This document shows positions 1-64,000 of a stretch of 64,000 bases of DNA, piece after piece. How positions within the stretch are numbered: position 1 is the stretch's first letter; each line of letters starts with the position of its first letter. The translations under genes and the position numbers were made by a program. The stretch is from Branchiostoma floridae. Lineage: Eukaryota; Chordata; Leptocardii; Amphioxiformes; Branchiostomatidae. The stretch lies in contig NC_049992.1 in assembly GCF_000003815.2 (NCBI RefSeq), positions 12,158,826-12,222,825 of the forward strand. The letters run 5' to 3'. Below the pieces are notes generated by a model that searched no databases, had not been told where the DNA came from, and worked only from the letters and a program-made list of their open reading frames with translations.

Positions 1-3000
1 ATACAAGAGGAGAGTATCACTGCTTCAACTGAACTCACACATGATATGAGGGCTTCTAAAGCAAGGCTCAACACACAAATGGATGCCAATGGCGCTGGAT
101 CATGGGCGAGTGGACAAACAGACGGAAATCAATGGCTACAGGTAGGGTACATGAGACGATCCTAATGGTATACATTTAGTGTACATAGTATATAGTGTAT
201 ACTCCAAATAGTGTAAAAATTTGCAACTGTCTGATTATATTGGGAATCAGATAAGAGATTGTCAAGGATGATATAGGACATGGTAATGCACCCTCATTTC
301 AGGAGGTGTAGAAGAAGGAAGATTATTTTCTGAACTTCATGGAATCGGCACAGGATACTAGTAGTTGGGAGATAAGACCATTAAACAACAACTTGTGCAG
401 ACTTTTCTGAACTTAGAATGTAACGTTACACTTGATGCTATGAAGATTGCAATTAGCAAATGCAACATGGACCTCAAATAATGCACACAAAAATGTAGTT
501 CTTTCTATCATCTCTAGTGAGTGCTTACAAGGGTATATTTACTGGGTGGTGTTCCATGATATGAACAACATTTAGTACTAATTACAACTTTCCTGTCATG
601 ATTTCTGAGGCCCTAAGCTTTCAACTTATCTCACCTCACATATTATGTCATACATAATATCATCCTTCATCAAACTCTACCTAGATGTAAACTCAATGTA
701 ACTGGCACATGGTAAGCCAAGAAGGACCATCTCCGATGCCAAGTGAATATGTCATACATGATATCATCCTTTATCAAACTCTACCTAGATGTAAACTCAA
801 TGTATAATCAATGTTATGAAAGACTATGTAATACTTGTAGGATTGGACTACATATTACATACTTGCTTAGTTGATAGATCATTAGATTAGAAATTTCAAG
901 CAAATCTTGACTTACTAAAAGCTTGCATGCTGATGCTCCGACTATGTAATACTTGTAGGATTGGACTACATATTACATACTTNNNNNNNNNNNNNNNNNN
1001 NNNNNNNNNNNNNNNNNNNNNNNNNNNNNNNNNNNNNNNNNNNNNNNNNNNNNNNNNNNNNNNNNNNNNNNNNNNNNNNNNNNNNNNNNNNNNNNNNNNN
1101 NNNNNNNNNNNNNNNNNNNNNNNNNNNNNNNNNNNNNNNNNNNNNNNNNNNNNNNNNNNNNNNNNNNNNNNNNNNNNNNNNNNNNNNNNNNNNNNNNNNN
1201 NNNNNNNNNNNNNNNNNNNNNNNNNNNNNNNNNNNAATGATGGCACGGGCAGTATTTTTGTCAGTCACACTTTTCCTCACTTCACTCACTTCAAAATTTG
1301 AGCATCTAGCTTTGGTTAGGGCTGTCTCTCGGATAGGAATCGTGAAATGGAGGTCCCGTGTTTGAGGAGAGCCACACTTTGAGCATGTTAAAGAACCCAC
1401 CACACTTATCGAAAAAAAGCAGGTTTCAGTGGTTAAATCCTACAATCCTATGGTTGCTCCTGGGGCAGTTACTGAGGTCACCTGAGTGCGGCCGAATGTC
1501 AGCTTGCTTCAGACACTTGTGACAGTCATATTGAGGTCACCTGAGTTGTGCAAAATGGCAGCTCCCCTCATACACTTGCAATATAACCCCACCTATTGTA
1601 AGCTCCTTGCAACTCAGCCCCTGGCTGCTAAAAGAGAGTAGTCGGCCCACTCAATAACATAATAACAACAGCATAACAGTCATATCACTTGTTGACAGGT
1701 TGACTTGGGCAGGATGCGCACCATCGCAGGTGTCATCACGCAGGGGCGGAATGGTGTTGCACAATGGGTCACCTCATACAAGCTGCAACATGGTGTCTAT
1801 GAGAATCATCTCACTACAATTGTAGATCTGTCTAATGGCTTAGACAAGGTAATTCGAGTTTAATGAATTCTACAATAAAAATCATCAAGTAAGGATTAAT
1901 GCAAGTAGAATTTTTATTGTAGCCTGACAAGCAACACTCATACTCACTAGATAGAAGCAATACAAGTCATGAGCCATATTAAGGTCTCAGATTTGCTGAC
2001 TGTATTTTATGTAATATTTTAGGTAAATTCTTTTCAATGTTCAATTTGTAGATTTTTCCGGCAAACGATGACAGTGGTACCAAGGTAACAAACGTCCTGG
2101 ATGAAATGATTACAACCCGGTATGTGCGCTTCCGACCGCTTACATGGCATGGCTGGATAGCTATGAGGGTGGAAATCCTTGGCTGTCGGGGTGAGTACAA
2201 ATGTCTGTGTATGATCACTAGCTGTAGTGTATTTACATATTCAGCAGAGCAAAAAATACAACCATGATGTTGAGAATGGGCTAGCATTGTGGGGGTACAA
2301 AATTATGAAGAAATACAGTGGATGAGATATGAATGACTGATAATTTGCAGGATAAAATATCAGTAACACAACACAACACAAAATAGATAAATAGAACACA
2401 ACACAATGTACCACAAATTATGTTGCTTTAGATTGGAAATGAAAAAATGAAGATTAGAATTCTTACCACTTTCTACATTTCACAGTTTATTCTTTGTATG
2501 ATTGTTGTAATATCCTCGCAATTCAGGCTGCCTGGAGGAATATTATGTCTATTGATGAATAAACCAGTCTACAATTTCAGATGAAACACCAGACCCCCGA
2601 TGCCCACCGGAGTACAAGCGATTCCGCTCAGTTTGCTACCAGGCTGTTGATACCCAGCTGAGCTTTGATGAGGCAGAGAGACATTGTGTGGACAATGGAG
2701 CTGTCCTTGCCATGCCACATGACACTGAGACTGTTCAATTCTTGATTAGGTAAACTGAACTCCATGTTTTGTGATTTAGAAACTTGCAGTCAAAATCCTG
2801 CCTCTGGTTTATTTGTCCATTTGAACTTTGTTATTTACTGAAAACAGATTTAACAGATACATGTGCATGACTGATCATTTATGTGATACCTGTAGTTTAG
2901 TCATGAAAGAAACTACATGTACATGATTACTCCAAGTAGGCAATTGTAACAGAATTACATTAGAGGACCTTAATAAGTAATGGTCTAATATTGAACATAT

Positions 3001-6000
3001 TTCTAACTTTTACAATTTTCGTCATTTCCACAGCCTGAAAAATTCCGTGAATCCTAACTCATTGTTCTGGATTGGGCTGAGTGACCGTTTAGAACCGGGA
3101 GTTTTTAAGTGGAATGATGGTAATAGGTTACAACCCAGTGAAACTAACTGGCATCCAGGAGAACCTTCCATCACTTGGAGTGGTGAAAACTGTGTACTTT
3201 ACTTGTCGAATACTTCTTCCAATCTATGGGTTGACCAACATTGTACAACACAGCTTGCCAGTTACATCTGTGAAGTACCTGGTACGTACATCTAAATGTC
3301 CTTATACCCCCCTCACATTAGGCGCGATTCGATCAGACGACGAGTCTGCGAGCTCTAAATTACGAGGAGGCATGACCCTGACGGGGGAGCTCTGCCATTT
3401 CTTTGTCGGCATCAGGGTCATGCCTCCTTGTAAATTAGAGCTCGCAGACTCGTTGTCCGATCGAATCGCGCCTAATGTGAGGGGGGTATAAACAGTGATT
3501 TTAGTTTGATAATCATCTTCTAAATTAAACAATATCTTCCCCTGCTCTACATGAAATATTTGACATTGCCCTTAATGTCAGAGATAAAGTTACAGGTAAA
3601 TTTTTCACTTTGCTGTCAGCCACTGATTTTCATCAGACAAATGTTATGCAAAAGAATATAAGACAACTGTCTAACATTGCATTACTTTAAAAAAAAATTT
3701 CATCCATGAACTTAAAGCACTAAAACACCTCCTTTCCCCTTCAAGTACAAATTAAGTCCTAGTTGTACAAAGTTAACTTAATTTCTAGTTAGTAATACCC
3801 ATTTCTTCACAAAATCCTCCTTTTGTCCACAGCACACTGTCCGTTTATAACTGTAAGTGGTCTGGCTGGTGACAGTGCCAGCAGAATGGGGACTTACATG
3901 CTTACCAACATGGTCGCAGCCGATCGCCCAGTCTACAAACACTTGACACATGATCAGTACATTTATGCCACTTATGACTCTAACCGCCCCCGTCCCGCGT
4001 CATGGTACATTGGACAAGACGTTGGTGCTTTTCGTGGTAAGACACAACATACATTTTTTTGTAATCCTACCATTTTGCTAGCCTGTGTGGGTGCCATCTG
4101 ATTTCTACCAGGGCTCATTGTACTTGCTGCCCTAAAAAAGGGCAGAGAGTGCAAGGAGTCCGGTAGAAATCGGATATTTATTAATTAGCTACATTATGTA
4201 TATATTTAGCTTGAATAATGTTTAACAGGACATTGTCTTACTTACTATAGAATTGTCGTAAACCAAATAAGATAGAATATTCCTTGATTTTTTGTGAGAT
4301 ATTAAAGGAGCTAAGTAACATTGCAATATTTCTATAAAACAAAATGGTCATGGTAATTACATTTCACATGTAGATATTAATAATTGGTGTTATACTTGTG
4401 TTCTCTGAATGATGGACTCTAGCATTTAGTAAAAATCTTAAGATGGTGGCTTATAGTGCTTGCTTCTCTTACCTGCACACACATAATAAAGGGAAATTTC
4501 TTCCAAGACGCAACTCATCCTATTATCATTTGCACAAAACGGTGCCTAGATGCATTACCACCCAATGCTCTGTAAACTCATGAAATAAGTGCTTAAGTTC
4601 ATACTTAAACAGTTTGAAGTGAAAGTATTAGCATTGTATCACAGATTACCTTTCTGTTGTGCAATTCTATTATTCACTTCAAACTGTTTCAGTATGACAC
4701 TTATGAAGTTACATGGCATGATCTGACATTCTAGGAGCTGGACTTCCTTCAGCAGCTGCAGTCAAATTTGAAATCTAGACAATCATTAGGAAGTATATTG
4801 AATTATACTTTTCAGGCTGTCCGTTAGATTACACCCACACCCAAGGAAGATGTTGGCAGATCCACAGGGAGGCAGTGACCTACTCCACAGCATTAGCAAC
4901 CTGTGCTGCCGAGGGTGGTGTCCTCATGATGCCAACAAATTCTGAGCTGAATGGAGCACTAGAAACTCTAGTTAGGGATGAACGTGAAAGCTATTGGATT
5001 GGGTTGACGGATCCAGGGGATGGTGGGCGGTGGACTTGGACGGATGGTTCTGTGTTGGGAGATAGGGATTGTAATAAGTGGAGGTACAGTTGGTAACATC
5101 TATTATCATAATACCGGTACGTTTACGACGATTTCTCTAGCCATACTGATTTGACAAATTGTCAACGCATCATTTTCTCCAGTTACATGTTGTTGTTATA
5201 GGTTACCCTTGCCACTTCTTCTGTGTAACTTTTCTGCCACTCTTGTCCTGCTAAAAGCGTAATATTGTAATTGTAACACGCCGCGGAATTACACGGCGAA
5301 CGGGCGCGTGGTTGGGAGGGGGTACAAAATACCGGTAGGAAGAAACACGGCACAATTAACTGCCGCTATGTACATTTATACATCCTCTGATGTTCCTTCC
5401 TTTTCTGTCAGTAAATGCATAAAACATAAACCTGCATGAGCATACAAAATGTCATGAGAAAATGGACGTATACTGTCAAGAATTTTCATTTAACTTCTGT
5501 CCGTCACAACCGCTATGACGTAACACTTCACTGCTAGCGTAGATATAAAAATGGCGGGAAAATGGCTGCGTACGTTCAATTTTGCCCATTCAGTCGTAGA
5601 TCCGGGCTATTATGCAACGGTTCTTCACACTTTTACATGAGTTGTAGGTCACCAACAGAAATTCAAGATTGTTGTTGAATCATGTTCGTCTTGTGCCGTG
5701 AGCATGTGTAATTATGATCTATATAAATTTGGCAATGAATGTGACAGTGTGTTCGTCCCACGACGAGCTGCCTACCCCGAAATTAAAAAAAAAGTATACT
5801 GAAAACTTTTGGCCTTGTTGTCTTCGAATGCATTGTTATCGATGCTTTGTAAATGGTGTATTGGACACCTAGATGTCTGAAGTGTGCACAGCTCAGAAAT
5901 AACTATTGTTGCATGTGTAGATCTCTTTAAGTTCCAGTATTTTTAATCTACCGGTATAAGTCTTACTACCGGTATTATGCCAATGCATGTTACAGAGATA

Positions 6001-9000
6001 CGAGCCTGCAGTCTGGAAAGGGGGAGAACTACTGTGCTGCCATGATGTACGATTCGAGGCATTTAAACTGGCATGTCACAAGCTGTGAGAACACATTCAG
6101 GTTCATCTGTCAAATCAGTAAGTCACTCAATTTAAATGCAATTTTTTTTAACTGCTCATCATCAAGAGATATTGCCATTTTCTAAGTGTTGTGTGAAACA
6201 AGCTGAGCATGGATCATTCTACAGAAGAAAACAATTCATGAGAGTTCTCTTGCATTACATTGTAAATGAGCACCCAAAAATCTGAGTACTGTCACAGTGA
6301 CCATACATAGACATGTATTATTTGAGTTTATCTTAAATGAGTTACTTTTATCGAAGAAGGTTTGTAAGGTTTTATTATCAAATATTTCAATCAAACATAA
6401 AATTTTAGAAGTACAAACATCAGTTAGATTACTCAAATCACTAATCTTAGCTAATAAATTTTCCACAATACATTAACACAGTGAACACTACTTGTTGCAC
6501 ATGTACATTCTGCCAATGATATACATTGTATTGATCTTATAATTATTGTGCCATGTTTTGATCATGCTTGGATTTTGTGCAGGTACCCTTTATACAGGTG
6601 GAACAAGTGCCCACCCTGCCAAGAAAGTGTTTTGGTTCAGAAAAGTTGACTCTACCTGGACAATAATGCCTCAGCTTCAAGTTGACTGCCTTGGTATGGT
6701 TATTAGAATTTCACCTCACTATTTGACCAAGTGTTAAAGTAAACATGGTTTGATAGACATGCAATGTGATCTCTCATTATTCTGTTGGGTACCACATTTA
6801 GTGGAAATCGTGGCCTTTTCAAGAACGTCTGACTCTACGATACCTGACATATGCACTCCTCAAGGATCTTGCTGCATTGGTATATCTCTTTAGATAGACC
6901 ACAGTTTAAAATGCGACAGTCTGGTAACGACAGTCCTATGGGCCTGGCAGAATTATGGGAGTTGACATAATATAGGTAGATTTTTTTCCAAGTGATATTT
7001 CCAAAACTATTTGATATGTATTTTATGCCATTTTGAACTTGCATTTGTATCAAAGTTAGTGGTCATGTTTCAAAAGGTGCTTCATTACAACTTAAGCGTT
7101 AGCTGCACAATACCTCTGGGATCTTAACAATATTTGTGGCCTTTTCAATGCTTTTCATCAAGGGTTTCTTCTATGACATTTGATTTTATTTCTATCATTA
7201 CACTTTGATAGCAAACAAAATACAAGAACTTCAGTTTTGATGTGTCCCTAGCAAAGTAGATTTTAAATCACTTCATTCGTAAAATGTACAATTTTTGCTA
7301 AATATGTTTTGTATTAGCATATGATATAAGACTGACAGTTGTTTCATTTTTGCTCAATGTTCAGATGAAAACCCACTAGGCTTGGTGGCAGAGGTGGCAC
7401 CAAACATCACTGTCTCCTCTGTGTGGTCTGATGCAGAGTTCTGTCAACCTCATGAGAGTCAGCTAAACTCTCCCAGTGGCTGNNNNNNNNNNNNNNNNNN
7501 NNNNNNNNNNNNNNNNNNNNNNNNNNNNNNNNNNNNNNNNNNNNNNNNNNNNNNNNNNNNNNNNNNNNNNNNNNNNNNNNNNTCTTCTTATATTTTGGAA
7601 AAGTCTGCACAATAACAGAAAGGATATTAAGCAAATGAGCATGTGTTGTGTGCATGTGAGCATGTGTCAAGTATCAAGTCATGTTGAAGTATAAATGTAT
7701 TACAGGAACCTCCTTGAAATGTCAAATTTCTTAAATGTACAGTACTGAATATAGCAAATGAGTTTGGTGTTTCTCCATGGTTTGGATGGCTCTTTCCCTA
7801 GATACCAAATGAATCTGGCTTGTATGAACACATCTAAGATCAAAGTATATCTACATGTAGCCAGTAACTGAAGTTGGTTATCCATATGCAGAGTAGAGAC
7901 ATCAAAAAAGGTTTGTTCACAAGTGGCTTCATGTGTTTGTACAGGTGAATCTTTGGTCAGAAACAGCCATCAGTGGAGTCATCACCAAAGGCAGAGCGAA
8001 TGGTGCTCCCTATGAACGTGTAACAGCATACAAACTGCAGTATAGCTCTGATGGGACCACCTGGACTACTTGTACTGATGAATATGGTGAAGAAAAGGTA
8101 AAGAATTTTACATTGTCAGAAGTCTTGTGATTGCATTTACTGAGTATCTTTTGAATATCTGTTAAGTTTTTTTGTATGGCTGAGATGAATATCATGGCCA
8201 AAGTTGCTACCTCTGCCCAATATATCACATGGGTTGAGCCCCTAGGCCTTCTTTAGATAACTTTGTCTAGGTCCTCCTGACCTTTGTTGTAGGACAACAC
8301 ACGGTCTTGGGACTCTTGGCACTAACGTTTTCTATCATTTTAGATTTTCACAGATGACACTTCAGTGGAAGCAAATATTGGGGTAACCCAGTATCTTGAG
8401 GTGCCTGTTTTTGCGAGGTACGTCCGCATTTTACCACAGATGTGGAACACCCATATCAGCATGAGAGTGGATGTGCTGGGACTACTTCCTCAAGGTAAGC
8501 TGGATGGAATTTCATGCAGTTTTCTTTAAAAACATGGAAGCTGGGGTAGTAAAGACAATAATCTTTCAGCTATGGGGGGGTATCAGGTAGAATACTGATA
8601 GCAGCATATTGATGTTTCCATTGCAAATCTGAGCCAATATGATGGCTCCCCAGGTCTTCTTGTTTTCCTAATATGAAGGAAACAGGTGCTCAGATCTCAA
8701 GTAACCTCAAAACAAACAATCTGCCTTTTAATCACTTTTTGATCACTCTTTTGATAACAGTAGATTGTTTTTCTCCTTGGTGCTGAAAAGTTTGAGGTGG
8801 GAGCTGTCTGTGATTTTAGTGACATCCTGAGTCTTTCTTTGCATTTGCTTCAGAGACAACCATTCGGAGGTGTGGCAATCAAGCAACAGAGCTTTCCTGC
8901 CCTGAAAATATGGCCTTATCCATTGTGGATGCTAAATATGGTCGTCAAGCTGCAGTCCCAACATGTGGAGGATCAACCAGCAGCACAGATTGTCATGCTG

Positions 9001-12000
9001 CAGACAGCCTGCCTATTCTAAGGGGGATGTGTGAGGGTGAACAGCACTGCACAGTGGCGGCTAATGGTTACACCAACATCTTTGGCGATCCTTGTCCGGG
9101 GACACACAAATATCTCCAAACCACATACCAATGTGTCGAAAGTATGAATTTTTGTATCTTAAAGAGAGGCTCAAGCCAATAATCTTCCAGTAGATGTAAG
9201 ATGATTAATTCATGTTGCACTAAGAATTAATGTCTTACCGGGTAGTGCTAACTTTTTATAGTTTGCCACTAATGAAAGCCATAGAGTGACAGACAAGAAG
9301 TAACAAAGCCTATTCTTTCTTTTTATCATATTTTCTCATGTAGAGTATATGAAATGAAATTATCAGTATTTTTCAAAACCAAAATGTAATTAACTACTTT
9401 TAGGCTTCTGGTTTCCCAGCATGCTGTACTTACCATTTTGCAACATTATGATTCATTGTGACTGCAAATAAACAATAAACAAGATTCCACCTGGGAGTGT
9501 TGATATGTATGCATGAACTTCACTGAATGAGCCTATAGCATGATTTTGCAAAGGAGATTAGACTGCTTATTAAACACATTGATTTTCAAGGTCCTTTTGC
9601 ATTACCAATGGCAGGTTGGAGTGAATGGTCAGTCTGGTCGGACTGTACCGTCTACTGCGGCAGCGTCGGGGAGCAGTCTCGTGTGCGTACATGTGAGAGT
9701 GTGCTGTCGTGTAAGGGGCTGGACTTACAGACACGGGATTGTGGAGACATTCCATGTGCTGGTTTGTGTTGGCATAAGCCACTCCTGTCTATCTTGTTCC
9801 TTACTTAGTCCAAGTCATTGTTATCAATATGTTGATAAAGTTTAGACATCTAGGTAATAAGATATGCCAAATAGTAATTACTCAAGCAATTGGATATGAT
9901 TTTGGATATGGTCAGACATTTCAGATAACATCCATTATCTTTCGTTGTGACACTGACAGTGTCAGTGACAGTGATAGATAATGAATGATATCTAAAATGT
10001 CTGACGGTGTCCAAAATCATATCCAGTTCAGGGCTCAAAATCCATTTTTGGGAGTGCACCCAGCACCCAAAAATTTTTTGGTGCACCACTTAAGTTTAAG
10101 TAATAACCTAATAATAAAACTTAGTTACAAGCTATCAAATTCTTAAATGACAGACATTTTATTATCTTTCCAACACTTAGATGTCAAGAATATGACGTAT
10201 ATTAGTATACTTTGATATCTTTACATACATAAACCTAAGAAAATATTTGGGTGCGCCCTGTGCACCCACAGAAAACAATTGGGTGCACAGCTCTAATTTT
10301 GGGTGCACCTGGGTGCACATGCACCCAGTATTTTGAGCCCTATAGTTGCTTGTAATGAGTAATTACTATTTGCTGTATTTTTATCAGTAGTCTCAGAATG
10401 ACCAAAATGTTAAGTGCTTTCCAAGTTCACACTCTAAAGATGGGTGCAAGACAATTGACTCAGGTCACAAAAACAGGTCAGGTCTTCAAAGACTTATTTC
10501 TGGGTGACTGCCTAATTGTTGGAATGTCTTATTACATGTACTAGATGCTTACATTGACACTGGTCAGCATTGGTGCAAGGAAAATTGACTGCAAGACATT
10601 GCATGGATGCCATTAACCCTCTCTGACTGATCTATGGATATTCCTTACAACAGCAGGTGCCAGTAATTGGAATATGAAGGGTGCATACAGTCATCTTCTA
10701 TTCATAAAGCAGATAATAGATCACAGTTTTCATCATATTAAGCAGACAATATCTGAATCAGTAAGCGTATCATATAATCTGTGGCCAGTCAATTTGCAAG
10801 GAAGGGGTCCCTCCTCTAATTATGAACACCCTGAGATGATGTTGCCTTCAATGTACACTAACTGCTTTTTCTCCAATCTTTGTGATCTTTTTTTTTTCTG
10901 ACAGCATGGAGAGAGTGGAATCCATGGAGTCCGTGTTCCATCACTTGTGGTGATGTTGGCAGGAGGAGCAGAAGCCGATCTTGTCATGGCAAGGGAGGCT
11001 GTGTTGGCAGCTCCAGGGAACATGAGATGTGTAACATGGGGCGTTGTGCAGGTATAAGTCTTTTAAACAATGAAAAATCAACATAGTTTACTGACAAAAT
11101 AAAACTAACAGCTTATCACCACTGGCTTTACTGACTGGGTCTGTACCATTTAAAGGTCATAGAAATTGGCTTAGTAATCTGATTTCTTGTTCCAGTGTGT
11201 GTCATAGTTATTGGGTGACTATTTAGGGCTGGCATTGAGGGCATGTTTTGTACCAGTAGAATACAGTCAAGACATTTTTAATAATAACCTGTATAAACTA
11301 CATGACTGGTAGCAAACAAAGCATCATTTGAAGACAGCATATGCACAGGAAAAAATCATTTTAACTGATAACATATACTAGTCTGTACATTCTATGGTTG
11401 GTAGGGCAGAAAACATATTAAAATAATGTTGTTTGCCATTCATGTGTATTACAGATGCTGTAATGGGTGACTGTGGCTTTGACAAGGAGAACTTGTGTGG
11501 ATACACCCAAGAACGCGGGGATGATGCAGACCTGGTCCGAGAGTACTATAATTCTAACCCATATATCCAAGGCAAGATCTGGAACATTGTTATCTATCTA
11601 TAAGGACAATGTCTAGATACCTATTTCTTACTTTGTTGTTAAACCATCTGGGTGCGTTATGTATTTAACAACTGTTTTTGCCACCTTACAGGATATGTTG
11701 TATACCCCCCTGCACCTGATGTCATGGTCCGACTCACGTCACCTTTAGTGTCGTACCACACATCAAGGTGTCTTAAGTTTGAGTATCGCAGAAGGCATGG
11801 TTACCACCAATTTGCAGATACTTGTAGTGTGACAGTTTACATAAGGTGAGATGATAAGGTCTTTATTGGAGATTGTTTTACCTATATTTAGGCTAGGTTT
11901 TCTTCCAGCTTCTTTATGTGAAGTCATACTTCAATTTCTTATCTGTTGTCTTGAGATTTCAAACGTCTTGAATAGTAACTTGTACTTGATAAACTTTCTC

Positions 12001-15000
12001 AGCCAGGTCAATGCTGGGGTAAACTGCATGGAGCATTCTGTAGTCCATTAACTTTACGTTATCTGGATTAATATGCTGTTACTGTAGAATAAAGCCTTTA
12101 TGCCATTCAATAACACAATAAAATTTTTCGAAGAGCGGTTTAATAAATCCTTTTTTGTGGCAGATTTGATGGAAGTATAGATCACCAGTATGCTCTGTGG
12201 AAGTCATCTCCTGTCATACCAGCAGACAAGTGGTCCACGGCATCTGTTGATATCTGTGCATTGAAACACTTTGTGGTAAGCAAGACTAGTTTTGTGAAGG
12301 AAAAATGTGAAAGGATAATAGATATAGCGCTAGTTCACCTTTATCCGCGGGTTGACCTTTATCCGTTGTCTTTAAAAACAGCACATTTATGAGTATTAGG
12401 TCTACAAACTGTGGTTTCAAATTTGCAATATTTTCAAAATGTTCAAATTTGAAACCACCATCTGTCGACTTCATATCCTTAAAAACGCTTTTTTTACAAA
12501 CAACAGATATAGATCACTCTTGGATAAAGGTGAACTAGCGTTACATTCGAGTGTTGAAATTGAGGATTTAAAAGCACATTATACATCTTATGTTTTGCTA
12601 AGCCTTTGTCAGAACCCTGATAAGTCAAGGAATGATAAAAATGCTATGAACTGTGTTGACTATGTACACATGTACTTGTACAATGTAGTTGTACTTGTCT
12701 AAACTATGTAAGTAGCTGTTGTACAATGTAGTTGTAATTGTCTAAGCTATGTAAGTAGCTGTATACTGTATTCAAATTGTTTTATGTAGCATCACAGCAT
12801 GTGCTTATAATAGTTCGTTATTTTTTTTGTTATTTCCCATGTCTAGGTTATGTTTGAAATATTTGGAAATGTCATGTTGGACAATATCAAGTTCTCCAGC
12901 AGCAAATGCAGTGGTGAGTAATAATAACAACTATGCTCATATCATGATAGATGTTACTTGTATCCTGTCCTCTTGATAACATTGTAATGTGTATGCATTT
13001 CTCATGGATACCATTGCATCTATTGGATATGCATGCTGTTGTGAGCAAGATATACAAATCTTACTCTGAAGTTCATGATTAACCTTGTGGGAAGGTATAT
13101 CAGACATTAAGATAGCTTTAAAGTTGAGTCAAGTGTGGGGAATTTTCAGTAAATGGAATAGTTATGTGATATTGATGGACAAATAGACTATGATACAGTT
13201 CAAGGGCATTAGATCTTTGTCAAACAGTACAGTTCTTACTAATGGCATGTGAATTCATCTACCCTTATTTGTATGTCTAAATTTGTATGGAACAGAATTT
13301 GCTTACTGCCTTGAATGTTTAAGCAACAGATAGAGTGTCATTATTTGTAGAAGGCACATGAAATTTATGACAATATCATAAAAATTTTCACAATCTTTAC
13401 TTTTCCATCATTCTCAGGATGTACCACACGAGACTACTCCTTTCCATGTCCAGTTGCTTCTGGCTGGTTTTTGGCCCGAGATGAGATGTGTGCGCCACCT
13501 AGCAGTTATACAGGGGGCTGCAGCACCTCTAACTTACATGCACTCTCAGCTCTGGAGAAGAAGAATTTGGAGGATGTGTGTGGAGTAAGATGGCCATGTG
13601 CAGGTGTGTCTCAGAAAAATGATCCAAAATGTTGAAACATGAAAGACTGCACTGTCAAAATGGTGTGAAAGCTTGCTTTTTGATGTCCAAAGTGCCACTT
13701 GACAAAAGTGTGACAGTAACATTCATTCACATAATTTCACCAGGTGCCATTATACCGCCACTTCAAAAAACGTGGTATTCCAGGCCTTCTCACGATTGTC
13801 TTATAAGATGTTGAGCACCTAAATATCTGAATTGTATTACATTTAGGATATTAACATTCAGTGTTCAAGACGATCTTGGGAAGACCTCTATTTTTTAGGT
13901 GGCGGTATTATAGCACCTGGTAGAATTATGATAGTCGATGTTATATCATCCAAATGAATTTTGTTCCTCCAGTACATTCTAAAATCAGTATTAAAATTGT
14001 GTTAGCATTTTCAGTTTCATCAACTGTTTACCTGAGTTTCTTTTTATAAAAACAACAACACTGAAATTGCATTCTCCATAATAAAGGTCTTCAATACTAA
14101 CTTCTTTTGAGCCTTTTTACAAAAATACATATAGAATTTAATTGTTACCAACTACATTCAAATGATATATGTTTATTTCCCCAATGGCTACTTTGCTGTA
14201 CACTTAACAGCTAATTACTGTAAATGCAGAAATGTTCGCGGTTTTCGCGTCGACCACTTTACCGCGAAATTAAATCCACCGCGAAAATTTTTCTATTAAG
14301 GTATTAGATTGCAGTAGATGGTGTTACCGCGAAATTAAATCCACCGCGAAAAATCATTTTTCCCGCTACCGCGAAATTAAATCCCCGCGAATTTAAATGC
14401 ATTTACAGTATATGTTTTCTGTTCAGTCTAGATTTGAATGATTTTATAAAGCTAATGATCATATAATTTCCAGATCATTGCCATGCATGTGACGGCACAC
14501 AGGACATCACAGAGCCATCTGGGTGTTTGCTGAGCCCAAACTATCCTTACAACTATTTCCAGGTAAATGTACAGAAATTCATTGTGGTACTGAAAGTCAT
14601 ATCAATTGGTAACAAATTTTTGCTATGTATGTTGTGTATATGTGTCCTATAAATTATCACCACATGGGAAAAGCAAATGATCAGGATATACATGTATCAG
14701 GAGTTAAGGGAACCATTAGGCAACAATTTTGTGTTTGGACTTAGAATGTTTTAGAAAATTAGGTAAATCCTCTCTTTTTGGTAGATCTGGAGCAGATCAG
14801 TAACATATTTACTCCTTGAGCTAAATTTGTAGGTTTGTGATATTAAGGGTAAGAATCTGGTTTATATTTTGGTGGCATCCCATTTGTGGTACTGCATATA
14901 CCATTAATGCCTAGCAAAATGCTTCTATAATTGTTTACTTCTAACATGTTGACACCAAACCATATTTTTGTCTCAGAAAAGTCTACAGAACCTTCCACAG

Positions 15001-18000
15001 AAATTGCTTCAAATATGTAATTCTAAACTGTCATTGCAAACAGGAAACACTGTGTGCTTGGAAGATCATTGTTGAGAAGAACAAGATTGTGAGTCTTTCA
15101 GTCACATCCATAACACTGGAGGAACATCCTGACTGCATCAAAGACTCCCTGACCTTTTACGACGGAGAAGGAGATGATGCCCCCGTCTTACGTCGACTGT
15201 GTGGCAGTGCTACTCCCAGGACCTTCTACTCCACAGGAAATACTGTGTTTGTGAAGTTTCAGTCCAACTTCAATCAAGAGTTTGAAGGCTTTGTGGTTAC
15301 TTACTCTACTGGTCAGCCTCATCGTAAGTGAAGCACTACTGCCAGTCATTTTACATATCCATGATATAAATTTTAGTTTCAAGGGGCATCTTGACCCAAT
15401 CCTATCATCACCCTTTGATTGAGATAGACAACAGCAACTTGAGTACCTCTCCTTGGTGCTGAAATGAGAGGTGTTACTTTAAAACTTCCCACAACTACTA
15501 CATGCAGATTGCAGAAAATAATACATCACTGATAAACATACCTTTCTCAATAATAGTAGTTGTATGGTAGTGTAGAATACAGTACATTAGGTTCAGTTGG
15601 GTAGAAGTGTTGATTCCAGTTTGGGCCACTCTTCAATTTAATTTACTGACATCATTGGTCCCTTTGGTTAGACCAATGCTCTCTTTAGATATATTCATGT
15701 GTAAAAATGTAACCAATGGTGTTAACCACCACTTTGCATCCCATACGGAAGCAACAATGGCTTTCTGATTTTTAGATCAACAGGTTAATTTTGTGAATTT
15801 GAAAACATCATTTGTGGGATACATGCCTCACAACATTTTCACAGTTTTGCCAGTCCTATTTACAGCATTCCTTTTTTCTTACAGGATGCTGGGGTAGACT
15901 GGTTGGTGTAAGTTGGATGAATTTAAGAGACCCAATAATCACTGCATCAGACAAATCTAGCCTGCACTTTGGGGAGCACCAATCAGAGGAAAGTTGCCAG
16001 GAAGCCTGTATGCAGGTCAAAAGCTGCTGGGGTTATTCCTTAGAACTGACCAGCAACAACTGCTATGGACTGCTGAATACAGATGACGAAAGGCATTACC
16101 GTTTTGATGCTGAGCAAGACCATGTCATCAGTGGATTCAGACAACCCTGTGATGGTATGGAGACATCCTTGAGCACATGCTCATTGATTTCTATAAATGG
16201 CTCTTCAAGAGCATTTCGTTGTAACGTGCAACACATTTTAGTATGAGAGAACCTTAATGGTCTTTTTTGTCACAAACTTGTTTAATCTTATGTAATGACA
16301 AAAGAATTTCATGTAACATAGCCACTTGTTAAAGAAGGAAGAAAAGGACTATGAAATAAATGATTAGACTGACTGATTACTGCTGCATAGTTCTAAGACA
16401 CCTCTTGAAACAGACAATCCTGTGAGTTTTGCTTGGTATCCAAGATCAATTTTAATTCAGAAAGCAAAGAGAGATCATGCCAAAGTGTCACATTCGAAAA
16501 ATGTCTTTGTTGCGGCTGTTGTCAACTGTCAATATACATGTAGTCAATTTTAATTCAGCCTATTCTGACCTTTTCAGTGCAATATGATAGGCGCATAGAC
16601 AAGAGTGTTGTTTTTGGCCTGGTGCCTGTCGGAGGAAGTGACATCAGGCCAGACACTATCTTCTTGGGAGAATTCCAAAGTGAAGCAGCCTGCGCATATG
16701 CATGTTCATTAGAGGCCTCTTGTTTGGTAAGTTGGTGGTTTTGACTTGGATGTACCAATTATCAACTGAGATGCAAAAACAACATTCAAAGTTTCAAAAT
16801 CAATCCATTCATTGTACATTCATGAATGAATTCAAAAGAAAATATTACAGCTTTTTTTTTTATATCAAGTTTGACCAAAAGTAAATAAAAAAAGGCCCGT
16901 TGTGAAAAAAATGCTAATAGTGATATAGATTGATTTAGGATTATCTAGCTCAAGTTGAATTTTATCAACAATGATTGTTTTATCCCTCTAGCTATAACCA
17001 TTGTATTTGCTTGTTCATCTCATCAGGCATATACATGGATTACTAAAAGCAACATGGAACACATGTTGCAAAAGTGCTATGGGAGGAATGTAGCCAATCC
17101 TGTTTTAGAGCAGACAAGAGGCAAATACTCTGGTATAAAGGTGCAGCAATCAGGTAAGTTTGACTACCTTGACCCACCTACAATTTTGCTCATTTGCCTT
17201 TCATTGATTGCTATCAAAAATGAAAGTTTCTTCTTCTTTACCTTCATCTTTTTCTGGGGACAGAACACCTAGCAGGAGAGCATGTCTTTTTATCAAGGCT
17301 TCTGGGAAATAAGATGGCTTTGATCATGATAATAGTTTGGTCAGATGGCCATAAAGACCAGACATCCTTTTCTATTTAACAACATCTTATGTCATCCTGA
17401 CCCAGCCATAGGACAGATTGGGACTGAAATTCAGATCCATTAATTAGTTTAAGATTTTTTGTTTACACTTTCTCATCTACATGTAACAGCAGTATGAGAT
17501 ATAGCTTCAGTCAATGTGTTTGATTTGTTTTGTTCAACAGTTTTAACAAAGCCCACAGACCTTGCTGTCCAGACAGTCACACCCAACAAAATCAGCATCT
17601 TATTGGTGACAACTCACGAAGTGCGCATCTCCTGCATCCCTAAGTGCAACAACGTAACAGTGGGTGAGATCAATGGAGTGACTATTGCAACTTTCAATGA
17701 GCTGCAGCAGGCAACAAATTCCACCATATATGTGCGAGCTTTTGAGAGGTTCGTTGAGAGTGAAGCATCGGTAGTGACAGCCACCACCAGTAAGTATTTA
17801 CCGTATTTATACTTTTGATCTTTAGCTAGAAGAAGTGACTATCAATATCTCCTTTTGTTTTATACACATCATACCACAATATACAATTTTCTTTGCTTTC
17901 TAGTGTCTCGTGTAAACAATAATCTTACAAATGTAAGATTTTACATGCATCAGAGAAAATCATTTTCATGATCTATAGGAGACTTAGAATATCATTACCT

Positions 18001-21000
18001 CAAATCTTCAACATTTAACAATACAGATGTTTATATATACTAGAGCCCCTTTAATTCCTTGTAAACTTTAGAGGACATCTCTGATAATTTTTTGTTTGCT
18101 TTATCTTACAGCGTTTGCTGCTCCAAACATTACACTCACAAGGAGTGCTCAAGACACCCTTAACATCAAATGGCAAAGGGAGACTTTTTCATGGGAAGAG
18201 ACTGCCATTTCCATGGAAATTACCTGTCAGCAAAAGAGACATGGACATTTTGAGGTTACTATTGAGATAGATTTACTTATAACTTCCTTTCATCATAAGA
18301 TTTTCTGCAAGTCTAATAATACACCCAATTTTGTGCCGCATCGTCTTTCTACGTCCAAGAAATAATGATCTTCGCAAATTTTGTTATAAAGTCATTGTCG
18401 GTACTTTTCTGGTGTTGCAAAGCCAACTCAACATTAGTGCTGTGAAAAATGAAGTGAATAACAACAGAAAGTACCAATATTTGAGTGGTAAAAGAAAGTA
18501 ATTTAGTGGAATTAATCAACCAAGAATTTGGTGTATGTAATGATGTTTGTGTTACAATATATTAAGATATTTTAAGTGTACCTTGAAATAACACGATCTA
18601 GATAAATGTAGATAATGGAAGACAAAAATCATTGTCATGATTATCTATGGCTTGAATAGGATTGGAAGCAATGTGGAGTACTGCTGGTAAATGATGCTGA
18701 TGGTGAAGTGGCAATGGCCGGGCTGTTTCAAGGAATGGACTACACATTCAGTGTGGAGAGGAGAATTGGAGATACATTAAGAGGAGAGACTGCAGAAGTA
18801 TCATCTTATGTTGGTAAGATCTTTGAGAAAAAATCAATAGAGGAGCTTTTTAGTCCACCATCAATGTAGAAATCAGTTCACTGTCCATAATATTATCTAT
18901 TGTTTAGTATGAGAACTTCACCAACTCCAACTATGGAAATTAAAAAATGTGTATGGTCGAAGTGTATATGTATATGTATATTTGTGCTTTCTTCCTTACA
19001 GGTCTCATTTCACCTACAAGTCTATCAGCACTCACAATTGAACCCCAGACTATCACCATACGTTGGAGTCTGGACAGGGATGAAGGACCTGTCATTCCAA
19101 CAGTGGCAGTTAACTGTGCACCAACTTGTGTGGTAAGTGAATTTATCCTTCAATAAACACATGCTGATATTAGTTTGAAAGCTTGACTCTGTTGGTTGAA
19201 GTCATTTACTGAAATCTCTAACACAAAAGAAATTGGCAATAATTTTACCAAACAGCACCACCAATTGGATATGGATTGAACCAATTTGATCATAGGAACA
19301 CATGTTTCCTTCAAGCTGACAGTCGCTGCTGTTTAACGGTCAAAACGTCTAATTTCTTTGTCTTTAGATTACACATAGAAATATGTCTTCATGAATATAA
19401 CTATACCAGTGTTTTGAATTACTGCGTGCTTCAGGATGTGGAATTGCAATTGAAGGTATGTGTGATTTTGTCCTTTTCTACAACAACAAGGAAGTCATCC
19501 TATTTTGGAAATTCTGTTTCAGGTTCAGCTACTTGATGGGCTATCTGCAGAACTGAGTGGTCTGCAGGCTGGTACCGATTATTTCATCCTTGTCTGGACA
19601 GAGTTCAACGGCCTACAGAGTGATTTAGTAACCCTGACAGTAACAACCTGTAAGTACATATCATTTGGTTCTTTGTACTTATCCTGTCCTTGGTACTGAA
19701 CACCTTCCATGTTGTTCTGCTCTCGGTGCTGAATACCTTAAGCATCATTACATGTCTGTATGCCCTCAGAACTGGATACCTTCCATATTGTTCTGTCCTG
19801 GGTGCTGAACACCTTCCATATTGTTCTGTCCTTGGTGCTTAATACCTTCTATTTTGCTATATCCTCTATGTCGAACACCTTCCATATTGCCCTCTGTGTT
19901 GAATACGTTTCATATTGCCCTGTCCTTGATACTGAATATCTTTCACATTGTGCTGTCCTTAGCGTTAGATATCTTCCATTTTGTCATGAGCTGATTACTT
20001 CCACACTGTTATTCTTGGTGTTGAGTTCCTTCCATATAATCCTGTCCTTGGTGCTGAATATCGTTATGCCCTTCATGTTGGATAACTTCCATATTGGGGC
20101 TGAATACCTCTACACTTTGGGAAAATATAAGAAATGAATAATGAGGGATGGAGGGAGTGTACATGATATTCCTATTGGTGGTGGTAAATACCTTTCATGG
20201 TGGAAGGTCATTGATACTTCATGCCTTCAGAACAACCTTGATCCTGATACAAATTTCCACTGACAGTGATCTGCTGTAAGTGCTGATAATTTTCAATTCA
20301 CATCTTACATCTCACTAGGTACTTTTCATTTTCGACACATGTGATACCTCATTGTACACATCCATAAACAGTTACAATATGAATAATTAATTATTATACT
20401 GGCCAATATTGTATTTATGTAGAATGATTCTTATGGTAAAGATAATATATGAACTTTGCACTTCCAGTGATCCCACCGCTATCAGGTCTGCAGGCACCAG
20501 AACTGTCATCATCCAGTGTAAAACTCACTTGGGACAGCCCAGCTGTACAGCCAGATTTCTACCAGATAACCTATAAGTAAGGCACTATCTAATATCATCC
20601 ACCTGTCTTTGTTTGTGTATGAGATTAGTATAAAGTCATGCTTTCAGGTAAATCCCACAAAACTAGTCAAACTATATGTACGCCCTCAGAGCTTGACACC
20701 TTCTATATTGTTCTATCCTTGGTGCTGAATACAAAAATTACTTACTGTTTATGAAATAGTTCTTGTCATATTCACTTTCTTACACGTCTACACAGCATGC
20801 AAAATCTCATCAGACTGAAGAAAGTAAAGTAATGAAAAGCTGTTTTCCACAGGCAGACCTATGGAGGAGTTGCTAAGAACGAGACTATAGGTGCCAGTGA
20901 AACACAATATGAGCTGAATGGATTTACCAACAAAAATCAACGATACAAATTTGAATTAGCTCCTGTTATCCATGGAAAAAAGGGTGATGTCTTCACACTT

Positions 21001-24000
21001 ACAGTCTGCTTGGGTATGCAAACTTATTTGTCCTTTCAGGTTCAGGTTGTTCATATATGGAAATAGTGTGGTTGAAGATTCTTGCAAATTTAAGGAATAT
21101 AGTATAACATATTTTAATCTACTTTCATAATGCAATGCACCTGATCTTTTTGATAATGGTGGACATGTGTTGTCAGTTTGTGTTAGTTTCATCAAGTCTT
21201 GGTTTTCATAAAGGTATCAATTTTGATCTTATTGGGTTCGAGTTTCTAATTAACATGATTTTTAAGATCAGATACAAACAAGTTGGTTTTGATTGACAGC
21301 TGAAACTGCAAAGCTGAAGGACTTTCAAGTTGGTCATGCCACTGCAACTGAGATTTCTGTCACGTGGACATCACCCGCTTGTATCGACGTCCGCAGCTAT
21401 GACCTTTGTGCCATCCCCTTGGATGAAACAGATGAGGGTACGGTTTGCCGACAGGTTTGTACTATCGACAATACTAACCTGCATCAATCATTTTGAGGAA
21501 TTTCATACTTTAGGACTATAAGTTTTGCATTTATATTAATGTGTAAGAGTAACGGTAATTACTGTGATGATTGATTTGTGCTCCATTTTGTTGGAAGGTT
21601 GATCCAAAAAGCCCCTCTGCAGTCATAGAAGATCTGGTGCCAGGAACCCTGTACTATGTCAACCTTACGGCACAGATTAGCTTTGTGGTTGGTGGAACTC
21701 CAACTGATACTATCAGTGATGCTATATCACAGGCTACAGGTTGGTTTTGTTACATTTCAAAAGAGAGTTATCAACTTATCACTTGTTGGGTCAATACTGA
21801 CTGTCAATATTTCTTTGTATGCTGATCGATAATGAATGATTTGTAATTGAACCTGTCGCAATGATCATTCAAAAATGAGTTGCCTTTTCAAAGGTAACAA
21901 TGATCAATTGTCTTCGATACCTTGGACTGTTACTAAATGCACAAAAAATGTATAATGTAAAGACACACATGTCAAATATTTTACATTCTTCAGTTCCAGA
22001 ACCACCAACAGAATTCCAGGTCACCAACTTCACTAGCAGAACTGTCTCCCTATCCTGGCATCGCCATGGGAACAAGACAAACAGCTTGGACAACCATGGA
22101 AAGAAGACAAACAACTCTTCTGCTGTGTACACTGTCAGCTACTACAAGATTGTTGGGCTGAACGGGACTGAGCCACACAGATTGTCAGTAGGATGGCTTA
22201 GCACAGTTAACACATCAGCAGTGGTGGAAGGTCTTACTGATAATACAGAGTACCTCATAACAGTGATGACATCAGTCAGTGGGATGCACAGTGGAGAAGT
22301 GTCTCTGATAATTCAAACAGGTATAACGTTAATTAGTAACTTATTCCTTTGTGTGCAATTCTTTACATATAGATTATGACATGAAGTTATTTGGTGTTAC
22401 TACCCTAGTAGTATTATCCAGTATTTGATTTATCTGCTTCGTTGGTCCCTAACATGCATGGGTGGGCAGCAGTCGACTAGTCTTCACACCATGCTTCCAG
22501 GCAGCCCTGTCATCTGAGTTCACACTGGCATGGCCGCACACATTGATGTCTTTCTTAACACACTCCTTTCAAGATTTCCTTGGACTATATTACCTCTTTT
22601 GCCAGGTAACTGCAATTTGAGAAAGGACTCACCCTGTTGGCATTGCCAAATAAAAGTTTATTTTATTTGTTTATTCATTTTATCTACATTTATCAATTGA
22701 GCATTATACAAAAAGCACATTAATTTTGCTTACTATATATACGTTAGGTCTTCTGCTCAAGGTAACATAAAACAACAAATAATAGTCAAAATCGGCAAAA
22801 AGAACTTGCTTATTTATACAACACTAACATACATGTATAACAGAGATTGACAATAAAATAAATGTTTGAAAAAAAATGTTTGAAATTTTTCTGTAGCTCC
22901 TGAGGCAGAGTGGAGTGAGTGGCAGTTTGTCGGCAGCTGTTCTAAGTCCTGTGGTGAGGGAAGACAGGTGAAGAGGAGGTTGTGTCTCCTGCAAGATGGA
23001 CAGCATGTACAGAAGTGTGAGGGGAGGAACCAGACTCTGATGGATGTAGAAGAGGATATATCGTCCTGCAATAATATATCTTGTCCAGGTAAGTATACAA
23101 ATCCTTGTCTTCTTGAGGTCATTTTACATGTAGATCAGTCCTACCCAGGGAAAACTTGTCTTCATGTGCATCACTGTAGCATACATATTTTGATGTACTA
23201 GAGTACCAGACTTACAAGTTCTCCAAGGCTCTCAAAGACTTCACAACTGTATGTTACCTGTAGGAAAAATTTCTTTCTATATGGCATGTAAAGGAAAGGA
23301 ACAAGCTTTCAACTTTTAATACACTGTACTTTTAATGACTTCAAGAGCTGCTCCATTTTCAAGATCTTGCAGCCCATCAGGAGGGGAGTTAATTTATTTT
23401 AGATTTCTGTGCCCCTGTGTAACTATGATGATTATATCATGGCCTCACCTCTCCCATCTCAGAGTAGTTAACCCTACTGAATGTTTATGTTCATAGTACA
23501 TGGAGGGTGGTCATCCTGGTCAAACTTCACAAGCTGCTCAGCAACCTGTAATGGAGGCAGCCAGACACGGAGCCGTAACTGTTCCAACCCTATCCCCCGA
23601 CATGGTGGTCGAACCTGTGCAGGGCAACAGTTACAGACTGCTCAGTGCAACCTACAGAGTTGTCCAGGTTTACTCATTTACTAGTATCATTTAGCAAATG
23701 CTACTCATTGTCCACATTCAAAAGAATCATAATTGTCTAATTTATGATTTGAAATGATATCAACCAATAATCTCCAAGCAGATCCTACGGTGCCCTAAGA
23801 TAGTATCAAAGCTGGCCAAGGAGTGTAGCCGACCAAGGGAGTCAAACGGGCACCTACGGAAAGTTTGATACTATACATTACGCACCGTGGATCTGGTTCG
23901 AGATTAATCAACCAAGTGCAGATCAGAACGCAGTGGTCAGTGATTTGATTTAGTTTTCATTTTCTGTTAATCCATCGAACAAAACTTTATTGACAAGCTG

Positions 24001-27000
24001 ATGGCAAAGCACAAAAAGTTTAATTGTATCTTAAGTCAGTGTGTGGCCTTTTCAATCCAGACTAAGATTGTTAGCGTTGACTTATCACAGAAGTTAACAA
24101 TCTTTTTTGCTCTCCCTGAAGTGCCGGTGATATCAGCGTGGATGTCCTGGTCTGCCTTTGACGACTGTTCTGAGACCTGTGGTGGTGGACTACAGATCAG
24201 GAGAAGACAGTGCAATGGTTCATCATGTGTTGGAGAGGCTGAGGAAATAAGAGAGTGTCATGAGGAGCCTTGTCCAGGTTCAGATGTTTGAAAATTTGTT
24301 TTTAGTTGTTAAGGTTGTGTGATATTTGTAACATCAAAGCTCTTTAGTAACATTATGTAATGATAGATATTCTGACTGTGGCGAAAGAGAGAGAAGACTT
24401 AATGAAAAAGAATAATTGACAAGACATTTTTGTGTCTCATATCTAAAACGGTAACATAGGAAATTTTGTGACATCATGCAACAACAGCTTGCAATGTCAT
24501 ACTTTCACAAGTCAGCATAAGTTCCTCTGTTGCTTTGAATTCTCCTTTCGACTGTGGTCAAAATCTTCTTTACAGAACTATGCAGATAAAAAAAAATTAC
24601 TAAATTAATATCACAATGTATGAAACTTTTGAAAACAGTTGACATATTTCTTCCACTCTGCAGCTAATGGTACATGTATTAAGACCAATAAAATTTCTAT
24701 TTTTAAAAGTCCATGGAGGATGGTCCATCTGGAGTCTATTCACTGCCTGCACGGTGACCTGTGGTCCTGGTAACCAGACCAGAACACGCAACTGTACCAA
24801 CCCTGAACCTGCACTGGGAGGCAATAGCTGTCCTGGAGATGATGATGGACATGGACATGAAACACAGATCAGGGATTGCTTTTTGAAAGAGTGCCCTGGT
24901 ATGTTCTTAAAAAATCTTCCCTTATGCAATGTAGATTAAGATAAAGGCTGTGTATTATATACAATGTAGTCTGTCTGGAACTTTGCAGGAATAAGATTTC
25001 ACAAATGATGTGCAAGAATCTATGATCTGTAAGACTGGCTTCGATGTAATGATAATTATAATGCATTGAGTAAAATTGCATGTGAAGATGGTCCAATCTT
25101 ACTTTTCTTATTAGCTTTTGAATTTTGGCAACATATTTCACTAAAAGATGTGGTAGATTTATACCTGTCCAGTACAATGAAAATAGTTTATTTTGACCTT
25201 AATGTATAATACCCAACCTTGTTCTACAGCCTTGCCTCCACCACCTACATGGTCTGAATGGTCTCCATTTGGCCCCTGTTCTGTGAGCTGTGATAATGGC
25301 ACTCGGCAGAGGCATCGAAATTGTTCATCGGAAAACTGTGAGGGACCTGACATAGATGTCCAACAGTGTTTCCCATACCCCTGCTATGCAAGTAGGTTTC
25401 ACAACCCTCTTATTGATTGTCTTGTTGTAACGTCTGTTGTAACAGTACTGTACTTTGCATAATTTCCCCATCACAAATTATATATTATGCATGCATCTTA
25501 ATGTTATTTTGCAATGTGCATTCTCTATAGCCCCTCCCGTAGATGGCATGTGGTCAGCTTGGTCGGAGTACAGTCAGTGTACGGTAACTTGTGGAGGAGG
25601 AGTGATGCAACGTACACGGGAATGTGCGGACCCTTCACCGACACACGGTGGCAGGCCATGTGAGGGAGACAGAGAGGGTCTCGGGATGGAGGTCCAGTAT
25701 CTTGCCTGCAATCTAGCAGCCTGCAACGCATCAAGGCCTCCTCCTGACAATGTTGGAAGTTGGTGTCCTTTTCTTTTACCATAATTACTACTGGAAGGGA
25801 TAATATGTGCATGTAGCTTTAGATATTGGAATACACAGCCTCGGCAGTTGCTAACATGATCTTGGAAATACAACATTATCTTGGAAACAGAATAGCCACA
25901 CTGAACGCTTAGAAAACCTAACAATATTAAGAATACATAAAGTTTTGCTTAGCAGGAAACTTTGAATAGGATTATACTTATAGCCTTCAATTTCATGGGT
26001 AATCTAACTAAAATCCTGTTGTTACGTTGACAGTGTGCCCAACAGTGATAGGAACAAACAATCAGGCCTGGCCAGAAGCTGCTGCTGGGGCCGTACAAAC
26101 AGTCATCTGCTATAGAGGTGGGTTAACTTCATAACTTGATCAACATCCGACTTTCTTTAAATCTACTAAATAACTCCTCTCTTTTTCCTACCCTTCCACA
26201 TGGTCTCAAGCACCCATAGCTCACAGACTCATCCTAGTTCTCAAGGTACAGTAGGGCTAACGGTGAAGAAAACTGTCTTTCAACGTCTTTATTCATGCTC
26301 TATTATATGTATCAATATATAGATAATGTACTTTGTTTATCATCCATGTTTGATAGACTTGTCACACAACTATACACAAGGAAACAGCTAATTAATGACA
26401 TGTTGTGTAGTGGCCATAAGTCATTATAATAAGAGAGCTTAATAATGATGATTGACCACTTCCAGGTGTGGCCAGACGGAAGTGCAGTGAATACTCTCAG
26501 TGGGAGGCAGAGGACTTCCAAGACTGTGTGTCTGAGATCATGGCAGAGTTTGTGGATAAGGTAATACATGTACCAACATATTAGAAAAAGATTTTTAGTG
26601 TGTCCTGTGTGTCCAAATCTTATCCAAGTGTGTCCAAGTGTTATGGAGCCTTGATTTAGTATTCCAAGATAATAATAAGCAACATGACATTAAATGAGAA
26701 ACAAGAGAGAGAAACCTAGTGCAAGAGCATCAGTAAGACAGTATTGGGTTCAAGGGTTCTGTAGAATACATAGCGTACATTGTGTCTTTTTCTGTTTCAG
26801 CTAAATGGACCTCTCCAAGATAATCTAATCCCAGTACAAACAGTCCAAAATTTGGAGGCAAGCCTGGTAGCTGGGGAAGCCTCAGGGTTTGGGGATGTCA
26901 GCGCTGCAGCAAAGGTTATAAAAACACTGTCACAGGGAGACCTTCTCAATGTGGCAGATGGGACGCTTTCAAATAAAGACACGTTCATAAGGGTATGTGA

Positions 27001-30000
27001 CACTGACATTTTAAGAGCAGATAAGGCCACACCAATTTAATTTCTTGGTTCACGGATTCGCTCGCTCCTATTTTTTGGGAAAAAAAATAAAAATAAAAAT
27101 TACCACTCAGCAAATTTTCACCATTAATGAAACCATTCACCAAGTTTCTGGTGTAGCAAACATAAAAACTGACACTACTTTTGTAATTTTCAATGAACAG
27201 GTGCTGTTACTGTACAGTAATAGTGTTTTTGTACTTTTTTCAAGCTGAAAACTTTTTATTCTTTATGTTTTGGATTAGCCCTTACCTTTACCCCAACCAT
27301 TTTACAATTTTTATTTTTATTTCGCCCTCTCGCTCCATATTTTTTATGAAAAAATCCGTGAACCAAGAAATTAAATTGGTGTGGCCTAACGATAAAAAAT
27401 AAGCTTCTATCAGATATATCAACTCTGCCATATCCTTTTCAGCTTGAATGAGGCATGAAAATTTTAGGAACAGAATGTTTCAAGCGAAATATGGTCCCTA
27501 CAGTTTGTTACAATTCCGTAAGCTTTTTGTACACTTACTGAGTTTTATCATGTACATTATTTTATAGGGGCTTGTTGGAAGTGTTGATTATCTACTACCA
27601 GATGAAAATGGAGACTTTTGGCCCACCAGCAAGCAGGTAAGGCTAATGCTGCTGTAGATACTTTCCCCCACAATGTAAGTTTTATGCAGCAATTATACTT
27701 CATCTGTCAGCAAATACAACATGCAATCTCTTATTTCACATATCTATTAATAAGTGTACATGAATCAATGTATAATTTCTGCAAGACTCTGCAATTTGTC
27801 TTGCTATTTGAGGACCTGCAATGTAGTGATTGTAAGAAATACCTGACAACCAAGGAGCTAGGAGTTGGCACTGTCCATGGTGCTGAATATTGGGTTAACA
27901 TCCTCTGCTGGTTAGCTGATACATGTTGCACCTTATATCTTATAATTCTTAATGTATCTTGAAGATGCCTTTTTAATATGCTTTTTAAAAAGCAGCAGGA
28001 TTCACAGTGTTACCATGTAAGAAGTTCATTTTATTATTTATTCTGATAATACATTCACTGTAAGGAAACAATAGATGACATTATCTGTGAACTATTCCTA
28101 TACTACAGAAAGATGCAAAGGATCATGTGACGTCACTTATCAACTCAATGGATGATTTTGGTTCCTCGATTGTGAACTACTTGTCTAATGTCGGAGAGGA
28201 CTACGTCACAGTGCATAAGAAAAATATAGGTAAGTGTTCCTTTTTCTGCAAGACAGATAAGCACACACTTAAGATAATGAATTTCAAATAGTTAAATTTG
28301 AAGTTGTATATCAATTCTATATTGTTATCTCACTGTTTGAGTTTACTTTCTTTCCTATCTTGCTGACGAGTTCACATACAAGTAGGGTTACACTTCATCA
28401 TCATCATTACACTTTTTACATTACACTTAATTCTATCTAATAGTGGCAAATAGAGAAAAAAAAGCCCCTTAAGTGAGATTTTACATTTGCCATTATATGT
28501 TTTGAACTTAAGACTGCAGGGAAAGAGGGAATGCAAACAACTTGTTTATTTTTTGTTGTTGTTAGAACTGGATGCAGCTGTAGTCCCAGCAAGACAGCTT
28601 CTGGAGTCCGTAACACAGCCGAGACCCCCCACATGGGGTCCAGCACCACCGGACAAGAGCAAGATCACAATTCCAGCAGAGGCCTTTGCTGAAATCTTGA
28701 CGAGTTATCCAGGTAAGCAAGGACAACAGTTACAAATGTTGCTATTCTTGCATGTGGCCTAGACAGTGCAAAGGGCTTGACAAGCTAGTATTTTTTTCAA
28801 TGACATATTTGTTTGTTTAACTCCAGAGGAAGAGGTGAGCAGCATTGGAGTGGTCACTTACAAGATGATGCACTTTGACAAGATTTTGGAGAGTAACAAC
28901 ATACAAAGGTGAAGAGCTCTATAGTGCCAGGAAATCTAATGTTATTTCTGTTGTCAGTTGTGCATAGTTGTATTGTTATGCCTCTAACAAAATGAAGCAT
29001 TTTATGAATGATGCATAGATTTAATATTTTTGTTAATAACAAGTTAAGATTGAGTTAAGCTGCTGAAGCTACTATTACCTTTGAGTGTAACATTCTCCAG
29101 GCATATCTATGGGAATCGGACATTGAACGGCCCTGTCTTGAGTACCGTCATCTATCCTCCACCAAAAGAGGCACTGCTCAATCCTGTTACCATCAAGATA
29201 CACCACACAAAAGTGAGGCTTTTTGGCATACAGTGTATATGATCATGTTGATTTACATAGAGGCACTTATTTTTCCTTTGCATTTATGCAGAATTTTCTA
29301 CATATTAATTTGAGCCTCCTTGCAAACTGGTCATCTCAGAAAGATTACATTTTTTGTCAGTTTTTTACCTCCTTCTTTGTTGTATTCAGAGCTTGATTAC
29401 ATTTGCACTCATGTCATAATTTTTTAAGATTTATTTTTCTCCACTTGTTGTAGATGGCGAAGAACCCGCTATGTGTGTACTTGGACTATGAAGACCAAAA
29501 TCGGTATGTACAATATTCCATGTAGTTGAACATCATTTCCCCTTGTGTGCTATTAAAGCTATCGTTTGAGGCAGTGACAACAGTCCCATTTTGAGGTTAT
29601 TGAAGCTGTTATGGACAGGTGTACTTTCTCTGTGGTTATGAAGAAATCATGGCCAACCAATTTTCAAAGTCTGCACAAGTTACTATTCACATCAGAGGCA
29701 TATTTCACAAAAGCTACCTACTACATTTATAGGAATCATGAAATGTTTTGTTTCTATTCAAGATGCATACTCAATGCATGTGTCATTATTACACAGTTTA
29801 TTCAACCCATCTGGGTGTGAGGTGAGGGAGAGGAAGAAGTCCTACACCATCTGCCAGTGTTTCCACCTCACAGCGTTTGCTGTCTTAACAGAACTGGTCA
29901 CACCAGTAAGGGCTTTCCTGCATTTACAACACTCACGTAGTCCAAGATATTATTTTGCAGTCTTCTCGTTTTCTTGTGATCGTCAATGTTAGTTTTACAA

Positions 30001-33000
30001 CATTTTTACATATTTAATCGCCGATATTTTTTTCTTACAGGAACCAAAAGTCATGTTACCGACTACTAACCTTCCATGGATTGGCCAGGTTGTTGCCATG
30101 GCAACACTGAGCATTACACTGCTGATCTTCCTATGGCTCAGGTATATTGTTGCCTACACAGTTCCTGACAGTTTGACAGTTGTCTTTACTTCATTTTAAA
30201 ATGTAACAGGGCAAAATCAAACAATAGCTAGGAGCGAAACCTAACATGGAGAAATCTTTTGTTAATAATATTTTTTTTCAATTTCAGAACTCACCTGGAT
30301 ACATCTGGTTACCTATTCCTACTCCTCACAGTCTGTCTGTTGGCCATTGAGGTCACCATCTTTGTAGGGATGGAAAAAACAGACAAATGGGTAAGTCAAA
30401 CTGTTTTGGAATGATGCTTACAAAAAATTATAACAATGGTATCATTGCATGCATGCAACAAAGCATAGTGTTGTTCAATAGGGTTTTACATTCAATCTGC
30501 ATTAACATCAATTTGACATTGATTAGATTAAATTACATGTAATTGATGGAATAGACAAGATAGGGCCATGATGGGTAAAATATGGCTTAAAAAATTAAAT
30601 GTCATGTAAGAAGTTAGTCATAATATGAAAAACCTTGATATTAAATGATACTAAAACATATCGAAAGTTTAAAAAAAGGTTTGTCAGGAGAGTAGTCTGA
30701 ATTGAGTTACAGCACAGTATGCTGCCTCGCAAATTGAACTCAAAGTTGCTGGCTATGGGACTTTTCCAACTATGACACGAGTGCAGGCATCAGCCCTCCC
30801 CAAATGGTCGAGGGCCTCTTGTGCCATCTTTGCACACTGCCAAGCCTTTCTCTGGTGTCCCACCTGTGCCATTAGGCCAGGGCCCTGCTAGAGCCTTAAT
30901 CAGCCTTGTCTCAGACCTTCCCAGGGGCAAGGAGGTAAATAAGTACCTGTAGGTAACCCCTAAAGCGAGCATTCCCGGCAAACCATGTCCGTTAGATGAC
31001 ATCTTTTCTCATATATATAGCACACTTTTTGTGTCAGTTTTGTTTGTGGTTTCTGTTATGTCATTAAAGAAAATTTTGAAATAAGTCATGAGAAACTGAT
31101 CTTTTTGCTTTCATTATTGGTGTTTCCTTTGTTAATATTTTAACCATGGCCAGAACTAGTTTACGTTTCTTAAGTAATGAGAAAAATGCAAAATTACTGG
31201 TATTGTTAGCTCTGCATAGCTAATGAGGTAGCAAAGCATGCTGGGAATGGTTTCAGATTGCACCTTGAATTAAAGGTGGCACTCATCAATAATACTTAAC
31301 CCTCCCAGAATGACTCTTGCCATGTCTGTGCATTGATACAGGCCTTAGAAGATTAAGCGAACTTCAGGTATACAGTAGTGATAGAATGTAAACTGACACC
31401 ATTCCTCCACAGTATGGCCGGTACATCTGCCTGGCTGTGTCTGGCCTCCTGCACTTCCTCCTGCTGGCTGTGTTCATGTGGATGTTGGCGAGGGTGCTGC
31501 AGCTCTACCGAGACGCTAGTCTGGCCGAGGGCCCGGCACCCTGGGAGAAGTACTGCATTCTGGGTATCCTCCTGCCACTTGCTGCTGCTGCTGCACCTGT
31601 CATCTTAAATTATGATGATTACAAGGACATGTCCATGTGAGTAACCTTAAACCACTGAAAACGACTTACATGGTTCTCAAGCAACAACGACCAGCAGCCA
31701 AACATACTTACATTGCTTTGACTTAATAGATTTACAGTAGTGTTTTAATGCTCCATTTTTATGATGTATTGGTAATATCACTGTGACAATGTATGCCTCT
31801 CTTCACTGTTAATTGTTAGAGTTTTTTCTTTGAATAGCTGCTGGCTGCCAAAGACTCACTATATGGAGTATGCCTTTATCGCACCCGCAAGTTTTATCCT
31901 GATGGTAAGTTTGAAAGTATGAACCAGTTGTCAGTATTTACTTTCATCCTAAACTTTAAGTAAAACATATTTCTATGCAATGTCAATGGCAGCTCTGATA
32001 AGATGATTTAATCATTAAGGATGTCAAGGTGTGGACAAGTGGTTCAAAAATCTTTTTCACTTTGATGCCTACAATTTTCGTCACAGTTGTGAAGAAGATT
32101 TGCGATCTATGTTTAAACAATATTCCTATGATTATTGTAATACTGTATATTCAATTTGTTTTTGTGAATATCTCACACCTTTACTCAGGTGTCTGCAATC
32201 ATCCTGTGTGTAGTCATCCGACAGAGCAACCTGACCGTATCCAGGGCCAAAACCACAATCCCTGGTTTTGACATCACTGAGTATGTATCATATCAAACCA
32301 ATAGATGCATCTTAAAAGATTTAAAGCAGTTGGAACATTACAAACTAGACAGGATCATACAGCTGTGTTTTACCTATGTACAAGGTTAACAAACAGTGGT
32401 GTCTACAAATTTTTCGTCTTCACATTGATACAACTCTACTATAACTAGTTGTGTTGAAACGATTCATTATTTCATCCTATACAGCATGACATCTTGAAAT
32501 AGACAAACTGAAGTGGCAGCTTTAATCCAGCAAAAAGATAGCTATTATAGTTATGAACATATTTCCACAGGGATGAAATTGAGAAGACTGTGTTGCTGCT
32601 CCCCTTGGTTGCTGGCACCTGGCTAGTGTGGAGTTTTGGTTTGCACATGAACTCCATACAGATGGACTTTGCATACGGTGCTCTCAACATACTTCAGGTA
32701 CTAATCTCTAGTTGTTTGGGGGCAGTCTTTTGATGTCTAGGTTATAGTGACAGCATCTGGTTCTTACTTTATATTTGTTAACAGTCTTCAGCTGCTAGAC
32801 TAAGTTATCTATCATTTTCTCAGATTATAACCTTTCTTTTAATGTGCAATATTTTTTGTTTACAGGGATGCTACATTTTCATCTTTTGCTGCTTGAAGAG
32901 TAGGGAGGTAAGAAGTATAAGTTATTTCTTTCCAAGATTTGATTCTTGCTTTGTCATGAAGCTACATTTGCGATGTGTACATTTGGATGTGTTCTTGTCT

Positions 33001-33118
33001 CTTGTAGGTGAGGGTCTCCTACTACAGAAAACTGGGCATACCAGTGGAGAGGTCCACTTGGGCCACACTGCAGGCCAGTAAGCAGCAGCAGGCTAAAAAG
33101 CCAGTCTACATCCCATGA
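1..33118 (+). CDS. Giant mosaic adhesion GPCR, 5' end missing
   Basis: A multi-exon gene whose last exon stops with TGA at 33116-33118; its first exons lie before the window. I could chain about 59 exons by eye, all with matching splice phases. Exons encoding whole modules in the ectodomain are almost all phase 1-1, the classic exon-shuffling arrangement. The ectodomain combines carbohydrate-binding and adhesion modules, followed by an HRM domain, a GAIN/GPS autoproteolysis domain and a seven-helix membrane domain, so the product should be a plasma-membrane adhesion receptor. TSP1 repeats, HRM, GAIN and 7TM together resemble ADGRB (BAI) receptors, but the lectin, MAM, CUB and FN3 modules are not part of vertebrate BAIs. 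No exon inside the chain runs to a stop without a donor, which favours one gene, although two neighbouring genes or many isoforms cannot be excluded. A gap at 7483-7582 removes the end of one exon. Exon positions are given in the domain entries that follow. Confidence 0.85.
644..804 (+). repeat. Direct repeat in receptor intron
   Basis: A 57-base segment containing CAAACTCTACCTAGATG at 644-700 recurs at 748-804 with few changes, an offset of 104 bases. Together with the 43-base repeat at 822-864/940-982 it shows tandem growth next to the gap. Confidence 0.7.
983..1235. other. Assembly gap
   Basis: 253 unknown bases in the first receptor intron seen here. A 43-base unit at 822-864 is repeated exactly at 940-982, ending at the gap edge, so the gap probably reflects a collapsed tandem repeat. 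Confidence 0.95.
2581..3281 (+). other. Receptor exons: C-type lectin domain 1
   Basis: Exons 2581-2749 and 3034-3281 (phases 1-2 and 2-1). The domain has the usual cysteines and the motifs [24 protein letters not shown] and a closing ASYICE. The long-loop region reads GEPS, then WVDQHC. This resembles the calcium-binding EPN ... WND pair but with Ser for Asn and a V-D in place of N-D, so calcium-dependent sugar binding is possible but not assured. The intron behind it carries a long perfect fold-back element. Confidence 0.88.
3302..3491. repeat. Fold-back MITE, nearly perfect hairpin
   Basis: Begins TATACCCCCCTCACATTAGG and ends with its complement; the arms of about 80 bases match almost perfectly around a centre of some 20 bases. 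TA on each side of TACCCCCC...GGGGGGTA is compatible with a TA target duplication. The near-identity of the arms suggests recent insertion. Lies in the intron after lectin domain 1. Confidence 0.85.
4096..4175. repeat. 80-base hairpin (miRNA-precursor size)
   Basis: ATCTGATTTCTACC near the start pairs with GGTAGAAATCGGAT at the end, and pairing continues with few mismatches to a CTGCCCT/AGGGCAG stem closing a loop of about four A. It lies in the intron between the two halves of the unassigned module. It may be a tiny fold-back transposon remnant or a small-RNA precursor. Confidence 0.6.
4585..4704. repeat. Inverted-repeat element
   Basis: Arms share AAACAGTTTGAAGTGAA (left, about 4606-4622) and TTCACTTCAAACTGTTT (right, about 4675-4691), extended outward by ATAAGTG and CACTTAT. 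A short MITE-like fold-back. Confidence 0.6.
4816..6117 (+). other. Receptor exons: C-type lectin domain 2, nested
   Basis: Exons 4816-5083 and 5996-6117 (phase 1-2, then 2-1). The protein reads [37 protein letters not shown], then [10 protein letters not shown] and closing FRFICQI. It is a complete lectin fold, but the EPN/QPD and WND calcium ligands are not present, so it is probably calcium independent or binds protein. As a phase 1-1 cassette it can be included or skipped without a frameshift. Including it breaks the unassigned module of exons 3833-4036 and 6583-6693; skipping it restores that module. Confidence 0.85.
5260..5640. other. CpG-rich, promoter-like patch inside a receptor intron
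   Basis: Part of the 912-base intron between the two exons of lectin domain 2. It is richer in CpG than neighbouring introns and contains a CRE-like ATGACGTAA near 5514, TATAAAA at 5544-5550, and AAATGGCGGG just after it. A 28-codon ORF follows the ATGGCGGG. This could be an internal promoter, a retroposed 5' end, or chance. I see no coding evidence beyond that short ORF. Confidence 0.2.
7365..8494 (+). other. Receptor exons: second F5/8 type C domain, interrupted by gap
   Basis: Exons 7365 to somewhere inside the gap (7483-7582), 7945-8097 and 8344-8494. The visible part starts [14 protein letters not shown], and continues [27 protein letters not shown] and [10 protein letters not shown]...MRVDVLGL. 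Phases are 1, then 0, 0, then 1. The missing bases should encode the stretch up to a WLQ-like end; the exon cannot be finished from this sequence. Confidence 0.85.
7483..7582. other. Assembly gap inside a receptor exon
   Basis: Exactly 100 unknown bases, a default spacer length, so the true size is unknown. It removes the end and donor of the first exon of the second F5/8C domain. Confidence 0.95.
8854..9141 (+). other. Receptor exon: SUEL / galactose-binding lectin domain
   Basis: Single phase 1-1 exon of 96 codons. The pattern [18 protein letters not shown], a central [24 protein letters not shown] and closing [11 protein letters not shown]...YQCVE matches the rhamnose/galactose-binding SUEL domain found in sea urchin egg lectin and in latrophilin-type adhesion GPCRs. 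It probably contributes ligand binding at the distal end of the receptor. Confidence 0.9.
9615..11051 (+). other. Receptor exons: two thrombospondin type 1 repeats
   Basis: Exons 9615-9761 and 10905-11051, both 147 bases and phase 1-1. Each carries the WxxWxxW ladder ([21 protein letters not shown]), six cysteines and arginine layers. The second has CSITCG, the O-fucosylation (POFUT2) consensus. The tryptophan motifs are typical C-mannosylation sites. Their intron carries a nested pair of fold-back elements (9868-10372). Confidence 0.9.
9868..10372. repeat. Fold-back element interrupted by a second element
   Basis: Outer arms: CAAATAGTAATTACTC on the left and GAGTAATTACTATTTG on the right, with an inner stem GGATATGATTTTGG / CCAAAATCATATCC. 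A second element (10029-10343) with ends AGGGCTCAAAAT / ATTTTGAGCCCT and internal GTGCACCCA copies has inserted into the right arm, flanked by AGTT (10025-10028 and 10344-10347). Confidence 0.75.
11455..12913 (+). other. Receptor exons: MAM domain, with a GC-AG intron
   Basis: Exons 11455-11571, 11692-11845, 12164-12275 and 12847-12913. The text [17 protein letters not shown] starts a MAM adhesion domain; [21 protein letters not shown] and [12 protein letters not shown] follow in the expected order. The first exon is best ended at a GC donor (CAAG|GCAAGA at 11572): reading on gives a stop within a few codons, and no GT donor fits, while the next exon resumes in frame at 11692. The fold is somewhat divergent from textbook MAM domains. 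Confidence 0.8.
12328..12540. repeat. Fold-back MITE
   Basis: Ends CGCTAGTTCACCTTTATCC / GGATAAAGGTGAACTAGCG; a central stem GTGGTTTCAAATTTG / CAAATTTGAAACCAC. Arms have more mismatches than the 3302-3491 element, so it is older. Lies in a MAM intron. Confidence 0.75.
13418..13603 (+). other. Receptor exon: CPW-WPC-like domain
   Basis: A single phase 1-1 exon encoding about 62 residues, starting [12 protein letters not shown] and ending CGVRWPC. It contains a CP followed by W (CPVASGW, two residues longer than the usual CPxxW), then [11 protein letters not shown], a K-rich helix-like stretch, and the final WPC. The order C-x-x-x-D-Y-S-x-x-C-P ... W ... C-A-P-x-x-Y-x-G-x-C ... K ... C-x-V-x-W-P-C is that of the CPW-WPC family, which I know as tandem repeats in apicomplexan surface proteins. 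Function is unknown; here it sits between the MAM and CUB domains. Confidence 0.7.
13739..13921. repeat. MITE with about 30-base inverted ends
   Basis: Starts ACCAGGTGCCATTATACCGC and ends with GCGGTATTATAGCACCTGGT; the interior is not paired. Lies 135 bases after the CPW-WPC exon. Confidence 0.75.
14216..14410. repeat. MITE with internal ACCGCGAAATTAAATCC repeats
   Basis: Ends TACTGTAAATGCA / TGCATTTACAGTA. Three internal copies of ACCGCGAAATTAAATCC give it far more CpG than the surrounding intron. Confidence 0.75.
14474..15323 (+). other. Receptor exons: CUB domain
   Basis: Exons 14474-14562 (phase 1-0) and 15044-15323 (phase 0-1). The text [52 protein letters not shown], and [20 protein letters not shown] is a standard CUB beta-sandwich, an extracellular protein-interaction domain. 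The D-x-x-x-F-Y-D pattern suggests calcium binding. Confidence 0.9.
15885..17153 (+). other. Receptor exons: two PAN/apple-like modules
   Basis: Exons 15885-16154 (phase 1-1), then 16578-16726 (1-0) and 17027-17153 (0-1). Both modules follow the plan [18 protein letters not shown] ... CWGYSLE ... NNCYG and [18 protein letters not shown] ... CL ... KCYG. The C-x-x-x-C pair in a helix followed by aromatic strands resembles PAN/apple or WSC-like folds. I cannot decide between these families. They are clear paralogues of each other. Confidence 0.6.
17541..22320 (+). other. Receptor exons: six fibronectin type III domains
   Basis: Exons 17541-17789; 18112-18254 with 18660-18813; 19002-19132 with 19523-19649; 20468-20576 with 20853-21013; 21300-21454 with 21598-21739; and 21994-22320. 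Each pair is a phase 1-1 unit with a central intron, mostly phase 0 (phase 2 in the fourth). Typical signs are P-x-x-L near the start, a W in strand B ([33 protein letters not shown]), the L-x-P/G-L-x-x-x-T-x-Y turn ([32 protein letters not shown]). The donor I used at 18255 (GTTACT) is weak, and the exact end of that exon is uncertain. The third FN3's 3' intron holds a degenerate minisatellite. Confidence 0.8.
19680..20115 (+). repeat. Degenerate minisatellite
   Basis: About a dozen diverged copies of a 35-40-base unit, roughly CTGTCCTTGGTGCTGAA then CACCTTCCATATTGTT. An isolated relative lies near 20685-20730. It sits in an FN3-region intron. Confidence 0.7.
22897..25758 (+). other. Receptor exons: six thrombospondin type 1 repeats
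   Basis: Exons 22897-23088, 23497-23667, 24122-24277, 24710-24898, 25230-25391 and 25531-25758, each one TSP1 repeat in a phase 1-1 exon. All have the W ladder ([47 protein letters not shown]). Five have CSxSC/CSxTC or CTVTC(G), the O-fucosylation site region. This membrane-proximal TSP1 tract just before an HRM domain is what makes the gene ADGRB-like. The last exon's donor (A|GTTGGT at 25759) is my best choice but not strong. Confidence 0.88.
23779..23895. repeat. Short fold-back element
   Basis: CAGATCCTACGGTGC ... ATAGTATCAAA on the left pairs with TTTGATACTATA ... GCACCGTGGATCTG on the right. Lies between two TSP1 exons. Confidence 0.6.
26034..26560 (+). other. Receptor exons: hormone-receptor-like (HRM) domain
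   Basis: Exons 26034-26117 and 26466-26560. The text [18 protein letters not shown] ... [18 protein letters not shown] ... FQDC matches the short HRM domain that precedes the GAIN domain in many adhesion GPCRs (C-P ... W-P ... G ... C-x-x-x-x-x-R-x-C ... W ... C). In the family this region can bind peptides or just pack against GAIN. Confidence 0.75.
26801..29905 (+). other. Receptor exons: GAIN domain with GPS motif
   Basis: Exons 26801-26992, 27568-27636, 28109-28229, 28566-28712, 28827-28908, 29101-29212, 29454-29503 and 29797-29905. A helical subdomain A is followed by beta-rich subdomain B ending [13 protein letters not shown] ... SGCEVRE ... [17 protein letters not shown]. The GPS keeps its four cysteines and the His-Leu|Thr cleavage triad, so self-cleavage to expose a tethered agonist starting TAFAVL is expected. 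Both usual tryptophans of the GPS are replaced (CVYLDY instead of CVYWDF, and LF in place of the second W), which may lower cleavage efficiency. Confidence 0.85.
27025..27386. repeat. MITE with TAA target duplication
   Basis: Inverted ends of about 35 bases begin GGCCACACCAATTTAATTTC and include TTGGTTCACGGATT. TAA flanks both sides (27022-27024 and 27387-27389), a pattern known for PIF/Harbinger-type elements. The interior is A/T-rich. Lies in a GAIN intron. Confidence 0.75.
30041..33118 (+). other. Receptor exons: seven-transmembrane domain and short tail
   Basis: Exons 30041-30141, 30288-30390, 31413-31636, 31838-31904, 32189-32280, 32571-32697, 32866-32907 and 33008-33118. Hydrophobic segments include [20 protein letters not shown] (TM1), [20 protein letters not shown] (TM2), [20 protein letters not shown] (TM3), an alanine-rich TM4 with a short GCT run, then [18 protein letters not shown] leading to TM5, and [14 protein letters not shown] in TM7. 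This family B2-like pattern (Q-G-x-x-I-F at TM7, followed by S-R-E-V-R) is typical of adhesion GPCRs. The tail is only about 40 residues, ends VYIP and has no PDZ-binding end, unlike vertebrate BAIs. Confidence 0.88.
30725..31010. repeat. GC-rich island, possible old mobile-element fragment
   Basis: A G/C-rich stretch within an otherwise AT-rich intron between TM2 and TM3. It contains a 70-codon open frame on the minus strand (30790-31002) without recognisable motif. It may be a fragment of a repeat or conserved noncoding DNA. Confidence 0.25.
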
Positions 33119-33460
33119 AGATGCTGTCATCATGCATCCTATTTATTTGTCGATGTTTACCCATATTATGCATGCTTGTGTTAGAGACAGAAATGTCCAA
33201 GGACTGGAAGAGGGACTAAAAGGAATTTGTATTGGATAAAGTACTGTAGTTCACTTTGTCTTTTCGGTACCAAACTTTCACAGTCTGAGAAAATTTAACT
33301 TGTTCTCGGAACTAAATGTTCACGGTGAATGAATTATTTATCATTGTCAACTATAGTTTGTTCTCAGTAATGATATGTTCACGTTACAGTCGTCACCGTG
33401 AAAACCATGAACATAAAAGTATATTGAAAAAAATCAGGAATTACAGTAACTCTCACTGCA

Positions 33461-33466
33461 TTTATT
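33461..33466 (-). terminator. Probable polyadenylation signal of NDUFB5
   Basis: AATAAA on the minus strand (TTTATT on plus), about 240 bases beyond the NDUFB5 stop. It lies upstream, in receptor orientation, of the receptor's own AATAAA, so the two transcripts' 3' UTRs probably overlap in antisense. Confidence 0.45.
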
Positions 33467-33499
33467 GTTGTGCACACATCCTTAATTTGTATTATACAC

Positions 33500-33505
33500 A
33501 ATAAA
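33500..33505 (+). terminator. Probable polyadenylation signal of the receptor gene
   Basis: AATAAA 382 bases after the receptor stop codon, the first canonical hexamer I see downstream. A cleavage site shortly after it would lie inside the 3' region of the convergent NDUFB5 gene. Confidence 0.5.
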
Positions 33506-33705
33506 TCCACTTGTCTTGAACTGCAGTATCCAGTATGTGATGTATTTTTTCTTCCAAACTAGTCTCCAACAGTCTACATAACTTGAATATGTGAAATCTA
33601 GACCTGATTAAGTGACAAGCAAAGCAATTTGTACCAAAAAGAAGATACTTCAGTGCCCTATCACAGAAACAAAAGCATGGTTGTTTGACAAAGTACAGGG
33701 ACATA

Positions 33706-36700
33706 TTATTGGTCAGGGTCACTCTTGGGGGAGTAATCGATGACCTCAGTTGGGGTCATGGGGATGTAATGGTACAAGCCATCCCCTCGCTCCTTCATCA
33801 GGTAGTCCACCATCTTATGTTTTTGCCTATGAGGGAAGGGAAATCAGCATATTACTATGGTTGCTTACTTAACAGATTTAAAAAGACTTGTTATGGAATG
33901 CTACAATAAATAATGCTGCTGTGTAACTAAAAGATATAGAATTATCACTGTGATGAAGAAACATTTTAATAATTTTCTTTCTTGGACAAAATGGGTCCTA
34001 ATCTTTTGATGACCTCTATTAAAGCACAACATACAAGTACAATGTAGGTCATTGCAAGATGTCATCTGTACAACAAGTGTTGTTCTCTACTGAATCTTTC
34101 CACATGTAAATATATCTTCCAAGTTTATAAATCATTCAGTCTACTGTAACTAATATATTTATAAGTAGCTCATATATCATATGAGTTGCATCCCACCTCT
34201 GTTTTCTACTTTTCATTGGTCATATAAAGCATCACAACAAAAAGGTGCAACACAAACCTCCACTGCCTCTTCTCATTCTCAAAGTCAATCTTTGCACACA
34301 TCTTCTCATAGACCTCTTGGTAGGGCGGCATGAAGTTGCGCACGATGAACCGTGTGATGGGGTGCTGGAGTGCAGAACAATAGGCAATCAAGTCAGAGCA
34401 GTATGGCAAGCACTTAACATTCCACACTAATCCACAGGGTTGTGTGTGCGGAGCTCGAAATAATTTTTTTCTGTCTGCCTGCCGGTAACTTTTGAAATTA
34501 CCTGCACCAGAGAAATGTTACCTGCCCCCAAAGTGGACCAAACAACCTTATGAACATACTTTAACTTATACACCTGTTTACTAACATAGTTGGTAAGGGA
34601 ATACTGCCTTGAATAGAAACTAAAAAAAGTTTACATTTTGATGTACTCACAATAATAATAAACTATAAGTGATCATCATTACACAATAATACACAGTGTA
34701 TAGCCTGGTGCAGGTAGACATCAGAAATACCTGCACGCCCCAAGTTTTACCTGCATTGACCAGCATGTGCAGGTTTTATTTTGAGCGCTGGTACGTATAT
34801 ATGGTTAACATTTTGTGTTGTTGTCTGCAAGGACAATAATGTCCAAATCAGTAACACTAACAGCTACGACAATAACAACTACATGCCCCAAAAGCAGCAA
34901 CCTCAGTGACAGTCTGTCTGGGTTTATCCTGTGATACCTTCAAAACTTAACACAGTGGAACAAAAACAATACATGGACTGGATATTTCAACAAAGAGGAG
35001 TACTAATTACTATGCATTACAAATTTGTTACTGGATTACACACTGAAACTTTGAGTGAAACCTGTGTACTTACATCATGGTACTCATAGTCTTCAGGTTC
35101 GTAATCTTCAGGTATCTCTGACAGCTCTGCTGGTCCTGATGGTGATATACATGTATGCATTATTGAAGTGCAATGCTGTTAGCTTGACTGTTTTTTATCT
35201 CGCAATGGGATTCCTTGCACAGATGTCAATAAAAGCAAAACTTTGCATTACTAGCATGCACTCACATGTTGAATGACACAGTCTCCAAGATATAAATTCA
35301 TATATTCTAGATGTCAACATGTACATGTACACTGTACTCACCAATAAAGACATTGATGAATGTGATGATGATCAAAGCTGGGACACCAGTCAGAGCATAG
35401 TATTTAGCCTGCATAGGAAACAACAGTAACAACAGTCTCAACAGTTTCACAGAGTGCAAACTGCAATGCAATGCTCTACTCAGTAGTCTAGAAGTCTACC
35501 TTTAGAAGGGCCCAAATGCTAGTAGAGAGGCTTTTTATTGTAATAATCATAATTTGAATCCCTCATTGACCATATTGGTGGGTAACTGGCATCAGCAGTA
35601 GCATGTTGGTGTATTTAACATGTGTACACTGTACTTCAACATGGTGCAAGTGATGTCAAATAAAGAGCTGGTATTGTACAAGTGGGTGTAGATTATTTGA
35701 CTTCCTTCATGTAACATGAAACCCCAAAAAGTATTCGAATGTCGGACGACTCGGACCATTACCAACTCGGCCCAGTCAACTCGGCCCATCTGCCGGGACA
35801 ACTCGCACCATCCCCCCTGGACAGCTATTTAATTGATTTTTTTTTTCGAAAATGTAACCCCAACACTAGTTTTATATGTATATACTCTGAAATGAGAAAA
35901 CTGTAGGTTGGATTGATTGGGTAATTCATCGAAGTTTTCGGCATTCCAGGCGGCGCACATTAGGTCGTTGACCCCGAAATACGCAGCGTGTGTGGACACG
36001 TGGATAGGTGTGAGGCGCTTCTAATAGAGGACAGTAGTAAACTTTATCATTACTTGCTCTTCGGAATAGTTTTAGACAAATAAGATGTGGGTATTGATCA
36101 GAGTAGGAGTCATTCTTGTTGAAGATTAATTGCTAATTAAGAATTTTTTCAAGCCGACCGTGTCCACTTTGTTTTAATATCGCGGTTTTAATATCACCGG
36201 CGCCCGCGGTACATATGATACTAGATCAAAGGACCGCCACTCTGTATGACCATAACTTCTGACATTCTAGTAGTAGCAGCTGTGGACAATCTTTATAATA
36301 CTAGTACAAATGTACCAAGAAATGTCAAATTAACTTTTTTTCAAAAGATAAGTAATTTGGTCCGACTGGTACCCGACTGGTCCGAGTTGACCAGGGGGGT
36401 GGTCCGAGTTGACCAGATTTTCAATGGGCCGAGTTAGTAATGGTCCGAGTCGTCCTGATTCCAAAGTATTCTAACATGTCGATTTGGAAAAACGGTTTAA
36501 CCCTTCGAGCCCGATCAGCCACCCCTGGTGACTTGCTGTGTTGAGCCCGATCAGCCACCCCTACTGACTCCCCCACTAACTCATTTGCAAGGCTATCGGC
36601 ATTCCTCGGTATTCCCCGGGTGGAATCGGGAAACAGCCTCGTTTTCATGTGCAGGGGATTCCCCTTTGATGGGGGAGGGTTGAAGCTGTAGTTTCGGAGT

Positions 36701-39700
36701 TTTTGCCTTGTTTTTTTTGCTCAAAATCACAATTTATTGATTGCCAATTATGCTGAAGAACGTAGAAGGGGCTGTGGCACCACTGAGGAAGAGATTGACG
36801 ATGTTTCTAGCACTGGAAGTTGATAAAAACTTCGGCATTTTGACGGTCATTTGCCGGTCCTGTACCATGTGGTAGTATTTACAAGCCTTTGTTTGGTTTC
36901 TTTGCCGTGAAAAAGGAGTAGGTGGGTGTTTTTGGTGTTTATTATAAAGGAGTGAGGGCCATGAGTTTCTGAAATTGTTTTCAAATTATTGATCCAGCCA
37001 AATTTCTGCTTTGTATTTGTTTTTATTCACTTATGGGGGAGGGCAGCATGTTCAGACATGTATTTACACTTTGAGATAGCAATGTCTGTTTTGGTTTTCC
37101 TCCAACTCATAATTTTGGTGAAATTTTCCTGGTCAAATATTAGGGGAACACTGATAAGGCCCATCTTTTTACAACTGGTCAAGGCTTTCGGTACTATCTT
37201 TGCTAGCAAGAATAAAACAGTTACAGTAACTTACATACATTGTTTGATGTTTTTATTGATTCAGGAATAATAACAAGGCAGTCTAGGATAGTTTTCAGTG
37301 ACTTGTTGAAATATTATGAGACTTTGTGGGTGATGTTATATACATTTCAAATATTTTTCGAGACTTCAACAAGAATTTTTTCTGCCCTTTTTGCAGTATT
37401 ATTCCTTACAAACTAGATACAGTCTTTATCTTGATATATTCATATTCTACAGGTTCTTAGCTTTTCAAAAATGTATAGTTTTACCTACCTAGCATTAATA
37501 TAAGTAGCAAGTATACCGAAGTCACGGGTTCCGCACTGGGCGCCCAGTGCGGAATTCGTGGAGAAAATGTCGTCGGCACTCGGGGCCCAGTGCGGAAGAA
37601 ACTTCAGCACAAGAATTCCAGTGCGGAACGGCTTTGTTCGAGTGCTAAAGACCCGTCAGCACTGGAATTCCAGACCTAAACTTGTCTCGGCACTCGTTTT
37701 CCAGTGCCGAACTCCACCCATCACTCGGTTTCTAGTGCTGATCTCCGCTCAGCACTCGGTTTCTAGTGCGGAAGGGTGGTTCAAAGGTCGTTCAGTACTG
37801 GTTACCCAGTGCGGAGGTCATTGAGCACTGGATAACCGAGTGCCGACCTACCTAAGTCACGGGTTCCGCACTGGGATTTCTAGTGCTCGGTGACTTTTCG
37901 GCACTAGAGGCCGAGTGCTAAGACCACTTCGGCACTAGAAGCCGAGTGCTACTATCATTTAAAGACCGTCAGCACTGGGTTTCCAGTGCTCGCGTCCAAA
38001 TCGCTACTCAAAAACATAGTTGACATGCAGCAGCGCGTACTCACCTTACGTTATGACGGTCACTTTAGTATTTTAAATCAATTTTGCCCTAGTCTTGTCT
38101 CTGTCGGAACTCAAAACAGCATGTGTGTATCACACGCTACATCCTACATGTATAATGTTATGTATATGATGACCTCATGTCAACAGTGTGTCAACTTCGT
38201 TCCCTTTTTCTAAATTTCACGAAGAAAAAAGGGCAATAAATTACAGCTCCCTTTTGTCGTGTTTGAGATGCATCATTTGTTGATGCGTGGCGGCTACAGA
38301 CAGTTTAGACAGTTCTACTTTGGTACTGTACTGTTCTTTGAAAACCCGACTCGGATATTTCCACCCATACGCAGCTTTCTCGGGCTCAAGGTGAACGTTT
38401 TGTTACACTTCTTTTATGTATTATAGAGATAACTTTATTGCACAACAATTGTACGAGGTACAAAGTATGGCATTATATGTGTACCACCTTCAATACGTAA
38501 TGTTATCAGCAAACTATCGTCCTGAGAATAAGAACCTGCCGTTGCGTATTATTCGTTGTTACAGAAATACCGTTCCAGCTTTTAAATCCATTAAAAATAA
38601 ACCACACTGACAACTTTTTTTAATGTTTATTTCTTCAAGATTTGTGATAGATATAGCCCTTTTTGGAGTAGTTGTGTACCACGGTTTTAATGCGTAATGT
38701 AATACAATGGTATCGACCAATGACATTTAGTTACCCTTTGGCCCGGAATTGTAAATAACGTAACGAAGGCTGGCCGTCAGCACTCAGTTTCAAGTGCGGA
38801 ATATTTGTCGTCACTGGTTTTCCTGTGCGGAATATTTGTCGCCACTCGTTTCCTAGTGCGGAATATTTGTCGTCACTCGTTTTCTAGTGCGGAAGGTAGT
38901 CTCAGCACTCGGTTTCTAGTGGTGAATAGGGGGTTTTCAGTGCTGAAGTCGACTCACCACTGGACACCTAGTGCGGACGTAACTTCGGCACTAGACTTCT
39001 AGTGCGGAAGGCCCCTTCCGCACTAGACACCGAGTGCTGAGAGAGGAACCCGTGACTTCGGTAGTTTTGCATATAAGTATCTTAACATGCCACAAACAGT
39101 TCGTAGGTTGGCGCGCTGAGGACCGACAATTTTAGCAACGATTCCTGTATGCGCCGAAAATTTTACCCCGTCCTCTAAGGGTTAAGTCTTACAGTTGCCA
39201 GAACAAGGTTTGGAAACAGATTTCTTTTGTAATCTTTGACATAACAAAATTTTAGCCTGTGTCTCACAAACATGTAAGCTGTGTGACTTACCACATCTCT
39301 TAGGAAGAGTCTCTCGTGGTACTTGGGTGGTGTGGCCCAGAAAAATTTCTTTGTTTTAGGGTAGTTGAAGTCTGCCCCTGGGTACCGTTCTGGGTTACCT
39401 GTGATGTTCCGCTTCTGACCTAAAATAGCGTAACGTTAGGTCAAGTTAGAAGTAAGCATAGAAAAATGACGGAAAAGCCACTAATCAATCCTCGTTCCGG
39501 GTACTACAGAGCATATTCTAAACTTGTCACCATACTACCTAAACGAAACTAAACCACAAAAGTTGATAACGTCGACGTAAGATGGAATACGATACCCTAA
39601 ACGACCTTGTTCCTAAAAATGGCGGACACACGCGCAACATACAACATAAAGACTGCAGCCGTAGGCGTAAAATAACGGTGTTATGACATCAGATGTAACT

Positions 39701-39826
39701 TAAATATCTACCTTTGCAGTTCTTCGGACTGACTCTTAGCTGCAGGCTGTTCTGGATCCCACCTTTTGGTGAGAAATGAGACTGAAAACCGCCTCTTTGC
39801 AAAAGTCGCAGAAAATTCGCCGCCAT
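33706..39826 (-). CDS. NDUFB5: NADH dehydrogenase 1 beta subcomplex subunit 5 (complex I SGDH)
   Basis: Six coding exons: 39712-39826 (ATG at 39824-39826), 39292-39419, 35342-35408, 35074-35135, 34258-34364 and 33706-33826 (TAA at 33706-33708). They total 600 bases, 199 residues, close to the vertebrate length of 189. The N-terminus MAANFLRLLQRGGFQSHFSP looks like a mitochondrial presequence. Further on, YYALTGVPALIIITFINVFI is the single membrane helix, and ELSEIPEDYEPEDYEYHDHP followed by RFIVRNFMPPYQEVYEKM matches the family. The product is an accessory subunit of the respiratory complex I membrane arm. Intron 2 (35409-39291) is 3.9 kb and full of transposon-derived inverted repeats. An NRF-1-like site lies just before the ATG. 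Confidence 0.93.
34451..34790. repeat. MITE related to the 10029-10343 element
   Basis: Ends GAGCTCGAAATAA / TTATTTTGAGCGC; internal ACCTGCA copies near both ends. Its AGxGCTCxAAAT end resembles AGGGCTCAAAAT of the element in the receptor intron, suggesting the same family. Lies in an NDUFB5 intron. Confidence 0.5.
35737..36462. mobile_element. Nonautonomous DNA transposon with 9-base target duplication
   Basis: Ends share GGACGACTCGGACCATTAC in inverted orientation, followed by several ACTCGGxCCA copies on each arm. AAAGTATTC occurs directly on both sides (35728-35736 and 36463-36471). No transposase frame. An 8-9-base duplication fits hAT or Mutator-like elements. Confidence 0.7.
36497..39185. 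mobile_element. Possible piggyBac-like element carrying a nested transposon
   Basis: TTAACCCTT at 36497-36505 is mirrored by AAGGGTTAA at 39177-39185: TTAA on each side with CCCTT ends is what piggyBac-type elements show. The inverted ends are short, so support is modest. A 20-base unit GAGCCCGATCAGCCACCCCT occurs twice near the left end (about 36509 and 36544). No transposase was found. The 37514-39063 element lies inside. Confidence 0.45.
37514..39063. mobile_element. Transposon with terminal arrays of 18-base palindromes
   Basis: Inverted ends TACCGAAGTCACGGGTTCC / GGAACCCGTGACTTCGGTA. The left array (37533-37998) and right array (38780-39041) together hold about 20 units of 18 bases such as GCACTGGGCGCCCAGTGC, GCACTCGGTTTCTAGTGC and GCACTAGACACCGAGTGC, spaced 20-45 bases apart. 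A second copy of the terminal sequence (AAGTCACGGGTTCCGCACTG) occurs inside the left array at about 37854. The 0.8-kb middle has no recognisable gene. Confidence 0.75.
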
Positions 39827-39847
39827 GTTGGAACCAGGCGACTACTA

Positions 39848-39859
39848 CTGCGCATGCGA
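39848..39859 (-). promoter_or_regulatory. NRF-1-like site in the NDUFB5 promoter
   Basis: CTGCGCATGCGA lies about 22-33 bases upstream of the NDUFB5 ATG. The palindromic GCGCATGCG core matches the NRF-1 consensus. NRF-1 controls many nuclear genes for mitochondrial proteins, so the placement fits the gene; it may overlap the transcription start. Confidence 0.5.
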
Positions 39860-39964
39860 ATTCACTTCTCATGAATAGCGACATCTAACAGCTGAGAACT
39901 GAAGCGCAACAGAGGGACAATTTAACGACATATGCCTGGTTGTGTATCCTTATTCTACTATCAT

Positions 39965-40017
39965 CAAACACGCATACATATACTGTATTAATAATACAGT
40001 ATATGTATGCGTGTTTG
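39965..40017. repeat. Perfect 53-base palindrome
   Basis: A 26-base arm (CAAACACGCATACATATACT then GTATTA) is followed by one A and its exact complement. It lies about 140 bases upstream of the NDUFB5 ATG. Confidence 0.9.
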
Positions 40018-40885
40018 GGGTCAAGGAATTAACACCTGAACAATTGATGGACGTTAACGTCTAGTGAAACAATGGACATTAAACAAAGACAACAACATGT
40101 TCTGAATTAGTTGATTTGTTTCTTCCTATGGTTTCCCACGAGGACGGTCTTCTCTTCTTCTTGGTATGATCTAAGGGGAAAGTTGCGTGGTTTCTGTTAT
40201 GATAGATTCCATGGCCAAGCAAGCAGATTAATATTTCCTTACATCGGAAGGTTAACCTTTCTTCCAAAGAAGCTTAGCTTAAAGGCTGACTGGAACGTTT
40301 TTTTTTCACATTGCACCGCATTCACTATGATACGTGATACACCGGAAGACTTTTCATCGAGATATCAATCATATTGCTTAGAATACCACTCCCTTCCTGT
40401 GCATGTATGTACTACTGGTTCAATAAACAGTACAGCTGCAGGACAGTAGCTAAGTGACAGGTGTATATTTATATTGCTATGCCACATCAAAACTATCAGC
40501 AAAAGTCCACGATCTCCAACCCAAATCCGGTTCATTCCAAAATAAAGCTGCTAATAATCTTCAGTCCTTCAACACAATCATGTGCAAGTTTAAAAAAAAA
40601 CACCTCATCACCCGTTTCCGCAAACTACATAGCAGACGTAGGGGGATCAGAAGATCAAGACCCCTAAGCCGGCCTATACTTTGGCTACTCAGATTTAAAT
40701 GATCAGGCTTTGGGTAACTGTATAATACTTGTATAATAGTCTCGAAATGATGATATAGCACGTTCAGATCGCTCGACACTATTTCTATACTTCTTGCAGC
40801 GAGGAAAACGGAACCCAAACTAGAGTCAGCTAACATGCATGCGAAATTACTAGCCATTCTGGCAATATAATCAATGGGGCGGTAG

Positions 40886-43800
40886 CTACTGAGACTTGAG
40901 CTTGTGTCCACTTTTAAGGCAAGATTTACTACAGATAAACGAACAGCTGCGCCACACGGCCCACAGTATGCCTGAACAGGAGACCAGCAGGAAAGCAGCC
41001 ACATCAAGTAGGTAGTACTGGTACCACGGCAGCTCCATGGCGCGTGCGCGGAGATGAGGCAGTCCCCCGTATTTGATGACGTGTTCTATCCACCAGACGG
41101 CCCGCTCCATGGGTGACTGGGGCTGGTCACGGTGTAGGCGGGATAGGCGGGCTGCTGTCTCTTTGTACCTATTAGAAAAATGTGGAACAAATATATCAGC
41201 ATGTGTGGAATATTTGTCCGCCATTTCATAATTTATCAACTATATTGTCTACGTATATGAATATATTCTCCAAGCAGAGGTATAGAGGTTTATAGCCCAG
41301 GGCCTTTGCTTTGGTGGTCTTTGGTCTCACCTAACCTCTTCCGTAACCTGCACAATAGCCTGGTACAACTGCTCTGTGGTGATGGTGTCGAAATCCAGCT
41401 TAATGCCGACGCCATGTGCCTCTATCCGGGCGGCATTTCCCGGCTGGTCTCCCCATGTTGGAAGGCAAACCATCGGCACCCCGTGATACAGGGCCTCGTA
41501 CACACCATGTGCTCCGGTGTGAGTGACAAACGCTCGGGTCCTTGGATGACCTGTGTGATGAAGACATGCATGCAGTGCATCGCATTTGGTTGAATGATGA
41601 CGATGCGGTGAAGTTTATTATATGGATAACGTCCGCACACAAAATCGCTCAATGTGCCCCAGTAACAAGTTGCCACAATCTAAAAAGTATAGAGTTAATA
41701 GGAAGAAGATAGAAGCCTGAAGGTATATATCAACTTCGCATTTTTAAAAGTTTTGTACAGGGACATACACCACGTTTTGTCTATCCCAATTTTTGTTTCA
41801 ACATTTGTCATCTCTTCATAATCAAAATCAATGCATAATCATCTCCCGACACTCATGCTGCTGATCGTGCACGTGGTGAAGAAGCTATTTATCGTTATAG
41901 TGGATCTCCAAGCAGATGTAGAAAGACAAAGTTGGCTCTTGGTTCCGCGGTGCGTGTAGAAAGGCTGGCTGCTCAGCGGAACCAGATGCATGAGAACCAT
42001 TACGACTTTACCTTTATACATCTGCTTGTTAAATGCAGTATGTATGAAATCGATCCTGAATGTAGTATGTATTAGATTCATGTTATTAGCAAATAGTCTG
42101 TAGCAACATTCTGGATTTGTTTCACATCGATGCATCATACACTTTGTTCCTTCGAACATTGCATAACCTTCATCTATTGTTACTTCCACTACTAGTATAT
42201 TGCTAGTTGCCTTATACATTATAACGTTACCTAAGTTTACCATACATTGTATCCGTTTTACAATTGTTGTGCAATAAACTTTGACTTGACTTGACTTGAC
42301 TTGTTATCAAAATCGACGTACCTAAGAGGTCGTTCTGGGGCAGCCAGTCCATCAGTCTGGTGTTGTCCCCGAGGCCGGGTGGCCGTTTCCCTCCGTATCG
42401 CCACACCACCTTCTGCCGGAGCCGGGAGAAGGCAGATGCCAAGATCTCGGCTTTCTCCATAGGCATCGTCTTCACTATTGACCCAAAACTGACGACAATG
42501 ACTCCCTCATTGCCAGAACTCTCCATAAAATCCTCCATTTCCTGCCAAACCCAAAAGTACACATTACATTGACTTGGATAAAATTTATTCAAATACATAC
42601 ATGTGGTGTACATTGATGTTATTTGTAATAATTCCCACAATAAAGAAATATTGCAGGCATGAATGTACCTGAAACATACTCTAAATTTTATAATAGATTT
42701 GATTCGGCATGACAGTCTATCAGCTCACCATGGAAAGAGGCTTGCTTTCCCGAACATGTAGTCCACCCACGTGCACGATGTTGGGCATGGTTGGACGGGG
42801 GAAGTCTAACGGGGGCCGCCCCAAGACGGTCCCCGTCGTAAGACGGTACGGATTTTTTGCTGATCTTATTATCCATAAGTACACCATGTTTGTTGCCACT
42901 GACTATGCTGATTACAAAGGTAAATAAACCAAGTCCATGCACACAACTTTAATTTGCATTCCAAGTATACTTTAACATATTTACTTCATGTTTTTTTAAG
43001 AGCAGAATTCTAACAGTAATGTTGACAGTGCTGAATCACTGCGGTCGCCGGCCTCTGCGTATTGGCGGCTCGTGTCGCTAACTATACGAACTCATCCAAG
43101 CAGTCAACTCACAACTGCCATGATACACATAAATAAAGCTCCATAAAACACTATGAATATGGGTCTTCAAATGTTTGTTGAGTAGAAAAGCAACCAAAAG
43201 GAAGCGACATAAACATTGCCACCATTGTACTCCCAAGGGAGTGTGGCCGTGAAGGTGGCAGACTAGAGAACGCTCCAAAGATTTATTTGACTGTAACAAA
43301 TGATTCGTGCTGTCTATGAAAATAAGACTTGACAGAGAGATGTAGATGATATTTTCATATAATCAGACAGAGTTTTGTTGATGTTGGCTGTGTCGTTTGT
43401 TCGTAATAGTTTTTTAGTCGGGCATTCACAATCAGTGCATTCAGCCCATTGCCCGTAAAACATCAGCTTGATTGTTCTAGGTACAGCCTTCCTCATGTGA
43501 GACAAGAAGTACATACAGTCACGATTTTACTGTCAAAAGAAAGCTAAAATATCATACTATTAATTTTTTTCTGTGTACTTAGATTTACCACTTACATCTA
43601 AAGAGAGCAAAATATAAAAAAAGCGTACCGAGTTAGGCACACTGTCCAGCGTAGCACAAAATTGGAAGGTTACATACACGAAATTGTCTCTCAGTGTTTG
43701 CCGCTTGTAACACGCAGCGCGAAAGGTTCATGAACCACATGAATGCATTTCTTATTCAAGTATGTTGTTCAAATCTATGAGTAAAAAATTCAGTCATCAA

Positions 43801-44662
43801 AATTTGACCACTCTCAGGCAACTAGCGATGGAGCGCCATGAGTTTGAGCGCAAGAAAAAGCGTACCGTGTTGGGGCACCTCCCGTTAGTAGGGAGTCTGT
43901 AGTGTACAGCCAGACGTCTGTGCGCGACACGACGCTCTGAGTGGACTCGTTCTGACTGACATACTTCTGAGCTAAGTCGTCAAAACCACTCAAAACTGTC
44001 CACTGGAATGCTGAGTTTGTTAAAACATCTATAAGGGCATTTGACATTCGCTCTAGAAATGTCATTTTGTCAGTAAAACTTGAGTATGTTGATGGAACAT
44101 AGGACCGAGGAAGGATAGCACCCGTTGCCTTTGCGTCAAGATTAAAACGGTCGAAGCGCAGGATGGCGATGTGGGGAATTTTCAGTCGCGCCGCGATGAA
44201 AGCCCCACAGGGGAACATGGGATCACTCACTAGAACATTATACTGTGATCTTGGTAGAAGACTACTCTTACTAAGCATCAGGTCACAATGTTTGACAGCA
44301 TGTTCAGACTCCAGCATGGATAGCCGAATGACGTGAAAGACGGAGAGTTTTCCAACAGTGGATATGTATTTCCGTCGGACCTCAGTCAGCCTTGCCTGCG
44401 AGTGAAGATCCGGGAATGTCGAGTACCGAAAGTCAGGTCTCTCCGCTTGTCTTGTAGCGACCATGTCCTCCGGTACAATTACCGTGACATGATGCCCTTT
44501 GTTCACTAGCGCTTGCCCTACGGTCGCCATAGCGAACCACCGACTGGCTGAAAACGGCGGTACCACGAAAAGAATCTCCTTCCCGTCGACATGTGAGGCA
44601 TTCAGGAGACCCAACAAAGTTGGTACCGTGACCGCAACACGTACAAACATAGAAAACTCCAT
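40886..44662 (-). CDS. UDP-glucuronosyltransferase family protein
   Basis: Five exons: 43879-44662 (ATG at 44660-44662), 42729-42805, 42322-42541, 41331-41550 and 40886-41168 (TAG). Total 1,584 bases, 527 residues, the standard UGT length. A signal peptide (LLGLLNASHVDG region) is followed by the N-terminal acceptor domain (GHHVTVIVPEDM; NVLVSDPMFPCGAFIAARL), then FPRPTMPNIVHVGGLHV, VIVVSFGSIVKTMP and the sugar-nucleotide signature FVTHTGAHGVYEALYHGVPM ending DQPGNA. A TM helix (LLDVAAFLLVSCSGILWAVW) precedes a cytosolic tail ending HKLKSQ, a KxKxx ER-retrieval motif. The position normally holding the catalytic His (SHW) reads SRW. For exon 1 I chose the GTGCCC donor, because it joins in frame to DFPRPTMPN; the alternative GTACGC donor does not. 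Confidence 0.9.
42246..42303 (+). repeat. Retroposon-like tail with (TTGAC)n
   Basis: In the third UGT intron (41551-42321), the sequence CAATTGTTGTGCAATAAACT runs into about four and a half copies of TTGAC. An AATAAA followed by a short 5-base tandem repeat is what the 3' end of some non-LTR or SINE-type elements looks like. The upstream body of such an element is not recognisable to me. Confidence 0.4.
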
Positions 44663-45644
44663 GGCGAGTAAGTTACTCCTGATACCTCACCGATCAAATA
44701 GACTTCATGATCATGTGATTTGGGGATCAGTAGCCTCGTTTTTCATTAACAGACAAGTCGGTATAGGTTATCTTACGGTCAATAAGAACGCTGACGTCAT
44801 GAATACAAATATTAATTTTTCAGAAACTAAAATTGTTGAATCGTTTTGTTGGTCTACTCGGATGGGTGTTGTTGGTCGCCTCTGTCTAACCTTAAGAAAC
44901 TCATACTAATCTAATAATTATAAAGTCGCTTTTTATGCCGGAGGTGTTTTTATGCCGGAGGTCAAGGAGTCAAACAATACGGAACAAGTACATGAAAGTC
45001 GTGGCGCCACAATATTTAATGATTATATCGTGTAACCATGGTCCCCGTCAATGTGTACGTGTGGAAGAGATATCGTACGTGTACCTAGCCTGCAAGGTAA
45101 GGGTATACGAATCACTAACTGATCATTAAATCTTGAATGTTGATTTCGATCAACCCCATACTTATTTTACGTTTATGGACTATAAAATGGGACAAAGTCA
45201 CGAGCATTTTAAATGTTTATTCATTTAAATTGCAACCAAGGAGGACTCTCAAACCATGTTGATTTTCAGGCAATTCCAAACAGCCCGTACAAAAGTGGGA
45301 TAGAGTCGAACAGAACCCCGGAAAATCAGATGTAGAAACTTATAAGTGCAGAATAAATGCACCTGATTATAGTATATTCCTTGTATAAATTCAAATTTGT
45401 TTAGAGTAAGTTTTGTGAACATAGTATAATTAATCCCCTAACAATTTTTTATAAGGATAATTTCTTTACAATAAAAGAATAGTACGGCGTAGTTGTTTAT
45501 TTTCATAACGTCCAAATCGATCGGACAAAATACCAGTGAGGAAACTATGTTCTTTGGCAGAAGCTAGCAATCTTATTGTGACTTTTTGTTGTTCTCATTT
45601 AAACCAATGTCAGAATATGCCATGGTGGAGTAGGTTGAATAAAT
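44663..45644. other. Spacer between the UGT and methyltransferase genes
   Basis: Contains the UGT 5' flank and the 3' flank of the methyltransferase, including TTTATT at 45496-45501 (AATAAA on the minus strand, about 145 bases past the methyltransferase stop, its likely polyadenylation signal). A 17-base unit ending ATGCCGGAGGT is repeated in tandem near 44933-44966. Nothing else is recognisable. Confidence 0.4.
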
Positions 45645-47405
45645 TCAGTTTTTCACACACAAAAAATGAACCTCCGCTTCACTGTCAGGAACCTCCAGGA
45701 CTTGTGGGTCAAAGCCCACTTCCTGCAGCATCTGCACAGCCGATTCCTGGCCCCACATAGCGCCAAGACCTTTCCCACCTAAGCACAGTGACACCGTCAT
45801 GCAGTAGAGGAGGCTGAAGCCATACAGCGCGGGGCCGGCGGGGTTGTCCATGTTGTCTGCTAACTCGGCGTGCCCCTTGACGTCGACCATAGAGAAGCGC
45901 CCTCCAGGCTTCACCATGCGGCGGGCTTCCCGCAGAGCCAGGTCGGGGAATTCGAGGTCGTGGATGACATCCCAGACTATGACGTAGTCGAAGGAATCTG
46001 ACCACTCCACGGGCATCTTGGCCAGATCCTGGACTTGGAAGGTGACGTTAGCCAGATCCCGCTTTTTGCTTTCCTCCTCTGCCCATTGGATGGACTCCTC
46101 GCAGATGTCGGTCCCAATGAAGGTACTGTTAGGAAAGTGTTGGGCCAGTATCAGAGTCATGATGCCTCTGCCGCATGCCGCTTCATGGACCCTGATACCC
46201 AACTCTGGTTGGAGTAAGAATATGGATAGAAATCATAAGACTTTATTGATACAAAGCAAAGATGAAGTGTTCTCTTGCAAATCGCACAGAAAGAATAGGA
46301 AGATCTAGGAAGCATACCAAGTGGACGAACACTTACAGAGTCCTTTGCATATTTTCATACCAAACCCGTTTCTCAGCTAGATCTTCCAATAGTCCCGGGA
46401 TTGTCGGTAGAAACTTGCCAACTAGGTCAGTCTCGTGTTCATACTGCCTCATTCTCCCAAGCCACCCCTGGAAATCGGGGTAGGCTGAATATGGCACACC
46501 TATGTAGGACAAAAACGTTCGGAATATGTATGATCTGATTCGTAAGGTAAATCATTCATTCAGGACATTGGCTTGATATAATCTCATACTAACCCTTTGG
46601 CCCATCCGCCTTGAAGCACTCAGCCACGTCACCGGTAACCATAGCCAGCTGCCTCATGAACTCAGACATGTTCCCCAAACTTCCTCTTCCTGCGTCCGGT
46701 AACAGGACATTATGCCTGTGTGGGGGGAGAAAGCAGGTCTTCTCCTCCTTGTCGTAATCCACAATCCGGGCAGTCACCATGATGGCAAGCCACTCACGGA
46801 CGTATCTAACGATAAACAATGGGAGATGTGGGATCATGCGCCTTTTGTCCATACCAAAATATGAACGTTTGTGACTTTCTGAGGTACACATGGGTACACA
46901 TCCCGGATAAAACTTTGGTTGGTAAACTTACACCATATTTTTTCTGACAGCAGCTTAATCTGCTATAAAAAAAATCAAGACCATAGCATGCATATCCAAG
47001 TTTTAAAAAAAACTAGCTGTACCAAGAAAGCCGCCAGGGGGTCCAAGATCAAGCTTGAGCTTCGTCTTCCCAAGACCTACCCACCTAAAAAGTTTGTTTA
47101 TAATAAATACAGACTGACAGACACAAAGACAGAGACATCAAAGATCATTAAAAACAATACCTCTACACATAGGCATGAATACCCCCTCCCACTGAACAAA
47201 AGCCACTTTCTCACCTTTCCTTCAAGTTTGTCGCCTCCGCTATCTGCACGGCTGTCCTCGGACCGTCCAGTCCTGAGAGGTGAATGAAGAGACCCGTGCG
47301 AACTCCGATCGACATTGCTAAGGTCACGTATCCAGACGAGACAGTTGTTGACATCCTCAGAGCGAACTCCTCTGCCGTTTCCGTTGTAGTTTGCCCATCC
47401 GCCAT
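45645..47405 (-). CDS. SAM-dependent class I methyltransferase
   Basis: Four exons: 47215-47405 (ATG at 47403-47405), 46594-46805, 46366-46499 and 45645-46202 (TGA at 45645-47). Total 1,095 bases, 364 residues. The N-terminal part (EFALRMSTTVSSGYVTLAMS, IGVRTGLF, then YVREWLAIMVTARIVDYD) is the helical/winged-helix segment of a family I know from Rv2258c-like and O-methyltransferase-like proteins. The C-terminal Rossmann part has motif I HEAACGRG, motif II FIGTDICEESIQWA, the DSFDYVIVWDVIHDL stretch and VKPGGRFSMVDVKG. Motif I is unusual (EAACG instead of D-V-G-C-G). The exon 3/4 junction (CGG|GTTTGG to CAGAG|TTG) is my best in-frame join; a stronger GTAAGT donor lies 36 bases further but gives the wrong phase. 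The substrate is unknown; small molecules are likely. Confidence 0.8.
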
Positions 47406-48110
47406 GTTGCCGTCTCTGATCTTTGAACCGAGATTGGCGAGAAAAGGCTCCACGCCTAGGATGCAAACTGTACTTTAATGTGTATACTTGGACTTATCAT
47501 TCAGTTTACTAGGCCAATTTCTGCTATTTTTCCCAGCAGCAACCGGGGAATAAACTTGGGAGGTGAAATATGGAGAAGTACCGTTGCAGACCAAAAAAGA
47601 TCTAGATTTTAAGACCTACGCAAATATATCATAAAGAATAACAACAAATCATAAAAGTGATCATAAAAGTGATCTAACCCATTAAATGACGTGGAAATTT
47701 GATTAATCTCCGATGTACCACAAAACATTTTACACCCATTTTGATATCTCCCAACAGTTTGCCAGGGCTTTTCTTGAACAACGAGAGGTTTAATATTTAA
47801 CCTCCTTGTTTTGAACGAATCTTATTTCAAGTTTTTTTTTGGTTTGTTTGTTTTTGGTCACAAACAGGAAAGGAGAACAAATCACTCCAGTAGGAAAACG
47901 TATGGAACCCAGCAAATCACTCCAGTAGGAAAACGTATGAAACCCAGCAAAAGACTCTCTAAAACATGCTGTAGCCTTTTTGGAGACCCAGTACGTTGTG
48001 ACATGGTACATGTTGTACAGCGCACCGTCGCTGCCAACCACCTACAGTTCTGGCTAGTATTGACGGGTGGCGCTTTTATGGATCAATCTGCTGCGTAACC
48101 TTTGACCCAA
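47406..48110. other. Divergent promoter region between methyltransferase and RPP25
   Basis: The two genes are head to head, about 0.7-0.8 kb apart, so this region should hold both promoters. A 35-base unit with core CACTCCAGTAGGAAAACG is directly repeated at 47878-47912 and 47913-47947. No TATA box is obvious. The methyltransferase frame is open some 16 codons upstream of its ATG, with CTAG before it, so an upstream exon is possible. Confidence 0.35.
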
Positions 48111-48121
48111 CAAGATGGCGG
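48111..48121 (+). promoter_or_regulatory. YY1-like site and upstream ORF in the RPP25 leader
   Basis: CAAGATGGCGG matches the YY1 consensus often found near transcription starts of housekeeping genes. If transcription starts upstream, its ATG (48115) opens an 18-codon ORF ending at TGA 48169-48171, before the real RPP25 start, and could lower translation. Confidence 0.35.
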
Positions 48122-48232
48122 TCCGATCGAGCAAGTTCACCAAAAAAGCAACAAAATATTCATTTTTCTGACATATAACGTGTTTTATCTCAGTCATAAG
48201 ATCAGCAGAGGATCGATAGTGAGACGCCGACA

Positions 48233-51200
48233 AGTACGTAACTAATCTACTTTTTCAGGTTACATTCTAAACATTGTTAATGAGATAAGAGGTCCCAGAA
48301 GAACTGGGTGGGTGGTGATTTTTTATCTTCAATTTTTTAAGAGTTATTGTAACGTTAGAACGGTTTATTACTTCATGAGTAACTAGTCAGCACAGCTAAA
48401 AACAAAAGCCGTATCAAGATGAAGATGTTTAGCAGCACATGCTCACGAGGCAGTGACGATTATACACACGTGTACGGTGAGAAAGGTGTAACGTTAGAGG
48501 GGTGAAGAGGCCGGATTTTATATGAACCAGCACCAAGAGGCCACGTCTAGCGAAATGAAAGACGTAAAACGAGACCAACAACAGCAATATTTTATCCCAT
48601 GCATCCGTCCCTTTTGGATTTTATCTTAGTGCCCCGACCCCCTTCTAATTCCACCCAAGTGCCCCGACCCCCTTATGATGTCATCCAAATGCCTTGAGCC
48701 CCTTTTGATTTCATCTGAGTTCCGTTGCATCTACCTCCTAATTTTTCATACGAGTACCTTAATCCCCTCTGAATTTTTAATCCTTTTTGCCATGACCTTT
48801 GATACAATAAAGCAGCATAGAAAGATCCAAATCCAGATTTCCTTGACCAGGTGACATTATAGAAAACTCTTTCTTGACCCCCTATTGTAGAAAATATCCA
48901 AATCCAGAATTTACATAACCTCCCTATTGTAAAATTCAACCTCTTTAAGCCCCCTCCACATTCATTTTTTTGAGTGGCCCAATAGAAGTCCATATTCAAT
49001 TATACACCAAGGCAGGGAGTCTACTAGTACCCGACTCACAGCTCCTGTAGGGTGAATTCTCGTAATCAGTGAGTCAAAAAATATTTTATATGACTGTTTT
49101 CAGTGGAGAATTATGAGAAGGGGGAGGTGGTAGCAGTCCCTGATGACACCCCCACACCCTGGGGAGACGATGTTCTAGAGATGAAGGTCCAGCACGGCAG
49201 CAAAGTACGGAACCTCATGGGGTTTGCTGTCAGGAAGTTCAAGGTAAGAGTCTGAAGAACTTTACAGACAATTTTCCTTGTGTGATTGTCTTGCCCTGCA
49301 GACTATGATACATTGGTAAAAGAAACATGAACTTTACCTCCAAGTATTACGCTTTTTAAAAAGATACTAAAGAAATCTTTATCTGCAACTGTCAGTTTCA
49401 CATGTAATGGTACGCGGAGTGGACTACTGCAAATGCCATGTTTGTTTTACTGTTCATTTACAAACAAACTTTAAGAAACTGGCTTGTGGCTTTGATAATA
49501 TTGCTTGTGATATCTACATCTAATTGTAAGCCACTGCTGCTGCAGAAACTATTTTCTATAGACACAGATCAAACAACTAATCTATCACATAGCAGTCTCT
49601 TTTAAGACTGATTAACATGTAAAAACGTGTTGTAATCAGAGGGTGTTTGGCAGGCCAAGCAAGGTCTACAACTAGCATGATGTTTGTGCTAGTGAACAGT
49701 TCCTTCAACTATGTATTTGTGTCTTTATTGCCTCAGGATGAGACAGTTAGACAAATTGTGTGGTCAGGTTCAGACAAGGCTGTCTCCAAGACTGTCACTT
49801 GTGCAGAGATACTCAAGAGGAAGTTCAAGGTCAGCACAGACAACTCTCTCTCCATCCTTTTTATTCACAGTGTCTCACTATCCAATGCTTCAAATATCGT
49901 ACAATCTATAATCATCAAAAATGAAGCTTAAAAAACTTACTGAGAATGGAATCTATTTGGGACGGACAAAAGAACAGTGGATAACAAATGATGAGTAGGA
50001 GACTCACCCCTTTTGTATACATGTTGTTGGGGCAGGTGGCCTGATGATCTTTATCTGTCAGTAAAGAGTAGTTGAGTGGAGTATTTTCTATGTAGATATC
50101 CCATGTATATGGATCTTGGTCCTAAGCTATCATACCATTTGAGAAATCACAGTATGTAAATGGACAAACTGAGTGTAGTAGCTTACCAGGCGAATGTTAG
50201 GAATCTTTTATGAATTGCTGTTTCACCCCAAGTTTTGTTGTTGTTTCAGAACATACATCAAATAACCAAGATTAAATACAAAATGTGAGTACTGCATAGT
50301 GGTTGGAATCAACTGATTTGAAGTAATTGTGTATTTTCGTCTATTAAAATGATTAGCTTTTCTGCAAGTATTTGTATCTAACAGCAACTTTTCCAATATG
50401 TTCAAATTCAAATGGTATTTATTCTTAAAACTTCAGAGTTGAAGAGATCTGGGAGCCTAAGATGGAAGGTCTTGACAGGTAGGTATATAATTATTCCTGT
50501 TATTATACTTGTCACTTCAACAAACTGGAAACTGCTTTGAGACAAGCACATAATTGCATACATTACATCATATTTTGATCTGAGCCATCTGAGACAACTT
50601 TAGATAGGACTTTACTCCTAAGGTGTTTCTTTTAACAGAATGTAAGTTTCTTCCTTGTTTGTCCTTAGGTTGAAGGTGAAGAGACAAATTCCTGCCATCT
50701 CCATTCTTCTGTCAAAAGATGCCGTGGACAAAGATGATCAAGGGTAGGTCAGGTCTGGGTTTATTGGTCAAAGGCTGTAATGTTACTATAACATTATTAA
50801 TGTGTGTCAGTGAAGAGAGTTTAAGGAATGATTCCATTTTTGTCCAAGGAACTAGACAGACTAAGGCCTAGGTATGGCCAGATAGCTTTTGGAAACAAAA
50901 AATATGAAGATCGCATCAAGACACACAGAACGTTTAAAAAATTAGTCAGGAGCATGTTGTGTGTATTCCTTGGTAAACGCTTTTATTTTTTGCTTTCGCA
51001 AGCGTCCCCGCCAGGCCCCATTTCAGAAATTGGACCTAAAGCCTAATAGATGAAATCAAAGACCCCCCCCCCCCCAAGGAATCATTGAAAACCAACAGTA
51101 TATGATGGCGAAAAGTCTGTCTTTCAATCATGTGTCTTGTTTCTCCAGTTACCAGGCTCCTGGAACCTACGACTCTCTGTGGAACCCTGCATCTCAACAA

Positions 51201-51371
51201 CCCAGGGCCAAACCTGGTAAAAAGAGGGGACCACCCAGTAATGCTAGAGGAGGGGGGCAGAAGTCTAAATCCCCCAAACCAGATGGAACTCCAAGTAACA
51301 AGAAACAAGGGGGGAGGGGGCAGAGGAAAGGGGGAGACAGACAGCAGGGAAAGGTACAAGACAGAGGGTAG
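48233..51371 (+). CDS. RPP25: Ribonuclease P/MRP subunit p25 (Alba family)
   Basis: Exons 48233 (last base of exon 1, the A of ATG), 49104-49243, 49737-49829, 50250-50284, 50437-50478, 50669-50743 and 51149-51371 (TAG). Total 609 bases, 202 residues. The protein starts MENYEKGEVV, like vertebrate RPP25 (MENF) and RPP25L (MEHY). It has the Alba fold motifs VLEMKVQHGSKVRNLMGFAV and RQIVWSGSDKAVSKTVTCAE then ILKRKFK, and a later PAISILLSKDAVDKDDQG followed by GYQAPG, as in both human paralogues. The last exon encodes a basic, Gly/Lys/Pro-rich tail. The product binds RNA in RNase P and MRP, for tRNA 5' processing and rRNA maturation. The A|TG start split is inferred: exon 2 begins TGGAGAAT after a good acceptor, and CAA|GTACGT at 48231-48239 supplies the A with a good Kozak context. 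Confidence 0.9.
48629..48960. repeat. Degenerate tandem repeat in RPP25 intron 1
   Basis: Repeated GTGCCCCGACCCCCTT units of 30-36 bases that decay toward the right into CCCCCTATTGTA and similar copies. Noncoding. Confidence 0.5.
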
Positions 51372-51607
51372 TACGAGACTTAGTCATGTATAAATTGATA
51401 TTGCAACATAAATGTATAAATGGTACATCTGCATCTGTACATAGACATCATGGTTACCAAAACATGTCGCAAACTACAAAGTAAGTAGATGCTATGCAGA
51501 TGTTCAATGCATTTTTGTTTGTTATCCAGGAGTTATTCTGTTGTAATCTAGAGTGATGCATTATGGTTTCCATTCTACTTTATGTCTCATCTCTCCATTG
51601 AAATAAC

Positions 51608-51613
51608 AATAAA
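51608..51613 (+). terminator. Probable polyadenylation signal of RPP25
   Basis: AATAAA 237 bases after the RPP25 stop codon, the first canonical hexamer on this strand downstream. Confidence 0.45.
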
Positions 51614-52878
51614 ACAATTTATAAGAATTATTGGTATAATAGTATGCTTATTTCATACCAGTGACAAATTCACATTTAGTACCATCATCCCATCAAAAGC
51701 CTTGATTTTGAGTATGAAAACATTACTGATATATATGTGTCCATATTATGAGGTTATAGTGGTATTTAATGGTCTATGCCCTTCATAGAAAGGCCACTAC
51801 AAGTATTAGTTTATTGCTAGTGAGAACACCTTTGTATCAAGTGTCTATTAAAATACTACAGAGGTACATGCATAATGCTCTAGTCTATACAATGTCCAGT
51901 TATTGAGTAGTAAGATGAGGAAAAGGAAAGAGTTTGAAAACATTCTTTTTATATATTTTAGAACAAACATAGCAATGAATCACTTATGTGTTGTCACATG
52001 CACTTATCCACTGCACGTGACAACACATCGCTCCTTGTACCCTTACATAAACATAGGCTTGAACTTTGTAGCCTGTAATTTAAGGCGTGACATTGACCTC
52101 CAAGCCAGCTAACTCTACTTAATTTAGTCTTTAATCCTCCCATGAAGTCCATGACTGCCCCTTGAACACCGTCACAAGCCTTGATAGCAGTCTTTGTAAA
52201 TGTTTTACAACATTTGTCTTGTTCTTGAATACGTTTGCCCACAATATACTGGACCCATTGTCGACATCATGCCAGAGTCTCGTAGCAACACTAGGATTTA
52301 TGTCTGCCCTAGCGCGAGGAAGTTGGACTTTGAAACCTGAATCTGCAGTTTTCAACACTTAAACCTTCGACTATCAAATTCTTACATTTCAACTATCAAA
52401 GTATCGCTATTTTAGATTTTAAACTTTAGAATTGGTGAAAATGACTGTTTACTATGATTGATGACTGATAATGACTTTCACAGATTAGGTTTATTGTTCC
52501 GGACTAGTCTATGCAAAATGCAAATGTTACTGCCTGTTGACTTGATATTGGGACAGTAACATTTGCAACAAGTGTAAACTTTTGCAGCGCTCTCTCTTTG
52601 ACATTTCCTCAAACATTTCCTCAAACTTTTGCCAGTACAAGTTGCCTCTATTGTCATGAAAGCTTGAAGTTCTGTAGACAAAGGGTGAGTGACCTTTCAT
52701 AAAGGCTAAACACGCCACACCTTTCATTTGTGACATATCACGTGATCCGTAGTCGTAGTATCATTGGTTGAAATGTTAAAACGCCCCTTTATGCAAACTG
52801 TACGTGTTTCGCGCGACGTGCCATTTTTACTTCGGACTGCCCTCAACCTACGACGCTTAAGAGCCATTTTCCTCCAAG
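51614..52878. other. Spacer between RPP25 and the sugar transporter
   Basis: Intergenic or untranslated sequence with the promoter of the transporter near 52750-52878. Short open frames on both strands at 51994-52362 have no recognisable domain. A 15-base CATTTCCTCAAA unit is repeated in tandem near 52601-52628. Nothing else stands out. Confidence 0.35.
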
Positions 52879-55800
52879 ATGTCGAAAACTACAAATGGGA
52901 AAATGCAGAATGGCGGTCCTAAAGCGGACTTACAAAGTACTGACGGGGTAAGTACAATAGTTTCTACATAGACACGAATTTTAACTTAATAGCCGTTCTG
53001 CAAAGTGGTAAAATAATGCTGGGTAATTATCACCAAAGTGGGTGTGAATTCTAACATTGACGTCGTCTTAAATTTACCCTTCTGTGTGTAGCTCGCGCCT
53101 TACAATGACAGTAAATCATCTATTAACGTCTACAGATACCCGATATATTGTACTATTCCATCAATTTCACAACCAACAAAATGCACGCACTTAAACTATC
53201 CGACCGAATCCATTTTGCTAGACATGCTCGGATCTCGACAAAATCATTTCATGGTTGAATTTGTCGGAAACGTTGCAATACTTTCTTTTCTGGCCACATA
53301 CGGCAAGTTATCGATTAGGTTTCAGTGAAAAAAGACAAACATGAGAAGTCTGGAAGCACGGACTTGTCCCCGCAACTGTAGATCACATTCCGCCCTGACG
53401 AAGCGTGATAAAGCTGAATTCATGGAGCCAGTTCCTAGATCAAACCAGAAACAAATGTCTACCCACGTTAAAATCATGTTACCCAGTTCAAGTGAACTTC
53501 AAAGTCCATAGCATGTTCAGAAAACATTACCCATCTTTTCCCTCTCAGTGACGACCGACCCCGACTCAACTGTCCTTCCGTACGGACAACTAAGTTGACA
53601 TGCAGATGTTAATCCTATTGTCACATTTATGCGACTTAAGTAATGTCGTGTTTTTGCATAAATTGCACAGATAGTTGCCCCCATCTCGTGTTAAACACTC
53701 AGGTTCAGCTAAAAAATCACAAGTTGTGACCCTTGGGTGGCTGCTGAAAGGTCGCGGCAGTAGCGTCGGGGGCAAATGTTACTCATCAACCAAGAACAAA
53801 CGAACCAGTGTGCGGTTTGTACTGCTTCAACATTTACGCCCTGATAAGCAGAACTACTGCTGCCTACTCCGATATCTACCAAACATTCTAAAGAGCCAAT
53901 TAGGGCTTTTAACACTGCGCAGACAGAACTGGCGTTCATCATGCCAGTAGTTTTTCAGCATGAAGGAAGATGCTATGGCAATCAAAGAATGTAGTATTGT
54001 TAGGGGGCCACACCCGGATGCCTGTCCTGTGTTGATATCACGGGACCCAATATATTTGATGACCTGTCAGACCATACTGTCCCATCCGGTGGGTCGACTT
54101 GTTGCTACTCGACTGGACTTCAGACAAGACAAAGAAAGAAACGATGATGTGTTCAATGATTCTTACTGAGATGTTCAATACAAGTCAAGTCTGGATACAG
54201 TTTCGTTGATTGATAATGCATCAAAGGTTCCATGGACAGACCCATCATGACACACTAAACAGAAGCAGTAGTCATCTACGGCCTAAGTGTATGATGCCGT
54301 TTCTCTACCCTAAGACTATATATGTAATAAATACAAACTTTGGTGCTCCCCAAGTTACACATTCATATGGGACCCTTACAAGGCTCTTACATAACATTTC
54401 TGGGATGACACAGAACACAGGGCATGACCCAGCCGCTATCTTGTCCTGCTGGCACATCTATTGTATGATTCCAGCCCTGGACATATAACGTTACATTAAG
54501 GGAGTAAGTGACATTTGATATTTTGTAAATCCGACTCATCGCTTTGACAAGAGTTGTTCTAAATACTGTACACCGCTTTTGCCACCACGCGACATCACAC
54601 AAACATGCATTTATGACTCCATAGTCAAATAGGAATCGCCCGAGTCGCGCCCATCGCACGCTTATTATCTAAATATACCTAATAAAACTATCAAAATTGA
54701 TACTTAGCATCATTTTGACACCCAATGAATGTATTTACTATTTGAATTCTGTACACTAGTGCATCAGTACATATGTCCATTGTACATTTAAGGTCTCATT
54801 GCAAAATATATACATGACAAAAATCGACTTTCTACTCCACTACTTTGCTATCGAAAGAGAATCTTCAGTCCGGGTTGTGACCATTTTGTTTTGTTTTCCC
54901 AGCGCATGACGTTCCTGTTGTTCCTGTCTGTGTTCATCTCTGTGTTCGGATCGCCGTTCCAGTATGGCTACAGCACCAGCGTGGTCAACGCGCCTGCAGA
55001 GGTAAGAATTATCAAGTCTAGTTAAACTGACTTAAGACACACTTTTTCTTGGTCTCTGAGGTGTTTTCTTCAATATTGTGATAGCGATATGGTAATGATG
55101 GGCCACACGGGAAAATATCGAAGATTTATCATTATTATGAAAATACGTATACAGTTTTAGGACTATTGGATATTGCGACAAGTCTGTGAGATGCAAAATG
55201 TCCTGTGGAACCTGCGTGCTAACGATGACTCTACAAATATTTCGAACTGTTTAAACACACAGCGGAAAGCACCTTACGTTCACGATAGCAACCTTCGAAG
55301 GCTAATATTATCATGACGTTTTTACGTCATCGGACACACACCAGACTTCCCGCTGCGCAAACCAAAATGATACGCCACGCCTACGTGACATATCCGGCTG
55401 ATAATACGCTATGTATATATCACATATGTATGATTTGGTGGAGACACTATGAGATGTTGCATATGTGAAAGTTAGACGAACAGTTGACAATGTTCACAAA
55501 CACAAGTTGATTTGTTAATGTTCAAATCACCCTAATCGCTTCGGTTGATAATGAAGGCCTGTCTTTTCAAAACAACAAGGTTTTACTTGGGAAGTGGTTT
55601 GCAGTTGTTGAGTACACGCACCACAACACGCCCACTGTACACCCGTTTGCCATTTAACTCATTAACGGTGTAATAGGTCCTGACAAGGATGTTTGCCCTT
55701 CTCTCAATGGCAGTGGACACAGGCTTTGTGTTTTTAGAAAGAGAGAGAAAGGCCCAGTCCACAGAATATTTATCACGAAGGTCACCTGTAAGGATAAAGA

Positions 55801-58800
55801 GTTTACCCCGAGTACTTTGTCTCTTTCATGGACTTCACCAATACAAATATTGTGTCCAGTACTTGCTTGAGTGAAGTTTCAATGTGTTTTATAGCAAAGG
55901 GTTATGACTGACTGACGACATAAAGGTTATGACTGATTGAGTACGTTTGTGCAGATTACTTATCCAGGAATTCAATAATAGAAGTGGAATCAATGTTTCT
56001 ACTGGACACTACAATGTTTATTCAAACGATTCAGACAGCATCTACTTTCTTTCATCTTTCACTGATGAAAGGCAGTGCATGAATAAACATTGTAGTGTCC
56101 AGTAGATTTATTCAACTTCTATGAATGACTGAGAACACGTGGTTTGAAGGGACGAGTCTTCAATTCAGAATCTTCAAGCTGTAGATGATCAGAACATTCT
56201 CAAATATCTTCCAACTTAAACCACATGTGTACCCTCCTATCAACTGTCAATAAGTCGAAGAACTTAAACAATGACTAATACGGGTCCCATGACTCATTCC
56301 ATTGAGCTGTTGACCCAGCCCCCGGTAACCAGGAAGGTGTGATGGGGGTGTGTTTTGCAGCACGTCTTCTCATTGGCTCGCTCCAGATAAGAGTATTGAT
56401 CTGTGCAAAGGGCATGTTGTGTGCGTAGGCCTTGCATCCTAGTGCCTATGGCATCTTGCTTTGAACGCGAAACAGGCCATTGAGTTTTTTTTCTTTTCTT
56501 TTCTTTCGTTGCTCTTCTTGGGGTTTGAATAATCCAGTTGCCATGAAAGATTTTGGTGTTACTCTGAGCGTCATATCTTTGTGATGAATCGCACACCCAT
56601 GCCACACCCTTTCCAAAATAATCACCACAAACATCATGTTTGTTTGTAGTATACCTGTCTGTCTACTTCGTTATCTGGATGAGAAATGGCTTACATCCTA
56701 TTATGTTGTTTTTAATGGTTTTAACTAGTTCAAGGGACATATTTTGGCACGGTCACGAGAGAAACAGTGTATCAGGAAAAATGGTACGAAGAAAAGTATC
56801 TGACGTATTTTCTAGTTATTTTTTTCCTACAAGTGATTGTTACTCCTACAGGGTCTAGTGTGAGTTTTCTCTAGGTAGCTGTTGACGGTACTGTTATCAC
56901 GGAGATGCAATCTTTAGAAACATAGACATGTGGACAAACTAAACAGTCTAGCGGTCGCTAAAGGCGTACGCGCGTTTCTGACAAACAAGCAATCATTGCT
57001 GACGTATGACACATCTGTCCTACATATGTTTACGACAGCAAATTGAGGGCACTTCTGTGACAGTCGTGTCTGATTGTGTACAACAATAGGCTGTTTGCAA
57101 TTGATAAACTATGATGGTTACCTAGCAACATCGCATGATTTCACGACATTTGATTTTGTTGTTTTATTTGGCCTTGCATATGTGATAAAGAAAGACCAAA
57201 GACCATGTTTGTGGGACTGTGACCTTATTTTCTGCGCGCGTGTTTGCCTCACCGTGGCAGTTTTCAGTCGCATCTGTTATACCATGGCTTCTTCGGCTTG
57301 CACATTTGACTAGGTATTGAAAATACTGATTCTGGGACAGTCACTGACTTACAATACATACAAACTGTTAGAAAAGATAGACCACGAACAACGGAATTAC
57401 TGATCAGAAAAGTTTTGTTTCCACAATGAAATGTCACTCTTATTATGTATGGGTGACACCTTACCCACTTAAAAGAATCAAGAAAGATATCTTCAGCTAT
57501 AAAACGACATTGTTTTATGGTTTGGTTTTTTGTTGCCTCTTTAATGGCATTAAGTTACTGATTTACCGATGCGTGGTTGTAGCACACCTTGTACAACTCT
57601 CCAACTGGTACAGGAGACACGTGTACAAATACAGCTTGTTCGCACGTTTCAAATGAATATATCTGCATCGGAAGTCACGGGCTGCTTAGCGGCCTCATTG
57701 CTGATTTGCACAAGCGCACGCACCTAAATATTGATATCAACATATCACCAGCCCTCAAAGGACAAAATGTAGTAGAAATTACAGTACACCATGAGTGGTT
57801 TTACCAGGGGTCAAGTTAAGAAAATAACCATGATATAATGTAACTAGAAAGGCCGGTATTTGCTTAGGAGCAAATTCAGCTATTTTCACTCCGCTCTCCC
57901 CTTTATGCAAAAATGGACTTTTCCAAAATTGAACTTGAAAAATCCAATGTGAGTACTGTACGGTAATCAAACTTTTATTTCTTTATTACAACACGCACAC
58001 AGCATGCTAATGTTTCACACATTAACAAAGCAAGCACCGTTTTACTTCAAGAAAAAAAAAATTATGTCACAAACGGAAATTTTCTACAGTTGCAACACGT
58101 TATGCGACCCTAAACGTTGGTATCACGTACCCACAGCAGACAATAGCGTGGTTATGATTAAAGTTTTCCTGCATATTTACACAAGGCAAGGGCAATTACT
58201 GCACTTATTCAAGGTTGTCACAAGCATAACTAATCTTCATACAAGCAGACCTCTCCAAACAAACTTCACTACACTTTTAACTCTTTACCAAGATATGCTT
58301 ATTAGCCGTTTTTAGCGAAGTGCAATTTAAAAAAAAATCCAATTGGATATCATGGCTGCACGACAATTACATTATCATTACAAATATATAGAAATTTATG
58401 CACATTGTATTCAGACAAAAAGGATCGCATTCTCTTTTTATACTTAGAGTTAATCAGCTAATACATTATATTGATGAACAAAGCTAATTAGCGACTGTAT
58501 GTTTGCACGGAGTCTGTTTTGCATATATAAATGTTTTGCATGCTTTTTGTCTGAAAAAAGGATGCAGCAATTGCAGTTATTATACGTCTGTTATAAACTT
58601 AACGTCCCATTTCTTTTCCACATAAACTAATCAGTTTATCTAATTATCTAATTATTCTAATTAACTGTTTGTAGTACAGTGCATTACTAAATTACACAGC
58701 ATATACCATGACGTGGTGTCTGAAAAGTCATAAAAACTTATTCATGTCTGTCATGAAATACAATGTTTGAACTCATGGTTGGTATAATAATATCTCTAAT

Positions 58801-61800
58801 TGTCACTTAGTTTAATAGTTACAATATTGTCCAAAATAGCCTAATCATACATAAAGCTGGTGTTTCTGTCACAGTAACACTTCTTGTACGTGACTTTGCT
58901 ACCCTCTCCTTGGTGTCTGTTGATGCCACCTTTGTAGCCAGTTGACTATTGTGTTCTCTGACAGGCCAGACTTTGTGGAATTAGTTGAGTTCGAGCACCC
59001 GACCAATAATGAATTTAGCACTGTCAAATTGACACTTTCTATCAAGGCACAACCCCACCTGTCTGCACAACAGTCCTGGTGGTGTTTCATCTTCCTCCAG
59101 TAGAAAATAGAATAGAATACAATAATTAGTATTTCCTTTGTGTAATTTCGTGTACTGCCACCCAGAGTAAAAGGAAGATCCTTTTTTGTTTGTTGATTAG
59201 AAAAAAAAGCCACACCTGATTACATATATTCTTGTACAACCAACCTGAATGGACAATTCACAACATAGTGTAACGTTTGTACTAGTGGATTTGCCCTTGA
59301 AAATCTGTACTATCATATAACGTTACTATGGAAGAGAACTACTGTACACTTTTCACCGATAATTAGTAGAATCATATCATAATGTTTAATTAGTAGAATT
59401 GTAAGATATACTCTGTATTCTTTCTTTTTTCGTTGCAGTTTAAAGTTGGCCATACAAAATTGACTGTACTTTTTGTCGTGTCAATAAAGCTTGATGATAC
59501 AATACTATTACGGTCTCATCAGTCACTGCAAAGCGCAACAATATTCCATGCATGCGCTCCCACTTACCGCGGCATTCTGACGCTACGGTATCCAGACACT
59601 CTAAACGTGGGTAAATCAAACAAAAACTACACAATAACGACGACAAGTTACCCAAATTTGTTACTGCGTTTGTGTATTGTTGCCAATTTTAAGATAAACT
59701 GTACAATTTTTCACTTACTTTTAACGGACTTCTTCCCGGCGACATATATGTACTCCCAGCCGCTAAGTTGAAAAACCCTTCCTCATTGGCTGTACCCGAG
59801 CTGACCAATCAGGTCATCGCTTCCGCTAAGTGTCGGGCGCATATTGGTTCCCTTCTAAATTCAATTAGCCACAATGCACAGCTGCAGGTAAACAGCTTAC
59901 GTCACGCGCGGAAACGTCCATAACCATATATGGTGCAACGGACGCACGTGCAAACGTGACCATATATGGTTACACGCGCGAAACGCGAGCTCGGTGAAAA
60001 TATGCGTAGATACCCCGCCAAATTGGCTTTTAAATGATTTTGAAGTGACGTTTGGCCAAAAATAATACCGGGGTCCTTTTAATAAGTATCTCACGCAGTA
60101 TCATACCAACTTTCAAGTCATCTGGACGTAATACCTGGGCACGGGAGACATGAATATACAGCCGGGCCAGAAAATGACCTTAAAACATCCCTAAAATCAT
60201 TGTAAAGGTATCTATCAGAAAAATGAGAAAAACGGGTCTGGGTATTGGCCCACTGTACCCTTGTGCCAAATTTCAGGCCATTTGGTCCAGGAACGACGGA
60301 GAGGAATCACTTTAAAGGTCGCGACAGGAGAAAGAAAGAAAGAAGAAACAGTGAGAAAACAATATTTTCACTCGAAGCGTACCTGCGGTACGCGGAGTGA
60401 AAATAATAAACCTGACTACTAGTCAGTCTAGAAGTAGTGAAATGTAGCTTTAGACCAGAAAAATACATAGGTCTGTCCATTGAAATGCTGGCATGTGGGG
60501 TAAAGAAGAATGAGTATAGTGAAGAAAATGACCTATGTCGTTTTTATGTGTTCCTTTTGATAATAGCTCATGCAGGGTTTCTACAAAAAGTCCTTCTACA
60601 ACTATACTGTAGGTGAACTCACTGACGACAGCCCATGTATGTTGAGAGCAAAAATACACAGGCCTAGGTCTGTCTTTTGAAATGCTAGCAAATGGATTGT
60701 AAAGAAAATGACTTATGCCGTTTGTTCATGTGTTCCTTTAGCTCATGCAGGATTTCTACAAAAAGTCCTTCTACAACTTCACGGGAGGAGAACTCGCTGA
60801 CGACGGCCTGACCGTGCTGTGGTCCACCACAGTCTCCATCTACTGTCTGGGTGGGCTCATAGGGTCACTACTGGTGGGACCACTCGCCTCGAAAATAGGG
60901 AGGTCAGTTCAAATTTCATATCCTCTTTCCTGCCATGTTGCAAATCGATATTGCGGACTGTTGAATGTTGATATCTGAATGGAAGACAGCAACATTGCTT
61001 AAAAAGCCTGAGATAGAATGTATATATATAGAGAGACCTTCTTCTGAACTACCTCGTGTGGTACGTAGATATCCATGCGGGTTTTCACTTTTCATTTTCT
61101 CCATGAAATGGAGTTACTGTTTTTGGTCTGAATGGTGTTTTGAAGTATATCTCGAGATCCGCTAAATGGAGTGGGATGCTATTTAGCAAGTGGGTAGGCG
61201 GGGGGATTTGGACGATGAAGATTGGTTTTGAGCACCTGTTGATTGACCTTGATACAGCTGCAATAGGAGAAAGTTTAAATATCCTTGTTTGTTACTGAAT
61301 CTACAAGTAGGTAATGTCATGCCAATAAGAACAATGGGAACGTTTTTTTTTTTCAGGAAAGGCACGATTCTCTTCAACAACATCTTCTCTCTGTCGGCTG
61401 CTGCCTTGATGTTTGGTGCTAGATTCGCCAACTCCTACCACATGATCATTTTGGGCAGGACCATTGTAGGGATTCACAACGGTAAGACCATCGTTCATTC
61501 TCACATCCATGTGCACATAAGTAACGCGTTTGATTATCATTAAACTGTTACCTGTGAAACGTACATTCGTGTGCTTCTGTAGAAACTTGTTGTGTTGAAA
61601 GGTGATATCACACAATTAAGCCTTTGTTTAAGTGTCTCTAACGTTTCTTTCCTGTGTTGTTTTTGTTCCATGTTTATTGAAATTGCAACACGGCAATACA
61701 GGGGTACCCCAGGCAGCAATGATGATGTTGGGTGCCATTGAACATAGTACATTATGTACAGTGGAATATTTACATAGAACGTGTGACAAATTTTGTGTCC

Positions 61801-64000
61801 TGTAGGATTGTCCATTGGAGTAGTTCCCATGTACCTATCGGAGATTTCCCCGCCAAATCTGAGAGGTGGGATAGGGGTGACGTCCCAGCTGCTCACCACT
61901 ATCGGCATCCTCGTCGCACAGATCCTCGGGCTGGATTTCATACTCGGTACGTCAGACGTCTCTATCAACAAAATCTAAAACATGGAAATTCTCGCACAAT
62001 CCCTCGATATCATCCTCGCAGCTTGAGGCTTGTTTACGGCGCTTCAAACGAATGATCAGATTCAAGGTCCTCGCAAACACGCCGAAAATACAACTTCATC
62101 GTCAACTTCTGCAAAACAGGATTGTTTGGCTTAGTTCATCTGAACCCTCGTAGAGCATAATTCAATAGAGCATAATTCAATTTTCATCAGTTTGAAGAAG
62201 GCAAACATGAAGTATAAATCAATTTACTCCAGTTTGAAACATACTCTTGTGATTGTCATTTTTTATAGGAAATGAACAACTGTGGCATTACCTTCTGCTG
62301 GTTGGTTACATCGTTCCATCCGGGATACAGCTGCTCATCCTCCCGTTCCTTCCCGAGAGCCCCCGGTACCTGCTCATCGACAAGGACTCCAAAGAGAAGG
62401 CTACAGAGGGTATGTACATGTGTTAGCATAACGTACCGGTACAGATGGAGATTGAGACACAATACAGGACGTATCTTAGTATATTGTACATGTATTTCTG
62501 TTGTCTAAATTTTCTGTGGAGTGAAACAACAGCTGTTTACCAAAAGGTCAAAGTGGCTAGTTGCAAGTAACGTAAGAATCAGAAAGAGGCCAAATTAGTA
62601 TTCAATTAAAAACAAAAAAGCAAGAACTCAGAACAAAGATGAATGCAATGAAAACAGCAATTCATCGAATTAGTAAGATTCAAAGATGGAGTGTCGCAAT
62701 TGCGCATGGATATGTTATGGCGGCCTTGAAAATGTGTCTTCTAACAAGAAACACCTGTTCCGCCATACCTTTTACTGTATTGTAGAGTCTTAACAACTAA
62801 ATAGATAGATACATAACCATTTGAAATCGACGTTTCCAATTTTATTTTTACTCCAGTTCTTCAGAAACTTCGCGGAGAGGAAAACGTTGAAGCCGTGTTG
62901 GAGGACATGAAGGTTGAGTACGAGAATCAGAGGAAGGAACCGACGATGAACATCTTCTCCCTGCTGAGGTCCCGCACCCTGCGGTCCCAGCTCATCTGCT
63001 GTGTGCTGGTCATGGCGGGCCAGCAGTTTTCTGGCATCAACGCTGTAAGTAGCTATAGATAAGTGCAAACTATAAGAATAACATGAAATGCAATCCAGAT
63101 GTAATCTTCGCCCTGGCTGGAGTATCAGTTACACTAGGCTACTTGGGAATTCCCTTCGGGGAACGGAAGAATGCAGCTTGCAGACAATCAAAATCCAACT
63201 ACGCATGCGTGGAACAATTCCACAGATGCCTACGAAATTGGGGAATTCTTGTCAAACGGACGCAAACTGTATTGTTAGGCTCGCCCCTGAGGCGTCGCCA
63301 ATACACAACAAGGTTTCAAATAAGCTATATATCTGCCTTATGTACCTCTGACAGCCAGTAAGATACAACTTCAGTTTTATTTTAATGCCTACCTACATTC
63401 CATAATGAGTGGAAACATGAATACATATTTTTGCTACAGATCTTCTTCTATTCGACGTCCATCTATGAGAAGGCTGGCGTGCCCAAGGAGTACAGTCCAT
63501 ACGCAACGATAGGAACCGGTGCCATCAATGTGTTCATGACCATAGTCTCGGTAAGTAAATCTATGAAAAGACATTCCCTGGCCAGTTTGGCTCGTCCAAG
63601 GGCAGAACGTTGAATGTCGTATATACACTGTTTCTACCGCACTGACACATTCTCCCTGGGTATGATACACAGTACTCACTTTAGGAGTCCAAAGATTTCT
63701 TAGTTGGTGTTTCTTATCTGAGTTCTATAGCGATTCTCGGGGAAACAGATTCAGTATCTCAAGTTAATATCATGTTTTGTTATCCAGGTTCTCGTGATTG
63801 ACATCACAGGCAGAAAAGTTCTGCTGACGTGGCCACTCGTGTTCATGACATTAGCCTTCGCCATCTTGACTGTAACACAAGGCCTGTCTGAGGTATGTCT
63901 GAACCTTAAGTACCAGGGAGTCAGAATGTGACAATCTCAATTTTAGAATTGAATACGTCAGAACTTAGATCGGTATATTTCACAGATGACATTAATTTTT
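52879..64000 (+). CDS. slc2a5-like: Class II facilitative sugar transporter (GLUT5-like), 3' end missing
   Basis: Exons 52879-52947 (ATG), 54903-55001, 60742-60902, 61357-61481, 61806-61946, 62269-62409, 62857-63044, 63440-63550 and 63788-63892; more follow outside the window. The protein starts [12 protein letters not shown], then TM1 with [19 protein letters not shown], an exofacial loop with an N-glycosylation site (YNFTGGE), [19 protein letters not shown], the SLC2[11 protein letters not shown] turn, [31 protein letters not shown] and the helix 7 signature [36 protein letters not shown] is closest to GLUT5/7/9/11. Class I glucose carriers have QLS in helix 7; here it is QFS. The role is passive hexose uptake at the cell surface; substrate choice between glucose, fructose and others cannot be read here. 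Confidence 0.9.
52948..54902. other. Intron 1 of the sugar transporter
   Basis: About 2 kb without recognisable genes. Several open frames of 60-90 codons on both strands have no domain signature. No clear terminal inverted repeats found by eye. Confidence 0.4.
55970..56126. repeat. Fold-back element in transporter intron 2
   Basis: CTACTGGACACTACAATG with outer ATAGAAGT on the left pairs with CATTGTAGTGTCCAGTAG and ACTTCTAT on the right; arms about 50 bases, centre about 45. Confidence 0.75.
59785..59969. promoter_or_regulatory. Cluster of CCAAT boxes, CRE-like and CArG sites in intron 2
   Basis: Within 185 bases: ATTGG at 59785-59789, CCAAT at 59804-59808, ATTGG at 59843-59847 (NF-Y type), TTACGTCA at 59898-59905 (CRE-like), and two exact CCATATATGG CArG boxes at 59924-59933 and 59960-59969 (SRF type). 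The surroundings are CpG-rich compared with the rest of the intron. This looks like an internal promoter or enhancer of the transporter about 0.8 kb before exon 3. It could also be carried by a repeat. Confidence 0.4.
59990..60405. repeat. Repeat-like segment with palindromic end
   Basis: GTGAAAATAT near 59994 is mirrored by ATATTTTCAC near 60362, and the right edge contains the palindrome TTTTCACTC ... GCGTACC/GGTACGC ... GAGTGAAAA. The interior has two related phrases, CCAACTTTCAAGTCATCTGG and CCAAATTTCAGGCCATTTGG, and a GAAA-rich run. Confidence 0.45.
60455..60800 (+). repeat. Tandem duplication covering the start of transporter exon 3
   Basis: Copy A (about 60455-60640) and copy B (about 60648-60800) share a run from ATACA(T/C)AGG...GTCTGTC through GAAATGCT, GAAAATGACxTATG, a Pyr-rich acceptor and CTCATGCAG then TTCTACAAAAAGTCCTTC. 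Copy B is the real exon 3; copy A is a partial pseudo-exon starting at 60567 that reads [20 protein letters not shown] and then diverges, with no good donor before a stop at 60678-60680. Confidence 0.75.

Follow-up and report, generated by a model that had tools for sequence, protein, structure and literature searches.

The exon at positions 13418-13603 of the DNA stretch analysed here (64,000 nucleotides, "the window") very probably codes for a true CPW-WPC domain, a homologue of the alveolate one. It would form a single phase 1-1 module of an adhesion GPCR, most likely that of an animal, whose extracellular region is very long. CPW-WPC has been described as specific to apicomplexans and chromerids, with one additional dinoflagellate protein (PMC11285972, 2024). 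Homologs in chromerids are likewise reported in PMC4501334, and a further account records the family from throughout the phylum Apicomplexa as well as from Chromera and Vitrella (PMC13223096, 2026); all three papers are cited here from the portions available. A clear copy in an apparent animal receptor would change the known range of the family. A 2016 study by Rao et al. is said to be a source on the range of the domain.

None of the literature matches listed for CPW-WPC (including in combination with metazoa), for adhesion GPCR domains and for lateral transfer into apicomplexans deals with CPW-WPC in an animal, as far as the accessible parts of these papers extend. In a survey of choanoflagellate GPCRs (PMC12716839), "CPW" occurs 0 times in the main text. 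Animal members of the family may exist in the automatic annotation of InterPro.

Sequence and identity of the exon

The exon was delimited by splice sites and phases:

13418-13603, + strand, CPW_WPC domain exon, phase 1-1 (matches to PF09717 and TIGR01492; splice sites and phases)

Its borders are of the GT-AG type (acceptor ...CATTCTCAG/GATG, donor ...TGCAG/GTGTGT, with the slash at the border), and together with the phases they bear out the phase 1-1 exon proposed in the first-pass annotation. Read from 13420, the frame is open and yields 61 residues, among them six cysteines (1, 10, 24, 34, 54 and 60) and two tryptophans (16 and 58). Conserved cysteines, six in all, and aromatic residues at six sites define the domain, according to the available text of PMC11285972. 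Both numbers are found in the exon, the aromatics being Y6, F8, W16, F17, Y30 and W58, in a count that stands apart from a residue-by-residue fit to the conserved columns of the model. The residues initially reported for D-Y-S-x-x-C-P, for CPxxxxW and for the closing W-P-C are present as described, but the third motif reads C-A-P-x-x-x-Y-x-G-x-C, with three instead of two residues between P and Y, and the supposed Lys-rich stretch amounts merely to ...LEKKNLED.... CPxxW near the start is the expected spacing in CPW-WPC domains. The exon departs from it with CPxxxxW, as already recognised at first reading, yet both curated models accept it.

PF09717 (CPW_WPC, Pfam-A) matches the exon residues with E=1.4e-15 and 58.3 bits, where the cutoff is 23, spanning model positions 2-58 of 59 and 58 of the 61 residues, and TIGR01492 (CPW_WPC, NCBIfam) matches with E=1.2e-11 and 45.3 bits against a cutoff of 35.6. 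With both models above their curated cutoffs, the CPW-WPC identity first suggested from the motif alone stands, and the profile search against PF09717 named as its check, for which the lack of a significant HMM match had been part of the contrary outcome, returned a significant match. Among Pfam-A families, CPW_WPC alone matches the exon at E up to 1. The alternative that it encodes one of the common Cys-rich modules of animals was considered and rejected, no such family being found in Pfam-A within this limit. A search of the PDB by sequence gave no relatives of the exon up to E=10.

The receptor gene and its surroundings

The receptor gene was spliced by hand into 47 exons, 45 of which were scanned with Pfam in seven segments; several exons outside 11455-15311 were joined with phase gaps at some junctions. 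The gene appears to start upstream of the window. Besides the CPW_WPC exon, it comprises:

25-2190, + strand, F5/8 type C (discoidin) exons (splicing, Pfam)
2581-6117, + strand, exons of two C-type lectin domains (splicing, Pfam)
7365-8494, + strand, second F5/8 type C domain (Pfam; first exon with a run of N in its open frame)
8854-9141, + strand, SUEL (D-galactoside/L-rhamnose-binding) lectin exon, phase 1-1 (Pfam E=2.3e-19)
9615-11051, + strand, two TSP1 exons (9615-9761 and 10905-11051), phase 1-1 (splicing, Pfam)
11455-11571, + strand, MAM exon 1 (GC donor AAG/gcaag, inferred from phase)
11692-11845, + strand, MAM exon 2 (splicing, phases, Pfam MAM)
12164-12275, + strand, MAM exon 3 (splicing, phases, Pfam MAM)
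12847-12913, + strand, MAM exon 4 (predicted from phase; Pfam MAM)
14474-14562, + strand, CUB exon 1 (phases; CUB E=1.9e-25)
15044-15311, + strand, CUB exon 2 (phases; Pfam CUB)
15885-16154, + strand, PAN_1-like exon, phase 1-1 (23.2 bits, cutoff 21.4)
17541-22320, + strand, exons of a fibronectin type III (fn3) region (Pfam; exons 20468-20561 and 20857-21013 outside the scan)
22897-25758, + strand, six TSP1 exons, phase 1-1 (Pfam E=5e-55)
29763-29905 (start approximate), + strand, GPS motif exon with CxCxHLTxFAVL (GPS E=1.8e-7)
30041-32697, + strand, exons of the seven-transmembrane region (7tm_2 E=2.2e-11; some TM exons not found)

Between 11455 and 15311, seven exons whose phases agree make up a single open frame in the order MAM-CPW_WPC-CUB, so that the CPW_WPC exon stands directly after the end of MAM and before CUB, in line with the first-pass annotation, which had the domain joined to MAM and CUB. 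Without the exon 12847-12913 the MAM match reached 23.3 bits, below the cutoff of 26.4, and the phases did not fit. This exon is the single phase 0-to-1 candidate between 12276 and 13410 within the score and length limits applied, and with it and a mended end of exon 1 the match rises to 40.1 bits over the whole model. A truncated MAM domain, considered in view of the initial score, was rejected once the phase-predicted exon had resolved the deficit. MAM exon 1 is followed at 11571 by a likely GC-AG intron (AAG/gcaag), as judged from phase.

The host gene was correctly named an adhesion GPCR: the GPS motif matches PF01825 (1.8e-7, 32 bits against 22.5), the 7tm_2 match is partial (2.2e-11, 44 bits against 20.6, model positions 7-143 of 250), and the transmembrane part has 19 PDB matches up to E=1, every one of them an adhesion GPCR, with E1, L2 and L3 as the best. 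The Pfam scan reported GPS and no GAIN model for a receptor in which the exons before GPS are hand-spliced with a phase gap. From its domain make-up the host organism is most likely an animal; GAIN-7TM receptors are also described from choanoflagellates in the available part of PMC12716839.

CPW_WPC was found in a single copy within the window, as was claimed at first. A phmmer search with the exon against 2160 six-frame ORFs of at least 20 aa found no second copy in the window (next best E=1.5), and the Pfam scan at E up to 0.01 matched CPW_WPC in one of the seven receptor segments, the one with exon 13418-13603. The tandem repeats of secreted CPW-WPC proteins have no counterpart in the window, where one copy was found; they characterise the Plasmodium proteins and not the domain as such.

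Three further features were recognised in the window. One of them, the RNase P RNA gene, sits inside the receptor gene in antisense orientation, between its exons 30288-30390 and 31413-31636:

30680-30982, - strand, nuclear RNase P RNA gene (RF00009, 169.7 bits, full model)
41330-41614 and 43820-44686, - strand, UDP-glucuronosyl/glucosyltransferase exons (UDPGT E=1.2e-26 and 5.5e-31)
61787-61975, + strand, sugar transporter exon (Sugar_tr E=1.1e-13), probably with more of its gene toward the end of the window

Homology, chance resemblance and transfer

Convergence had been offered at first as an alternative to an ancient module, and would mean that an unrelated six-Cys module reached the same spacing of cysteines and tryptophans by chance. 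Much of the score indeed comes from these residues: with the six cysteines masked, CPW_WPC remains the sole family but falls short of the cutoff of 23, with E=0.0022 and 19.3 bits, the second half of the exon alone (residues 36-61; 1.7e-4, 22.8 bits) lies just below the same cutoff, and masking Cys and Trp together leaves no CPW_WPC match in Pfam. The first half alone (residues 1-35) reaches 7.8e-7 and 30.3 bits, however, and each half matches its own part of the profile with the order kept, which makes convergence unlikely. It is likewise contradicted by the shuffled sequences, none of which matched CPW_WPC (0 of 10, of which five were full shuffles and five had every C and W fixed), by the bare C/W/Y/P skeleton of the exon, for which Pfam gave no CPW_WPC match, and by the lack of a competing family at E up to 1. 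One shuffle had a weak match to zf-MYND (E=0.19). The match is, at the level of profile comparison, more than spacing alone, and we regard convergence as very improbable. The reading of the exon as a true homologue of the alveolate CPW-WPC, and hence as a familiar module in a lineage and a context that are new for it, is well supported by sequence.

The exon could also be an artefact, either of contamination or misassembly that put alveolate DNA into an animal contig, or in the sense that it is not spliced into the transcript. The 353 N in the window and the fact that the exon is known from genomic sequence alone would be compatible with this, but its splice sites are good at both borders, the reading frame is kept across it from MAM to CUB, and its composition is that of the gene. 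GC amounts to 0.511 compared to an exon mean of 0.482 (sd 0.043) and GC3 to 0.443 compared to 0.467 (sd 0.082), both less than one standard deviation from the means, which were taken over 41 of the 47 exons (25-141, 7365-7480, 11455-11570, 20468-20561, 29101-29212 and 29763-29905 were left out for their unsure ends). We consider an artefact extremely improbable. Phase 1-1 is shared by 14 of the 41 tabulated exons, the CPW_WPC exon included, and in combination with the ordinary composition it fits an exon-shuffled module and counts against recent foreign DNA, but does not date the origin of the exon. The same two properties bear on horizontal transfer, which is compatible with homology and concerns the origin of the domain. 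An alveolate that lived as a parasite or symbiont of the animal, or served it as food, might have supplied a CPW-WPC sequence that was captured as an exon, or an alveolate ancestor might have taken up an animal domain. Such an exchange would agree with the restriction of the domain to alveolates reported in PMC11285972, with alveolate LAP proteins described as carrying modules known from animals, e.g., LCCL and discoidin-like F5/8C, and with one dinoflagellate protein in which F5/8C and SRCR occur together with two CPW-WPC domains (PMC11285972, as far as available). Phase and ordinary composition speak against it, and imply that any transfer was old or well adapted; we treat transfer as a tentative possibility.

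Searches of non-animal collections with this one exon, which address close relatives only, confirmed none of 9 pattern matches in viral contigs and none of 151 in prokaryote genome contigs; plasmids gave no match up to E=1, and phages one 33% fragment at 66% coverage (E=0.6), taken as chance. Given homology of the exon to the alveolate domain, we lean towards a view of CPW-WPC as an extracellular module, eukaryote-wide or transferred, that animals employ in receptors. If this holds, the alveolate-only view of the family is wrong, and its origin, either ancient or by transfer between animals and alveolates, becomes a question that can be answered by a tree.

Possible role and comparison with known systems

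The function of the CPW-WPC domain is unknown even in Plasmodium, where it marks a family of mosquito-stage malaria proteins (PMC7487766, available part). An animal adhesion GPCR with this domain, if true, would provide a tractable non-pathogen protein for the study of its fold and binding partner. The six cysteines of the module may form three disulfides. Between MAM and CUB, the extracellular module would then be small and rigid, and would contribute to the binding of a partner or set the spacing of the binding modules. A ligand that binds the lectin-rich and TSP1-rich extracellular part, or a pull exerted on it, could then cause detachment at the GPS, by which the tethered agonist would be exposed and the receptor would signal, following the GPS/tethered-agonist scheme described as established for adhesion GPCRs in the accessible text of PMC12716839. 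The presence of members of the family in the LAP3 interactome of Plasmodium, as given in the available part of PMC7487766, fits a binding role, but is no proof of it.

The exon resembles the CPW-WPC domain (PF09717, TIGR01492, IPR006387) in its length of about 61 residues, its six cysteines, its aromatics and the closing WPC. It differs from the eight CPW-WPC proteins of Plasmodium, described in the available text of PMC3637178 as carrying a signal peptide as well as five repeats of four to six cysteines each, in its single copy in the window, its position within a receptor and its CPxxxxW. The amphioxus adhesion GPCRs of PMC2246102 share discoidin, C-type lectin and CUB modules with the receptor in the window, but unlike in the latter, CPW-WPC is not named among their modules in the accessible portion of that paper. 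The dinoflagellate protein CAJ1387072 of Effrenium voratum, compared here by its description in the available part of PMC11285972, has two CPW-WPC domains and SRCR, with no GPS or seven-transmembrane part mentioned, but like the receptor it combines CPW-WPC and F5/8C in one protein.
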